Source of the DNA: Spinacia oleracea
Lineage: Eukaryota > Streptophyta > Magnoliopsida > Caryophyllales > Amaranthaceae
NCBI RefSeq assembly: GCF_020520425.1
Contig: NC_079487.1
Location: 84,573,141-84,637,140 of the forward strand
Reading direction: 5' to 3'
DNA length: 64,000 bases
Made by a program: the position numbers and the translations under genes. A model generated the notes under the pieces. The model had not been told where the DNA came from, ran no database searches, and saw only the letters and a list, made by a program, of their open reading frames with translations. Shown here in pieces: positions 1 to 64,000 of the stretch. Position 1 is the stretch's first letter; every line of letters begins with the position of its first letter.

Positions 1-784
1 ATTTAAATTTCCTTTCATGGTTGAGCTGCTGAGCAGCCATTGCAGAAACAAAAGAACACAAAGAGATAAGTAAGACAACATGATTCATTAACCCAAAGAA
101 CATTGATAAAGCTGGAAAATTAAAAAGAACAACTAATTGATTCATAATGAACATACAAAAGGAATAACAAGAACACAACGATTTAGATAATAGAACGTGT
201 TTGACTGATACAAATTAAGTACACTAGGTCACTAGCTAAGAATAAGTTGGAAATAAAAAAAATTAAATTAAATTAAAATGAATATATAAAGGGAAGAAAA
301 AGAACATGCTTTTGTAACACAAAGATCAACATAGAAGTGTATACATTAACAATCAAACCTTGAAAAAAAAATCTATTAATGTGTTGATAATCGAGATTGC
401 ATTAGGATGGAATTTTCAGTTGGAATATTTAGGAGATAATTAATTGATTGAGAGAATGAGAGTTAAATTTGATAATTATAGATGCATATTAGGTGAAAAT
501 AGCGAGAATAAAATTGTTTGGATATGATTAATTAGGGGCAACATGATAAAGAATTTATCTTTTTTATTTATTTATTAAATGCGTAAATTATGTTGACTGT
601 ACATCATTTAAAAGAAATGCGTGAAATTGCTTATAACACAGACGTTTCTATAAAAGAAATGCGTGAAATTTGTTTAGACGGAATATATCATATATGCGTC
701 TGCTTTCTTTTTGACGGAATATATGCGTCAAGTTAAAAACGAAATACTAACCGAAAACAAAACAAAAAAACAAAAAAAACTAAC
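1..784. other. AT-rich non-coding stretch, probably intron 1 of the O-methyltransferase gene
   Basis: No coding exon, RNA gene or clear transposon terminus was seen. It directly follows the splice donor of the O-methyltransferase exon on the minus strand, so intron is the simplest reading. A short direct repeat, 'AAAGAAATGCGTGAAATT', occurs near 611 and 654. Confidence 0.4.
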
Positions 785-1272
785 CAGCTATCTTGTACGA
801 CTTTGTCCAAAAACAAGGCGAGAAGAGGGCCAAGGCTAGCCCCTTGTTGATCAGGATGAAAGAACTTGGTAAGCCGGCTTAGTCCGTAGCGCCTTTCGGA
901 TTCAGCATTTGCACTGGTGGAGCACATAGTGCGGCTGATGACGGAGTAATTGGCAAGGAGTCGGAGTATACGATCCAGCATCAAAAGTGCGTCATGGTTG
1001 TTCGTTGTTGTTGGCAGCTGAGCCGAAATCTCTGTTGCGGATAACTGACGGCCAGCTCTTGCAATGATGCCAAAGAGATCGAGCTCCATTGCCGTATGCA
1101 ACACCCAAGGCAATACACTTGATTGCACCAACTGTGCAGCTAGCACAAAGTTTTCAGCTTCATCGTCGTTGTCGTCAACATCAATTAAAACCCTTACGGT
1201 GTTGTCAAAAGCATCAGATGAGGCTTCGTTAACGTTGTTTGCTTTTGACGACATGGAAGAATGATCACCCAT
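785..1272 (-). CDS. O-methyltransferase (COMT-like), first exon only
   Basis: First exon of a plant caffeate/flavonoid-type O-methyltransferase, a SAM-dependent cytosolic enzyme family of phenylpropanoid metabolism. About 162 residues are seen. They contain the N-terminal dimerisation domain: 'LAAQLVQSSVLPWVLHTAME', 'LDLFGIIARAG', a run ending 'LMLDRILRLLANYSVI', then 'YGLSRLTKFFHPDQQG' and 'FLDKVVQDSW'. In this family intron 1 typically follows the '(D/E)SW' residues, and here a GT donor splits that Trp codon (exon ends at 785). The start ATG at 1270-1272 gives MGDHSSMSS; an upstream in-frame ATG at 1344 would add 24 residues not typical of the family. A TATA-like stretch lies near 1395-1410. 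The methyltransferase domain is not found in 1-784, so it is either beyond the window after a long intron or lost. Substrate cannot be predicted from this part. Confidence 0.8.
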
Positions 1273-1561
1273 AGAGAGAGATAGATATCGAGTATACTGT
1301 AGGTCAACGTAGGTGGTGTTGTTCATTATTCCGTACTTTATCACCCATGGACAGACGGACCCATGTGGACCACGAGGGGTTCACATGGATCCATTATTTT
1401 ATAAAAAAAATAAGAAAAGTTTATTTATCTGATTGCACTTGAAGATCCTTATAATGAGAAGAATGAGAAGCGATCTTAATCGTCCAAAGGAACTAAATCC
1501 AACAGCGCACGATCTACGCTACAAAATGAAAATATTAAGGGTAAATTAGTAATTCTACGCG

Positions 1562-1731
1562 TTGAATGACCTACCCTCACAAAATCGATTTTTCAGAATA
1601 CTTTCTCTCTCTTCTTTAAGTTTTCTCTCTCCTCTCGTAAATCCTCTGCGTTTTTCATCTCCATCAACTTCCTTGATTCTCCTTGCATATCTCTTTAGCT
1701 TCTTTTGCGATCATCTTCCAATTCTCCAGGT
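1562..1731 (+). other. Candidate 5'-UTR exon with splice donor
   Basis: A CT-rich leader-like stretch ends in 'AATTCTCCAG' followed by GTACGTTTTT, a good plant donor, and then T-rich intron-like DNA (1732-2206). This looks like the non-coding first exon and first intron of a plus-strand gene. The intron is interrupted at 2212 by a solo LTR, and no convincing downstream partner exon was found; the dirigent pseudogene at 3.8 kb is the only candidate. 1345-1560 shows nothing else. Confidence 0.3.
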
Positions 1732-2211
1732 ACGTTTTTTATTTTTCTCTCTTCATTCAATTAGCCCGTAGTTGTTCTTCGAATTTTCTGATTATTTTGT
1801 TGTTGTTCTTCAATTTTTATGTTCGTGAATTTGATTTGTGATCAATTAGGTTCTCGATTAATGATTTATTTCTCTTATTCGTGTTTTTGTTCTTACTCGG
1901 TTGATATTTTCGACTGATTTTGCTCGAATTTGGGGGTTTCTTTTGATTTTGTGGTATTAGGTTCTTTATTGGAATTCGGGTGATTTCTTTGATTGAGTAG
2001 TTATGTGAATTGAGTTCATGTTATTTAATCTTTCAAATTAGGGTTTTTCTTTTGATTTTCTTGAATCAGCTAGGTGTTCTGCTCGAATTGAGTTGATTTG
2101 GGGGAATTTAGTGTCTGTTATTGCTCTTAAAGGGATAACCACGAATTACAAATTGATTGTGAAATTGGATTTATTAGTAAATTTTGATTGCAAAATTACG
2201 TCAATTATTAC

Positions 2212-3646
2212 TGAAGGAAATAATTCCCTTGGTCCAAGTATGCATTCAATGATAAGTCTAATAAATGCGGTTCAGTATTAATTAACAAGTTAATAATTCA
2301 GTGAGATCAAGTGAGCTGAATGCCTAGCTAGAGGCCGCTTCAGTTCAAGTGGAATTAATGATATTAATCCACAGCTTACTCTTGACTGAACCCGTAGGGT
2401 CACACAAATAGTACGTAAACGGATCAAGTATTTAATGGCATTAAATACTCCATCTATGGATATTCGGAATCGACGGATCTTGGTTTCAGTGGGAGCTGAG
2501 ATCGTCACAGGCAAGAAATGAATACTCCGGAAACGATGATATTGCCGGAAACGGAAATATGGATCGTATCGGAAATATAAATATTATCCAAGTCGTAGAT
2601 GTTGCCGGAAACGGAAACATGGTACGTATCGGGAAATATTATCGGAAATGGAAATATTGCCGGAATCGGAAATATTGCCGGAATCGGAAATATTGCCGGA
2701 AACGGAAATATTGTCAGAATCGGAAATATTATCGGAATCGGAAAATAATTCCGGAAACGGAAATATTAAATATTTGTTCGAAACGGAAATTAATTCTGGA
2801 ATCGAAAATATTAAATATTGTTCGTATCGGAAATATATTCCGGAATCGGGAATTTAATCGGAAGCGTATCGTACGAATAAGCATCGGACGAGGCCTGCCG
2901 GACGAGGGCCCAACACGAAGCCAGGCCATCGCCCAGCAAGCCAAGCGCGCCACACGAACAGCCAAGGCCACGCCAGGCCCAGCAGGCCGTGGCAGCGCGC
3001 AGCTGCGAGCAGTGGGCTGCGAGCATTGCTGCAGCTCGCGTGGGCTTGTAGCTCGCGTGGGCCGTGCGGCCGTGTGGGCTGTGCGCGGGCATGGCCGGCA
3101 CGCTTGCGGGTCATGCTCGCGTAAGTGTTTGTGTTCGCATACGAAACCTAAAACGTGCAGAATTCGTTTAATGATTAAATTCCTAATTCTATTTGATAAA
3201 TTAATTAAATAAGAGTTTTATTATAATTCTAATTTAATTAATTCGTATCCTAATAGGATTCCAATTCTCTTTCCATACCCCTATAAATATGTGGCCTGGG
3301 TTCACAATTTATAACGAGTTATTCAAGTATTCAAAGTGAGTTTTTGAGAGAAAAATTCAGTCATACATCTTGCTCAAAAGTGCCGAAAATTTATAGTACC
3401 TTAGGGGCGATTCTAGTTGGTCAATCTTAAGGCGGATCCGGACGTGCTGTGGACTATCTACGGAGGGAGGACACTTGGAGTCCTAAAGACTTGTTCTTGT
3501 TCGGTTCGGGCGCAGCTAGGGAAGGCACGCAACAAAGAGTATGCATCTAAACTATGCTAAATGATTATGTGTAAATAATATGTATTCCTGGCTTAATGGT
3601 TGTTTCCGCATGATTTATGAATTGTCATATGTATCATAACCTAACA
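2212..3646 (+). mobile_element. Solo Copia LTR (family of elements A, B and C), target duplication ATTAC
   Basis: The LTR begins TGAAGGAAATAATTCC and ends ATAACCTAACA. It is flanked on both sides by ATTAC (2207-2211 and 3647-3651), with no internal region, so it is a solo LTR in plus orientation. A TATA box, TATAAATA, lies at about 3282-3289. The U3 part holds a minisatellite of 'CGGAA(A/T)CGGAAATATT' units (about 2530-2850) and a GC-rich block (2890-3120). ORFs read across these repeats are artefacts of the periodicity. It is nearly identical to the 3' LTR of element A at 13520-14963 and has the same target duplication. Confidence 0.92.
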
Positions 3647-3802
3647 ATTACATCCTTTGTAGGTTTGATTTGCTCATGTTGAATTTCTTGGAGGGTTTGA
3701 TTTTCTCATGTGCAAGTTTCTAGATATTAGTATTATCACAAAGCGATTTGGTTTCCTTAGCTCAATTTATTTGGGGGAAGAACTAACAGCAGTATAGTAG
3801 CG

Positions 3803-4186
3803 ATGTCGTTATGTTATCCTTCGATGCCGGTGAAGCTGGCTGCGAAAATGGGATTCTTTCTTGGTGGTATTTCTCTATTTGTTGTTGTTGAGGGCACGGG
3901 CTCGGGTCTGGTGTCATGGGGAGAGGTCAAGGCTTCTACCTTGCTAGCTCCCTTGATGGTGAGAGTCACACCATGGCCTTTACCTGCGATTTTCTATGGT
4001 GAGGGTCATGAACAGGAAACTGATGACACTCTCAGCTTCTTCGGTTTCCACAGAACAGCCTCTCCAATATCTCAGATGGCTATCATTGGAGGGGGGGGGG
4101 GGGCTGGAAAGAATGAGAATTCTAAGGGGTATGAGAAAAAAATACTTGCTTATTTAGACACAATGAGCAAAAAATTTGAATGTTAA
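3803..4186 (+). pseudogene. Dirigent-like pseudogene, copy 1
   Basis: Reading across frames shows dirigent-family signatures of the ESB1/DIR10-like type, which guide stereospecific phenoxy-radical coupling in the cell wall. They are a remnant of 'GRGQGFYLASSLDGESHTMA', then 'DDTLSFFGFHRTASPISQMA', 'IIGG' and 'GKNENSKGY'. In this copy the first motif is in a different frame from the rest because one C is missing near 3896, where copy 2 reads GGGCCACGGG. The Gly-rich turn is expanded by a poly-G run near 4090, and the frame ends just after SKGYE without the C-terminal strands. The family normally needs about 180 or more intact residues, so this is a broken gene. Residues before the first motif (MSLCYPSMPV...) do not resemble a normal dirigent N-terminus. 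Confidence 0.65.
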
Positions 4187-4447
4187 CAAATCCGAACTTT
4201 AAAATTAAAAAATGAGCAAAAATATTTTCTCATTTGTGTAAACTTTTGCATTCACTGTTAAATGGTTTTGAATACGGAGTAGCATTCACTGTTAAATGGT
4301 TTTGAATACGGAGTAGAATTCCCTGTTAAATGGTTTTGCTTGAGAAGATTCACATTCATAGTTGCAAGTTTCAAATGAGATTTCTTTATTTTTTTTATTG
4401 TGATTGAGAAAGACACAAAGAGATTGGCTTAGGGATTGATGTTTTTA

Positions 4448-4849
4448 TTATACGAAGTAGCCACAGTTATCGTGTCTGTGTACAGAAGCTACTGGGAGTA
4501 TGTTATGGTTTCCCACTTTGGTGAGTAAGTAATTGATAAGTCTGATAGCATATGAATATAGGCATAAGTTAGGGTATGTATAATAACCTTGGAATCTTGA
4601 TTTTATTTTCTGGTTGTTGCTGCGCGCTTCTAAGCGTTTCTGAAAAACTTTAAGTTCAGACAAAACATCGAAAGTTCGTACACCACCTGTGTTGCTTGCC
4701 CCTATCCTGACCTTCCCTCGCGGCTGCTTCGACATCAGAGATGCTCGATTGTTGTAACTGTTACTTGAAACAAGCAGGTAAACTTGTATGTTCCTTTCTG
4801 ATGATATATATATGAAGCTTTTCAGGAGTTTGTTTATATTATGGCTCAA
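4448..4849 (-). other. Unrecognised short reading frame, copy 1
   Basis: A minus-strand frame contains 'MSKQPRGKVRIGASNTGG' and 'VRTFDVLSELKVFQKRLEA'. A diverged second version of the latter part (RTFDVLSELKVFQKSLEA) is at about 40260-40340, so this stretch may once have been an exon or may be part of a dispersed repeat. No family was recognised. It is repeated at 15769-16170 as part of the duplication. Confidence 0.25.
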
Positions 4850-5246
4850 GTTATAATAGCTTCAGTTTTACTTTGTTTCTATATTTGGAATGTGCATCCT
4901 TGAGTATATGATGTTGGCATTTTAAGTCTGAAAACTCTAATGCATTGTTAACACTACAAGTCTTATCAGATAGGCAATATGTTGAACTAATCAATAGTTA
5001 AAAGTAAAAACTCCGAAGATTTGCTGATTTCAGAATTTATGCAACATTAAGATCCACTACAATCTATAGATGTAACCTATGTGTATATTTTCTAGTGTTC
5101 TATACAAATTTACTTTGCCTGTTACATATCTATTTACATATTTCAGAATTTATGCAACATTAAGATCCACTACAATCTATAGATGTAACCTATGTGTATA
5201 TTTTCTAGTGTTCTATACAAATGTACTTTGCTTGTTACATATCTCT

Positions 5247-5467
5247 TTATTTTTCCTCTCTTCTTGTGAGACTCACTACTACTTGCGTGACGTATGCTCC
5301 AATAAGATACCAAGTTACACAAGCTAGCAAAACCTGCATCCCAAAACTGTTAGCCACTTGTTGTGCAAAAGAACCGCCTATGTGCTGATCCAATCCTCCA
5401 ACTTCCTCTGCTGGTCCTTGTAATCCGACTGTAATCGATGCAATCACACCTGACCCAATTGGAATGC
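5247..5467 (-). pseudogene. Last exon of an unrecognised membrane-protein gene (gene N), copy 1
   Basis: An acceptor (TTTCAG, ending at 5468) opens a frame reading 'GIPIGSGVIASITVGLQGP', then 'GGLDQHIGGSFAQQVANSFG', a hydrophobic stretch 'MQVLLACVTWYLIGAYVTQV' and a stop. It resembles a genuine terminal exon with a membrane segment; I cannot name the family. The next upstream exon piece (5560-5731, with 'DPDLEKLRDAATTARKHSTF') abuts the LTR at 5732. In the second copy its continuation lies across element C at 40043-40190. The gene is therefore interrupted in both copies. Confidence 0.4.
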
Positions 5468-5559
5468 CTGAAACAAGGCGATCACTCTGTGTAATTTCTC
5501 TCCTCTTATATGCTCTCCCCCGACTCTTATGTTTTTCTTTTTGTTTGATAATATAACTC

Positions 5560-5731
5560 GTTCTCTACTCTAAGTGGAAGTACAGGGGTTGATGGAACCC
5601 AATATTCATCCTTAGATTTTTCTTCGGGTAGAACTTTTGCATTAGCCCGTGTCTTGAACGTACTATGTTTTCTAGCTGTTGTTGCTGCATCTCTGAGCTT
5701 CTCGAGGTCTGGATCTCGCGATATGTTCTTT
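5560..5731 (-). pseudogene. Internal exon piece of gene N, cut by an LTR, copy 1
   Basis: The minus-strand frame reads 'RDPDLEKLRDAATTARKHST' and 'EEKSKDEYWVPSTPVLPL'. It runs up to TCTTT (5727-5731), the target duplication of the inverted LTR. In copy 1 the upstream part of the exon is absent because the duplicated block ends in retrotransposon sequence. The splice donor could not be fixed: the downstream exon starts in a phase that does not fit the obvious donor. Confidence 0.35.
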
Positions 5732-7131
5732 TGTTAGGTTATGATACATATGAACAACATAAATTTATCATGCGGAAAAACCTTAATGCCAGGATACATA
5801 TTAATTGCACATAATCATATAATTAGTCAAGGATGCATACACTTTGTAGCGTGCCCTCCCTAGCTGCGCCCGAACCGAACAAGAACAAGTCTTTAGGACT
5901 CCAAGTGTCGTCCCTCCGTAGAAAGTCCACAGCACGTCCGGATCCGCCTTAAGATTTACCAACTAGAATTGCCCTTAAGGTACTACTTATTTTCGGCTAA
6001 ATAGGGCAAGTGTTATGGCTGATTTTTCTGCTTAAAAATCCTAGCTTTGAATACTTGAAAACTTGTGTATAAATTTGTGAACCTAGGCACATATTTATAG
6101 AGTCATGGAAAAGGATTTAGAATCCTATTAGAATACCAATTAGTTTAATTAGAATCCCTTTAGAACTCTACTAAATAAATTCTATCTACTAGGATTAGGA
6201 TTTAATCATAGAACGAATTCCGATAGATTTAGGATTCGTATCGCACACAACCACACACGAGCACGAGCACCGCACAACCCGCGCAAGCCTTGCGGCCCAC
6301 GCGAGCTGCACTGCTCGCAGCCCATGTTGCGCGCGCGCCATGCTGGGCATGGCCTTGTGCTGGGCCTGGCGTGGCCTTGCTACGTTGTGTTGATGCGCAT
6401 GGCTTGCTGGACGCAGGCCTGGCTTCGTGCTGGGCCTTCGTCTAGCAAGTCTCGTCCGATGCTAATTCGTACGACGCGCTTCCGATTAAATTCCCGATTC
6501 CGGAATTCATTTCGGGTACGAACAATATTTAATATTTCCGATTCCGGAATTAATTTCCGTTTCGAACAAATATTTAATATTTCCGTTTCCGGAATTATTT
6601 TCCGATTCCGATAATATTTCCGATTTAGACAATATTTCCGTTTCCGGCAATATTTCCGATTTCGGCAATATTTCCGATTCCGGCAATATTTCCATTTCCA
6701 TCAATATTTTCCGATACGTACCATGTTTCCGTTTCCGGCAACATCTACGACTTGGATAATATTTATATTTCCGATACGATCCATATTTCCGTTTCCGGCA
6801 ATATCATCATTTCCGGAGTATTCATTTCTTGCTTGTGACGATCTCAGCTCCCACTGAAACCAAGATTCGTCGATTCCGAATATCCATAGATGGAGTATTT
6901 AATGCCATTAAATACTTGATCCGTTTACGTACTATTTGTTTGACCCTACGGGTTCAGTCAAGAGTAAGCTGTGGACTACTGTCATTAATTCCACTTGAAC
7001 TGAAGCGGCCTCTTGCTAGGCATTCAGCTCACTTGATCTCACTGAATTATTAACTTGTTAATTAATACTGAACCGCATTTATTAGACTTAATATTATATG
7101 CATACTTGGACCAAGGGCATTATTTCCCTCA
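5732..7131 (-). mobile_element. Inverted Copia LTR (copy of the 3' LTR of the B/C element)
   Basis: In reverse orientation it runs from TGAGGGAAATAATGCCC (at 7131) to ATAACCTAACA (at 5732). It is a near-identical copy of 17053-18448, with TCTTT on its left. Its right side continues into PPT-like DNA (RC of GACAAGTGGGAGAC) and element 3' UTR. It is therefore the duplicated copy of the outer LTR, not an independent insertion. Confidence 0.88.
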
Positions 7132-7890
7132 GTCTCCCACTTGTCCTTAGGGACAAGTGTGCATTACCTAATTCCTTTGTCGCTTGATGCTTGCTCTTGA
7201 ACATAAGGTAAGAGTTGTCATCCATATTATGTCCATAGGTGTTTCTCGGTTTCAGAGTTCAACTGATCAAATAAACAGATAATCATAACCTATGATTCAT
7301 CCGAGCACGGCCATGCATTTTACAGTTTCTAGCTCTCCGAGTGGCCTTGTACAACTTTTAAGCATCTCATCCCGATTTATGGGAGGATAATCCCAATCTT
7401 GCGATCTTGAGATTAGACTTCGTTTGATAGGTGATTACCTGAGCGTTGCCTTTATAGCCTCCTTTTACGGTGCGACGGTTGGTCAACGTCAAAGTAACCA
7501 GTTCTCAAACAAGTAATCTCAAATCACTCAGGTATTGAGGATTTAGTGTCTAATAATTTTAATGAAATTTACTTATGACAGATTTTCATCTCTTACAGTA
7601 AAGTTTCATAGGTCTGTCCGATACTAGTCTTCCCAAAGTAAGTATCTATGCAAATGATTATGACATTGCCATGTCCACATAGTTCAAGAAACATAACTAC
7701 TAGTCATCTTGCATTCTAGTCGTCTAACGTTTTCTATGCGTCCAATTTTACAGAAAACTCCGACCAGGGACCATTTTCAACTTTTGACATTCAAGTTCAC
7801 TTGATAGACATTTCTTAGTCACAGGACTGGTCCTGACAGTCTATCTTGAATATATCATCAAATTGAAGGGACTCATCATTTAATAAACCA
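7132..7890 (-). mobile_element. Duplicated 3'-UTR fragment of the minus-strand Copia element
   Basis: It matches 18449-19207 (polypurine tract and 3' untranslated region of element B) almost base for base and stops at AAACCA (7885-7890). There it joins the leader of plus-strand element A. No coding sequence is present. The shared ACCA at 7887-7890 marks the breakpoint. Confidence 0.8.
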
Positions 7891-10800
7891 TTAATTTGAA
7901 TGTAATTGGTCTAAAGTACCAAAGTTATTTTTCAATTCAAATATGGTCTGCGTACCATCAAATAGTTGTAATTAGTTATAGCTTATCCTATTTGAAGAAA
8001 ATGGTGCCTCCCACGGAGATTTTCAGACGGACTTTGAAGTCAAAGCTTCAAGATGAAGTCGGGCCATACTAGATCACATTTATCTTATGCATGCTTTAAG
8101 TTATTTATTGCTTTAAATATGTCTTAATTATGCATAAGATTGTGGCTTGATTATGTTGCATGATTAAGGATTTTAGTTCACTTAAAATCTAACCAACATA
8201 GTAAGAGCCTTAAGTTCCAAACTTAAAAATTGAGTTAAAAGGTGCCATGCCAAAATATACACTTGCTTGGATATCCTTTACATCAATCTAGTAATAGTTT
8301 TCGCTCAGCGAGGTGTTACTTATTGGTCCTAAAGGGGCAAGGTACACAAATAATTGTGAGTACATGTTAGTTTTGGTGAAACTCAACGATATAAGTAAGG
8401 TGTCCTTTTATGTCGTGGCAAAATCGATAGGTTTACCTAATAAGTTCTTAGACGTACCTATCAACCAAGAATAGTTTCTAGACTATTAGCAAAAGGCTTT
8501 TGCTTACCTAAGATGTTTTAGGATTAAGTCGACAAACTGTGCTTAGTTCTTCAATGATTTTAGGATCTTGGAATCATTTTATTCACACCTGCCGGAACAC
8601 ATAACTTGAATAAAATGCTTAATAAACATTGAATTATGCATGTATGCTAGAATTTAAGTTTATTAAGAGAAACTGTGAATGGTTATTTATTTGTTTATTA
8701 TTTTCAATTGTAGTTTTTAATATGGCAAACAACAATTCATTCAACATTCGATCAATTCTCGAAAAGGAGAAGTTGAACGGGAAAAACTTCCTTGACTAGC
8801 AAAGGAACTTGCAAATAGTTCTTATGCAGGAAGAAAAGGAGTATGTCCTAGATGAGGCGATGCCCGAAGCCGCAGGCGACGGGGTCACTCAGGCAGCCCT
8901 CAATCGTTGGATTGATGCCAACAAGGATGTGAAATGTCTAATGCTCGCCACCATGAGTGCGGATCTGCAGAAAACGTTCATCAACTCAGATGCTTTCACA
9001 ATCATCAGTGAGTTGAAGAACATGTTCCAAGATCTGGCTCGAGTCGAAAGATTCGAGACTCATAGGCAAATTCTTGAGACCAAGCTTAAGAAAGGCGAGC
9101 CCGTAAGTCCACATGTTCTCAAAATGATTGGACTCATTGAGAATATGAGTCGGCTGGATCAGCAATTTTCTCAGGAAATGGCTATAGACACCATCCTCCA
9201 TTCTCTTCATAGCGGGTATGATCAGTTCAAACTGAACTACAGTATGAATAGTCTGGACAAAACGCTCACTGAGCTTCACGGTATGCTGAAGACCGCGGAA
9301 AAGACGCTCAAAAGTGATAAGCAGGATGTTTCTTATGGTGCGTGGGGGAAAGTTCAAGAAATCTGGAAAGAAGAGGAATGATAAGAAAGGTGGCAACAAG
9401 GCCAGCCCAACTAAGCAAACTGGCGCCAAATCTGTAAAGAGGAAGGTCAGTCAACCCACTTCTGAATCCGAATGCTTCTACTGCAAGAAGAAGGGGCATT
9501 GGAAGAGAGATTGCTTGAAGCTAAAGGAAGATCAGAAGAACGGAACAGTCGTTCCATCTTCAGGTATTTTCGTTATAGACTGTATACTTGATAATTCAAC
9601 TTCTTGGATATTAGATACAGGTTGTGGCTCACACTTATGTTCCAATCCACAAGGACTAAGAAGAAGTAGAAAGTTAAGCAAGGATGAAGTCGACCTACGA
9701 GTGGGAAATGGAGCACGGATTGCTGCATTAGCTGTAGTTACTTACTTTTTGTCGTTGCCCTCCGGGCTAGTTTTGGAACTGGAAGAATGTTTCCATGTTC
9801 CAAGTCTTACTAAAAACATCATTTCAGTTTCTTGCTTAGATGCTAAGGGATTTTCCTTTTTAATAAAAGACAATAGTTGTTCGTTTTATTTTAAAGAGAT
9901 ATTTTATGGATCTGCTAGATTAGTCAATGGACTTTATTAATTAGATCACGACAAACAAGTATATAACATAAATACCAAAAAGGCCAAAAAGGATGATTCA
10001 GATCTCACCTATCTGTGGCATTGTCGATTAGGCCATATAAACTTGAAACGCTTAGAAAGACTTCAAAAGGAAGGAATTCTAGAACCATTTGACTTAGAAG
10101 ATTATGGTAAATGCGAATCATGTTTACTTGGCAAAATGACAAAGCAACCTTTCTCTAAAGTTGGAGAAAGAGCAAATGAACTATTGGGTTTAATCCATAC
10201 AGATGTATGTGGACCAATGAGTACAAATGCTAGAGGTGGTTTCAACTACTTTATCACTTTCACTGATGACTTCAGTAGATATGGTTATGTCTACCTAATG
10301 AAGCATAAGTCTGAATCCTTTTACAAATTCAAGGAATTTCAGAGTGAAGTAGAGAATCAATTAGGCAAGAAGATTAAGGCACTGCGGTCTGATAGAGGCG
10401 GTGAATATCTGAGCTATGAATTTGATGACCATCTGAAAGAATGTGGAATTCTATCAGAATTGACTCCTCCTGGAACACCACAATGGAACGGTGTGTCGGA
10501 ACGGAGGAACAGAACCTTGCTAGACATGGTCAGGTCAATGATGGGTCAGGCCGAACTTCCATTAGAATTTTGGGGACATGCACTAAATACAGCTGCACTC
10601 ACTATAAATAGAGCTCCGTCTAAAGCTGTCGAAAAGACTCCATACGAAGTATGGTTTGGAAAGCCTCCAAAGCTGTCAAACGATTAATTTCAGACAAACT
10701 TCATCCAAAATCTGACAAATGTATCCTTGTGGGCTATCCAAAGGAAACAAAGGGGTATTACTTCTACAATACATCTGAGAACAAGGTGTTTGTTGCTCGA

Positions 10801-12655
10801 GATGGTGTCTTTTTGGAGAAAGATCACATTTCCAAAATGACAAGTGGGAGAAAAGTAGACCTCGAAGAAATTCGAGTCGAACAACAAACTCTAGAGAATG
10901 CTCAAGATGACATTCAGGATGAAACTCAGAGATCTTTAGAAGAATCTGGTGAGAATCATGGTCAATCTAGAAATGTTACCCCGTGTAGATCGCAAAGATA
11001 TAGATCTCAACCGGAAAGGTACTTAGGTATTTTGACGAACGAGAGCTATGACGTTCTATTACTTGAAAGTGATGAACCTGCGACTTCTAAACAAGCTATG
11101 ACGAGCCCTAGCTCCAAGCAGTGGCAAGAAGCCATGCAATCTGAATTAGACTCCATGTCTGAAAACCAAGTATGGGATTTGGTCGATTTGCCAGATGGCT
11201 ACCAAGCCATTGGAAGCAAATGGGTTTTCAAACTGAAAAAGGACAAGGATGGGAAACTTGAAGTTTTCAAAGCTAGATTGGTTGCAAAAGGTTACAGGCA
11301 AGTCCACGGTGTGGATTACGATGAAACCTTTTTACCAGTTGCAATGCTAAAGTCTATTCGGATAATGTTAAGCAATCGCTGCATATTACGATTACGAAAT
11401 ATGGCAGATGGATGTCAAAACTGCTTTCTTAAACGGCGTTTTAACAGAAACTGTGTTTATGACACAGCCTGAAGGTTTTGAGGATCCAAAGAATGCTAAA
11501 AAGGTATGCAAGCTAAAGAAGTCAATCTACGGATTGAAGCAGGCATCCAGGAGCTGGAATATACGTTTTGATGAAGCAGTCAGTGACTTTGGTATCATCA
11601 AGAACGCGGACGAATCTTGTGTATACAAGAAGGTCAGTGGGAGCAAAATTGCTTTCCTAGTATTATATGTCGACGACATATTACTTATCGGAAATGACAT
11701 TCCTATGTTGAACTCTGTCAAGATTTGGCTTGGGAAATGTTTTTCGATGAAAGATCTAGGAGAAGCACAGTACATATTGGGCATCAAGATTTACAGAGAT
11801 AGATCTAAAAAGATGATTGGACTTAGTCAAAGCACTTATATCAATAACGTGCTTGATAGGTTCAAGATGGCGGACTCCAAGCGAGGCTACCTACCCATGT
11901 CTCATGGAATGACTCTAAGCAAGACTCAGTGCCCAAAAACACTTGATGAGCGTAGACGAATGAATGGGATTCCATATGCATCATTGATTGGTTCAATAAT
12001 GTATGCTATGATATGTACACGCCCGGATGTTGCGTACGCACTTAGTGCTACGAGCAGATACCAGTCAGACCCAGGAGAGGCGCATTGGACTGCTGCCAAG
12101 AACATTCTGAAGTACCTGAAAAGGCACAAAGATGACTTCCTGGTCTATGGTGGAGATGATGAATTAATTGTTAAAGGCTATACGGACGCAAGTTTCCAAA
12201 CCGACAAAGATGATTTCAGATCACAGTCTGGGTTTGTCTTCTGCCTCAACGGAGGAGCAGTAAGCTGGAAAAGTGCTAAGCAAAGCACCATTGCGGATTC
12301 TACAACTGAAGCGGAGTACATTGCTGCACATGAAGCAGCAAAGGAAGCTATATGGCTAAGGAAGTTCATAGGTGAACTCGGTGTAGTCCCCTCCATTAAA
12401 GGACCAATAGCCCTGTATTGTGATAATAACGGAGTTATTGCACAGGCAAAGGAGCCTAGACACCACCAGAGAGTCAAGCATGTACTTCGTAGATTTCACC
12501 TTCTACGAGAGTTCGTTGAAAGAAAAGAAGTCGAGATAAGCAAAATTGGTACTGATGACAACATATCAGATCCATTAACTAAACCTCTGCCGCAGGCGAA
12601 GCACAACTCGCACACTGCAGCTATGGGAATCAAGCATATTGGAGAATGGCTTTGA
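7887..12655 (+). mobile_element. Copia element A, leader and gag-pol, 5'-truncated and mutated
   Basis: Leader sequence (7887-8721) is followed by a degenerate gag-pol. Gag starts at ATG 8722 but has a Trp-to-stop TAG at 8797-8799. A +1 insertion near 9328 shifts frame before the zinc knuckle CFYCKKKGHWKRDC. The protease motif LDTGCGSHL follows, then a Leu-to-stop TAA at 9938-9940. The integrase has TDV, SDRGGEY and NGVSERRN (its DDE residues kept). A deletion of about 40 bp near 10675 and a +1 near 11370 break the region before RT. From 11408 one frame carries RT (YVDD) and RNase H to the stop at 12655. The 5' LTR, the primer-binding site and most of the leader are missing, lost at the breakpoint at 7887-7890. 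It cannot move on its own. Confidence 0.9.
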
Positions 12656-13519
12656 TGTCTCTGTTTAATGTTTTAAAGTTTTAGAGTTTAAATCTTTGTA
12701 AAACATTATTGGTTAATCATTCACAATAAATGAAAAGAATTCATTTTTCCATTTAATTTGTGGTTTATTAAAGATGAGTCCCTTCAATTTGACGATATAT
12801 TCAAGATAGACTGTCAGGACCAGTCCTGTGACTAAGAAATGTCTATCAAGTGAACTTGAATGTCAAAGGTTGAAAATGGTCCCTAGTCGGAGTTTTCTAT
12901 AAAATTGGACGCATAGAAAACGTTAGACGATTAGAATGCAAGATGACTAGTAGTTCTGTTTCTTGAACTATGTGGACATGGCAATGTCATAATCATTTGC
13001 ATAGATACTTACTTTGGGAAGACTAGTATCGGACAAGACCTATGAAACTTTACTGTAAGAGATGAAAATATTTCATAAGTAAATTTCATTAAAATTATTA
13101 GACACTAAATCCTCAATACCTGAGTGATTTGAGATTACTTGTTTGAGAACTGGTTGCTTTGACGTTGACCAACCGTCGCACCGTAAAAGGAGGCTATAAA
13201 GGCAACGCTCAGGTAATCACCTATCAAACGAAGTCTAATCTCAAGATCACAAGATTGGGATTGTCCTCCCATAAATCGGGATGAGATGCTTAAAAGTTGT
13301 ACGAGGCCACTCGAAGAGCTAGAAACTGTGAAATGCATGGCCGTGCTCGGATGAATCATAGGCTATGATTATCTGTTTATTTGATCAGTTGAACTCTGAA
13401 ACCAAGGAACACCTCTGGACATAATAAGGATGACAACTCTTACCTTATGTTCAAGAGCAAGCATAGAGCGACAAAGGAATTAGGAAATGCACACTTGTCC
13501 CTAAGGACAAGTGGGAGAC
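12656..13519 (+). mobile_element. Element A 3' untranslated region and polypurine tract
   Basis: Non-coding DNA between the pol stop and the 3' LTR. It ends in GACAAGTGGGAGAC, the polypurine tract directly before the LTR TG at 13520. It matches, in reverse, the 3' UTR of B (18449-19312), as expected for one family. Confidence 0.8.
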
Positions 13520-14963
13520 TGAAGGAAATAATGCCCTTGGTCCAAGTATGCATTCAATGATAAGTCTAATAAATGCGGTTCAGTATTAATTAACAAGTTA
13601 ATAATTCAGTGAGATCAAGTGAGCTAAATGCCTAGCTAGAGGCCGCTTCAGTTCAAGTGGAATTAATGATATTAATCCACAGCTTACTCTTGACTGAACC
13701 CGTAGGGTCACACAAATAGTACGTAAACGGATCAAGTATTTAATGGCATTAAATACTCCATCTATGGATATTCGGAATCGACGGATCTTGGTTTCAGTGG
13801 GAGCTGAGATCGTCACAGGCAAGAAATGAATACTCCGGAAACGATGATATTGCCGGAAACGGAAATATGGATCGTATCGGAAATATAAATATTATCCAAG
13901 TCGTAGATGTTGCCGGAAACGGAAACATGGTACGTGTCGGGAAATATTATCGGAAATGGAAACATTGCCGGAATCGAAAATATTGCCGGAAACGGAAATA
14001 TTGTCAGAATCGGAAATATTATCGGAATCGGAAAATAATTCCGGAAACGGAAATATTAAATATTTGTTCGAAACGGAAATTAATTCCGGAATCGAAAATA
14101 TTAAATATTGTTCGTATCGGAAATATATTCCGGAATCGGGAATTTAATCGGAAGCGTATCGTACGAATAAGCATCGGACAAGGCCTGCCGGACGAGGGCC
14201 CAGCACGAAGCCAGGCCATCGCCCAGCAAGCCAAGCGCGCCACACGAACAGCCAAGGCCACGCCAGGCCCAGCACAAGGCCAGGCCCAGCAGCGCGCACA
14301 GCGCGCGCAGCGCGCGCAGCTGCGAGCAGTGGGCTGCGAGCATTGCTGCAGCTCGCGTGGGCTTGTAGCTCGCGTGGGCCGTGCGGCCGTGTGGGCTGTG
14401 CGCGGGCATGGCCTGCACGCTTGCGGGTCATGCTCGCGTAAGTGTTTGTGTTCGCATACGAAACCTAAAACGTGCAGAATTCGTTTAATGATTAAATTCC
14501 TAATTCTATTTGATAAATTAATTAAATAAGAGTTTTATTATAATTCTAATTTAATTAATTCGTATCCTAATAGGATTCCAATTCTCTTTCCATACCCCTA
14601 TAAATATGTGGCCTGGGTTCACAATTTATAACGAGTTATTCAAGTATTCAAAGTGAGTTTTTGAGAGAAAAATTCAGTCACACATCTTGCTCAAAAGTGC
14701 CGAAAATTTATAGTACCTTAGGGGCGATTCTAGTTGGTCAATCTTAAGGCGGATCTGGACGTGCTGTGGACTATCTACGGAGGGACGACACTTGGAGTCC
14801 TAAAGACTTGTTCTTGTTCGGTTCGGGCGCAGCTAGGGAAGGCACGCAACAAAGAGTATGCATCTAAACTATGCTAAATGATTATGTGTAAATAATATGT
14901 ATTCCTGGCTTAATGGTTGTTTCCGCATGATTTATAAATTGTCATATGTATCATAACCTAACA
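13520..14963 (+). mobile_element. Element A 3' LTR
   Basis: It starts TGAAGGAAATAATGCCC and ends ATAACCTAACA, followed by ATTAC (14964-14968), the same target duplication that flanks the solo LTR at 2212-3646. TATA box TATAAATA lies at 14599-14606. It carries the same CGGAAATATT minisatellite and GC block as the other LTRs but has a different number of units and a longer CAGCGCGCG stretch near 14290. Confidence 0.92.
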
Positions 14964-15119
14964 ATTACATCCTTTGTAGGTTTGATTTGCTCATGTTGAA
15001 TTTCTTGGAGGGTTTGATTTTCTCATGTGCAAGTTTCTAGATATTAGTATTATCACAAAGCGATTTGGTTTCCTTAGCTCAATTTATTTGGGGGAAGAAC
15101 TAACAGCAGTATAGTAGCG

Positions 15120-15477
15120 ATGTCGTTATGTTATCCTTCGATGCCGGTGAAGCTGGCTGCGAAAATGGGATTCTTTCTTGGTGGTATTTCTCTATTTGTT
15201 GTTGTTGAGGGCCACGGGCTCGGGTCTGGTGTCATGGGGAGAGGTCAAGGCTTCTACCTTGCTAGCTCCCTTGATGGTGAGAGTCACACCATGGCCTTTA
15301 CCTGCGATTTTCTATGGTGAGGGTCATGAACAGGAAACTGATGACACTCTCAGCTTCTTCGGTTTCCACAGAACAGCCTCTCCAATATCTCAGATGGCTA
15401 TCATTGGAGGGGGGGGGGGGGGGCTGGAAAGAATGAGAATTCTAAGGGGTATGAGAAAAAAATACTTGCTTATTTAG
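15120..15477 (+). pseudogene. Dirigent-like pseudogene, copy 2
   Basis: Copy of the pseudogene at 3803, better preserved at its start. One frame reads GHGLGSGVMGRGQGFY then 'LASSLDGESHTMAFTCDF' before a stop. The next motifs (YGEGHEQETDDTLSFFGF, HRTASPISQMAIIGG) need a +1 shift. The poly-G run near 15410 is longer than in copy 1 and shifts the frame again before GKNENSKGY. So at least one frameshift predates the duplication, and the C loss in copy 1 came after it. The dirigent call rests on motif order and spacing, not on a search. Confidence 0.65.
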
Positions 15478-15768
15478 ACACAATGAGCAAAAAATTTGAA
15501 TGTTAACAAATCCGAACTTTAAAATTAAAAAATGAGCAAAAATATTTTCTCATTTGTGTAAACTTTTGCATTCACTGTTAAATGGTTTTGAATACGGAGT
15601 AGCATTCACTGTTAAATGGTTTTGAATACGGAGTAGAATTCCCTGTTAAATGGTTTTGCTTGAGAAGATTCACATTCATAGTTGCAAGTTTCAAATGAGA
15701 TTTCTTTATTTTTTTTTATTGTGATTGAGAAAGACACAAAGAGATTGGCTTAGGGATTGATGTTTTTA

Positions 15769-16170
15769 TTATACGAAGTAGCCACAGTTATCGTGTCTGT
15801 GTACAGAAGCTACTGGGAGTATGTTATGGTTTCCCACTTTGGTGAGTAAGTAATTGATAAGTCTGATAGCATATGAATATAGGCATAAGTTAGGGTATGT
15901 ATAATAACCTTGGAATCTTGATTTTATTTTCTGGTTGTTGCTGCGCGCTTCTAAGCGTTTCTGAAAAACTTTAAGTTCAGACAAAACATCGAAAGTTCGT
16001 ACACCACCTGTGTTGCTTGCCCCTATCCTGACCTTCCCTCGCGGCTGCTTCGACATCAGAGATGCTCGATTGTTGTAACTGTTACTTGAAACAAGCAGGT
16101 AAACTTGTATGTTCCTTTCTGATGATATATATATGAAGCTTTTCAGGAGTTTGTTTATATTATGGCTCAA
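15769..16170 (-). other. Unrecognised short reading frame, copy 2
   Basis: Second copy of the frame at 4448-4849, with identical translation. It adds no functional clue beyond confirming the duplication. Confidence 0.25.
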
Positions 16171-16567
16171 GTTATAATAGCTTCAGTTTTACTTTGTTTC
16201 TATATTTGGAATGTGCATCCTTGAGTATATGATGTTGGCATTTTAAGTCTGAAAACTCTAATGCATTGTTAACACTACAAGTCTTATCAGATAGGCAATA
16301 TGTTGAACTAATCAATAGTTAAAAGTAAAAACTCCGAAGATTTGCTGATTTCAGAATTTATGCAACATTAAGATCCACTACAATCTATAGATGTAACCTA
16401 TGTGTATATTTTCTAGTGTTCTATACAAATTTACTTTGCCTGTTACATATCTCTTTACATATTTCAGAATTTATGCAACATTAAGATCCACTACAATCTA
16501 TAGATGTAACCTATGTGTATATTTTCTAGTGTTCTATACAAATGTACTTTGCTTGTTACATATCTCT

Positions 16568-16788
16568 TTATTTTTCCTCTCTTCTTGTGAGACTCACTAC
16601 TACTTGCGTGACGTATGCTCCAATAAGATACCAAGTTACACAAGCTAGCAAAACCTGCATCCCAAAACTGTTAGCCACTTGTTGTGCAAAAGAACCGCCT
16701 ATGTGCTGATCCAATCCTCCAACTTCCTCTGCTGGTCCTTGTAATCCGACTGTAATCGATGCAATCACACCTGACCCAATTGGAATGC
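16568..16788 (-). pseudogene. Last exon of gene N, copy 2
   Basis: Same exon as 5247-5467, with the same acceptor, hydrophobic segment and stop. This copy is in the original chromosomal order. Its upstream exon piece (16881-17052) meets element C at the TCTTT target site and resumes at 40043. The gene can only be expressed intact if about 23 kb of nested transposons could be removed, which is unlikely because they lie within what appears to be an exon. Confidence 0.4.
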
Positions 16789-16880
16789 CTGAAACAAGGC
16801 GATCACACTGTGTAATTTCTCTCCTCTTATATGCTCTCCCCCGACTCTTATGTTTTTCTTTTTGTTTGATAATATGACTC

Positions 16881-17052
16881 GTTCTCTACTCTAAGTGAAA
16901 GTACAGGGGTTGATGGAACCCAATATTCATCCTTAGATGTTTCTTCGGGTAGAACTTTTGCATTAGCCCGTGTCTTGAACGTACTATGTTTTCTAGCTGT
17001 TGTTGCTGCATCTCTGAGCTTCTCGAGGTCTGGATCTCGCGATATGTTCTTT
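16881..17052 (-). pseudogene. Exon piece of gene N downstream of the element C insertion
   Basis: The minus-strand frame 'RDPDLEKLRDAATTARKHST' continues, across the insertion, from 'SNTSLVLIPRRK' at 40043-40080. The join reads RRK-NISRDPDLEKL once the extra TCTTT copy is dropped. That the frame stays open on both sides of the insertion is the main reason to treat this as coding. Confidence 0.4.
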
Positions 17053-18448
17053 TGTTAGGTTATGATACATATGAACAACATAAATCATGCGGAAAAACCT
17101 TAATGCCAGGATACATATTAATTGCACATAATCATATAATTAGTCAAGGATGCATACACTTTGTAGCGTGCCCTCCCTAGCTGCGCCCGAACCGAACAAG
17201 AACAAGTCTTTAGGACTCCAAGTGTCGTCCCTCCGTAGAAAGTCCACAGCACGTCCGGATCCGCCTTAAGATTGACCAACTAGAATCGCCCTTAAGGTAC
17301 TACTTATTTTCGGCTAAATAGGGCAAGTGTTATGGCTGATTTTTCTGCTTAAAAATCCTAGCTTTGAATACTTGAAAACTTGTGTATAAATTTGTGAACC
17401 TAGGCACATATTTATAGAGTCATGGAAAAGGATTTAGAATCCTATTAGAATACCAATTAGTTTAATTAGAATCCCTTTAGAACTCTACTAAATAAATTCT
17501 ATCTACTAGGATTAGGATTTAATCATAGAACGAATTCCGATAGATTTAGGATTCGTATCGCACACAACCACACACGAGCACGAGCACCGCACAACCCGCG
17601 CAAGCCTTGCGGCCCACGCGAGCTGCACTGCTCGCAGCCCATGTTGCGCGCGCGCCATGCTGGGCATGGCCTTGTGCTGGGCCTGGCGTGGCCTTGCTAC
17701 GTTGTGTTGATGCGCATGGCTTGTTGGACGCAGGCCTGGCTTCGTGTTGGGCCTTCGTCTAGCAAGTCTCGTCCGATGCTAATTCGTACGACGCGCTTCC
17801 GATTAAATTCCCGATTCCGGAATTCATTTCGGGTACGAACAATATTTAATATTTCCGATTCCGGAATTAATTTCCGTTTCGAACAAATATTTAATATTTC
17901 CGTTTCCGGAATTATTTTCCGATTCCGATAATATTTCCGATTCAGACAATATTTCCGTTTCCGGCAATATTTCCGATTTCGGCAATATTTCCGATTCCGG
18001 CAATATTTCCATTTCCATCAATATTTTCCGATACGTACCATGTTTCCGTTTCCGGCAACATCTACGACTTGGATAATATTTATATTTCCGATACGATCCA
18101 TATTTCCGTTTCCGGCAATATCATCATTTCCGGAGTATTCATTTCTTGCTTGTGACGATCTCAGCTCCCACTGAAACCAAGATTCGTCGATTCCGAATAT
18201 CCATAGATGGAGTATTTAATGCCATTAAATACTTGATCCGTTTACGTACTATTTGTGTGACCCTACGGGTTCAGTCAAGAGTAAGCTGTGGATTACTGTC
18301 ATTAATTCCACTTGAACTGAAGCGGCCTCTAGCTAGGCATTCAGCTCACTTGATCTCACTGGATTATTAACTTGTTAATTAATACTGAACCGCATTTATT
18401 AGACTTAATATTATATGCATACTTGGACCAAGGGCATTATTTCCCTCA
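17053..18448 (-). mobile_element. Outer 3' LTR of the composite (probable B/C recombinant)
   Basis: The reverse-oriented LTR starts TGAGGGAAATAATGCCC at 18448, just after the polypurine tract, and ends at 17053 beside TCTTT. It is 1,396 bp long. Its upstream part should derive from B and its end from C if the deletion model is right. An identical-looking copy is at 5732-7131. Confidence 0.9.
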
Positions 18449-19312
18449 GTCTCCCACTTGTCCTTAGGGACAAGTGTGCATTACCTAATTCCTTTGTCGC
18501 TTGATGCTTGCTCTTGAACATAAGGTAAGAGTTGTCATCCTTATTATGTCCATAGGTGTTTCTCGGTTTCAGAGTTCAACTGATCAAATAAACAGATAAT
18601 CATAACCTATGATTCATCCGAGCACGGCCATGCATTTTACAGTTTCTAGCTCTCCGAGTGGCCTTGTACAACTTTTAAGCATCTCATCCCGATTTATGGG
18701 AGGATAATCCCAATCTTGCGATCTTGAGATTAGACTTCGTTTGATAGGTGATTACCTGAGCGTTGCCTTTATAGCCTCCTTTTACGGTGCGACGGTTGGT
18801 CAACGTCAAAGTAACCAGTTCTCAAACAAGTAATCTCAAATCACTCAGGTATTGAGGATTTAGTGTCTAATAATTTTAATGAAATTTACTTATGACAGAT
18901 TTTCATCTCTTACAGTAAAGTTTCATAGGTCTGTCCGATACTAGTCTTCCCAAAGTAAGTATCTATGCAAATGATTATGACATTGCCATGTCCACATAGT
19001 TCAAGAAACAGAACTACTAGTCATCTTGCATTCTAGTCGTCTAACGTTTTCTATGCGTCCAATTTTACAGAAAACTCCGACCAGGGACCATTTTCAACTT
19101 TTGACATTCAAGTTCACTTGATAGACATTTCTTAGTCACAGGACTGGTCCTGACAGTCTATCTTGAATATATCGTCAAATTGAAGGGACTCATCATTTAA
19201 TAAACCACAAATTAAATAAAAAAATGAATTCTATTCATTTATTGTGAATGATTAACCAATAATGTTTTACAAAGAATTAAACTCTAAAACTTTTAACCAT
19301 TAAACAAGGACA
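18449..19312 (-). mobile_element. Element B 3' untranslated region with polypurine tract
   Basis: Non-coding DNA between the B pol remnant and the LTR. RC of GACAAGTGGGAGAC adjoins the LTR at 18449. The first 759 bases are duplicated at 7132-7890. Confidence 0.75.
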
Positions 19313-22300
19313 TCAAAGCCATTCTCCAATATGCTTGATTCCCATAGCTGCAGTGTGCGAGTTGTGCTTCGCCTGCGGCAGAGGTTTAGTCAATGGATCT
19401 GAAATGTTGTCATCAGTTCCAATCTTGCTTATCTCGACTTCTTTTCTTTCAACGAACTCTTGTAGAAGGTGAAATCTACGAAGTACATGCTTGACTTTTT
19501 GGTGGTGTCTAGGCTCCTTTGCCTATCACAATACAGGGCTATTGGTCCTTTAATGGAGGGGACTACACCAAGTTCACCTATGAACTTCCTTAGGCATATA
19601 GCTTCTTTTGCTGCTTCATGTGCAGCAATGTACTCCGCTTCAGTTGTAGAATCCGCAATGGTGCTTTGCTTAGCACTATTCCAGCTTACTGCACCTCCGT
19701 TAAGGCAGAAGATAAACCCAAACTGTGATCTGAAAACATCTTTGTCGGTTTGGAAACTTGCGTCAGTATAGCCTTTAACAATTAATTCATCATCTCCACC
19801 ATAGACCAGAAAGTCATCTTTGTGCCTTTTCAGGTACTTCAGAATATTCTTGGCAGCAGTGGATCTCCTGGGTCTGACTGGTATCTGCTCGTAGCACTGA
19901 GTGCGTACGCAACATCCGGGCGTGTACATATCATAGCATACATTATTGAACGAATCAATGATGCATATGGAATCCCATTCATTCGTCTACGCTCATCAAG
20001 TGTTTTTGGGCACTACGTCTTGCTTAGAGTTATTCCATGAGACATGGGTAGGTAGCCTCGCTTGGAGTCTGCCATCTTGAACCTATCAAGCACTTTATTG
20101 ATATAAGTGCTTTGACTAAGTCCAATCATCTTTTTAGATCTATCTCTGTAAATCTTGATGCCCAATATGTACTGTGCTTCTCCTAGATCCTTCATCGAAA
20201 AACATTTCCCAAGCCAAATCTTGACAGAGTTTAACATAGGAATGTCATTTCCGATAAGTAATATGTCATTGACATATAAAACTAGGAAAGCAATTTTGCT
20301 CCCACTGACCTTCTTGTATACACAAGACTCGTCTGCGTTCTTGATGAAACCAAAGTCACTGACTGCTTCATCAAAACGTATATTCCAGCTCCTGGATGCC
20401 TGCTTCAATCCGTGGATTGATTTCTTTAGCTTGCATACCTTTTTAGCATTCTTTGGATCCTCAAAACCTTCAGGCTGTATCATAAACACAGTTTCTGTTA
20501 TAACGCCGTTTAAGAAAGCGGTTTTGACATCCATCTGCCACATTTCGTAATCGTAATATACAGCGATTGCTAACATTATCCGAATAGACTTTAGCATTGC
20601 AACTGGTGAAAAGGTTTCATCGTAATCCACACCGTAGACTTGCCTGTAACCTTTTGCTACCAATCTAGCTTTGAAAACTTCAAGTTTCCCATCCTTGTCC
20701 TTTTTCAGTTTGAAAACCCATTTGCTTCCAATGGCTTGGTAGCCATCTGGCAAATCGACCAAATCCCATACTTGGTTTTCTGACATGGAGTCTAATTCAG
20801 ATCGCATGGCTTCTTGCCATTGCTTGGAGCTAGGGCTCGTCATAGCTTGTTTGTAAGTTGCAGGTTCATCACTTTCAAGTAATAGAACGTCATAGCTCTC
20901 GTTCGTCAAAATACCTAAGTACCTTTCCGGTTGAGATCTATATCTCTGCGATCTACGCGGGGTTACATCTCTAGATTGACCATGATTCTCACCAGATACT
21001 TCTAAAGATCTCTGAGTTTCATCCTGAATGACATCTTGAGCATTCTCTAGAGTTTGTTGTTCGACTCGAATTTTTTCGAGGTCTACTTTTCTCCCACTTG
21101 TCATTTTGGAAATGTGATTCTTCTCCAAAAAGACACCATCTCGAGCAACAAACACCTTGTTCTCAGATGTATTGTAGAAGTAATACCCCTTTGTTTCCTT
21201 TGGATAGCCCACAAGGATACATTTGTCAGATTTCGTATGAAGTTTGTCTGAAATTAATCGTTTGACGTATACTTCACATCTCCAAATCTTAAGAAAAGAC
21301 ACCTTTGGAGGCTTTCCAAACCATAACTCATATGGAGTCTTTTCGACAGCTTTAGACGGAGCTCTATTTATAGTGAGTGCAGCTGTATTTAGTGCATGTC
21401 CCCAAAATTCTAATAGAAGTTCGGCCTGACCCATCATTAACCTAACCATGTCTAGCAAGGTTTTGTTCCTCCGTACCGACACACCGTTCCATTGTGGTGT
21501 TCCAGGAGGAGTCAATTCTGATAGAATTCCACATTCTTTCAGATGGTCATCAAATTCATAGCTCAGATATTCACCGCCTCTATCAGACCCCAGTGCTTTA
21601 ATCTTCTTGCCTAATTGATTCTCTACTTCACTCTGAAATTCCTTGAATTTGTCAAATGATTCAGACTTATGCTTCATTAGGTAGACATAACCATATCTAC
21701 CGAAGTCATCAGTGAAAGTGATAAAGTAGCTGAAACCACCCCTAGCATTTGTACTCATTGGTCCACATACATCTGTATGGATTAAACCCAATAGTTCAGT
21801 TGCTCTTTCTCCAACTTTAGAGAAAGGTTGCTTTGTCATTTTGCCAAGTAAACATGATTCGCACTTACCATAATCCTCTAAGTCAAATGGTTCTAGAATT
21901 CCTTCTTTTTGAAGTCTTTCCATGTGTTTCAAGTTAATATGGCCTAATCGACAATGCCACAGATAGGTGAGATCTGAATCATCCTTTTTGGCCTTTTTGG
22001 TATTTATGTTATAAACTTGTTTGTCGTGATCTAATAAATAAAGTCCATTGACTAATCTAGAAGATCCATAAAACATCTCTTTAAAATAAAACGAACAACT
22101 ATTGTCTTTTATTAAAAAGGAAAATCCCTTAGCATCTAAGCAAGAAACAGAAATGATGTTTTTAGTAAGACTTGGAACATGGAAACACTCTTCCAGTTCC
22201 AAAACTAGCCCAGAGGGCAACGACAAATAATAGGTTCCTACAGCTAATGCAGCAATCCGTGCTCCATTTCCCACTCGTAGGTCGACTTCACCCTTGCTTA

Positions 22301-23252
22301 ACTTTCTACTTCTTCTTAGTCCCTGTGAATTGGAACATAAGTGTGAGCCACAACCTGTATCTAATACCCAAGAAGTTGAATTAGCAAGTATACAGTCTAG
22401 AACGAAAATACCTGAAGATGGAACGACTGTTCCATTCTTCTGATCTTCCTTTAGCTTCAAGCAATCTCTCTTCCAATGCCCCTTCTTCTTGCAGTAGAAG
22501 CATTCGGATTCAGAAGTGGGTTGACTGACCTTCCTCTTTTCAGACTTGGCGCCAGTTTGCTTAGTTCGGCTGGCCTTGTTGCCACCTTTCTTAGCATTCC
22601 TCTTCTTTCCAGATTTCTTGAACTTGCCCCCACGCACCATAAGCACATCTTGCTTATCACTTTTGAGCGTCTTTTCAGCGGTCTTCAGCATACCGTGAAG
22701 CTCAGTGAGCGTTTTGTCCAGACTATTCATACTGTAGTTCAGCTTGAACTGATCATACCCGTTATGAAGAGAATGGAGGATGGTGTCTACAGCCATTTCC
22801 TGAGAGAACTGTTGATCCAGCCGACTCATATTCTCAATGAGTCCAATCATTTTGAGAACATGTGGACTTACGGGCTCGCCTTTCTTAAGCTTGGTCTCAA
22901 GAATTTGCCTATGAGTCTCGAATCTTTCGACCCGAGCCAGATCTTGGAATATGTTCTTTAACTCACTGATGATCGTGAAAGCATCTGAGTTGATGAACGT
23001 TTTCTGTAGATCTGCACTCATGGTTGCAAGAATTAGACATTTCACATCCTTGTTGGCATCAATCCAACGATTGAGGGTTACCTGAGTGACCCCTTCGCCT
23101 GCGGCTTCGGGCATCGCCTCTTCCAGGACATACTCCTTTTCTTCCTGCATAAGAACTATTTGCAAGTTCCTTTGCCAGTCAAGGAAGTTTTTCCCGCTCA
23201 ACTTCTCCTTTTCGAGAATTGATCGAATGTTGAATGAATTATTGTTTTCCAT
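19313..23252 (-). pseudogene. Element B gag-pol, long open frame but inactivated
   Basis: From ATG 23252 (MENNNSFNIRS) a single frame runs to 20013, about 1,079 residues. In order it holds: UBN2-type gag, zinc knuckle CFYCKKKGHWKRDC, protease LDTGCGSHL, the pre-integrase H-C motif (HCRLGHINLKH), integrase and RT. Two catalytic residues are changed. The integrase Glu of NGVSERRN is Val (21474-21476), and the RT box reads YVND instead of YVDD (Asn codon 20268-20270). Translation stops at a TAG after SKT, where A has Gln. Further small deletions follow, near 19860 and in RNase H near 19520. The frame length suggests a young copy, yet the protein could not copy or integrate itself. Confidence 0.9.
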
Positions 23253-25883
23253 AATTAAAACTACAATTGAAAAAGAATAAACAAATAAATAAGCATTCAC
23301 AGTTTCTCTTAATAAACTTAAATTCTAGCATACATGCATAATTCAATGTTTATTAAGAATTTTATTCAAGTTATGTGTTCCGGCAGGTGTGAATAAAATG
23401 ATTCCAAGATCCTAAAATCCATTGAAGAATTAAGCACATTATGTATTTAGACTCAATTCTAAAATCTTTTAGGTAAGCAAAAACCTTTCGCTAATAGTCT
23501 AGAAACTACTCTTGGTTGATAGGTACGTCTAAGAACTTATTAGGTAAACCTATCGATTTTGCCACGACATAAAAGGACTCCTTACTTATATCATTGAGTT
23601 TCACCAAAACTAACATGTACTCACAATTATTTGTGTACCTTACCCCTTTAGTATCGATAAGTAACACCTCGCTATGGCGGAAAACTATTAGTAAGATCGA
23701 TGTAAAGGATATCCAAGTAAGTGTTATTTTGGCATGGCACCTTTTAACTCAATGTTTAAGTTTGGAATTTAAGGCTCTTACTATGCTGGTTAGATTTTAA
23801 GTGAACTAAAATCCTTAATCATGCAACATAATCAAGCCTTGATCTCATGCATATTTAAGACATATTTAATAGCAATAAATAACTTAAAGCATTCATAAGA
23901 TAAATGTGATCTAGTATGGCCCGACTTCATCTTGAAGCTTCAACTTCAAAGTCCGTCTCGAAAATGGAAACTTCGTCTTGAATTTCACCATGGGAGGCGC
24001 CATTTTCTCCAAATAGGATAAGCTATAATTAAAACTAATTACAACTATTTGATGGTACGCAGACCATATTTAAATTGAAAAACAAATTCGGTGCATTAGA
24101 CCAATTACATTCAAATTAATGGTACGCAGACCATATTTTCTATCCTATTTGGGCCATACTAGTCACTTCATAACCTGCAAAACAGTACATATACAATATA
24201 TACCATTCATCCATTCATTATCATGAATGGCCCACATAATTGGTTAGTTAAAACACATTGTATGCATCATATAAACATTTGCGGCAATTAATCAAGGGCA
24301 CCAATAATCTACCAACTATTCAGTCCTTATTAATTCTAATCAAGTTGTTTAACCCTAAAGGATTTGTAGACTTAATCAAGAGTTTATGACTAAAAAGGGC
24401 TCCCACTTAAACCAATAAATTCATATGCTTTACTAATTTTAAACATAAAAATGTATTTCTAGTCTAACCGGAAACATACAAATTTAATTAAAATTTAAAG
24501 CTCATATAAACTTATAATTGAATCCACTTATTTAATTTATTTTCAGTCGAATTTAAATTAATTTAAGGTTTTTAATTTTAGTAAAATAATTAGAATAAAT
24601 AAAATTTATAATAATTATAATATTCAAAATTAAAATCCAAGAAAACAATTTAAATTATTAATTTTAAAATTAATTAAAATTACATGAACTGAAAATCTCA
24701 AATTAAAATTTAAAACTCGACAATCGTAACATGACGAGCACTTGGGCTTGCGCCCAAGCCCCATCGATTGCTCGGCCTGTCGCTGGCCCATGGCACATCG
24801 TAGCAGCAGCCACGCGCAAACGCAGCAAGCCAAGCTACGCTTGCGCGCAGCCTGCCTGCCCATAGCATCGCAGCAGCTACGATGGTGCTCGCTCGCTCGC
24901 GAAAGCAAGCGCTCGAGGCCACGCGTGTTGGTGCGCTGAGCAGCGATCGCTGGGCGACCAGCTCTCGCCCTCGCGCGCGCGCGCCTCTGTTCGTGCCATG
25001 CCATCGCTGTTCGGCCATCGCCCACATGCGCGCAGCACTCGACACAAGGCAGGGTTGCTGCCTTGTGCTCGCGCGCCACTCGCCTTGCTCGCTGCATTCG
25101 TACCGCATGGGCGACGAGCTCCCTTGCTCGTCGTCGCATGCCCGCACTATACAACACCCCTTAAGGGTAACACGTAGTGTCCATTGCTTTGTGCGTGCAA
25201 GTTTTATGAGCGAATTGCATAAAAGTTTAAAAATTTTAATTCAAAATTAATGACAAATTAATAAAACATATTAATTTCATAATTTTAGGGCAAAAAATCG
25301 AAAATTTATTAATCAATTAATTTCCGATTAATCATGGATTCAAATCTAGGTCATAAAAATTTAAAATTTAACACAAATTAACAATTTTAATGGTGGTTTT
25401 TAATCATAGGTATCTAATTAAATTATTAATTAATTATGAAAATCAAATCAATTCTAAATTATTCGAATTTCAACAAATTAATCATAATTACAAATTAGAT
25501 TGCATAATTAACAAGGCTAGGCATTCAAACTTGTCAAACATATACAGTAGGTCAATCAAAAATTCAAGATTTATCAACAAGAATGGCAAATATTTAATTT
25601 AACATCTTAAATTTACAAACTTTTGCGTTCGAAAAACTAAAACCTCCGAAAAGTCATAGTTAGGCTTCGAATTTTAGAATGCCTTTTACATGCGGAATTG
25701 ACACAAAAATAACTCGATTTGGATGAGTAACGAAGAAACTGCCGAAAAACTGCGTACATATAATTAAATAAACGCAATTTGCAATTAATTAACAATTACG
25801 AAAATTAATCACCCCTTTTAATTCTTTGCAAATTTGTAATATTTAACCATGTTTATGCAATTTAGATTATGAAAATAATAAGA
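23253..25883 (-). mobile_element. Element B leader region
   Basis: A long untranslated leader (about 2.6 kb) between the PBS and gag. It is AT-rich apart from a GC-rich block at about 24730-25150, and frames across that block are not family proteins. 'GGTACGCAGACCATATTT' occurs twice in direct orientation (about 24054 and 24122). The same leader, with differences, is found in C. Confidence 0.75.
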
Positions 25884-25896
25884 GGCTCTGATACCA
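25884..25896 (-). other. Primer-binding site of element B (initiator tRNA-Met)
   Basis: The minus strand reads TGGTATCAGAGCC one base after the LTR end. This is the complement of the plant initiator tRNA-Met 3' end used by many Copia elements to prime reverse transcription. Confidence 0.9.
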
Positions 25897-25897
25897 C

Positions 25898-27296
25898 TGA
25901 TAGGTTATGATTCATATGACAAAACATAAATCATGCGGAAAAACCATAAAGCCAGGACAGCATATTATTTACACATAATCATTTAGCATAGTTTAGATGC
26001 ATACACTTTGTTGCGTGCCCTCCCTAGCTGCGCCCAAACCGAACAAGAACAAGTCTTTAGGACTCCAAGTGTCGTCCCTACGTAGATAGTCCACAACACG
26101 TCCGGATCCGCCTTAAGCTTGACCAACTAGAATCGCCCTTAAGGTTGCTTAGGAATTTCGGCTAATATGGTGCAAGTGTATGGCTGATTTTTCTTCAAAA
26201 TCTTACCTTTAGAATACTTCAATTGTATCTATAAATTATGACCCTAGGCACCTATTTATAGAGGTATGGAAAAGGAACTGGAATCCTATTAGGATACGAA
26301 TTAATTAAACTAGAATCCTAATAGAACTCTTATTTAATTAATTTATCCTTTTAGGATTAGGAATTTAATCATACATCGAAACCTGATAGCTTTAGGATTC
26401 GTATAGCACACAAACACACACACGCACGCACAGCAGCCCACGAGGGGCGCCATGCGCGCGCGCGCAGCCCGCGAGCTCGCAGCCTATTGCCACGAGGCCC
26501 ACACGCTGCCGCAACCTTGGCGCCCGGTGGGCCTGCCTTGCGGTGGGCCTGGCGCAGCCTTGGATGGTGCGTTGTGGCGCGCTGGCTTGCTGGGCGATGG
26601 CCCGGCTTCGTGCTGGGCCTTCGTCCGGCAGGCCTCGTCCGATGCTAATTCGTACGATACGCTTCTGATTAATTTCCCGATTTCGGAATTCATTTCCGAT
26701 ACAAACAATATTTAATATTTCCGATTCCGGAATTAATTTCCGTTTCGAACAAATATTTAATATTTTCGTTTCCGGAATTATTTTCCGTTTCCGATAATAT
26801 TTCCGATTCAGACAATATTTCCGTTTCCGGCAATATTTCCGATTCCGGCAATATTTCCATTTCCATCAATATTTTCCGATACGTACCATGTATCCGTTTC
26901 CGGCAACATCTACGACTTGGATAATATTTATATTTCCGATACGATCCATATTTCCATTTTCGGCAATATCATCGTTTCCGGAGTATTCATTTCTTGCTTG
27001 TGACGATCTCAGCTCCCACTGAAACCAAGATCCGTCGATTCCGAATATCCATAGATGGAGTATTTAATGCCATTAAATACTTGATCCGTTTACTTACTAT
27101 TTGTGTGACCCTACGGGTTCAGTCAAGAGTAAGATGTGGATTAATGTCATTAATTCCACTTGAACTGAAGCGACCTCTAGCTAGGCATTCAGCTCCCTTG
27201 ATCTCACTGAATTATTAACTTGTTAATTAATACTGAACCGCATTTATTAGACCTAATATTATATGCAAACGTGGACCAAGAGCATTATTTCCTTCA
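25898..27296 (-). mobile_element. Element B 5' LTR, inserted in the RNase H region of C
   Basis: A complete 1,399-bp LTR in reverse orientation, from TGAAGGAAATAATGCTC at 27296 to ATAACCTATCA at 25898. It is clearly more diverged from the outer LTRs than they are from each other. Its exact terminus abuts the C coding sequence (...KQSTIADS) at 27297, which argues for insertion rather than random breakage. The expected second copy of the 5-bp target (GAATC) is absent, consistent with later deletion. Confidence 0.88.
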
Positions 27297-30200
27297 GAAT
27301 CCGCAATGGTGCTTTGCTTAGCACTTTTCCAGCTTACTGCACCTCCGTTGAGGCAGAAGACAAACCCAGACTGTGATCTGAAATCATCTTTGTCGGTTTG
27401 GAAACTTGCGTCTGTATAGCCTTTAACAATTAATTCATCATCTCCACCATAGACCAGGAAATCATCTTTGTGCCTTTTCAGGTACTTCAGAATATTCTTG
27501 GCAGCAGTCCAATGTGCCTCTCCTGGGTCTGACTGGTATCTGCTCGTAGCACTGAGTGCATACGCAACATCCGGGCATGTACAAGCACCTTTCAAGCACC
27601 TTATTGATATAAGTGCTTTGACTAAGTCCAATCATCTTCTTAGATCTATCTCTGTAAATCTTGATGCCCAGTATGTACTGTGCTTCTCCTAGATCCTTCA
27701 TCGAAAAACATTTCCCAAGCCAAATCTTGACAAAGGTCAACATAGGAATGTCATTTCCGATAAGTAATATGGCGTCGACATATAATACTAGAAAAGCAAT
27801 TTTGCTCCCACTGACCTTCTTGTATACACAAGATTCGCCTGCGTTCTTGATGAAACCAAAGTCACTGACTGCTTCATCAAAACGTATATTCCAGCTCCTT
27901 GATGCCTGCTTTAATCCGTAGATTGATTTCTTAAGCTTGCATACCTTTTTAGCATTCTTTGGATCCTCAAAACCCTCAGGCTGTGTCATAAACACAGTTT
28001 CTGTTAAAACGCCTTTTAAGAAAGCGGTTTTGACATCCATCTGCCATATTTCGTAATCGTAATATGCAGCGATTGCTAACATTATCCGAATAGACTTTAG
28101 CATTGCAACTGGTGAAAAGGTTTCATCGTAATCCACACCGTGGACTTGCCTGTAACCTTTTGCAACCAATCTAGCTTTGAAAACTTCAAGTTTCCCATCC
28201 TTTTCCTTTTTCAGTTTGAAAACCCACTTGCTTCCTATGGCTTGGTAGCCATCTGGCAAATCGACCAAATCCCAAACTTGGTTTTCTGACATGGAGTCTA
28301 ATTCAGATTCCATGGCTTCTTGCCATTTCTTGGAGCTAGGGCTCGTCATAGCTTGTTTGTAAGTCGCAGGTTCATCACTTTCAAGTAATAGAACGTCATA
28401 GCTCTCGTTCGTCAAAATACCTAAGTACCTTTCCGGTTGAGATCTATATCTCTGCGATCTACGCGGGGTTGCATTTCTAGATGGTCCATGATTCTCACCA
28501 GATACTTCTAAAGATCTCCGAGTTTCATCCAATGTCATCTTGAGCATTCTCTAGATTTTTTTGTTCGACTTGAATTTCTTCGAGGTCTACTTTTCTCCCA
28601 CTTGTCATTTTGGAAATGTGATCCTTTTCCAAAAAGATACCATCTCGAGCAACAAACACCTTGTTCTCAGATGTATTGTAGAAGTAATACCCCTTTGTTT
28701 CCTTTGGATAGCCCACAAGGATACATTTGTCAGATTTTGGATGAAGTTTGTCTGAAATTAATCGTTTGACGTATACTTCACATCCCCAAATCTTAAGAAA
28801 AGACATATTTGGAGGCTTTCCAAACCATAACTCATATGGAGTCTTTTCAACAGCTTTAGACGGAGCTCTATTTATAGTGAGTGCAGCTGTATTTAGTGCA
28901 TGTCCCCAAAATTCTATTGGAAGTTCGGTCTGACCCATCATTGATCTAACCATGTCTAACAAGGTTCTGTTCCTCCGTTCTGACACACCGTTCCATTGTG
29001 GTGTTCCAGGAGGAGTCAATTCTGATAGAATTCCACATTCTTTCAGATGGTCATCAAATTCATAGCTCAGATATTCACCGCCTCTATCAGACCGCAGTGC
29101 CTTAATCTTCTTGCCTAATTGATTCTCTACTTCACTCTGAAATTCCTTGAATTTGTCAAAGGATTCAGACTTATGCTTCATTAGGTAGATATAACCATAT
29201 CTATTGAAGTCATCAGTGAAAGTGATAAAGTAGCTGAACCCACCACTAGAATTTGTACTCATTGGTCCACAAACATCTGTATGGATTAAACTCAATAGTT
29301 CAGTTGCTCTTTCTCCAACTTTAGAGAAAGGTTGCTTTGTCATTTTGCCAAGTAAATATGATTCGCACTTACCATAATCCTCTAAGTCAAATGGTTCTAG
29401 AATTCCTTCTTTTTGAAGTCTTTCCATGTGTTTCAAGTTAATATGGCCTAATCGACAATGCCACAGATAGGTGAGATCTGAATCATCCTTTTTTGCCGTT
29501 TTGGTATTTATGTTATAAACTTGTTTGTCGTGATCTAATAAATAAAGTCCATTGACTAATCTAGCAGATCCATAAAACATCTCTTTAAAATAAAACGAAC
29601 AACTATTGTCTTTTATTAAAAAGGAAAATCCCTTAGCATCTAAGCAAGAAACATAAATGATGTTTTTAGTAAGACTTGGAACATGGAAACAGTCTTCCAG
29701 TTCCAAAACTAGCCCAGAGGGCAACGACAAATAATAAGTTCCTACAGCTAATGCAGCAATCCTTGCTCCATTTCCCACTCGTAGGTCGACTTCACCCTTG
29801 CTTAACCTTCTACTTCTTCTTAGTCCATGTGGATTGGAACATAAGTGTGAGCCACAACCTGTATCTAATACCCAAGAAGTTGAATTAGCAAGTATACAGT
29901 CTATAACGAAAATACCTGAAGATGGAACGACTGTTCCGTTCTTCTGATCTTCCTTTAGCTTTGGACATTCTCTTTTGTAATGGCCTATTCCATCACAATA
30001 AAGACGGCTTGATGTGGACTTGTCCTGCTTTGATTTAGCATTGCCCTTGGAGTTTCCACCTTTCTTGAAGGGTCTCCCTTTAGCCTTGAGTAAATCTTTG
30101 GCTTCACAGTCGAGTATTATCTCAGCCTTTCTGACAAGGTGAACAAATTCCGCAACTGTTTCTTCTCTTGGTTCACTTAGGTATAGTTGCTTGAAGCGAC

Positions 30201-30777
30201 CAAACCCACTGTGCAGTGAATTGAGCAAGATAGAGACTGCCATCCTTTCGCTTATTGGTGTTCTTAGCAGACTTAGGCGATTAAAATATGAAAGCATAAG
30301 CTCCACATGGAACCTCAGTGGGACGCCTACCCTCTGTTTAGTGCGAAGGAGCTGAACATGTGTTTCTTGGACCTCCATCCTATAACACCTGTTAGGAGAA
30401 CTAACCTTTAGACCAGACATTGATTCAATCAACTCATGGACGTTTAGGTCCCTTTCCTCCGTGCTTCCACGACAGATATCCCTCAGATTCTTGATGAGCG
30501 TAAAAGGTTCGTAAGCTACAAACCTTCTAGCCCATTCATCAGGGATATTGTTCAGCATGAGACTCATAACCTTTTTGAGATCCGCATCCCAGGCGGCAAA
30601 TCTTTCAGGGGTCATGTCTCTGGTATAGTAGCTTGGCATGTGATGTAACAGTACATACTCAAGTCCATTGAGTCTGACTATTTCAACTAGCTTAGCTTCC
30701 CATTCAAGAAAATTTGTTAGGTTCAGCTTGACCATAAGCTCAGAACCCATGATGATGTTTTGATTGTTGTTTTCCAT
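27297..30777 (-). pseudogene. Element C gag-pol with a foreign gag; truncated in RNase H
   Basis: Gag to mid-pol is open from 30777 to 28525, then a 2-base loss near 28527 shifts the frame, and pol resumes at 28547. From KLKEDQKNGTVVPSSGIF onward the protein is almost the same as A and B. The gag before it (NLTNFLEWEAKLVEIVRLNG, 'DEWARRFVAYEPFTLIKNL') is unrelated to theirs beyond the UBN2 fold. The zinc knuckle reads RLYCDGIGHYKREC, so its first Cys is missing. Integrase NGVSERRN is intact. The RT box reads YVDA (Ala codon 27771-27773), which removes a catalytic Asp. RNase H stops at IADS where the B LTR begins. Confidence 0.9.
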
Positions 30778-31130
30778 AGTAAAACTACAATAGAAAAAGA
30801 ATAAACAAATAAATAATCATTCACAGTTTCTCTTAATAAACTTAAATTCTAGCATGCATGCATAATTTAATGTTCATTAAGCATTTTATTCAGGTTATGT
30901 GTTCCGGCATGTGTGAATAAAATGATTCCAAGACCCTAAAACCATTGAAGAATTAAGCAAATTATGTATTTTGACAAAATTCTAAAATCTTTTAGGTAAG
31001 CAAAAGCCGAGCTTATTAGGTAAATCTATTGAATTTTCCACGGCATAAAAGGACTCCTTACTTATATCGTTGAGTTTCACCAAAACTAACATGTACTCAC
31101 AATTATTTGTGTACCTTACCCCTTTAGGAT
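30778..31130 (-). mobile_element. Element C leader, part next to gag
   Basis: Matches the B leader just upstream of its gag (23253-23660). It is interrupted by the CACTA element at 31131 and continues at 36372. Confidence 0.75.
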
Positions 31131-31948
31131 CACTACTACAAAAATGGGGATAGAGTACTGTTGAAATATACTTTATAGGACGCCTTAGAGGCGTTCTTCA
31201 ACTCAACGCGCTATAAAGTTTATAAAACGGGTAAAAGAAGCGTTTTATATACCTAGTTATAAAGTACAGCGATAAGAGATAAGCGTCCTCTATTCCCTTC
31301 CTAAAATCAGGAAATAAAGAAGGAATATAGAACGGTTAACGTATATAACCGTCTCCTATACTCTATAATAAAGCGCGCCTTCCGCACATAACCGTCCTCT
31401 ATTCTTCCTATTAAATATTGAGATTAGAACATCTTCCGTACTTAGGCGTACTATATACTTCATGTTTAATATTAAAATAGAAAGTTGTTTCCTTACACAA
31501 CCGTTCTATATTCTACCCTTTTTTTTTAATATTATTTAAAAATAGCCTACGCATTTTTTATTAATATTTTTTATTTAAAAATAGGATATTACAATTCCAG
31601 TATGTAAACCAAATCTAAAACGATAAAATAAAAAAGATATCGACACGATCTTTCCAAAAATCATTTTATTAAATAACAAAATAATATTGTTCATTCTATA
31701 ACAAAATCCTATTATTCATTCATAAAATAAATAAATAAATCACTGTAAAAAAATCCAATATCACTGTAAAAAAAAAAAAAATCAACAGCAACAGCAGGAA
31801 CTCAACAGCAACAGCACGAACTCAACAGCGCGCAACAGCACGAACAATTCTGCAGCAACAGCAGCGTCTGCAGCAGGAACAGACTGCAGCAACAGCAGCT
31901 TCTGCAGCAGGAACAACAACAACCATGTCCTTGATGAGCTAGCTTAAG

Positions 31949-34900
31949 TCACACTAGATCATCGTCATCATCATCTTCATCTTCATCGTTATTTGGTTGG
32001 GGATACTCGGTAACATATGAGATCCACCTCTCCCTTAGCTCGTCGATCGTAGTTTGAGAATACGTGGGAGTTTTGGAAAAATACTACAAGACTAAGTTAA
32101 AATATAAGAGTAAGAAAGAACATGATAGCAAGCAGAAATAGTATTCTTTGAGCTGTAACAAGATATTCTGATTTGCGTAGCAAACTGTAAGCCTAGCATA
32201 ACAAAGGTATCTAAGATCCGAGTAAAGATAGAAGCTACTGTATTTCATAACCCTAGAACGATGAACAACTCTGCAGCCAACATTCTATACATGAATCATC
32301 GAAAAAGAATATGCCGAGTTGTGGCAAAAAAATCTCTGAATATAGAGACAACGATAATGTAAAGAAGTATAACCAAAATATCTATAAGATGAAACCTAAA
32401 AGAACAAATATATAAGCACAACATTCAAAAGGAAAGCCGCAGGTGCAGCAGTCCTCAGACCAGAGGAAGCTATCTGGATGGTCAAATTGCAATTTCCTGT
32501 GGAGATATTCTGAGTCGTTAGCTTAGCCAAACCTCTAAAGTTGCAGGCCTCAAGTTTTTGATACTGGGTCTGATAGTAGACATTAAAGGCATAGGAGATA
32601 TTCTCATTAGCATCTAATCCATGACAAGAGGATCCATACCCTAGAGGAGTATAATCAGCATAAGTGCTTGCAAAATTAATGTTATCTCCCAGCTTGCTCA
32701 GATCCCTAGCATATTTGGGTTAAACTCACACCATTCGTTCTCGAGATAATTGTTACTGAGAACCAAAACACCATCCCTATAGCATACTGGATATGGAATT
32801 GGCTTCGGATGCTCAGGAAAAAACAAGAGAGTGACGATAACGAAACTGCCTACTTTACAGCTACTCTTTGGGCAATATGGTGTATGAGAAATGATATCAC
32901 CTTCATTAACAAAAAATGCAATGCAAAAACCATCCTGGAACAAATTGAGAGAGACTACAGGTCGGAGATGAAAAGTGTTGAGAAGATATGACACCAGGGC
33001 CAGGAACAGGAACTCAGAGGATGATCTAACAGAACCACCAGCAGCAAAGACCACTAGTGACAGTAGCCAAACTACCTTGTGGACAAATGCAACTACACCA
33101 GACGATTAACTTATCAAATCCGAATTACTAATTAAAATTTGTACCATCTAGAGTTCTTCATTTCCTCAATTTCGGAAAATTCCCACCTTAATATTGTTAA
33201 TTCACTAATGCTTTTATCACATGATCAACTAATTTTACTGGAACTGATTTCACATGAGCTGAAAAGAATGGCCCCTACTATATTATCAGAAGATCAATTT
33301 TCTATTTCATAAAAGATGTCAGACATTAAAAGCCAAGCACATTGTCCACAACCAAACAACAGTAACCCGTAGCCCAAGTTCAAGACTAACAAATATATAC
33401 ACAGTGCTTTATTCCAGAATAAAACAAAATCCAGCAAACAATCCAAAGACCCCAGAAATACTTCAAATACAGCAAATGTAGTAGAAATAGGAAGAGAGTT
33501 TCGATGCAATAGATTCTAGAATAAAAAATAAGCAATGCATCAGAAGCAAGCAATACCTTTTCAGGAATGAACATTTGTCTCAACTCTATTGTTTCAATCA
33601 TGTAGCGACCAACATAATATCCACTTTCCTTGAAGCCTGGAGGTTGGCGAGGGCACTATTACACAAGAAAGTTTACAACATAATTAAGCACCTAAGAATA
33701 CAACGTATTAACAAACTAATATTGTTACGAAATTGTAATAAATATCACATACCTCAATTTTTTGCCACTTAATGAAAGGGTTCTTCTTTGTTTTTGGGAT
33801 ATCCTTTCGGTAATCCGCGCTAAATTTGATGATTGCCTTAAGTAATTGTTAATAGTTTAGTTATGTAATTTTAATATATTACAATAGGAAAAATATATGA
33901 AAAAATAAGTAATTTAGTACATACCTGTTGATTATTGTTTAAGCAAATTCGGGAGGTTCATTTTGTGCTCCAAGTGGATCTAACCACTGAACCAATGCAA
34001 TCCATGGACAAATAACAACCAACATCCAATCCCGACTACACACACAAAAATAAAAACAAATATCATATTGTCCGGGGATGTAGGGTCAGGTACTGTGATT
34101 ATAGATACTATTGTTTCTGTTGCAAAGTACTAATTAAAATATTAGCTGAAAAATTCACTTACTCTTCTATATAGGGCAAGAAGAATAGTTGATATTTATT
34201 TTTGCCATCATTGCACGCAAATACCCTATATAAATAGTCACATCGATCGTCTTCTTTTTCCACACGTCTTAGCGGGGATAGATAGGTGCAATCACAAAAT
34301 CTATATAGCCCAGAGATGCCATCTTTGAGAACCATCTCACTCAGATGCCTTGCACATCAAAAAACAATTAAATCATTTTTTAGAAACCAATATATACATT
34401 TACTTGGAATCAGAAAGGGTACAACACACTTACATCATTAAAATCAACATGTGAGATGATCTTATCTCTCTTTGAAAGCACCAATCAAGCATGTCTTCAT
34501 AATCAAGGCTAACACATTGCTCATTTAGGAACACTCTAGCCGGGATCGTGAAGGATTTGGTTTTTCCGCTCTTTTTCATTCCAATAGCTACATCCTTGAA
34601 AACTTTAACCAAATTAGAAGTCAACTTTAACCTATCAGTTGGAGTGATCGTATACTTTCGAGTGCATGATGATTGTGATGATGGCGAGCGTGGAGATGGC
34701 GCGGTGAATTCCTTTGTTATTTATTTATCAGCAGCCTTGTTATACATTAACACGAAAAAGAAGATAAATAAAAAGTATGTAAAAACTATAGGCTGAATGA
34801 AATAAATAAGTATCGTCATATGTAATGCATAAAATTTACATAACGTACCTTCTTTAACGGAAAAACCAAATGAGAAGGCCATATTAAAAATCTACCCGAG

Positions 34901-34984
34901 CTTTGACAAACAAATTTTATTTCCCCCTCGGGACATGGCAATTCTGCACTTGAGTTGACATCTTCTTTAATACAAACTCGATAA
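31949..34984 (-). pseudogene. CACTA accessory gene: DUF8039-like plus Ulp1-like (C48) pseudoprotease
   Basis: Spliced minus-strand exons can be followed. About 34849-34984: 'VCIKEDVNSSAELPCPEGEI' and 'SGRFLIWPSHLVFPLKK', DUF8039-like. 34434 to about 34707: KSGKTKSFTIPARVFLNEQC. 34163-34348: HLSEMVLKDG to FFLPYIEE. 33925-34035: DWMLVVICPWIALVQWLDPLG. 33753-33836. 33557-33655: CPRQPPGFKESGYYVGRYM. 31949-32083: YSQTTIDELRERWISYV plus an acidic tail. GT-AG borders fit. In C48 proteases the core is HW...(W)LD and ECGYYV; here they read DW...WLD and ESGYYV, so the catalytic His and Cys are gone. A TAA (33939-33941) interrupts the exon after WLDPLG, and the frame does not carry into the next exon. 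An upstream 5' part may include 35657-35944, where 'LQPLL(A/G)RK' is internally repeated. Confidence 0.7.
32809..32991 (+). pseudogene. LINE reverse-transcriptase C-terminal fragment
   Basis: The frame contains 'FTATLWAIWCMRNDITFINK', which resembles the region after the zinc-binding domain of plant LINE proteins (usual form LWxIWxxRNxxxF). Only about 60 residues remain. It lies in the large intron of the accessory gene on the opposite strand. Confidence 0.5.
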
Positions 34985-36371
34985 TCAGTTCTTATCAGTT
35001 CATTCTCAATCAGTTCTGACCTGTTCTGTTCATATCAGTTATGTCTTTAGGATTTCAGTTAATAACTTGATATGTTAGTTGATTTGCATCAGTTCTGGTT
35101 AGTTCTTATGAGTTCATTTATTCTTTAGGATTTCAGTTTCTACCTGTTTATTTTGCGGGTATAGATAGTTGTGAGCAACAGCAAACTTGTAGATTAACTG
35201 GTTTTAAAGCTTGTAGAATAACCTGACATGATAACTAGATCAATTTAACTGAAAAAATAATGTTACATGGGGAAATGGTTGATCATTGACTTGCTCAGTA
35301 GAAAGTACAAACTCAGTTTCAGGCACAAATTCTTTCTCTGGATCATCCCTTAGAAGAGCATTAATATTAACACCAACATATCCTATTGATACGAGAAAAT
35401 AGCTAGTCATCAAAATTCAATTGTAAAATTCAAGACACGGTTCCAAATTAAATTCAGGTCAAAGAAAACACCAATTAGGCCAATAAACATATTCAACGCT
35501 TATCAAACTGAACTAAACAATTTCTTATTCTTTTTTATTTTGGAAATTATCAAACTGAATTCTTTAATCATATATTACAAACAAACAAATATTCATAATC
35601 CTTAGGTTATAGGTTAAATAAAATTAAAGAGAAACATAATTAAGCACATACTAACCCTAGAAATTGAAGGCAGCAGTGGGGCAGCCGGGTTTTACCGGAG
35701 GTTGGGAGGAGGACGGAAAGCAGTGAAAGGGAGAGGCGGTGCAGCGTGAGGAGGGGCGGTGCAGAGGAGTTGCGGGTTTTCTTCCGAGCAGAGGTTGGAG
35801 TGTTTTTCTGAGGGTTTTACCAGCGGTTGGGAGGGGCCGGAAAGGGGTGCAAGAGAGCGACGGTGCAGAGTGAGGAGCGACGGCAGAGTGAGAAGCGGCG
35901 GTGTAGAGGTTTTCGGTTTTTCTTGCGAGTAGAGGTTGGAGCACGTGTTAGGGTTAATTTTCTAAATTCGCGCGCCTAACTCATAACTTTTGGGAATTCA
36001 TTTTCGATCTGCCGCCTAACTTTTGGGAGTACTGCTTAAAATTTTAATTGCTTTGTTATTTTCTTTTTTATTTTAAAATAAATGGTTGACTTGGTTTAAT
36101 TAAGGTTTATTTTTTATTGTAAAAATAGTTTTGTAAAAGAATATGAAACAGTTATCTTGAAAACAGTTTTATATTTTATTAAGTATTTTTATATTTTATA
36201 TATTTTTTTATTATGGTAAAAAATATAAGACGGTTAGGTAAGGTAACTGTACTCTATTCTTTTTTCACACAACTGTTTTGAGAGAAACGCGTACTCTATA
36301 CTCCTAGACAACGCTTAACAAACCTAACCGTCCTCTATTCAGCATTTTCTATTCTCTATTTTGTAGTAGTG

Positions 36372-38642
36372 GATCAATAAGTAACACCTCGCTGAGCGTA
36401 AAACTATTACTAGATTGATGTAAAGGTTATCCAAGTAAGTGTTATTTTGGCATGGCACCTTTTAACTCAATTTTTAAACTTTGGAACTTAAGGCTCTTAC
36501 TATGTTGGTTAGATTTTAAGTGAACTAAAATCCTTAATCATGCAACATAATCAAGCCATAATCTCATGCATAATTAAGACATATTTAAAGCAATAAATAA
36601 CTTAAAGAATGCATAAGATAAATGTGATCTAGTATGGCCCGACTTCATCTTGAAGCTTCAACTTCAAAGTCCGTCTTGAAAATAGATTGGAAACTCCGTC
36701 TTGAATTTCTCCATGGGAGGCTCCATTTTCTTCAAATAGGATCAGCTATAATTAAACTAATTACAACTATTTGATGGTACGCAGACCATATTTAAAAGCA
36801 ATAAAATTTGGTACTTTAGACCAATATTACATTCAAATTAATGGTACGCAGACCATATTTTCTATTCTATTTGGGCCATACTAGTCACTTTCAATAACCT
36901 GCAAAACAGTACATATACAATATATACCATTCACCCATTCATTATCATGAATGGCCCACATAGCTGGTTAGTAAAACACATTGTTATGCATCACATAAAT
37001 ATTTGCAGCAATTAATCAAGGGCACCAATAATCTACCAATTATTCAGTCCTTATTAATTCTAATCAAGTTGTTTTAACCTTAAAGGATTGTAGACCTAAT
37101 CAAGAGTTTATGACTAAAAATGCTCCCACTTAAACCAATAACTTTATATGCTTTACTAATTTCAAACATAGAAATGTATTTCTAGTCTAACCGGAAACAT
37201 ACAAGTTTAATTAAAATTTAAAGCTCATATAAAATTATAATCGAATCCATATGTTTAATTTATTTTCAGTTGAATTAAATGAATTTAAATTAATTCAAGG
37301 TTTAATTTTAGTAAAATAACTAGTGTAAATTAAAATTTATAATAATTATAATAATCAAAATTAAATTCCGAGAAAACAATTTAAATTATTAATTTTAAAG
37401 TTAATTAAAATTATTTCCGAACTGAAAATCCAAACTAAAACCAAAACGTGTCAATCGTCGCAAGACGAGGCACTTGGGCTTGCGCCCAAGCCCCATCGAG
37501 CCACGAGGCCGCATCGCCCTCCGACTGACCGTTGCACAAGGCACGAGTAGCAGCAGCCATGCGCAAACGCAGCAAGCCACGCCACGCTTGCGCGCAGCCT
37601 GCTCGCCCGCATCGCATCGCAGCAGCTCTCCCTCGCAAGGCATCGCTCGCTGCGCGAGGCAGTGCGCGATGTGGCGCAGCTCGCTTGCTGCCCACACGCG
37701 ACTGCTCGCAGTGCCTTGACCATCGCCCATCGCTCATCTCCCATGGCATAGCACACACGGCCAGCACAATTGCCTCGTGCGCGCACCATGCTATGTTGCT
37801 CACTGCATTCGTACCGCAAGGGCGACGAGCTCCCTTGCTCGTCGTCGCGTGCCCGCACTATACAACACCCCTTAAGGGTAACACGTAGCGACCATTGCTT
37901 TGTGCGTGCAACATTCATGAGCGATTTTCATAAAACTAAAAAATTTTAATTTAAAATTAACGACAAATTAATACATCATATTAATTTCATAATTTTAGGG
38001 CGAAAAATCAAAAATTTATTAATTAATTAATTTCCGATTAACATGGATTCAAATCTTGCTCATAAAAATTTAAAATTTATCATAAATTAACAATTTTTAT
38101 GGTGGTTTTTAATCATGGCTACCTAATTAAATCGTCAATTAATTATGAAAATCAAATCAAATTCTAAATTATTCGAATTTCAACAAATTAATTACAATTA
38201 CAAATTAGGTTGTATAATTAACAAGCTTAGGCATTCAATTTGTTAAACATATACAGTAGGTCAATCAAAAATTCAAGATTTAACAACAAGAATCCCAAAT
38301 ATTCAATTTAACATCTTAAAATTACAAACTTTTGCGTTAGAAAAACTAAAACGTCCGAAAAGTCATAGTTAGGCTTCGAATTTGGGAATTCTGGGTTCGG
38401 CCGAAAAATAGTGTTTTTGTCAAAGTTTTAGAATGCATTTTACATGCGGAATTGACACAAAAATCACTCGATTTGGTTGAGTAACGAAGAAACTGCCGAA
38501 AAACTGCGTACATATAATTAAATAAACGCAATTTTCAATTAATTAACAATTACGAAAATTAATCACCCCTTTTAATTCCTTGCAAATTTGTAAAATTTAA
38601 CCATGTTAAGCAATTTATAGATTATGCAAATAATAATAACCT
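36372..38642 (-). mobile_element. Element C leader, LTR-proximal part
   Basis: Continues the leader after the CACTA element, with the same order of landmarks as B: a pair of 'GGTACGCAGACCATATTT' repeats, an AT-rich part, and a GC-rich block at about 37450-37900. No family protein is encoded. Confidence 0.75.
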
Positions 38643-38655
38643 GGCTCTGATACCA
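38643..38655 (-). other. Primer-binding site of element C (initiator tRNA-Met)
   Basis: The minus strand reads TGGTATCAGAGCC one base after the LTR end at 38657, as in B. Confidence 0.9.
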
Positions 38656-38656
38656 C

Positions 38657-40037
38657 TGTTAGGTTATGATACATATGAACAACATAAATCATGCGGAAAA
38701 ACCTTAATGCCATGATACATATTAATTGCACATAATCATATAATTAGTCTAGGATGCATACACTTTGTAGCGTGCCCTCCCTACCTGCGCCCGAACCGAA
38801 CAAGAACAAATCTTTAGGACTCCAAGTGTCGTCCCTCCGTAGAAAGTCCACAGCACGTCCGGATCCGCCTTAAGATTGACCAACTAGAATCGCCCTTAAG
38901 GTACTACTTATTTTCGGCTAAATAGGGCAAGTGTTATGGCTGATTTTTCTACTTAAAAATCCTATCTTTGAATACTTGAAAACTTGTGTATAAATTTGTG
39001 AACCTAGGCACATATTTATAGGGTCATGGAAAAGGATTTAGAATCCTATTAGAATACCAATTAGTTTAATTAGAATCCCTTTAGAACTCTATTAAATAAA
39101 TTCTATCTACTAGGATTAGGATTTAATCATAGAACGAATTCTGATAGCTTTAGGATTCGTATCGCACACAACCGCACACGAGCACGAGCACCGCACAGCC
39201 CGCGCAAGCCTCGCGGCCCACGCGAGCTGCACTGCTCGCAGCCCTCGAGCATTACTCGCAGCCCATTTTGCGCGCGCGCCATGCTGGGCCTGGCCTTGTG
39301 CTGGGCCTGGCGTGGCCTTGCTGCATTGTGTTGATGCGCATGGCTTGCTGGACGCAGGCCTGGCTTCGTGTTGGGCCTTCGTCTAGCAAGTCTCGTCCGA
39401 TGCTAATTCGTACGACGCGCTTCCGATTAAATCCCGATTCCGGAATTCATTTCCGATACGAACAATATTTAATATTTCCGATTCCGGAATTCATTTCCGT
39501 TTCGAACAAATATTTAATATTTCCGTTTCCGAAATTATTTTTCCGATTCCGATAATATTTCCGATTCTGACAGTATTTCCATTTCCGGCAATATTTCCAT
39601 TTTCGATAATATTTTCCGATACGAACCATGTTTCCGTTTCCGGCAACATCTACGACTTGGATAATATTTATATTTCCGATACGATCCATATTTCCGTTTC
39701 CGGCAATATCATCGTTTCCGGAGTATTCATTTACTTGCCTTTGACGATCTTAGCTCCCACTAAAACCAAGATCCGTCGATTCCGAATATCCATAGATGGA
39801 GTATTTAATGTCATTAAATACTTGATCCGTTTACGTACTATTTGTGTGACCCTACGGGTTCAGTCAAGAGTAAGTTGTGGATTAATATCATTAATTCCAC
39901 TTGAACTGAAGCGACCTCTAGCTAGGCATTCAGCTCACTTGATCTCACTGAATTATTAACTTGTTAATTAATACTGAACCGTATTTATTAGACTTAACAT
40001 TAAATGCATACTTGGACCAAGGGCATTATTTCCTTCA
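38657..40037 (-). mobile_element. Element C 5' LTR
   Basis: 1,381 bp, from TGAAGGAAATAATGCCC at 40037 to ATAACCTAACA at 38657. The right flank is TCTTT (40038-40042), matching 17048-17052. The minisatellite has fewer units than in the other LTRs. Confidence 0.92.
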
Positions 40038-40042
40038 TCTTT

Positions 40043-40215
40043 CTCCTTGGTATTAAAACTAGAGAAGTATTTGAAGGTGGTGATTTCCAGTACAACCAAT
40101 TTGAGATTGATTTGATTGTTTGTATTGTTGATATCCTGGTATCTCTTTGGAGTTCAGAGTACTGAAAATGGAGTGCAACTGCAGCATTAGACATTTTTTC
40201 CAACAAACCAGGCAT
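40043..40215 (-). pseudogene. Gene N exon piece upstream of the element C insertion
   Basis: The minus-strand frame reads 'LQRDTRISTIQTIKSISNWL' and 'YWKSPPSNTSLVLIPRRK', then is cut by the LTR. It joins in frame to the piece at 16881-17052. CTGCAG or TTTCAG within 40145-40190 could be the acceptor. Family not recognised. Confidence 0.4.
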
Positions 40216-40355
40216 AAGTGTCAGGGTATGTATAAAATAACCTTGGAATCTTGATTTGATTTTATGGTTGCTGCTGCTTCTAAGCTTTTCTGAAAAACTT
40301 TAAGTTCAGACAAAACATCGAAAGTTCGTATTGTGTTGGTACCAACATGAAGTAA

Positions 40356-40426
40356 TACCTATTAGCTCAATTGGTAGAGCTTTGTGCCATTGCACAATGA
40401 TGTAGGTTCGAATCCTACATGGGTAA
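40356..40426 (+). tRNA. tRNA-like sequence, probably a pseudogene
   Basis: It folds as a tRNA. Acceptor TACCTAT pairs with ATGGGTA with one G-U pair, the D arm is GCTC/GAGC, and the T arm is GTAGG-TTCGAAT-CCTAC. A and B boxes (TAGCTCAATTGG, GGTTCGAATCC) are good. The anticodon arm TTGTG-CCATTG-CACAA has only six loop bases, so no anticodon can be assigned. It might be a decayed nuclear or organelle-derived tRNA. Confidence 0.4.
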
Positions 40427-40516
40427 CTCTTTGTATTTTGTTTATGATATTAGTTATCCTACTGGATTATTCTTTACTTTTTAATAAATTCTATTTATTT
40501 TTAAATTTGATCATTT

Positions 40517-41045
40517 AGAAACAATCAGCAAATTTTTGAATATTCACAAACCCAAACTTTAAATTTTAAAAAATGAGCAAAAATATTTGATCATTTGTGT
40601 AAACTATAAAAAATGAGAAAATATAATATTTGCTCATTTGTGTAAACGATAAAAAATGAGTACATTTTTTGAATGTTAAGTAATCTGAGATTTTGAAATA
40701 TTTGCTCATTTAGATACGATGAGCAAAAGTTTTGAATATTAACAAACCCAAACTATAAAATTTTATGAATGAGCAAAAATATTTGATCATTTGTGTAAAC
40801 TATAAAAAATGAGCAAAAATATTTACTTATTTGTGTAAGCTATAAAAAATGAGTAAAATTTTTTAATGTTAAATAATCTGTGATTTTAAAATATTTGTTC
40901 ATTTAGACACAATGAGAAAAAAATTTGAATATTTACAAATCCAAACTCTAAAATTTTAAAAATGAGCAAAAATATTTGCTCATTTGTGTAAACTATAAAA
41001 AATGAGCAAAAAATATTTGCTCATTTGTGTAAACTATAAAAATTG
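40517..41045. repeat. Array of short palindromic repeats (TGAGCAAA...TTTGCTCA)
   Basis: Several imperfect units of about 50-60 bases are built on AAAAATGAGCAAAAATATTT and GCTCATTTGTGTAAACTATA. Each unit can form a hairpin of TGAGCAAA with TTTGCTCA. Shorter versions occur in the dirigent pseudogene flank at about 4150-4245 and 15480-15565. Confidence 0.7.
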
Positions 41046-41675
41046 AGCAAATTGTTGTTGTTGCCTTCTTGCTGGGAGACGCGACGCGAGCAAGGCGCGC
41101 GCGGAAGGGAAAGAAAAGGGCGATGGGCGCCAAGGCTTGCGACGAGCGACACGGAGAGGACGGGCGAGCAGCAGGCTCTTGCGTGCACGTCAAGCCGAGG
41201 GAGAAAGAGAGCGAAGGGAGTGCCAGTGAGGGAAGAGAAGAAGAGAGAAAGATAGAAAGCGCGTAGAGTTTTATGTGGGGATTCGTGAGGGAGTACGACT
41301 TATTTATAGGTTTCGTATCCCTATTGGGCTAGGATCGGGGTTTTCCCTTTTGGGCTTTCAAAAAACATAAATTGTACTTTGAATAAATTGTTTGGACTTC
41401 AAAACAGAATTGGACTGGGCTTGGGTAGATTGAAACCCTTTTCTTAAAAAATACAATTTAAATTTTCCAACTTAAAATAAATTATTTTTTGTCACCGCCA
41501 TTGTCCCAACCTTTAGATTGGAAGGTGAAACCCTTTCCACTGTCAAGCGTTATATTAAACATAGAAATTTCATAATTACAAGTCTGTTAAAAATGATATG
41601 GTATAAAACTATAAATCAATGAGCCAAAATATTACAAACCATAAATCCATAATGGTCATGCTCGAATCTTTCTTA
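41046..41675. other. GC-rich island and AT-rich flank, no gene recognised
   Basis: A purine-rich GC block (41080-41265) precedes a TATA-like TTATTTATAGG near 41302. This could be the remains of an old LTR or promoter. Frames across the block are low-complexity Arg/Glu/Lys runs and match no family known to me. Confidence 0.35.
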
Positions 41676-42388
41676 GGCCCTGTTTAGTTCACCTTATTTC
41701 ATGACCTTATTACTTATTTCGGATTTAATCAGATCAGATCAGACCAGACCAGATCAGATCAGTAAAAATAAGTACAGATCAGATTAGAAAAAATAAGTTC
41801 AGATCAGATCAGACCAGATTACTATTATTATTTTTTAACTTATTTTTATTATTAGGAAAATTTAGTAATATTAATCCAAACTTCGGCCGATTTTCTTTTA
41901 TTAATCCCACCTACGACATATTTTTTAATAATCCCACCTTTACAAATCATGTCCAGATCAGAACTGATCATGTCCAAATCATGTCCAAATCAGAACTGAT
42001 CTGTACAAATCATGTCCAGATCAGAACTGATCTGTATAAATCATGTCCAGATCAGAACCGGTCTGTACAAATCATATACAGATCAGAACTTATATGTCTA
42101 GATCATAACCGATCTATCTAGATCATGTATAGGTCTATCTAATATAAGAAATAGTTAAATCATGAGCAAAGTCAAATAAATAATAACAATATTATAAATT
42201 TGTGTAACATTTATTTTACACGTAAGTCGTTTAATATTAATAAATGTAGATTTTTGTTTAAACTTAATTTTAAAGAATCAGATCATATCATATCAGATCG
42301 GATCAGAAAAAATAAGTTCATATCAGATTAGATCAGAAAAAATAAATTCAGATCAGATCAGAAAAAATAAGGTGAACTAAACAGGGCC
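41676..42388. mobile_element. Harbinger/Tourist-type MITE with GATCA pentamer arms
   Basis: Inverted termini GGCCCTGTTTAGTTCACC are followed by TTATTT on both ends, with a 3-bp target duplication TTA (41673-41675 and 42389-42391). This fits the PIF/Harbinger group. The interior lacks any transposase frame. It is made of AGATC/GATCA pentamers near both ends and units of about 30 bases, 'TCCAGATCAGAACTGATCTG', in the middle (about 41950-42080). Confidence 0.85.
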
Positions 42389-42391
42389 TTA

Positions 42392-43092
42392 ATTGTCTGG
42401 GTTATATTTAACATGATTTTTTCGTGTGTGATCTAAATATATCCAATCTGATTTGATTTGATCTTGGTCTATTTAAACTTTGGGCGTAATGTTTAGCTAA
42501 ATTATTATAAGAATATAGTTTGTTTATTGAAGTTGTTATTCACACTCTCTTGGTTCCATTAACGTTCTGTTTATTGAAGTTGTTATTCATTTCATTTCAC
42601 TTCACACATTATTTTATAGCAAAAAAAAAACCGAGAATGGTAGCTGTAGACGAGACACAATGGAACCAAGAGCTTTGTTATTCATTTCATTTCACTTCAA
42701 AGACTGAAATAAGCATGTTTTAAACACATTTCAAGAAAAGCCTGAAATAAGCATGTGCATCTCAACAAAAGCTTTGTTGCATGCGATGGATTGAAGTCAA
42801 TCAAGCTGATAGCTGCGACAATGAATTACTAGGATGGATTCTTAAGCAGTCAGACCAATCGAATACCATTTTCCACTGTTAAACTTGGAATACAATACAC
42901 ATAACAACTTGGGATACCTCACTACTACGGATTCTACTATCATTCCTTCTAAACGAACTCGCAAATTCTAGAAGTTGATACCTTAAGACATTCCCCTTGT
43001 GAAAAGGGTCTCCTAGTTTTTCAAAAAATAAATAAACACTACCTCTAGGCAAATTTCCATGGTACCCTGTATAGGTTTAACAATATAAACCC
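42392..43092. other. Intergenic, 3' flank of the NLR gene
   Basis: No gene seen. Short direct repeats (TGTTTATTGAAGTTGTTATT, twice near 42520-42590; TTCATTTCATTTCACTTCA, twice) suggest an old degraded insertion. Confidence 0.4.
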
Positions 43093-46000
43093 TCACCGTT
43101 GAAAAAGGAATGCCTCCGGGACATGTTGAATAAGCGGCCAATCCTCACCATTAGGCTTTTGACATCTTCTCTTCAGCTCTGGACATTCAATAATAAAAAG
43201 TTGTTGTAAAGCAGTGAGGTTACCAAATGATTCTGGAATTGCTGTCAATTTAGGACAATCTTTGATGGATATCTTGCGAAGCTGGGAGAGGTTCCCTATA
43301 TCCTCTGGTAAGGATTCGAGATTAGGACACTCCCGTATGTGAAGTTGTTGTAAATTAGTAAGGTTACGAAATGATTCTGGAAGTGCTATCAATTTAGGAC
43401 AATCTCCGATGCATAGCTTGTAAAGCTGGGAGAGATTCCCTATCCCCTCTGGTAAGGATTCGAGATTAGGAAGCTCCCGTATATTAAGTTGTTGAAGCAT
43501 TGTAGAACAACCAAAACTCCTTGGAAGCAGTTCCGCATTCGGGAGTCTACCCAACACCAACTCGCGTAGACTGTTCAGGACTTGCGAAACTCCTGGTGTG
43601 ACACTACTGATATTATCCCCTATACTCTCTGTAGTCGACCAACTCTTTAGTTTAGGCAAATCCCGCAAATGCAAACGCTCTAAGGCTGGAAAATATGTTG
43701 TGGCTCTTGAACAAGAGAAACCCACACTACTACTACTACTCTCAACTCCAATCTCTATGTACTCCAAAGCATGGAGGACCAAAAGATCTAACATCTTGAG
43801 ATGGGGCAATTGGCTGAAAGTCGGAAGATATTGACATCTGATGCAACCTTCAATTGTAATAGAAACAAGGTTTGGGAGCAAGCAAGGAATCTCATCTATT
43901 CCCCAACTTGGAAACCCAACACCTTTCCACTCCTGAATATGAAAGGCTTTAAGAGTACAAGGGGGTTGTAAGCATTCTATCACCTCACCAGCTCCAATAT
44001 CATGCAGAAATGACCAGTTCAATTTCAGGAAGGTAAGCTTTTTCTCCTTCAAATTAGCCAGCATAGCTTCTGCTCTCATGTTCTGCCGGCGCTTCTTAAA
44101 ATAAATCTGGCACCCTCCTACCAGATTCAGCCTGGAAAGCGCATCTAATCCGTTGTTTTTGCCCACGATGAAGTAATCCAATGTTTCGAGAGAAGCTAAC
44201 TGCCCAAATCTGCGAGGCATATCAACAAATCCACCAGAATCAATCCATATATCACCATTCACGTTCTGCATACAACACCGAAGCTGCAAGTTCCTAAGGC
44301 TGCTCAATTTATAAAAGTCTCTTGGCATCTTTATAAGGTTCTGGGAGTTGCGAAGGTCCAAAGTCTGCAAGTTCTGTAACCTAGTGATCCCAAACGGAAG
44401 AGAAGTAGAAAGGACACAAACTCTTAAGTATCTCAAGTGCTTTAGCTCTCCTATGGAATTTGGAAGTCTTTTGTAGAACCCCTCACCCAAGTCCAATGCA
44501 CGTAAGAACATCAAACTTGAGATAGTTTTATTTAAACTCGATGTAGAACCCTTTTCAAATATCCCAGTAGACAGCAAATGAGATCGCATTCGAGGAGCAG
44601 CAAGCAACCTTGATGGAGGTTTCCATAGTGAATGTTGGCCATGTTTAAAATACACGTGCCTAACATTCTCATTGATTAACTCCACAGTCCTGTCTACTAG
44701 AACGCATTCATCTCCTACCATAAGTGCCAAGTCATGCATTAAATCGTGGATTTTACATTTTGTTATTCTACCATACCAATTTCTCCTGATATCTTGAAAG
44801 AAACATCTTCTCAATAACTCCATGAAATATGCATGACCAACACCATATGGGCTCTGATTTCTACCCAATGGTTGAACAAAACCTTGAGACATCCATAGCC
44901 AAATTAGTCTCTGTACGTCAAATTCATGATCCTTAGGAAACAAAGCACAATAAGCGAAACACTGCTTTAGCTGTGATGGAAGATGGTCATAGCTCAGCTT
45001 CAAAGTTGACATAATATTGTTTTCTTTTTGTTCCATGAGTCTGAGGTCACTATCCATAAAATGCATCCATTCTTCTTCAGTGTCTTTAGTATAAAGAATG
45101 CCAGCAACAGTCCTTATAGCGAGTGGAACATTTGCACACTTGTTCACAATCTCTTTACCAATACTAGTAAGATTTGGGTTCTTCTCCTCTTGACCTTGTC
45201 TGAATGCTAAACTTCTAAACAACACCCATGACTTCTCCTCTGAAAGCCCTTTCAGTTCGTAGGGTTTAGCAGTACCCATGTTTAAAGCCACTACTTTAGA
45301 CCTCGAGGTCACAATTATTTTGCTACCCTGTTTACCACCACAGAAAAAACGCCTCAAGGAAAGCCATCTCTCACGATCCTCATCCCATACATCATCTAAA
45401 ACGATCAGGTATTTCTTGCCATTTATGGTTTCCCGAATATGAGACTGCAGCTGTTCAATGCTCAATTGGCCACAATCATGTTTAACTATGGATACATAAA
45501 CCTTCCTCACAAGCTCTTCGAAACTACAGATTTCTGAGATGCACGCCCAACATCTTAACTCAAAATGTTGTTGCACACTATTGTTATTATATACAAGCTG
45601 TGCAAGCGTAGTTTTTCCTAACCCACCAATCCCCACAATAGGGATGACAGACAATTCATTCCCAATGTTATCAGACTTTAAAAGCATCTCTAAAATCTCA
45701 TTTTTGTTTTCCTCTCTACCAATAACCTCTTCCTCCAAAACAAAAGAGTGAGTCTCTCTGCTACTCATCAGATTCAAGGAACGTTGTCCCTGAATGGAAT
45801 CCCCCCTCAGATGAAACCTATGCATATCAGATGTGATCCCCTCTAACTCTTTCATAACAAACTCAACATCTTGGGTCACTCTTGTATTCATTTTAAGGAG
45901 ACTCAACTTAGAGAACGGATAACATACCGCATTAGTCAGGCTGTTTGCAGACCTTAGCTCCATATCTTTGTCGTAAAAGGAGACTTCTTCAAATAAATCT

Positions 46001-46236
46001 TCAAATTGGTATAAAACATTTTTTAGCCTTTTCAGCCACAACTTAACCAGAGCTCCATCCTCGCCTTCGCATAGCCTCTCTGCATCAGAAAGCCGAGCTT
46101 GGATCATCATCATCGTATGCTCAAGCTCCTTCAGCTTATCTCTACCACCAAAGTAAGAAGCAACTTTTCCAGCAGCTGATTGGCCCAAGTATCCTAAAAG
46201 TCTCCCAACAAGATCAGATACAATGGAATCTGCCAT
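43093..46236 (-). CDS. CC-NBS-LRR (CNL) disease-resistance protein, RGA2-like
   Basis: One uninterrupted exon of 1,047 residues, normal for CNLs. Residues 1-150 are a coiled-coil Rx-like domain with an EDVID-type motif (LYQFEDLFEEV, about 75-85). NB-ARC: P-loop GIGGLGKTT (202-210), kinase-2 KKYLIVLDDVWDED (274-287), RNBS-B GSKIIVTSRS (304-313), GLPL variant CANVPLAI (367-374), RNBS-D CFAYCALFPKD (426-436), MHD as IHDLMHDLAL (496-505). The rest is irregular LRRs with late repeats of the type LPESFGNLTNLQQLHIRECP, ending in the usual DWPLIQHVP tail. The protein is an intracellular immune receptor acting as an ATP-dependent switch; the effector recognised is unknown. All key motifs are present, so it is probably functional. 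The start MADSIVSDLVGRLLGYLGQ is typical. It stands alone here. Confidence 0.95.
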   Translation of the reverse strand: MADSIVSDLVGRLLGYLGQSAAGKVASYFGGRDKLKELEHTMMMIQARLSDAERLCEGEDGALVKLWLKRLKNVLYQFEDLFEEVSFYDKDMELRSANSLTNAVCYPFSKLSLLKMNTRVTQDVEFVMKELEGITSDMHRFHLRGDSIQGQRSLNLMSSRETHSFVLEEEVIGREENKNEILEMLLKSDNIGNELSVIPIVGIGGLGKTTLAQLVYNNNSVQQHFELRCWACISEICSFEELVRKVYVSIVKHDCGQLSIEQLQSHIRETINGKKYLIVLDDVWDEDRERWLSLRRFFCGGKQGSKIIVTSRSKVVALNMGTAKPYELKGLSEEKSWVLFRSLAFRQGQEEKNPNLTSIGKEIVNKCANVPLAIRTVAGILYTKDTEEEWMHFMDSDLRLMEQKENNIMSTLKLSYDHLPSQLKQCFAYCALFPKDHEFDVQRLIWLWMSQGFVQPLGRNQSPYGVGHAYFMELLRRCFFQDIRRNWYGRITKCKIHDLMHDLALMVGDECVLVDRTVELINENVRHVYFKHGQHSLWKPPSRLLAAPRMRSHLLSTGIFEKGSTSSLNKTISSLMFLRALDLGEGFYKRLPNSIGELKHLRYLRVCVLSTSLPFGITRLQNLQTLDLRNSQNLIKMPRDFYKLSSLRNLQLRCCMQNVNGDIWIDSGGFVDMPRRFGQLASLETLDYFIVGKNNGLDALSRLNLVGGCQIYFKKRRQNMRAEAMLANLKEKKLTFLKLNWSFLHDIGAGEVIECLQPPCTLKAFHIQEWKGVGFPSWGIDEIPCLLPNLVSITIEGCIRCQYLPTFSQLPHLKMLDLLVLHALEYIEIGVESSSSSVGFSCSRATTYFPALERLHLRDLPKLKSWSTTESIGDNISSVTPGVSQVLNSLRELVLGRLPNAELLPRSFGCSTMLQQLNIRELPNLESLPEGIGNLSQLYKLCIGDCPKLIALPESFRNLTNLQQLHIRECPNLESLPEDIGNLSQLRKISIKDCPKLTAIPESFGNLTALQQLFIIECPELKRRCQKPNGEDWPLIQHVPEAFLFQR

Positions 46237-46970
46237 TTCAAACTCTTTTAACTCACTTCTCCTCTACTTTTGGCTGGTGAATCACTCAAAACTCTGAGAA
46301 AACGATAAGGGTGAACTTGTTGTAGGATATGATTTTAATGGTGTACTTGGTACATTTAGTCTAATCTTTAAACTGAAAATTCAAAGATGATCGATGGAGG
46401 TGGGGGCAGCATTGACTTAGTATGAAAATTCTACCACTTTCCAAACAATTTCATGGCCCCTTCCTTTTTCACAATTATTGCAAAATGTCGAATAAAAAGA
46501 CAGTTGCTGCAGCATTTGCAAATACGGAGTAGCAATTAGTTCACGAAACGTATTCATCAAGGTATGTGCTACTTAATTACATCACATTGTAAGAAATAAA
46601 AACTCATGTAAATGGAATGATTTATGGTTATCAAACAAGAGTCTGAACCGGAGAAATGTACAAAAAAAAACTCACTTGTGAAGGATGTTCACGAAAATAG
46701 ATTTAATGATGTTAGGACTTAGGAGGTGGAATTTCAAGCATCTTAAGTATCAGAGTTCATTTTTCTAAGTGAATCTCCCCTCCTCCAACATCAACACACA
46801 TCCTATGCGGCAAGTGCTCGTATATTATCCAGTATCTAGGTCCATGAACAGACGGAATATTTCCGATGGTTTAAGAGAATGCTGAAAGCAATACAGCTGA
46901 GGCCAACGATCCAAAAAAATTGGTGCAGCGGCGCAGCTTGTCTGCGTCCTCTCTTTGCTGAGGAAGAGCA
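46237..46970. other. Intergenic between the NLR start and the PLD-like stop
   Basis: Serves as the upstream region of the NLR gene (minus strand) and the 3' region of the PLD-like gene. No further gene, repeat or clear promoter element stands out. Confidence 0.4.
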
Positions 46971-49900
46971 TCACCAGCTTGAATAAGAATCAACTTCTTG
47001 CAGCGGTTCGACAGAAACAGCATACGGGGAGTTCCAATCAGCATCAAAGATTTGTTGAAGTTGGGAAACAATGGCAGGGTTGTAAGTGCCAAAACTGATA
47101 CCAGCAGTTGTATAGAAATAATCCCATATAAGGTTGCTTGTCCCAATGTGAGCTCTCACATCGCTGACTGCATATTTCCCATGATTCACCCTCGTGTAAC
47201 CAGGATACATATTCCCTGTTTTAGTACCATTTCTAACAGCTGGCCCTGTTGAATTGTAACCAGGCACCTCGTAGTATTTGATTTCCACTTTGCCTGAGCA
47301 GTGGTTATACATTGATGAATGGCACAAGACATTAGTGTATAGTAGATATTTCAAATATTGATCCGTGTTGTTGATAAAATGCGCCCATCGTGCCACAAGG
47401 AGCTGGACTGTTGCCTTCTTCGAGAAGACCACCTATTATTCAGTGACATGATTAAGATAATTAAATACTTCTCAGAAACATTAAAGAAATAAGGAACAGT
47501 GTAAGCTTTAAGAAAATTCATGTAAATGAGCTCAGTTTCTGAAAGCACAAAGCCCAGAAGTAGCAGTAATAAATAATAATCTTTCAGAGATTCAAGCTTA
47601 TCTGTGTACACTATATACTTCATGGTAACATAGTAAGAAAGGAATTTATTTAATAATTAGAATTACCTTTCATTATCCAAAGTTACACATCTTCACCAAA
47701 CCTATGTTGTTTTCTTTGAAACTCTACTAAGAATAAATATGGGAAAGTTCAATTTTTAACTTATTAAATCTAAAACGAGGCCTGATATTTTGGGACAACC
47801 TAAAATAGGAGCACTATATTTTCCATTAATATCCATGTGCCCTCCCCCCAAAGAGTCAAGAGGAAAAACAAACTACAATGACGTTTTTCAAGATCTCACA
47901 GCTATATTTTGCGACAAAATAGAAAGGCCCCCAATGTATAAGACCAAAATATAAACCACAAACTTCTCCAAACTTCACGCAACAATATGAGGAAATACCT
48001 CTGATATAGCAGAAGAAAGAGACGACCAGTAAACGGTTTGTTCTGTATATTGAGATTGACCAAGCCAATCCATTGTACTGATTCTAACAACAGCTCCAGT
48101 TCCTACAGATGTTATTGTATCCAACCATGCTTGTTCATCAGTCTGGAATTTTCCAAAGGAGAGCTACAGCACATAGACATCTCAATTAGGTATCCGTTAG
48201 CCCACGGAAAATAAACATAACAAAAGAAAGCATCAATCACCAATTACAGTGATGAGAATCATTTAAATACAGCAGAAGAAAATGCAATGTGTGATGAAGG
48301 AGAAACTAAAGAAAAAAATTCACCGATTTGCAAGTTGGCTTTGTTCTTTTCACCTAAAATCAACTAATACAAACTTATCTAAATTTGTTTTTAGTTATAA
48401 AATGAACTTGGTAGACGGTAGCCCTTGGGTAGACTTTTTTACTGTTGTTCCGGGTACGGAACTGGGGGAATGGTCTAGATGTACCTTGCCCTGTCAAGCA
48501 GAGCAAACGTAAGCTAACCTCGGGGGTTTTACCGAGGAAACCCCCTCCGATGCTTAAGTCAGTATCATGTATTATTTAGAGAGAGAAAGTAGAGAGAAGG
48601 TGGAGCAAGTACCGAGAATAATGTCCCCTATCACAAATGAGGTGGGGGTATTTATAGGCGTCCTATTCAGTACTTTGGCTTATTTAGATGTCGCCACGTG
48701 TATGACGATGATGTACAGATTTGGTCTGCCTGTGAGATTGGTCTGCCCTTATAGGTTTGGTCTGCCTGGAGATATGGGCATCCATGGTAGGTTTGCTCTG
48801 CCTCATGGTCTTTGTCTGCCCTGGTAGGTTTGGCCTTCCCGGAGATTGGTCTGCCCTTATAGGTTTGGTCTGCCTGGAGATTTGGCCAGCCATGGTAGGT
48901 TTGCTCTGCCTCATGGTCTTCGGTGTTCCCTGGTAGGTTTGGTCTGGACTCACTTATACGATCCCGTACAACTAGTTCCTCAAGAGTTGGCTTGACCTTA
49001 GGGTTAAGCCTGCTCTTTGGTGCTCTTCATCTTTTTCCTGCTGTTCATGCCTACTCTTGATGGTGATGCATATTAGACCACGTACAACTAGTCCCTCAAG
49101 AGTTGGCTTGACCTTAGGGTTAAGCCTGCTCTTTGATGCTCTTCATCTGTGTCCTGTCCTTCATGCCTACTCTTGATGGTGATGCATATTAGACCGCATA
49201 CAACTAGTCCTTCAACAGTTGGCTTCACCTTAGGGTTAAGCCTGCTCTTTGATGCTCTTCATCTTTGCCATGTCGTTCATGCCTACTTTGGATGGTGATG
49301 CATATTAGACTATGTACAACTAGTCCCTCAAGAGTTGGCTTGACTTGAGGTTAAGCCCACTCTTCCCTTTCTTCCCAGTGCCCGTGTACTCGTAGGGGAT
49401 GGCATGTCTTCTCTATTTTTTTTTTTTTGGTGGTCTTCGAGACTTGTGGGGGTAAGTTTTTCCATAAAAGGTGTGTCCTGGGGGCTCTTTTTGGTACTAC
49501 TATATTGCCCTTTGGGTCTTTCCATAGTGCTCATTTTTTGACTAATTTGCCGCTTAGGTTTCAATTTTGCTCTCGGAGCAAATTTAGATATTTTTGTTTG
49601 TCTCCGAACTTTTTGGTCGCTTACCTTTTTGTTTGCTCTGGGAGCAACATGGAAATTTATCTTCAACTACGACTTTTTTTTTTTTTTTTGACCGCTTAGA
49701 TTTTAATTTGCTCTGGAAGAAAATATATCTTCAACTCCGACCTTTTTGGTCGCTTAGATTTTAATTTGCTCTGGGAGAAAATATGGAAATCTATGTACAA
49801 CTCCGACCTTTTTTATCGCTTATATTTTAATTTTCTTTGGGAGAAAATCTATCTTCAACTTCGACCTTTTTTGCCGCTTAGATTTTAACTTGTTTAGAAA

Positions 49901-52900
49901 TCTATCTTCAACTCCGACCTTTTTGGTCGCTTAGATTTTAATTTGCTCTGAGAGCAAATTTGAAATCTATCTTCAACTCCGACCTTTTTGGCCGCTTAGA
50001 TTTTAATTTGCTTTGGGAGAAAATTTAGAAATCTATCTTCAACTCCGACCTTTTTGGCCGCTTAGATTTTAATTTGCTCTGGGAGCAAATTTAGAAATCT
50101 ATCTTCCGCTCCGACCTTTTTGGCCGCTTAGATTTTAATTTGCTCCGGGAGCAAATCTATCTTCAATTCCGACCTTTTTGGCCGCTTAGATTTTAATTTG
50201 CTCCGGGAGCAAATCTATCTTCAATTCCGACCTTTTTGGCCGCTTAGATTTTAATTTGCTCTGGGAGCAAATTTGGAAATCTATGTTCAACTCCGACCTT
50301 TTTGGCCGCTTAGATTTTAATTTGCTTTGTGAGCAAATCTATCTTCAACTCCGACCTTTTTAGCCGCTTAGATTTTAATTTGCTCTGGGAGCAACTTTAG
50401 AAATCTATCTTCAACTCCGACCTTTTTGGCCGCTTAGATTTTAATTTGCTCTAGGAGCAAATTTAGAAATCTATCTCCAGCTCCGACCTTTTTGGCCGCT
50501 TAGATTTTAATTTGCCCTGGGAGCAAATATGGAAATCTATGTTCAACTCCAACCTTTTTGGTCGCTTATATTTTAATTTGCTCTGGGAGCAAATCTATCT
50601 TCAACTCCGACCTTTTTGGCCGCTTAGATTTTAATTTGCTTTGGAAGCAAATTTTGAAGTCTATCTTCCACTCCGACCTTTTTGGCCGCTTAGATTTTAA
50701 TTTGCTCTGGGAGCAAATTTAGAAATTTATCTTCAACTCCGACCTTTTTGGCCGCTTAGATTTTAATTTGCTCTGGGTTTTCATAACCAGAGAAACTCAT
50801 GATTATTTCTTCAGTTCCAACTTCTTCTTTTCTTTTCTTTTTTTTCCTTTTTTTTTAAAAAAAATAAAATAAAATAAAATAAAATTTTGATACTTTGTCA
50901 TGATCATATCTGAATATAGGCTAGCTAGGCCTTTTATATTCATAATAATAAGTAATGACCAATCATATTGCTAGGTAATGTACATATAGATATGTATAAC
51001 TCTGTAAAACAATAACATTAATATGCATTTCAACATTTTTTCTTTGTTCTGCTAATTTTAGCATTTAACATGCATGCTTACCAGTAAAATCTTCCTATTG
51101 GATTACTCTTGCTCTATCATGCTTCCATACTCCTTTTCATGTGTTCTTGTCTCGAGTCCTAACTTTGATACGTGTGTGTGTATTCCTCTTCGCACCACCT
51201 TACTCTGGCCTCAATTCAATTTCTCATTTTATCGCTATGAGCCTTGAGCTGACGTAATGTACGTGGTCTACCTCTGTCGTCTTGATCTGCCTCATGGTCT
51301 TCTGTCTACTAGGCCAACTTTGCCTAGCCTCAATGCTTTGACTCCTCTTGTCGCATTATCTTTGCTCTGGATTCATGGCCTTTGCTCTGCCACCTAAGGT
51401 CTGGTCAGAGTATGACCATGAAATTAGATACGCTAGGAACGATGTGATTCCACTTGGGAATTTGATCGAGCACATGGCATGCTCTGAGTCATTACTCATG
51501 ATAAGAGTCACAGAGTACAGTGCACCTTTTAGAGCTCAATAGAATATGAAAAACCATATTCATATACAAAGACTAAATAATTGATTTAACTCCGTCATTT
51601 TTGTTTACTTATAAATCGTTGGTGAAGCATGCATTTGGTAGTTATCGCAACATGCTTAGTCAAATATGTAAATACTGATTGATTTCATTGATGCATTTTT
51701 ACAAACAGTTGGTGTGCACAGATGATTTCAGCCGTTTGCAAAATCTATAAATTCACGACATCATCCACCAATTGTAGTCTATGTTTTGACACTTGAAAGA
51801 AATTTCAGACTGTATTATTAATAAGAAAAAGAGAGAGAAAGCTTAGCTTGGTGTGAATAAGTCCCTTGGAATTGCCTCCTTGTATAAATGCCAAGTTATT
51901 TGTCTTTTCCTATTTTCTTGAATTCTTTCATCTAGAAATCCATTTCGGTAGCCTGTTGAATTAATCATATTCATGGTGGTCGTTCACCATGGTTTAGGGG
52001 GTTTCACTCACATTTCACCCAGAGGTTCGGGGACAATGGTACGTTATTTGAAGTAAATTGTTCTGCTTGAACTGCTATCTTCGAGCACTGCCTTCCAGAG
52101 CAAGGTTTTAGAGATTCCCCCTCCTTCTAGCGCCACTTGTTCCGGGTACGGAACTGGGGGAATGGTCTAGATGTACCTTGCCCTGTCAAGCAGAGCAAAC
52201 GTAAGCTAACCTCGGAGGTTTTACCGAGGAAACCCCCTCCGATGCTTAAGTCAGTATCATGTATTATTTAGAGAGAGAAAGTAGAGAGAAGGTGGAGCAA
52301 GTACCGAGAATAATGTCCCCTCTCATAAATGAGGTGGGGGTATTTATAGGCGTCCTATTCAGTACTTTGGCTTATTTAGATGTCGCCACGTGTATGACGA
52401 TGATGTAAAGATTTGGTCTGCCCTTATAGGTTTGGTCTGCCTGGAGATATGGGCATCCATGGTAGGTTTGCTCTGCCTCATGGTCTTTGTCTGCCCTGGT
52501 AGGTTTGGCCTTCCCGGAGATTGGTCTGCCCTTATAGGTTTGGTCTGCCTGGAGATTTGGCCAGCCATGGTAGGTTTGCTCTGCCTCATGGTCTTCGGTG
52601 TTCCCTGGTAGGTTTGGTCTGGACTCACTTATACGATCCCGTACAACTGTTGAGCTAAACTTGTTTTTACTAAGCATGTGCTCGGATTGGGGGGTTAGTA
52701 GTGAAGGAGGAGCAAAAAGGAACATTAAACAGAAGAAAGATAGGGTAAGGTAATGTATCTGAAAGAGGAGCAAAAAGGAACATTAAACAGAAGAAAGATA
52801 GGGTAAGGTAATGTATCTGAAAGAGGAGCAAAAAGGAACATTAAACAGAAGAAAGATAGGGTAAGGTAATGGTATCTGAAAGAGGAGCTGAGGAGAACTT

Positions 52901-55900
52901 TTACACTTGTATTGAGAGCAAGTATATTACTATGCAAGGAGGGTGCTTATTTGAAAGGTTACAATTCCCCACCGCTTCCACCGAATATCAAAAAGGATAA
53001 AAAATAAAAATAAATAAAAAAGATGACTGTAGTCCTGTGTTTCTGAACATAGGCAAAAACCACGTGGGGTAAGTCAACTTGACTAACAAGCAACAAAGAG
53101 TTTCAACTTGAAACCCGATTACCTCAGGAGGAGCAAAAGAGAGATAGCTGGAGGAAAGCTGGGGAGTTGAACCATTGCTGTATCCAGGAGTCTGAATAGG
53201 TAGCTGAAACATATGAGGGTCTGAGAGCAAAGGGTATCCATATACATGTTTGATATTGACATAATCATGAGGAAGAGGAGATCTGCATCATCAAAATGAT
53301 TGGATTTTAAATACAATCCCTTGGAAAGGGAACATCGATATAGCAAAGTTCGTGCAAATCCTACATGAAGCAAAGTGTAGACAATTTGAATTTCTCATAA
53401 ACAAATTGTGCATGTATAAGAGAGAAATTGTGTTTCCATGACCATACTTGCATCTTTCTTCTGGAGCAACAAAATGCGACCAACAAGGAACTGTTCTATT
53501 TATCTGCCAACGTCGATCCCAGGTTGTTATTGTATGTGCTGATGCATCCAGTGAACCAAGTGTCCACAAGTTGTTATAGTAAATCTCGACCTTCTTGGCA
53601 ATACTTGGACAATTAGAAATGTAGACACCAGCTTCTTTAACCTATTAAAATTAAGAAACAATGTGGTAACTGCAAGTTATATGCAACGAGTAGGACTATC
53701 AGTCTATAATAGATGTGCAAAAATTAGAGCACAGTTTGATAAGAAAGAAGGTCCAAACAAAGTATACGATTTTTTTGCAGAGTACCTGAGTGAGAGATTT
53801 CCAGTCATTGTTGGCAGATCCAATGTATACATCACGTTCATCTGATATCCAAACTTTAGCATGAACTATGCCAGATCCCCACCATTTGCCAAGTAATAGT
53901 GTAACGTTCTTCACATTTGGTCTTCCTATCGCAAGGTCAGATGGTTCTTTGGTATAATCAGGATACACACCTGAGTGCTGCAAAAGCCTACAATGGATTA
54001 CATACAGCAAGGTTTCCAGAAAATAGTTCATTAAAAATGTAAAACTTTCCTTATTCTCCAAATACAAAGGAAATAATTCAAATCTATACCTGAGATTGAC
54101 ATTGCGGTCAGCAGCCTTAACAATGGCTTTATATACACCAAAACCTTCTTGAGCACCAAAGCTTTCCATTTCTTCTTCTGAGTAACCATAATCCCCTGAA
54201 AGAGGATTTTCTGGTCCAGCAACCAATTGCCAGTATTGAGCCATGATATCCAGCTTTTTAGTTGAGTTACCAGCCAACCACCGGAAGACATCAGCTGACA
54301 AAGTGCATATATTTCGTCATATTAAGAAAATTGAAGGTTAAAAAGTCAAATTGATCAAGACTTTCATAGATCATTGCAAGTAACAGACTGGAAAGTGGAA
54401 ACTGGTTCTATGAAGCTCAAAAGTATGTATGCTAATAAAAATGGATGTCAAATGTCTACATATGCATATGGCTATACTGAGCGGAGTGAGCCCTGTACGT
54501 GTTCTGCCAGCAATACTTTATGAAATGCAGTAATCTACACCAACATCTAAACCAAAAGAAGCAAAATCAGCAAGATATTACTAGTGCTGAAGTCCCGCTT
54601 CAAAAGCTTCACAACAATGACAACCCAATTTCAGGGAATTGAAAGGAATTTACAGACGGCCAGTCTGTTTGATAAGTGGTAATGAATATTAAAGAAAATA
54701 AATTTTTATGAAATTTTGTAGCGGAAACCATGGGTCAATTCCCATGGTAATGCCAATTCCCCCAATGTATCTCATTTTTTTTAATAAAAAATCATTACCA
54801 TTCATTATCACTTGAGGGATGGTATTGGTTGGTAATGAAAGTTTTGAAGACAATACAAGTTTGGGGATGAGCTCACATTACAATGGACATTAAGAAGATA
54901 AGATACTTTCCTAACAAACTTACAGTAAAAGTCATTCTCATTACCATCAGTTATCAACTTATCATACATACCAGACTGGCCGACAGAGAACCATTTAGCA
55001 AAACAATATACTTTTATCTAGTAGGCAAGTAGGCAACCAATAAAAAAAATCCAGAAGCATAACCAACACCTCAGAAATCTGTAGATACTGAACACCAGGG
55101 TTACCAAATTAGTATGTGATCATGGTACACTAGTGTACTAACTGAACAAAACTAAGCAAATTAGTGAATTACATTCCCGTACCCGTTTCATACTCCAGAG
55201 CACCCTAGCAAAAATTAACCTTATTTTCCTACTTCATATGTTGGGTATGACAAGTCTGGTCCAACTCAACTTCATTCCACACAATAAGCTTGAAATTATT
55301 TAACACTGCCTCGAAAAGATTGATTCTTAATTTCTTTTGTTCCTTTTCTGGCCTGGGGTGCCAAAGGCTCAAGTTCAGATAGTGAAACCTGAAACTCCTA
55401 TTCATTTATTAGATTACAATGAACTTCATTTCTATAATAAGATTGACATTTATCATAGTATTAGAAAAATTATTTAGGCTGATTATTTCAAATAACAAAG
55501 ACTAAAATTGTGAGTGAGGGATATTGTTAATTAATTTTTATTACAAAAATCAGCAAAATATATATATTTTTTAAAAGGTTATGCTATGCATACCCCATAA
55601 GTACTAATTATAAGTAGTAAATACATCATTTCCCTGCATGTTTTGATTTCGGATTCATGTCAAATTAAATCACTGGTCGATCGGAGTTATCTATGTTAAA
55701 TGTTTATACTTCTAAGTTCAAACTATGCTTACACCTTAACGCTACATAATTATTTACAGGAAAAATACCAAAAAAAAAAAAACAGATAAATAAGGAGTAA
55801 TACAATTGAGAAAATAAAAGAAGGATACCAGTGGAAAGAACTCCGGGAATCAGAGAGAGATGAGACATGTCGGTGGGGATTGATTGAACCAGCCATGCCT

Positions 55901-56018
55901 TGCAGTCCTCCTTAGTCGTAGTTTGTGCGGTTGATGAGGAGAGAAAAAATAGGGCAAACAAGAAAACCCCAACTGAAATTAACACTGAAATCTTCATCTT
56001 TTTCAAATTCATAATCAT
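46971..56018 (-). CDS. PLD3/PLD4-type phospholipase-D-superfamily protein
   Basis: Seven exons with GT-AG borders: 55829-56018, 54090-54294, 53786-53987, 53448-53641, 53123-53282, 47999-48163, 46971-47432. They total 1,578 bases, an exact 525-codon frame plus stop. The N-terminus has a signal-like segment (ISVLISVGVFLFALFFLSSS). Both catalytic HxKxxxxD motifs are intact: HAKVWISD...GSANNDWKSLTQ in exon 3 and HGKYAVSD...IGTSN in exon 7. Motif order and the end, DADWNSPYAV, match the PLD3/PLD4 branch, whose animal members are lysosomal 5'-3' exonucleases and lipid-modifying enzymes. In plants a vacuolar or secreted role is inferred, not shown. Potential N-glycosylation sites (NGT, NST) fit a secretory protein. 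The fifth intron is about 5 kb because of an LTR-element insertion. Upstream ATGs at 56018 and 56012 are both possible starts. Confidence 0.92.
48966..49340. repeat. Tandem repeat of about 117 bp inside the LTR element
   Basis: About three and a half units, each starting near GTACAACTAGTCCCTCAAGA and continuing GTTGGCTTGACCTTAGGGTT. Starts are at about 48966, 49083, 49198 and 49314. The first unit overlaps the LTR terminus, whose last bases are GTACA. Confidence 0.85.
49430..50780. repeat. Satellite-like array of 56-68-bp units with an internal hairpin
   Basis: About 19 units of the pattern CTCCGACCTTTTTGGCCGCT, TAGATTTTAATTTGCTC, TGGGAGCAAATTTAGAAATC, TATCTTCAA. Each unit contains TTTGCTC-TGG-GAGCAAA, a 7-bp inverted repeat. 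Length differs by loss of the TTAGAAATC part. Units in the middle are more alike than those at the left edge. Confidence 0.9.
50781..52137. other. Remaining interior of the LTR element, non-coding
   Basis: AT-rich and T-rich DNA with no recognisable domain. The short frame at 51348-51542 matches nothing known to me. The right end, next to the LTR, carries the PBS-like GTGGCGCTAGAAGGAGG on the minus strand. Confidence 0.5.
52707..52882. repeat. Three 58-bp tandem repeats in intron 5
   Basis: Units begin GGAGCAAAAAGGAACATTAA and end GGTAAGGTAATGTATCTGAA; starts are at about 52708, 52766 and 52824. They lie between the LTR element and exon 5 and are probably a simple local expansion. Confidence 0.85.
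54658..54981. mobile_element. MITE in intron 1 of the PLD-like gene
   Basis: Ends are GGCCAGTCTG and its reverse complement CAGACTGGCC, with related subterminal DNA (GATAAGTGGTAATGA against GATAAGTTGATAACTGATGG). Possible 3-bp target duplication GAC on both sides. No coding capacity; 324 bp. Superfamily uncertain. Confidence 0.6.
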
Positions 56019-56187
56019 TCCATTTTAATGGATTCTCTCTTCTGGGTTTATCTCAGAGTTACTAAAATTGAGTTGAAAATGGATCAAGATTGATGAGAGA
56101 GAAACGGGGAAGAATATTTGGAGGAGATCCAAAGACCCCAATTTTCCCGGGGTTTTAGTACGGAGTGTGTTAATATCTGACTACTAG

Positions 56188-57695
56188 GGGTGTTAATGAG
56201 CCGAGCCGAGCCGAGACCGAGCTTAGGTAGGCTCGGCTCGAGCTCGAAACTCTTAAGCATAGGCTCGGCTCGAGCTCGAAGTTCGACGAGCCTGAAAATT
56301 TGAGCTCGAGCTCGAGCTCGGTACAAGACTCGACTCAACTCGAGCTCGACTCCGCTCGAGCTTGAAACTCGACAAGCCTATAAAAACTCAAGCTTGAATC
56401 TTGTAGACCGCTTAGCTCAATTGCTTAATTCAGCCCAAGTAAAATTTTAAGGCCCAAATTGTTGCAATTGAAGCAGGTTGTTTGATTGCAAATGTATTGG
56501 TTATTTTATAACTTCTCATTTCTCTCACTTTTAGATATACAACCGATGTGGGACATGTTATTTTGTTTTTTTTAAGCAACTCTTGAATACTTTTTTCTAT
56601 TTGCTACCTCTGTATGATTATTTTGTTTATGATAATCCATGAAGAACATAATACCAAAAAAATAAGAAATCTAAAGGTAATTAAACCATAATCTGCACGA
56701 AAAAAAACTCAATAATTCAAATCACAAAATTACATTTTAACTAAATTGAACAAATAATTGTGCGCTGTTTTGGCAATTGAAGCAGATTGATTTGCGAGAA
56801 TCGGGTTTTCTATTTCTTCAGACATCAAGAATAAGAATTTTTTGGTTCATCAAAATCAAAATCAAAAGTTTTCATTGCTTACAAGACTGCAGTAATCAAA
56901 GAAGAAGGATACACAAAATCTTCAAATTCAAAATTTTAGGCAAAACCAATAACATTAATTGAAAAGATCATACTAAAGTTACTAGCAGGAGATAAAGGAA
57001 GAAAACATAGATGTTTATCAATCTATTTGTAATGAAGAGGTTGCCATTGATGCGTAAAGAAAAAGACATCTTTCTCTTTCACCAACTTGGTATACTAAGG
57101 AAGCCAATTACAAAGTGTATAACAAACTCCTAATAATCAAGAATAGGTAGAGATCTTGGGTAGATGTTAGATGATATGGATAACTGAGTAAGGAGAGGTC
57201 AAGCGAATTGGTGGAGGATAGAGTTAGGTCGGATGAAGGGATAGAAAATGAAGTGCAAAAAATGAAGAGACAAAAAATGGGCGTCTAAGAAAATGGTAGA
57301 ATATTAGTGAGAGAGCTTAATTAAGGTTGTGGTTACCGAGTTGTATCAATTAACATTATACTCACATGTAGACCGTAGTATAATAAATGAGTCACTCATC
57401 TATTAAAAATTGTGTTATGACTTATGATAAAGGTGCCTTATATATTCCACAAAACTTTTCAACATATGTATATCCACCGATGTGGGACTCTAAGTCACAA
57501 AATATTTTTACACTATAAACAAAGTCGAGCTTGTTCACGAGCTTTCGAGCCGAGCCATGGATAGCTCGGGCTTGGCTCGTTAAGATCTCGAGCCGAACTC
57601 GAACTCGAGTCGAGCCCACTCGAGCCGAGCTTTGACCGAGCTTTGCCGAGCCGAGCATCGAGTAGTTCACGAGCAGGCTCGGCTCATTAACACCC
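56188..57695. mobile_element. Non-autonomous hAT-like element with CTCGAG-rich arms
   Basis: Inverted termini GGGTGTTAATGAGCCGAGC (56188 onward; reverse complement ending at 57695) are followed by arms rich in GAGCTCGAGCTCGA and GCTCGGCTCGAG. TCTGAC flanks both sides and may be part of an 8-bp target duplication that has diverged. The middle (56400-57500) is AT-rich with no transposase. It lies about 170 bp upstream of the PLD-like start codon and could affect its promoter. Frames read across the arms are repeat artefacts. Confidence 0.65.
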
Positions 57696-58029
57696 ATTCT
57701 GACCCATGAAACATCACGTGTGAGAGTCGTGAAAAACACTTAATAAGGCTGAGGGGTTACTCCCCTTATCGCCATATGATTTTAAGGTAAAACCTTCTAC
57801 GGTCTTGTTAGGTGAACTCTCTCACTTGATGACGGGTGCGATTCAGGCCGTATTTAACAGAGTGGAATACTTAATTACGGAGTACTTAATGTGAGTTTCA
57901 TAACTAAAAATATTAACTTGGCCCAATCCCTAGTTTATAGGATCCACCTTGTTAGGCCCAACCAACCCATGCTATTGCTCTGCATTTTGCAACGACTTTT
58001 AAACATACGAGCACAACGGATACAAGATA
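57696..58029. other. Intergenic, nothing recognised
   Basis: Between the hAT-like and Stowaway-like elements. No gene or repeat boundary could be supported. Confidence 0.4.
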
Positions 58030-58037
58030 CTCCCTTC

Positions 58038-58849
58038 CAGGGGCGGATTTAGGGGTACAAGGGGTACCGTTGCCCCCCCATTACCTAGATCCGCGAAAAA
58101 TATATAACAGTAACAAGTATTTTGCATATATTTAAAATTCCCTATTAGGTATCATATAAATGAGTTTATCTCAGTTGGTCTTGGTAATTCTTATTTTTCA
58201 TCACTTTTTCCCATTTATTTGGCTCCTTAATGTTTTACTTTCTCATTGTTTAGCGCTTAATAGTTTTTTCACCGTTTAACTATTTATTGATTTTAGTCTT
58301 AACTTTTTTCAAATCTTTAATGATTCTAGCTATATCATTTATGAGTTTCTTTTTCACTCATTTAATTTCAATTACATAGATATATCACTTTTTGTGAATT
58401 TTACTTTTGTACCTAGCTAAAATTAGTTGCACGGGTTATATAATTTTTAAAAAATAAAATTTGTGAACACAATCCTAGATGTCATATACATAGTGAAGAA
58501 TAATATTTTCAATTCTTGAAATTTAATATGATTTCAATTTCATTAATGGTTTTTATATACACAGTTCACTACTCCCTTTATTTCTCTAATTGCTCTATTG
58601 TTTATCGAATATACTAAAAGACTAGTAAATCGTTGATAATATAAATGAAGTAAATGGTGGGTTTAGATTTTAATTATTTGGACTAAAATATTACAACGAA
58701 TGTAATTTTGACCCCCTTTTTTAATACCGAAAGTAGACCCTTTTTTGGATCATTTTTATAGCGGAATTGGACCCGTTTTTTTTCCCCCGTTGGTAGACTA
58801 TAAGAAATTTATTCGTACCCCCATTTCTCAAATCCTAGATCCGCCACTG
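58038..58849. mobile_element. hAT-type MITE, 8-bp target duplication CTCCCTTC
   Basis: Termini are CAGGGGCGGATTTAGG and the reverse complement of CAGTGGCGGATCTAGG. A perfect 8-bp duplication CTCCCTTC is at 58030-58037 and 58850-58857, the hallmark of hAT insertions. 812 bp, no transposase. Confidence 0.9.
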
Positions 58850-59058
58850 CTCCCTTCGTCCCTTAATATTCGTTTTGCTTTGCTTATAAAGTCGTCTCTT
58901 AATTACTCGTTTCGTTTCTATAAATGGCATATTGTTACTAATATTATATTATTTCTCTTACTTAAACTTGGAACCACATATATTCCTACTTTTTAACAAA
59001 AAGAGCTTGGCGAGGCGGCATGTTGTGATGTGTGAGCAAACACATCACATCGTCAAAT

Positions 59059-59210
59059 ATGTACCATTTATTTAAAAAAGAGTAATATTTCATTAAATAA
59101 AGAGTACTATTTCGTTAAACAGAGTACAATTTCGATAAAAACATGTACCATTTCGTTAAAAAGAGCACCATTTCATTAAAAAAACGGAGTACCATTTCGA
59201 TTAAAACATG
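59059..59210. repeat. Degenerate short tandem repeat (about 20-25 bp)
   Basis: About six to eight variants of AGTACCATTTCGTTAAA, some with an added AACATG. Function unknown. Confidence 0.7.
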
Positions 59211-59294
59211 TTTGCTATTATGTTTTTACAAAAACATAACAGCCTCCGATTTTGACTTCCTCTAACAAAAAACATTAAAAAATTCACCCCCACC

Positions 59295-59705
59295 TGTTAG
59301 GGGGGAAAATAACCTCCTTGTGACGTGTCTCAAATATGCCACCACGAAGTATACATGGCAGTCAGCAAGGCACGAATAAATGACTAGACAACTTGTCCTC
59401 AACGGTTGAGTATGACGTCAACGGTTACAAATGGGTGATTTAATGTGTAAGCTTGAGTTTAGGAGCGCAGCATTAACCGACTTAATTATGTTCAATTATG
59501 TACGTTAAATATGTACGTTACACCTTTGTACGAGGCCTATAAAAAGGCCTAAAGGGCTCCCTTGTAAACATAAGTTCACTAACTAATAATATACACTCTA
59601 TATGCTCGTACGAATTGCTCTCATTATCTCGTATTATCTTGCTGAATCGATTGTTAGCACCTTCCTAAAGACAAGTTCGACTCTAAGTAGAATTTTTCCA
59701 AAACA
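59295..59705 (+). mobile_element. Solo LTR, target duplication CCACC
   Basis: 411 bp, TGTTAGGGGGGAAAAT to TTCCAAAACA, with CCACC at 59290-59294 and 59706-59710. A TATA box CTATAAAAAGGCC near 59538 sets the plus orientation. Not related in sequence to the other LTRs in this window. Confidence 0.88.
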
Positions 59706-60518
59706 CCACCCTTTTATTAGACATATTTCCCCCTAACTATATTTAAAAAAATACTCATTACCAACTACCTGGAAATTATTGTGTGCATTCAAGTGCACCG
59801 TGCACCCCAAGGGTATTTTTGTGCCTTTAGAAACCCATCTCACATGTCATCCTCACATAAAGGGGAAAATATGAGAGGATGTACCGTGCATCCGGGTGCA
59901 CCTAATATGTTTTAACTAACTATCATCTAGTAAATTAATAGGTCAATTAAATTGTCTAAACTTTATATCGATCAAACTGGAACGAGTATTAAGAGACGGA
60001 GGGAATACTGTTACACGTATTACGTACAATTGTACTACTCCGTAGTTTATAAGCATAGCCGGTCCCGAGCAAATCGCATATCACCGGCTACCGCAAATTG
60101 AACCATGAAAACATTATTAACCATCAAGCACTTACTCCATATACAGTACAGAGTAGAGTCGGGTCCTTGTAGAGTTGTAGGATTTTCTTGAGATAACAAA
60201 CCAAGAATTGGCAAATGCAATTGTTCATTAAGTGCATTGATTCTCTAAGATTAAAAATAATAAGCAAAAACCATTTGGAGGCATTGAAAGATCAAATCGT
60301 TTTACGTGCACCAAATGGATAAAGAGAACTATAAGACAGCTCCAATAATTTCTGGATGCAATTATGAAGTCTCGCCAAGTAATTGATAGAGAAGAATCTC
60401 TTAAAATATTATATGTATAATAGACTTCTATTCATATTATATTTCCTATTATAATTAAGACTAATGTTCTCACTCAATTTTAAAATGAGCCACACGAGCA
60501 ATATAAGTTGTAAATGGA

Positions 60519-60585
60519 AGCGGAGAGATTCGAACCTAAGACCTATTGTACACAATCTTAACCACTAGGCCAACCTAATCGACTT
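60519..60585 (-). repeat. tRNA-derived SINE-like head
   Basis: The minus strand has an A box TGGCCTAGTGGT (60561-60572) and a B box AGGTTCGAATC (60527-60537) at tRNA-like spacing, as in plant SINE heads. No clean tail or target duplication was found, so the full length is unknown; the body may extend toward 60345. Confidence 0.4.
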
Positions 60586-60705
60586 CTAGCCATACTTATT
60601 AATTGTGTACAATTTGCTCACAGTACTACGGTAATTGTGTAGCATCCTGGCTTAGACGACGTCCCACCAGCTCGTCCCTCGACTGAGTATCATCTCACTC
60701 TCTCG

Positions 60706-60933
60706 ATGAACAATATCAAGAGTGTTATTCCTTTGGTTCTTGATCGAGAAAATGTTCAATACTCAAATCGGGTCGGATTATTCGAATGCCACGCTCATGC
60801 TTTCAACTTCCTTGTTCACATAGACCCTAAAACTTCTCGTCCTATAGATATCTCCGAGCCATACATAGATTGTAACCCCTTGAGGCCACATGCCCACGGA
60901 CATCAAAGCAAAAAGCATGTACGAAACAAATGA
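60706..60933 (+). pseudogene. Copia gag fragment
   Basis: A 75-residue frame contains 'PLVLDRENVQYSNRVGLFEC' and HAHAFNFLVHID, matching the N-terminal part of plant Copia gag (usual form LxxxNYxxWxxLFE...HID). It ends in a stop well before the gag core, and no pol or LTR adjoins it. Different family from A, B and C. Confidence 0.6.
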
Positions 60934-61897
60934 CCCAAGACTTTTTCGACCGAGGTGCAAAGACATTGTGTGATGAGCTGACTATTTTTTAGCAGAAAGT
61001 TAATGGCATAAATTATATTAAGTTGCTTGATGGTTGAATAACACAAGAGGGGACAAAAGTAGTGACTTGGAGCCACCAATCTCCAGATTTAGTCACTTGA
61101 GGTCACTACTCTCCAGAGCCTAAACTTTACCAAATTCTCAACATGTCTCTCAAAACCTAATGTGCTCTTATTTATAACCATTCTACCATACTTACCTAAT
61201 TGGTCTTCTACCTAATTTTACTCACTACCTATTATACTCTTCCCTTAAACTTAATTCATTATACATTGAGACTCAACTAACTTAACATCTATCAAGTTTG
61301 TTTTCAATCAAAAGTAGAACAAAGGTTGATATATTTACAGAATTACAGTGAGGAACCTGAAAATGAAAATCAAAATCAAAAGGATGCTAACTATTTTAAC
61401 TAAATTTTATAGGGAATATAATTAGTACTTCGTATAATGATAAATGGTACTAACACATGATTAAAGGTGGGCATTACATGGTGCCAAAATGCCAAATCTA
61501 AAACGACAGAATAAGACAAACTTATGGGACCACCTTGTACCTTCATTCCTCTACACAAACTTAGTGTCCACATGTAGTTCCATCTTTTTAAAAATTTCAT
61601 TAGGGAAAAATATTAAACTAAACAAGAATAAATTAGGACCTAAGTTGGTTTTAGCACCATAAAGACACTTACATAAGCAACTGATTACATTTTCTGCACT
61701 TAGATACCACCTTTTTTGTTAGCAGATATATCCCCGATTTTTTCCCATAAACTAAGTACAACAACAACAACAACAACAACAAAAGAAGAAAGTTAATCCT
61801 ACCACATTTTTTTACACAAACGGATCATCATATCTCCTTAGTATATCCACATCTAATAGTGGTCAGTCCGTCCGCCCGTCGTCCTGCCAGCTTTCTT
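60934..61897. other. Intergenic 3' flank of the NPH3-like gene with an (ACA)n microsatellite
   Basis: No gene seen. An ACA/CAA trinucleotide run of about 11 units lies at about 61748-61781. The frames here are short and unsupported. Confidence 0.5.
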
Positions 61898-63707
61898 TCA
61901 AGAAATAGAATGTCTCCTATTTCTTGAGCTCGAACCAGACGACTTAGTATCGCCTGGAACAAGTGAAGTAGTTGGTGACTGAGAACTCCCACTTGTCTCA
62001 GAGCTCTTGCTCTCACCATTCCCTTTACCCATACCCCACAACTTATCGAATATTCTCCTTGAACGAGAAGGAAGCAACTGTGCCCCACTCCGACTGTTTT
62101 TACTATTGTTCTTCTTAGCCATCATTTTCCCATTTCTTTGTGCTTCTTCATCGTCCTCAATCTTCACTTTGTCCATCTGTTTCCTCAGTGACTTACAGCT
62201 TCCTAGGGTTCTTTGGTCCCATTCTTCTTCCTCGTTTGGCGTGGAAGATGAAGTGATGTTGGAAGTTCTGCCTACGGTCTGAGTTGTACTAGCAGACCTC
62301 ATTTGCTCAAAGTACAACACTTGGACTACCAGTCTAAGAGGGAGCCGCTCGTTTTGTGCAGCATGCGATGATGCGTCCATTGTGAACTTCTTAACATCCA
62401 TTAACGCGCATATTTGCTTCTTCTCTGCTTTACTCAAATCTGGATGCTCCTGAAAAGTGAAAACCCAACATCAACATAAAAATGAGTGACCATGATTAAC
62501 AACTACGGAGTATTATCCAATTGCAACAGATAACTAGACATACCTTTAAGTACATATCCACAGCCCTGTACAATCCATCATGGATTGGTCTTGCTGACTC
62601 AGGTATCAATTTTGACAGTTCCATAAAACTCGAAGGGGACAAATTCGGATCAGAAGCAATTTCGGCTAGATATGCATCAACCAGTCCGCCAACATTTAAC
62701 AAAGATCCACGGTCTGGACCTAACTCTAACTCGCCCTTCTCGTTGTTCTCATAAATATTTAACTCCCAACAGCTTTTTTCCTGAAGCACGAATCTTTTCA
62801 CAATGCACAAAACCAGTTCAACATCATAAACAGTAGGTTGGGGAGACCTTGCTGGGATTAAAAGGTCTTTAACTGATGCCTGATCAAGCTTCGTGCTAAC
62901 TTTCCTCAACAAGTCTTCCCTAGCTGAATCATCTGCATCAACTAGAACAGCAACTTTTAATAGCTTGAACAAGAAGCTACAAGAACAACCCAGTGATCTT
63001 TCAGGTGGTAACAAACATATGATTGTTTCCACCAAAGATTTGTTTCTTTGGATATGATCATCAGAAACCAAAGTATCAAGAGAATCTGGCAGCCATCTGA
63101 TGACATACATCTTTAGAGCTTCCCCGATCACAGAACCATCCATTCTCCCCTTGGATTTAATAGCAATCATAACTCGCTTGTACATATTGATATCTAATTC
63201 ACATATATCCTCAACCCACCAATCTCTGGGAACTGATTCAATCGTCTCCTGCTCGATAATCCTGTCTTGCATTGCCAATTTTCTGTTATGCGTGTACGAC
63301 CATGTGATTTTTGTAGGGTCCACTGAGGTCTTGGATGCAATAGAATCTATGCATCTCCCAGTAATCTTCAAATCTTCAGACCATGGTAAAACAGATTTAG
63401 CATTTTGAAGGACGATGATTGAGTCCTTCCAAGTACGGAAAATACTGGAATTGAGAAAAACCTCTATCTTGTATATGAGATTTCCTCGATCGACATCCTC
63501 AGTCATCCCAAGATACTCCGCAGCACAACGTGCAGCAACGACATTATAAGCATTGAGAGTAACAGTCATCCCATAGCAGAATTTGGCACAAATGTCAAAA
63601 GCTTTTGGCCCGCCAGGAAAGTCCGCCAAATGAATCTCATCACTTTTTTCTTCATCTGCTTCCACTATAAGCTTTTGCAGACGGCTGCTCTTTGACAATA
63701 GAGGAAA
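61898..63707 (-). CDS. NPH3/RPT2-like BTB-POZ protein, last two exons
   Basis: Exons 62544-63707 and 61898-62449 (GT-AG, same phase) give about 571 residues. It starts inside the BTB domain at FPLLSKSSRLQKLI, just where family members often have an intron; the first exon lies beyond 64000. The NPH3 domain follows: 'DWWVEDICELDINMYKRVMI', GEALKMYVIRWLPD, and 'HPDLSKAEKKQICALMDVKK' to LPLRLVVQVLYFEQMR. A Ser/Lys-rich tail ends RRIFDKLW...RNRRHSIS. These plasma-membrane-associated proteins act with phototropins or in polar auxin responses and as CUL3 E3 adaptors. The end RHSIS fits the C-terminal 14-3-3 binding site described for NPH3 and RPT2. The exact subfamily is unsure; the coding part seen is intact. 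Confidence 0.92.
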
Positions 63708-64000
63708 CTGTAGAAATACATGCCACAGTCACAAACAAAACATATAGACATGTGCTTGATTTTTTTGAAGAATAGAATTATGCAGAAGTTTTTTCAATAT
63801 CCATAGTATAGTGTCTGGGAAAGGAAAAAGCAAAGAAAACTCATTTCAAGTTGAACATTCATCAGAATAGGCAAATTGGAGAGCGAGGGCATTTTTCCTC
63901 AATCATAAATTCATTTAAAAGAAACAACATCAAATATGATTGCAGTAGGGAACATTAAAGGCCGAAATAAAGTAAAAGGAGTTCAGTTAATCAATTTTAT
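63708..64000. other. Intron of the NPH3-like gene
   Basis: Follows the acceptor TTTCTACAG of the BTB-containing exon on the minus strand. No exon coding for the BTB start was found, so the intron continues past the window. Confidence 0.7.

Follow-up and report, generated by a model that had tools for sequence, protein, structure and literature searches.

Probable repeated exchange of two divergent gag modules within a Copia retrotransposon family of spinach

Results

Copia elements at the locus

The window, the whole stretch of 64,000 nucleotides of spinach DNA analysed here, contains the Copia-type elements A, B and C (Table 1). B and C lie on the minus strand in an array of the order LTR1-C-LTR2-B-LTR3 (17048-40042), with one AAAGA duplicate at its outer ends. 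The LTRs of the family are about 1.4 kb long with TG...CA ends. They are followed by the primer binding site TGGTATCAGAGC, whose matching primer we take to be the initiator tRNA-Met, and by a leader of about 2.6 kb in B. The LTR ends, the primer binding site and the 5-bp target duplicate are those of a Ty1/copia element, as is the domain order gag, protease, integrase and reverse transcriptase. In B, the Pfam domains were found in copia order (Retrotran_gag_2, zf-CCHC, Pol_BBD, gag_pre-integrs, rve and RVT_2). In C, Pol_BBD, gag_pre-integrs and rve scored over the Pfam cut-offs, and the knuckle (zf-CCHC) and the gag gave weak matches below cut-off. Angela elements have been reported to make up more than 70% of the full-length Copia elements in spinach (PMC6337768), and by abundance alone this is perhaps the lineage of the family.

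The polyprotein frame of C is open from 30777 to 28525 on the minus strand (750 amino acids). Its RNase H, as read from the translation, ends exactly at the start of LTR2; with this lost end and the frame change in pol, the copy is dead. LTR1 and LTR3 differ by 3.8%, and LTR2 differs from them by 15% and 13%, respectively. The first 600 bp or so of LTR3 are as near or nearer to LTR2 (most clearly at alignment positions 400-500), and the rest is clearly LTR1-like. As LTR3 is chimeric, B looks nested in C, with LTR-LTR recombination having followed. The simplest history would be that B inserted into C, and that recombination of the B 3' LTR with the C 3' LTR deleted the intervening sequence.

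Several further features were identified in and around these elements. The C leader is interrupted by a 5.2-kb insert flanked on both sides by the 3-bp GAT, with ends CACTACTAC/GTAGTAGTG that we take to be those of a CACTA-type transposon. The sequence TTTTTC-A/T-ATTGTAG lies directly before the gag ATG (30778-30805 and 23253-23280) and resembles a 3' splice site, so a leader intron, and hence a spliced gag RNA, is possible. When LTR1, LTR2 and the 3' LTR of A were compared, the first 500-600 bp agreed well and the middle (alignment positions of about 700-1200) was 20-40% different; LTR modules seem to have been exchanged between copies too. A 5.7-kb direct duplication, 98.5% identical, ends in inverted element ends. 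An intact-looking NB-ARC/LRR resistance-type gene with an Rx_N domain (1047 amino acids) adjoins the array, and a tandem array has units of about 58 and 66 bp with a spacing of 124.

Table 1. Features of the window, with positions counted from its first nucleotide.
Feature	Position	Strand	Remarks
Element A, cut off in leader	7887..14963	+	B-type broken gag from 8722; 3' LTR 13518-14963
LTR3, chimera	17053..18449	-	LTR2-like first ~600 bp, then LTR1-like
B-type gag of element B	22440..23252	-	
LTR2, between C and B	25898..27297	-	5' LTR of B
C pol	27297..29941	-	one frame change; RNase H end lost at LTR2
C-type gag of element C, ~279 codons	29942..30777	-	open frame and comparison with B
Zinc-knuckle stretch of C gag	29962..30003	-	3' edge of module by linkage: codon after last Cys, 29962-29964
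Central insert of C gag, 26-28 amino acids	30382..30459	-	common to family X; absent from B and seven other-lineage gags
5' edge of gag module	30762..30773	-	codon 2 to first base of codon 6; r2 0.0 to 0.94-1.0
C leader, 3' part	30778..31130	-	82.5% to B leader (418 columns), 79.6% to A leader (421 columns)
Insert in C leader	31131-36371		
C leader, 5' part	36372..38656	-	starts with primer binding site TGGTATCAGAGC, 38644-38655
LTR1	38657..40037	-	5' LTR of C
AAAGA 5-bp duplicates, outside array	17048-17052 and 40038-40042		
Direct duplication	2210-7896 and 13518-19213		
NB-ARC/LRR gene	43093-46236	-	
Tandem array	49546-50777		

A divergent gag in a matching body

An earlier note on this DNA had described the leader and pol of C as closely matching those of A and B around a different gag. 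The pol comparison agreed with this, at 96.0% identity to B over 2401 columns and 94.2% to A over 2402 columns; the leader adjoining gag proved less close, at 80-83% over about 420 columns. The gag between the motifs MENNN and KLKEDQ is indeed different. The C and B gag proteins were 31% identical over 297 columns by BLASTP (E 2e-35) and 35% identical in the MAFFT alignment, in which 26 C residues are absent from B. The two gags are homologous but distant on this sequence evidence, with about 32% protein identity. Against the Pfam model Retrotran_gag_2 (cut-off 27), the C gag scored 14.5 bits and the B gag 41.2 bits. The zinc knuckle of the window's C copy has an Arg in place of the first Cys found in other C-type copies. 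A structure model of the C gag built from a two-row alignment had a mean pLDDT of 39.5 and was set aside.

Both gag types are abundant in the genome

A search of the genome (894,210,420 bases, 242 contigs) identified the C gag at no fewer than 139 scored places (93-100% identity) and the B gag at 142 or more (96-100% identity); both counts are lower bounds, as only the best candidates were scored. The earlier note had proposed a search for complete elements with the C-type gag, and candidates were found: an open frame of at least 1300 amino acids was present at 25 of the best 139 C-gag places, and at 26 of the best 142 B-gag places (table count). A stop inside the matched gag was seen at one of these 25 and two of these 26 places, and open frames of about 1340-1360 amino acids are found with either gag type. 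The C protease piece was found at 150 or more scored places. Open frames of 1353 amino acids, as in B-type copies, and of 1342 or 1360, as in C-type copies, had the same bit score there; in this search gag type was deduced from frame length. At all 11 inspected C-gag loci (of 30, the window's own included), the leader and protease-integrase match those of A and B. The possibility that C is a single odd copy was rejected on these flanks and on the number of C-gag places.

The copies used below comprise the best matches to the two gag queries (L001-L060) and copies chosen for long open frames (L061-L071). Each gag type is uniform, with mean pairwise differences of 2.8% and 1.8%, values that understate the diversity within gag types because L001-L060 were picked as best gag matches. 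Relatives were also searched for among viral contigs, where none of 22 pattern matches was confirmed.

Edges of the gag module

The linkage of individual sites with gag type (r2) was calculated across 30 C-gag and 30 B-gag loci. It was 0.7-1.0, and mostly 1.0, inside gag, and 0-0.54 outside. At the 5' end, a GAA/GCA polymorphism at codon 2 is common to both gag types, and full or nearly full linkage starts at codon 6. At the 3' end, the codon immediately following the knuckle's last Cys is the final fixed difference; the next informative sites lie 68 and 74 nucleotides farther on, with an r2 of 0.01, and none beyond them exceeds 0.49. The strongest leader site lies 2 nucleotides before the ATG (r2 0.54), with other leader sites at 0-0.4, and none of the leader sites is in complete linkage with gag type at these 30 + 30 loci. 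These edges agree with the switch points proposed earlier from the window, at the start codon and just behind the zinc knuckle. In sliding windows, between-type divergence was about the same as within-type divergence in protease-integrase and in most of the leader. It reached 0.37-0.47 at the two gag ends, and was somewhat above within-type divergence in the far 5' leader alignment.

Conflicting histories of gag and flanks

A single C-type clade was rejected by the AU test on 36 C and 27 B copies for the leader (p=0.0029), for protease-integrase (p=6e-105) and for both (p=5.8e-5). This set represents 63 of the 71 copies; L021, L022, L023, L030, L041, L047, L052 and L053 were dropped for long or broken flanks, and six of these eight were likewise dropped from the 65-row protease-integrase tree, in which L021 and L022 were kept. 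In 61-row trees, the gag label changed 8 times on the leader tree and 10 times on the protease-integrase tree, compared with a shuffled mean of about 20. The larger trees gave 10 changes for the leader (71 rows, shuffled 23) and 12 for protease-integrase (65 rows, shuffled 21). The well-supported (starred) branches alone force only two gag-type changes.

The nearest copy had the same gag type for 50 of 63 copies in the leader and for 46 of 63 in protease-integrase, and among the C copies the distance in gag rises with that in the leader (rho 0.74). Set against the rejection of the clade, these values indicate that gag type is partly, not wholly, free of its flanks. The earlier note had called for separate trees of gag, integrase and RT; the trees built here, of gag and flanks (leader, protease-integrase), conflict. 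With linkage strongest inside gag and with the AU tests assigning gag and flanks different histories, its central claim of a gag-only exchange was upheld.

Recent and repeated exchange

L061 (C gag) and L063 (B gag) are 98.9% identical in the leader over 1146 columns and 99.0% in pol over 3281 columns, with only about half of their gag DNA identical. By comparison, L061 and L062, both with a C gag, are 97.2% identical over 5198 columns. The near-identity of leader and pol in L061 and L063 points to a recent exchange. Eight young C copies, distributed over five chromosomes, are at least 99% identical to L063 in both flanks, and represent all 8 such pairs among the 972 C-B pairs. Relative to older C copies, the young ones have diverged by 3.7% in gag, 5.8% in the leader and 3.3% in protease-integrase; relative to seven young B copies, the divergence is only 1.9% in the leader and 1.0% in protease-integrase.

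There are two C gag clades (each with a support of 100), both present on the young backbone (96 and 98). L062 carries a gag from the older C clade (100) and has its flanks in the young clade (96 and 98; SH-aLRT, quick trees). The C gag therefore entered the young backbone on two or more occasions, unless exchange went in the opposite direction equally often; either way, there were at least two exchanges.

The exchange could have taken place by gene conversion between integrated DNA copies, and not by template switching. Recombination between integrated LTRs is present in the window, in the chimera LTR3, and a first event by conversion would still be compatible with what follows; as the account of the family, we regard conversion as unlikely. 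One common mosaic is carried by the eight young C copies on five chromosomes and has therefore transposed since it formed. Furthermore, recombination at a high rate during retrotransposition, a source of mosaics, has been reported in a plant Copia family (PMC5668417).

Polarity of the exchange

Gags of other lineages were obtained through a search with the Pfam gag model (150 scored places, 114-143 bits), from which eight were fetched as outgroup and seven of the eight were used in trees. The C gag scored 115 bits against B and at most 42 bits against the eight other-lineage gags, and the B gag at most 52 bits against the same eight. As the C-B score is far above those for other lineages, the C and B gags are of one lineage, and the origin of the C gag in a remote Copia lineage was rejected.

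Outgroups of the same lineage were sought with a degenerate pattern of the protease motif (Ile for Leu), which gave 14 places, eight of which were fetched. These comprised five family members (four C-type, and the B-type L080), two members of a sister family X (L083 and L085) and a related fragment (L084). Two of the family members, L081 and L082, are C-type and have a protease 91-92% identical to that of B; the protease of family X is 71-72% identical at the amino acid level. Family X is large (at least 148 scored places, with open frames of up to 1365 amino acids). The gag of the X copy L088 scored 222-229 bits against C (41% identity) and 121-123 bits against B (30%).

In a 19-row tree of full-length gags with the other lineages as outgroup, C groups with X as (C,(X1,X2)) with a support of 98/99, and B lies outside; the outgroup family X also comprises two types of gag. 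The groupings B+C (p=0.033), B+X (p=0.024) and B+X1 (p=0.0012) were rejected, and C+X1 without X2 was not rejected (p=0.084). The central insert of the C gag is shared with family X: its site has 28-33 residues in the C and X rows, 2 in all four B rows and 2-5 in all seven other-lineage rows. Most of the insert columns are too thinly filled to contribute to the tree, so the insert represents further evidence. Taken with the C-type gags of the diverged members L081 and L082, these results lead us to read the C gag as most likely the backbone's original one, and the A/B gag as an incomer from outside the C+X clade, an assignment that is less certain. The earlier note had assumed the opposite direction, with the C gag swapped in. 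The gag tree and the shared insert favour the reverse. Of the two readings, the better supported is the one that the note had listed among its own refutations: an ancestral C gag, with the change having occurred in A and B.

An ancestral A/B gag, with C having taken up a foreign gag, appears quite improbable to us. It would fit the agreement of A and B against C in the window, and no donor family has been named for the A/B gag; with partial X gags only, B+X was not rejected (p=0.22; B+C, p=0.29). It is opposed by the full-length gag tree and the insert, both of which group C with family X, and by the gag type of L081 and L082.

Discussion

We consider it likely, with a probability of roughly three in four, that element C is a defunct member of a large Copia family that recombines and carries two gag cassettes in one backbone, the C gag being native and that of A and B incoming. 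The backbone common to both cassettes would comprise the leader before gag, the protease, the integrase and the reverse transcriptase. RNAs of both gag types would be packaged together, and reverse transcriptase would change templates where leader and protease are nearly identical; the unlike gags would hardly recombine internally and would travel whole. As only the flanks, and not the gags, are similar enough to permit switching, gag would move as a block with sharp edges, and these edges would mark the end of homology, not necessarily the first breakpoint. The flanks of C and B keep mixing, which suggests that both RNAs occur in the same particles. This argues against a change in RNA packaging through the swap, as does the lack of a leader site in complete linkage with gag type. 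The suggestion that no exchange took place, and that one branch of a single family instead underwent very rapid evolution of its gag alone, has next to nothing left in its favour: gag and protease have been described as the most variable Copia domains (PMC6317226), but half of the gag DNA differs between copies whose leader and pol are 99% identical, intermediate gags are absent from the matches listed for the C and B gags (ranked by gag match), each gag type is uniform, and the conflict of gag and flank trees, the L061/L063 flanks, the AU tests and the gag tree reject it.

Diverged gags in near-identical flanks and a conflict between trees were both found here, and by sequence comparison the family is a case of gag-exchange subfamilies of the Ty1/Ty1' or RLG_Quinta A/B kind. 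As described for Ty1/Ty1' of S. cerevisiae (PMC7055915), two Copia-type subfamilies differ chiefly in gag and one gag came in by recombination. The same source reports further recombinants within gag, near the gag-pol boundary and in pol, as well as an effect of gag type on self-restriction. Unlike here, the donor is known, S. paradoxus, through horizontal transfer (PMC7055915); the spinach family also differs in its plant host and in having far more copies. In wheat, the GAGs of RLG_Quinta A and B have about 65% DNA identity within flanks of more than 90%, much as here, and recombination, probably by template switching, was inferred by the authors (PMC11302176). RLG_Quinta is described there as non-autonomous and Gypsy-type, with GAG and without reverse transcriptase or integrase, whereas the spinach family has a whole polyprotein and repeated recent exchange.

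Among plant Copia elements, members of the ONSEN family of Arabidopsis likewise recombine at a high rate in transposition; that recombination is within one family, and no second gag type is reported in the sections of the paper cited here (PMC5668417). Conflicting domain histories have been described for plant Ty1/copia lineages and put down to ancient recombination in a study that, in the part cited, compares lineages and leaves gag out of its trees (PMC6317226), whereas the present conflict is within a family and recent. The LTR1-C-LTR2-B-LTR3 array resembles complex LTR retrotransposons in which an LTR is shared (PMC1950507). Abnormal template switching is proposed in that work; the array in the window fits B nested in C with LTR recombination. 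In a literature search of limited depth, we came across no description of a Copia family, from spinach or of the Angela type, with two kinds of gag. To these cases the present work adds a plant Copia family that is abundant, encodes a complete polyprotein and has gags of about 32% identity, together with repeated recent exchange between them and a likely assignment of native and incomer.

On this account, a plant Copia family behaves as one recombining population with two capsid genes. As gag, leader and pol each have their own history, naming or dating elements by one domain misleads. Selection may keep both gag cassettes like two alleles, with silencing or self-restriction matched to the commoner gag favouring the rarer one, an explanation that we hold to be doubtful. 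In the copy number control of Ty1, an inhibitor derived from gag restricts elements carrying that gag. If selection of this kind were at work, the lineage would have a general escape route in the recurrent replacement of gag near the zinc knuckle, of which family X also gives a hint. The family offers a natural many-copy case for asking about balancing selection on capsid genes from silencing or self-restriction.

A gag difference was also observed within family X. Between L083 and the copies L088 and L089, the leader with the gag start is 77% identical and the protease 93%, and the rest of gag is without a DNA match. The L083 gag has 47% protein identity to other X gags, and the match resumes about 145 nucleotides before the protease start. 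The observation comes from one broken copy (L083:1-1781), whose leader differs too, and perhaps represents a second, independent gag replacement, which hints at the zinc-knuckle region as a repeated switch point.
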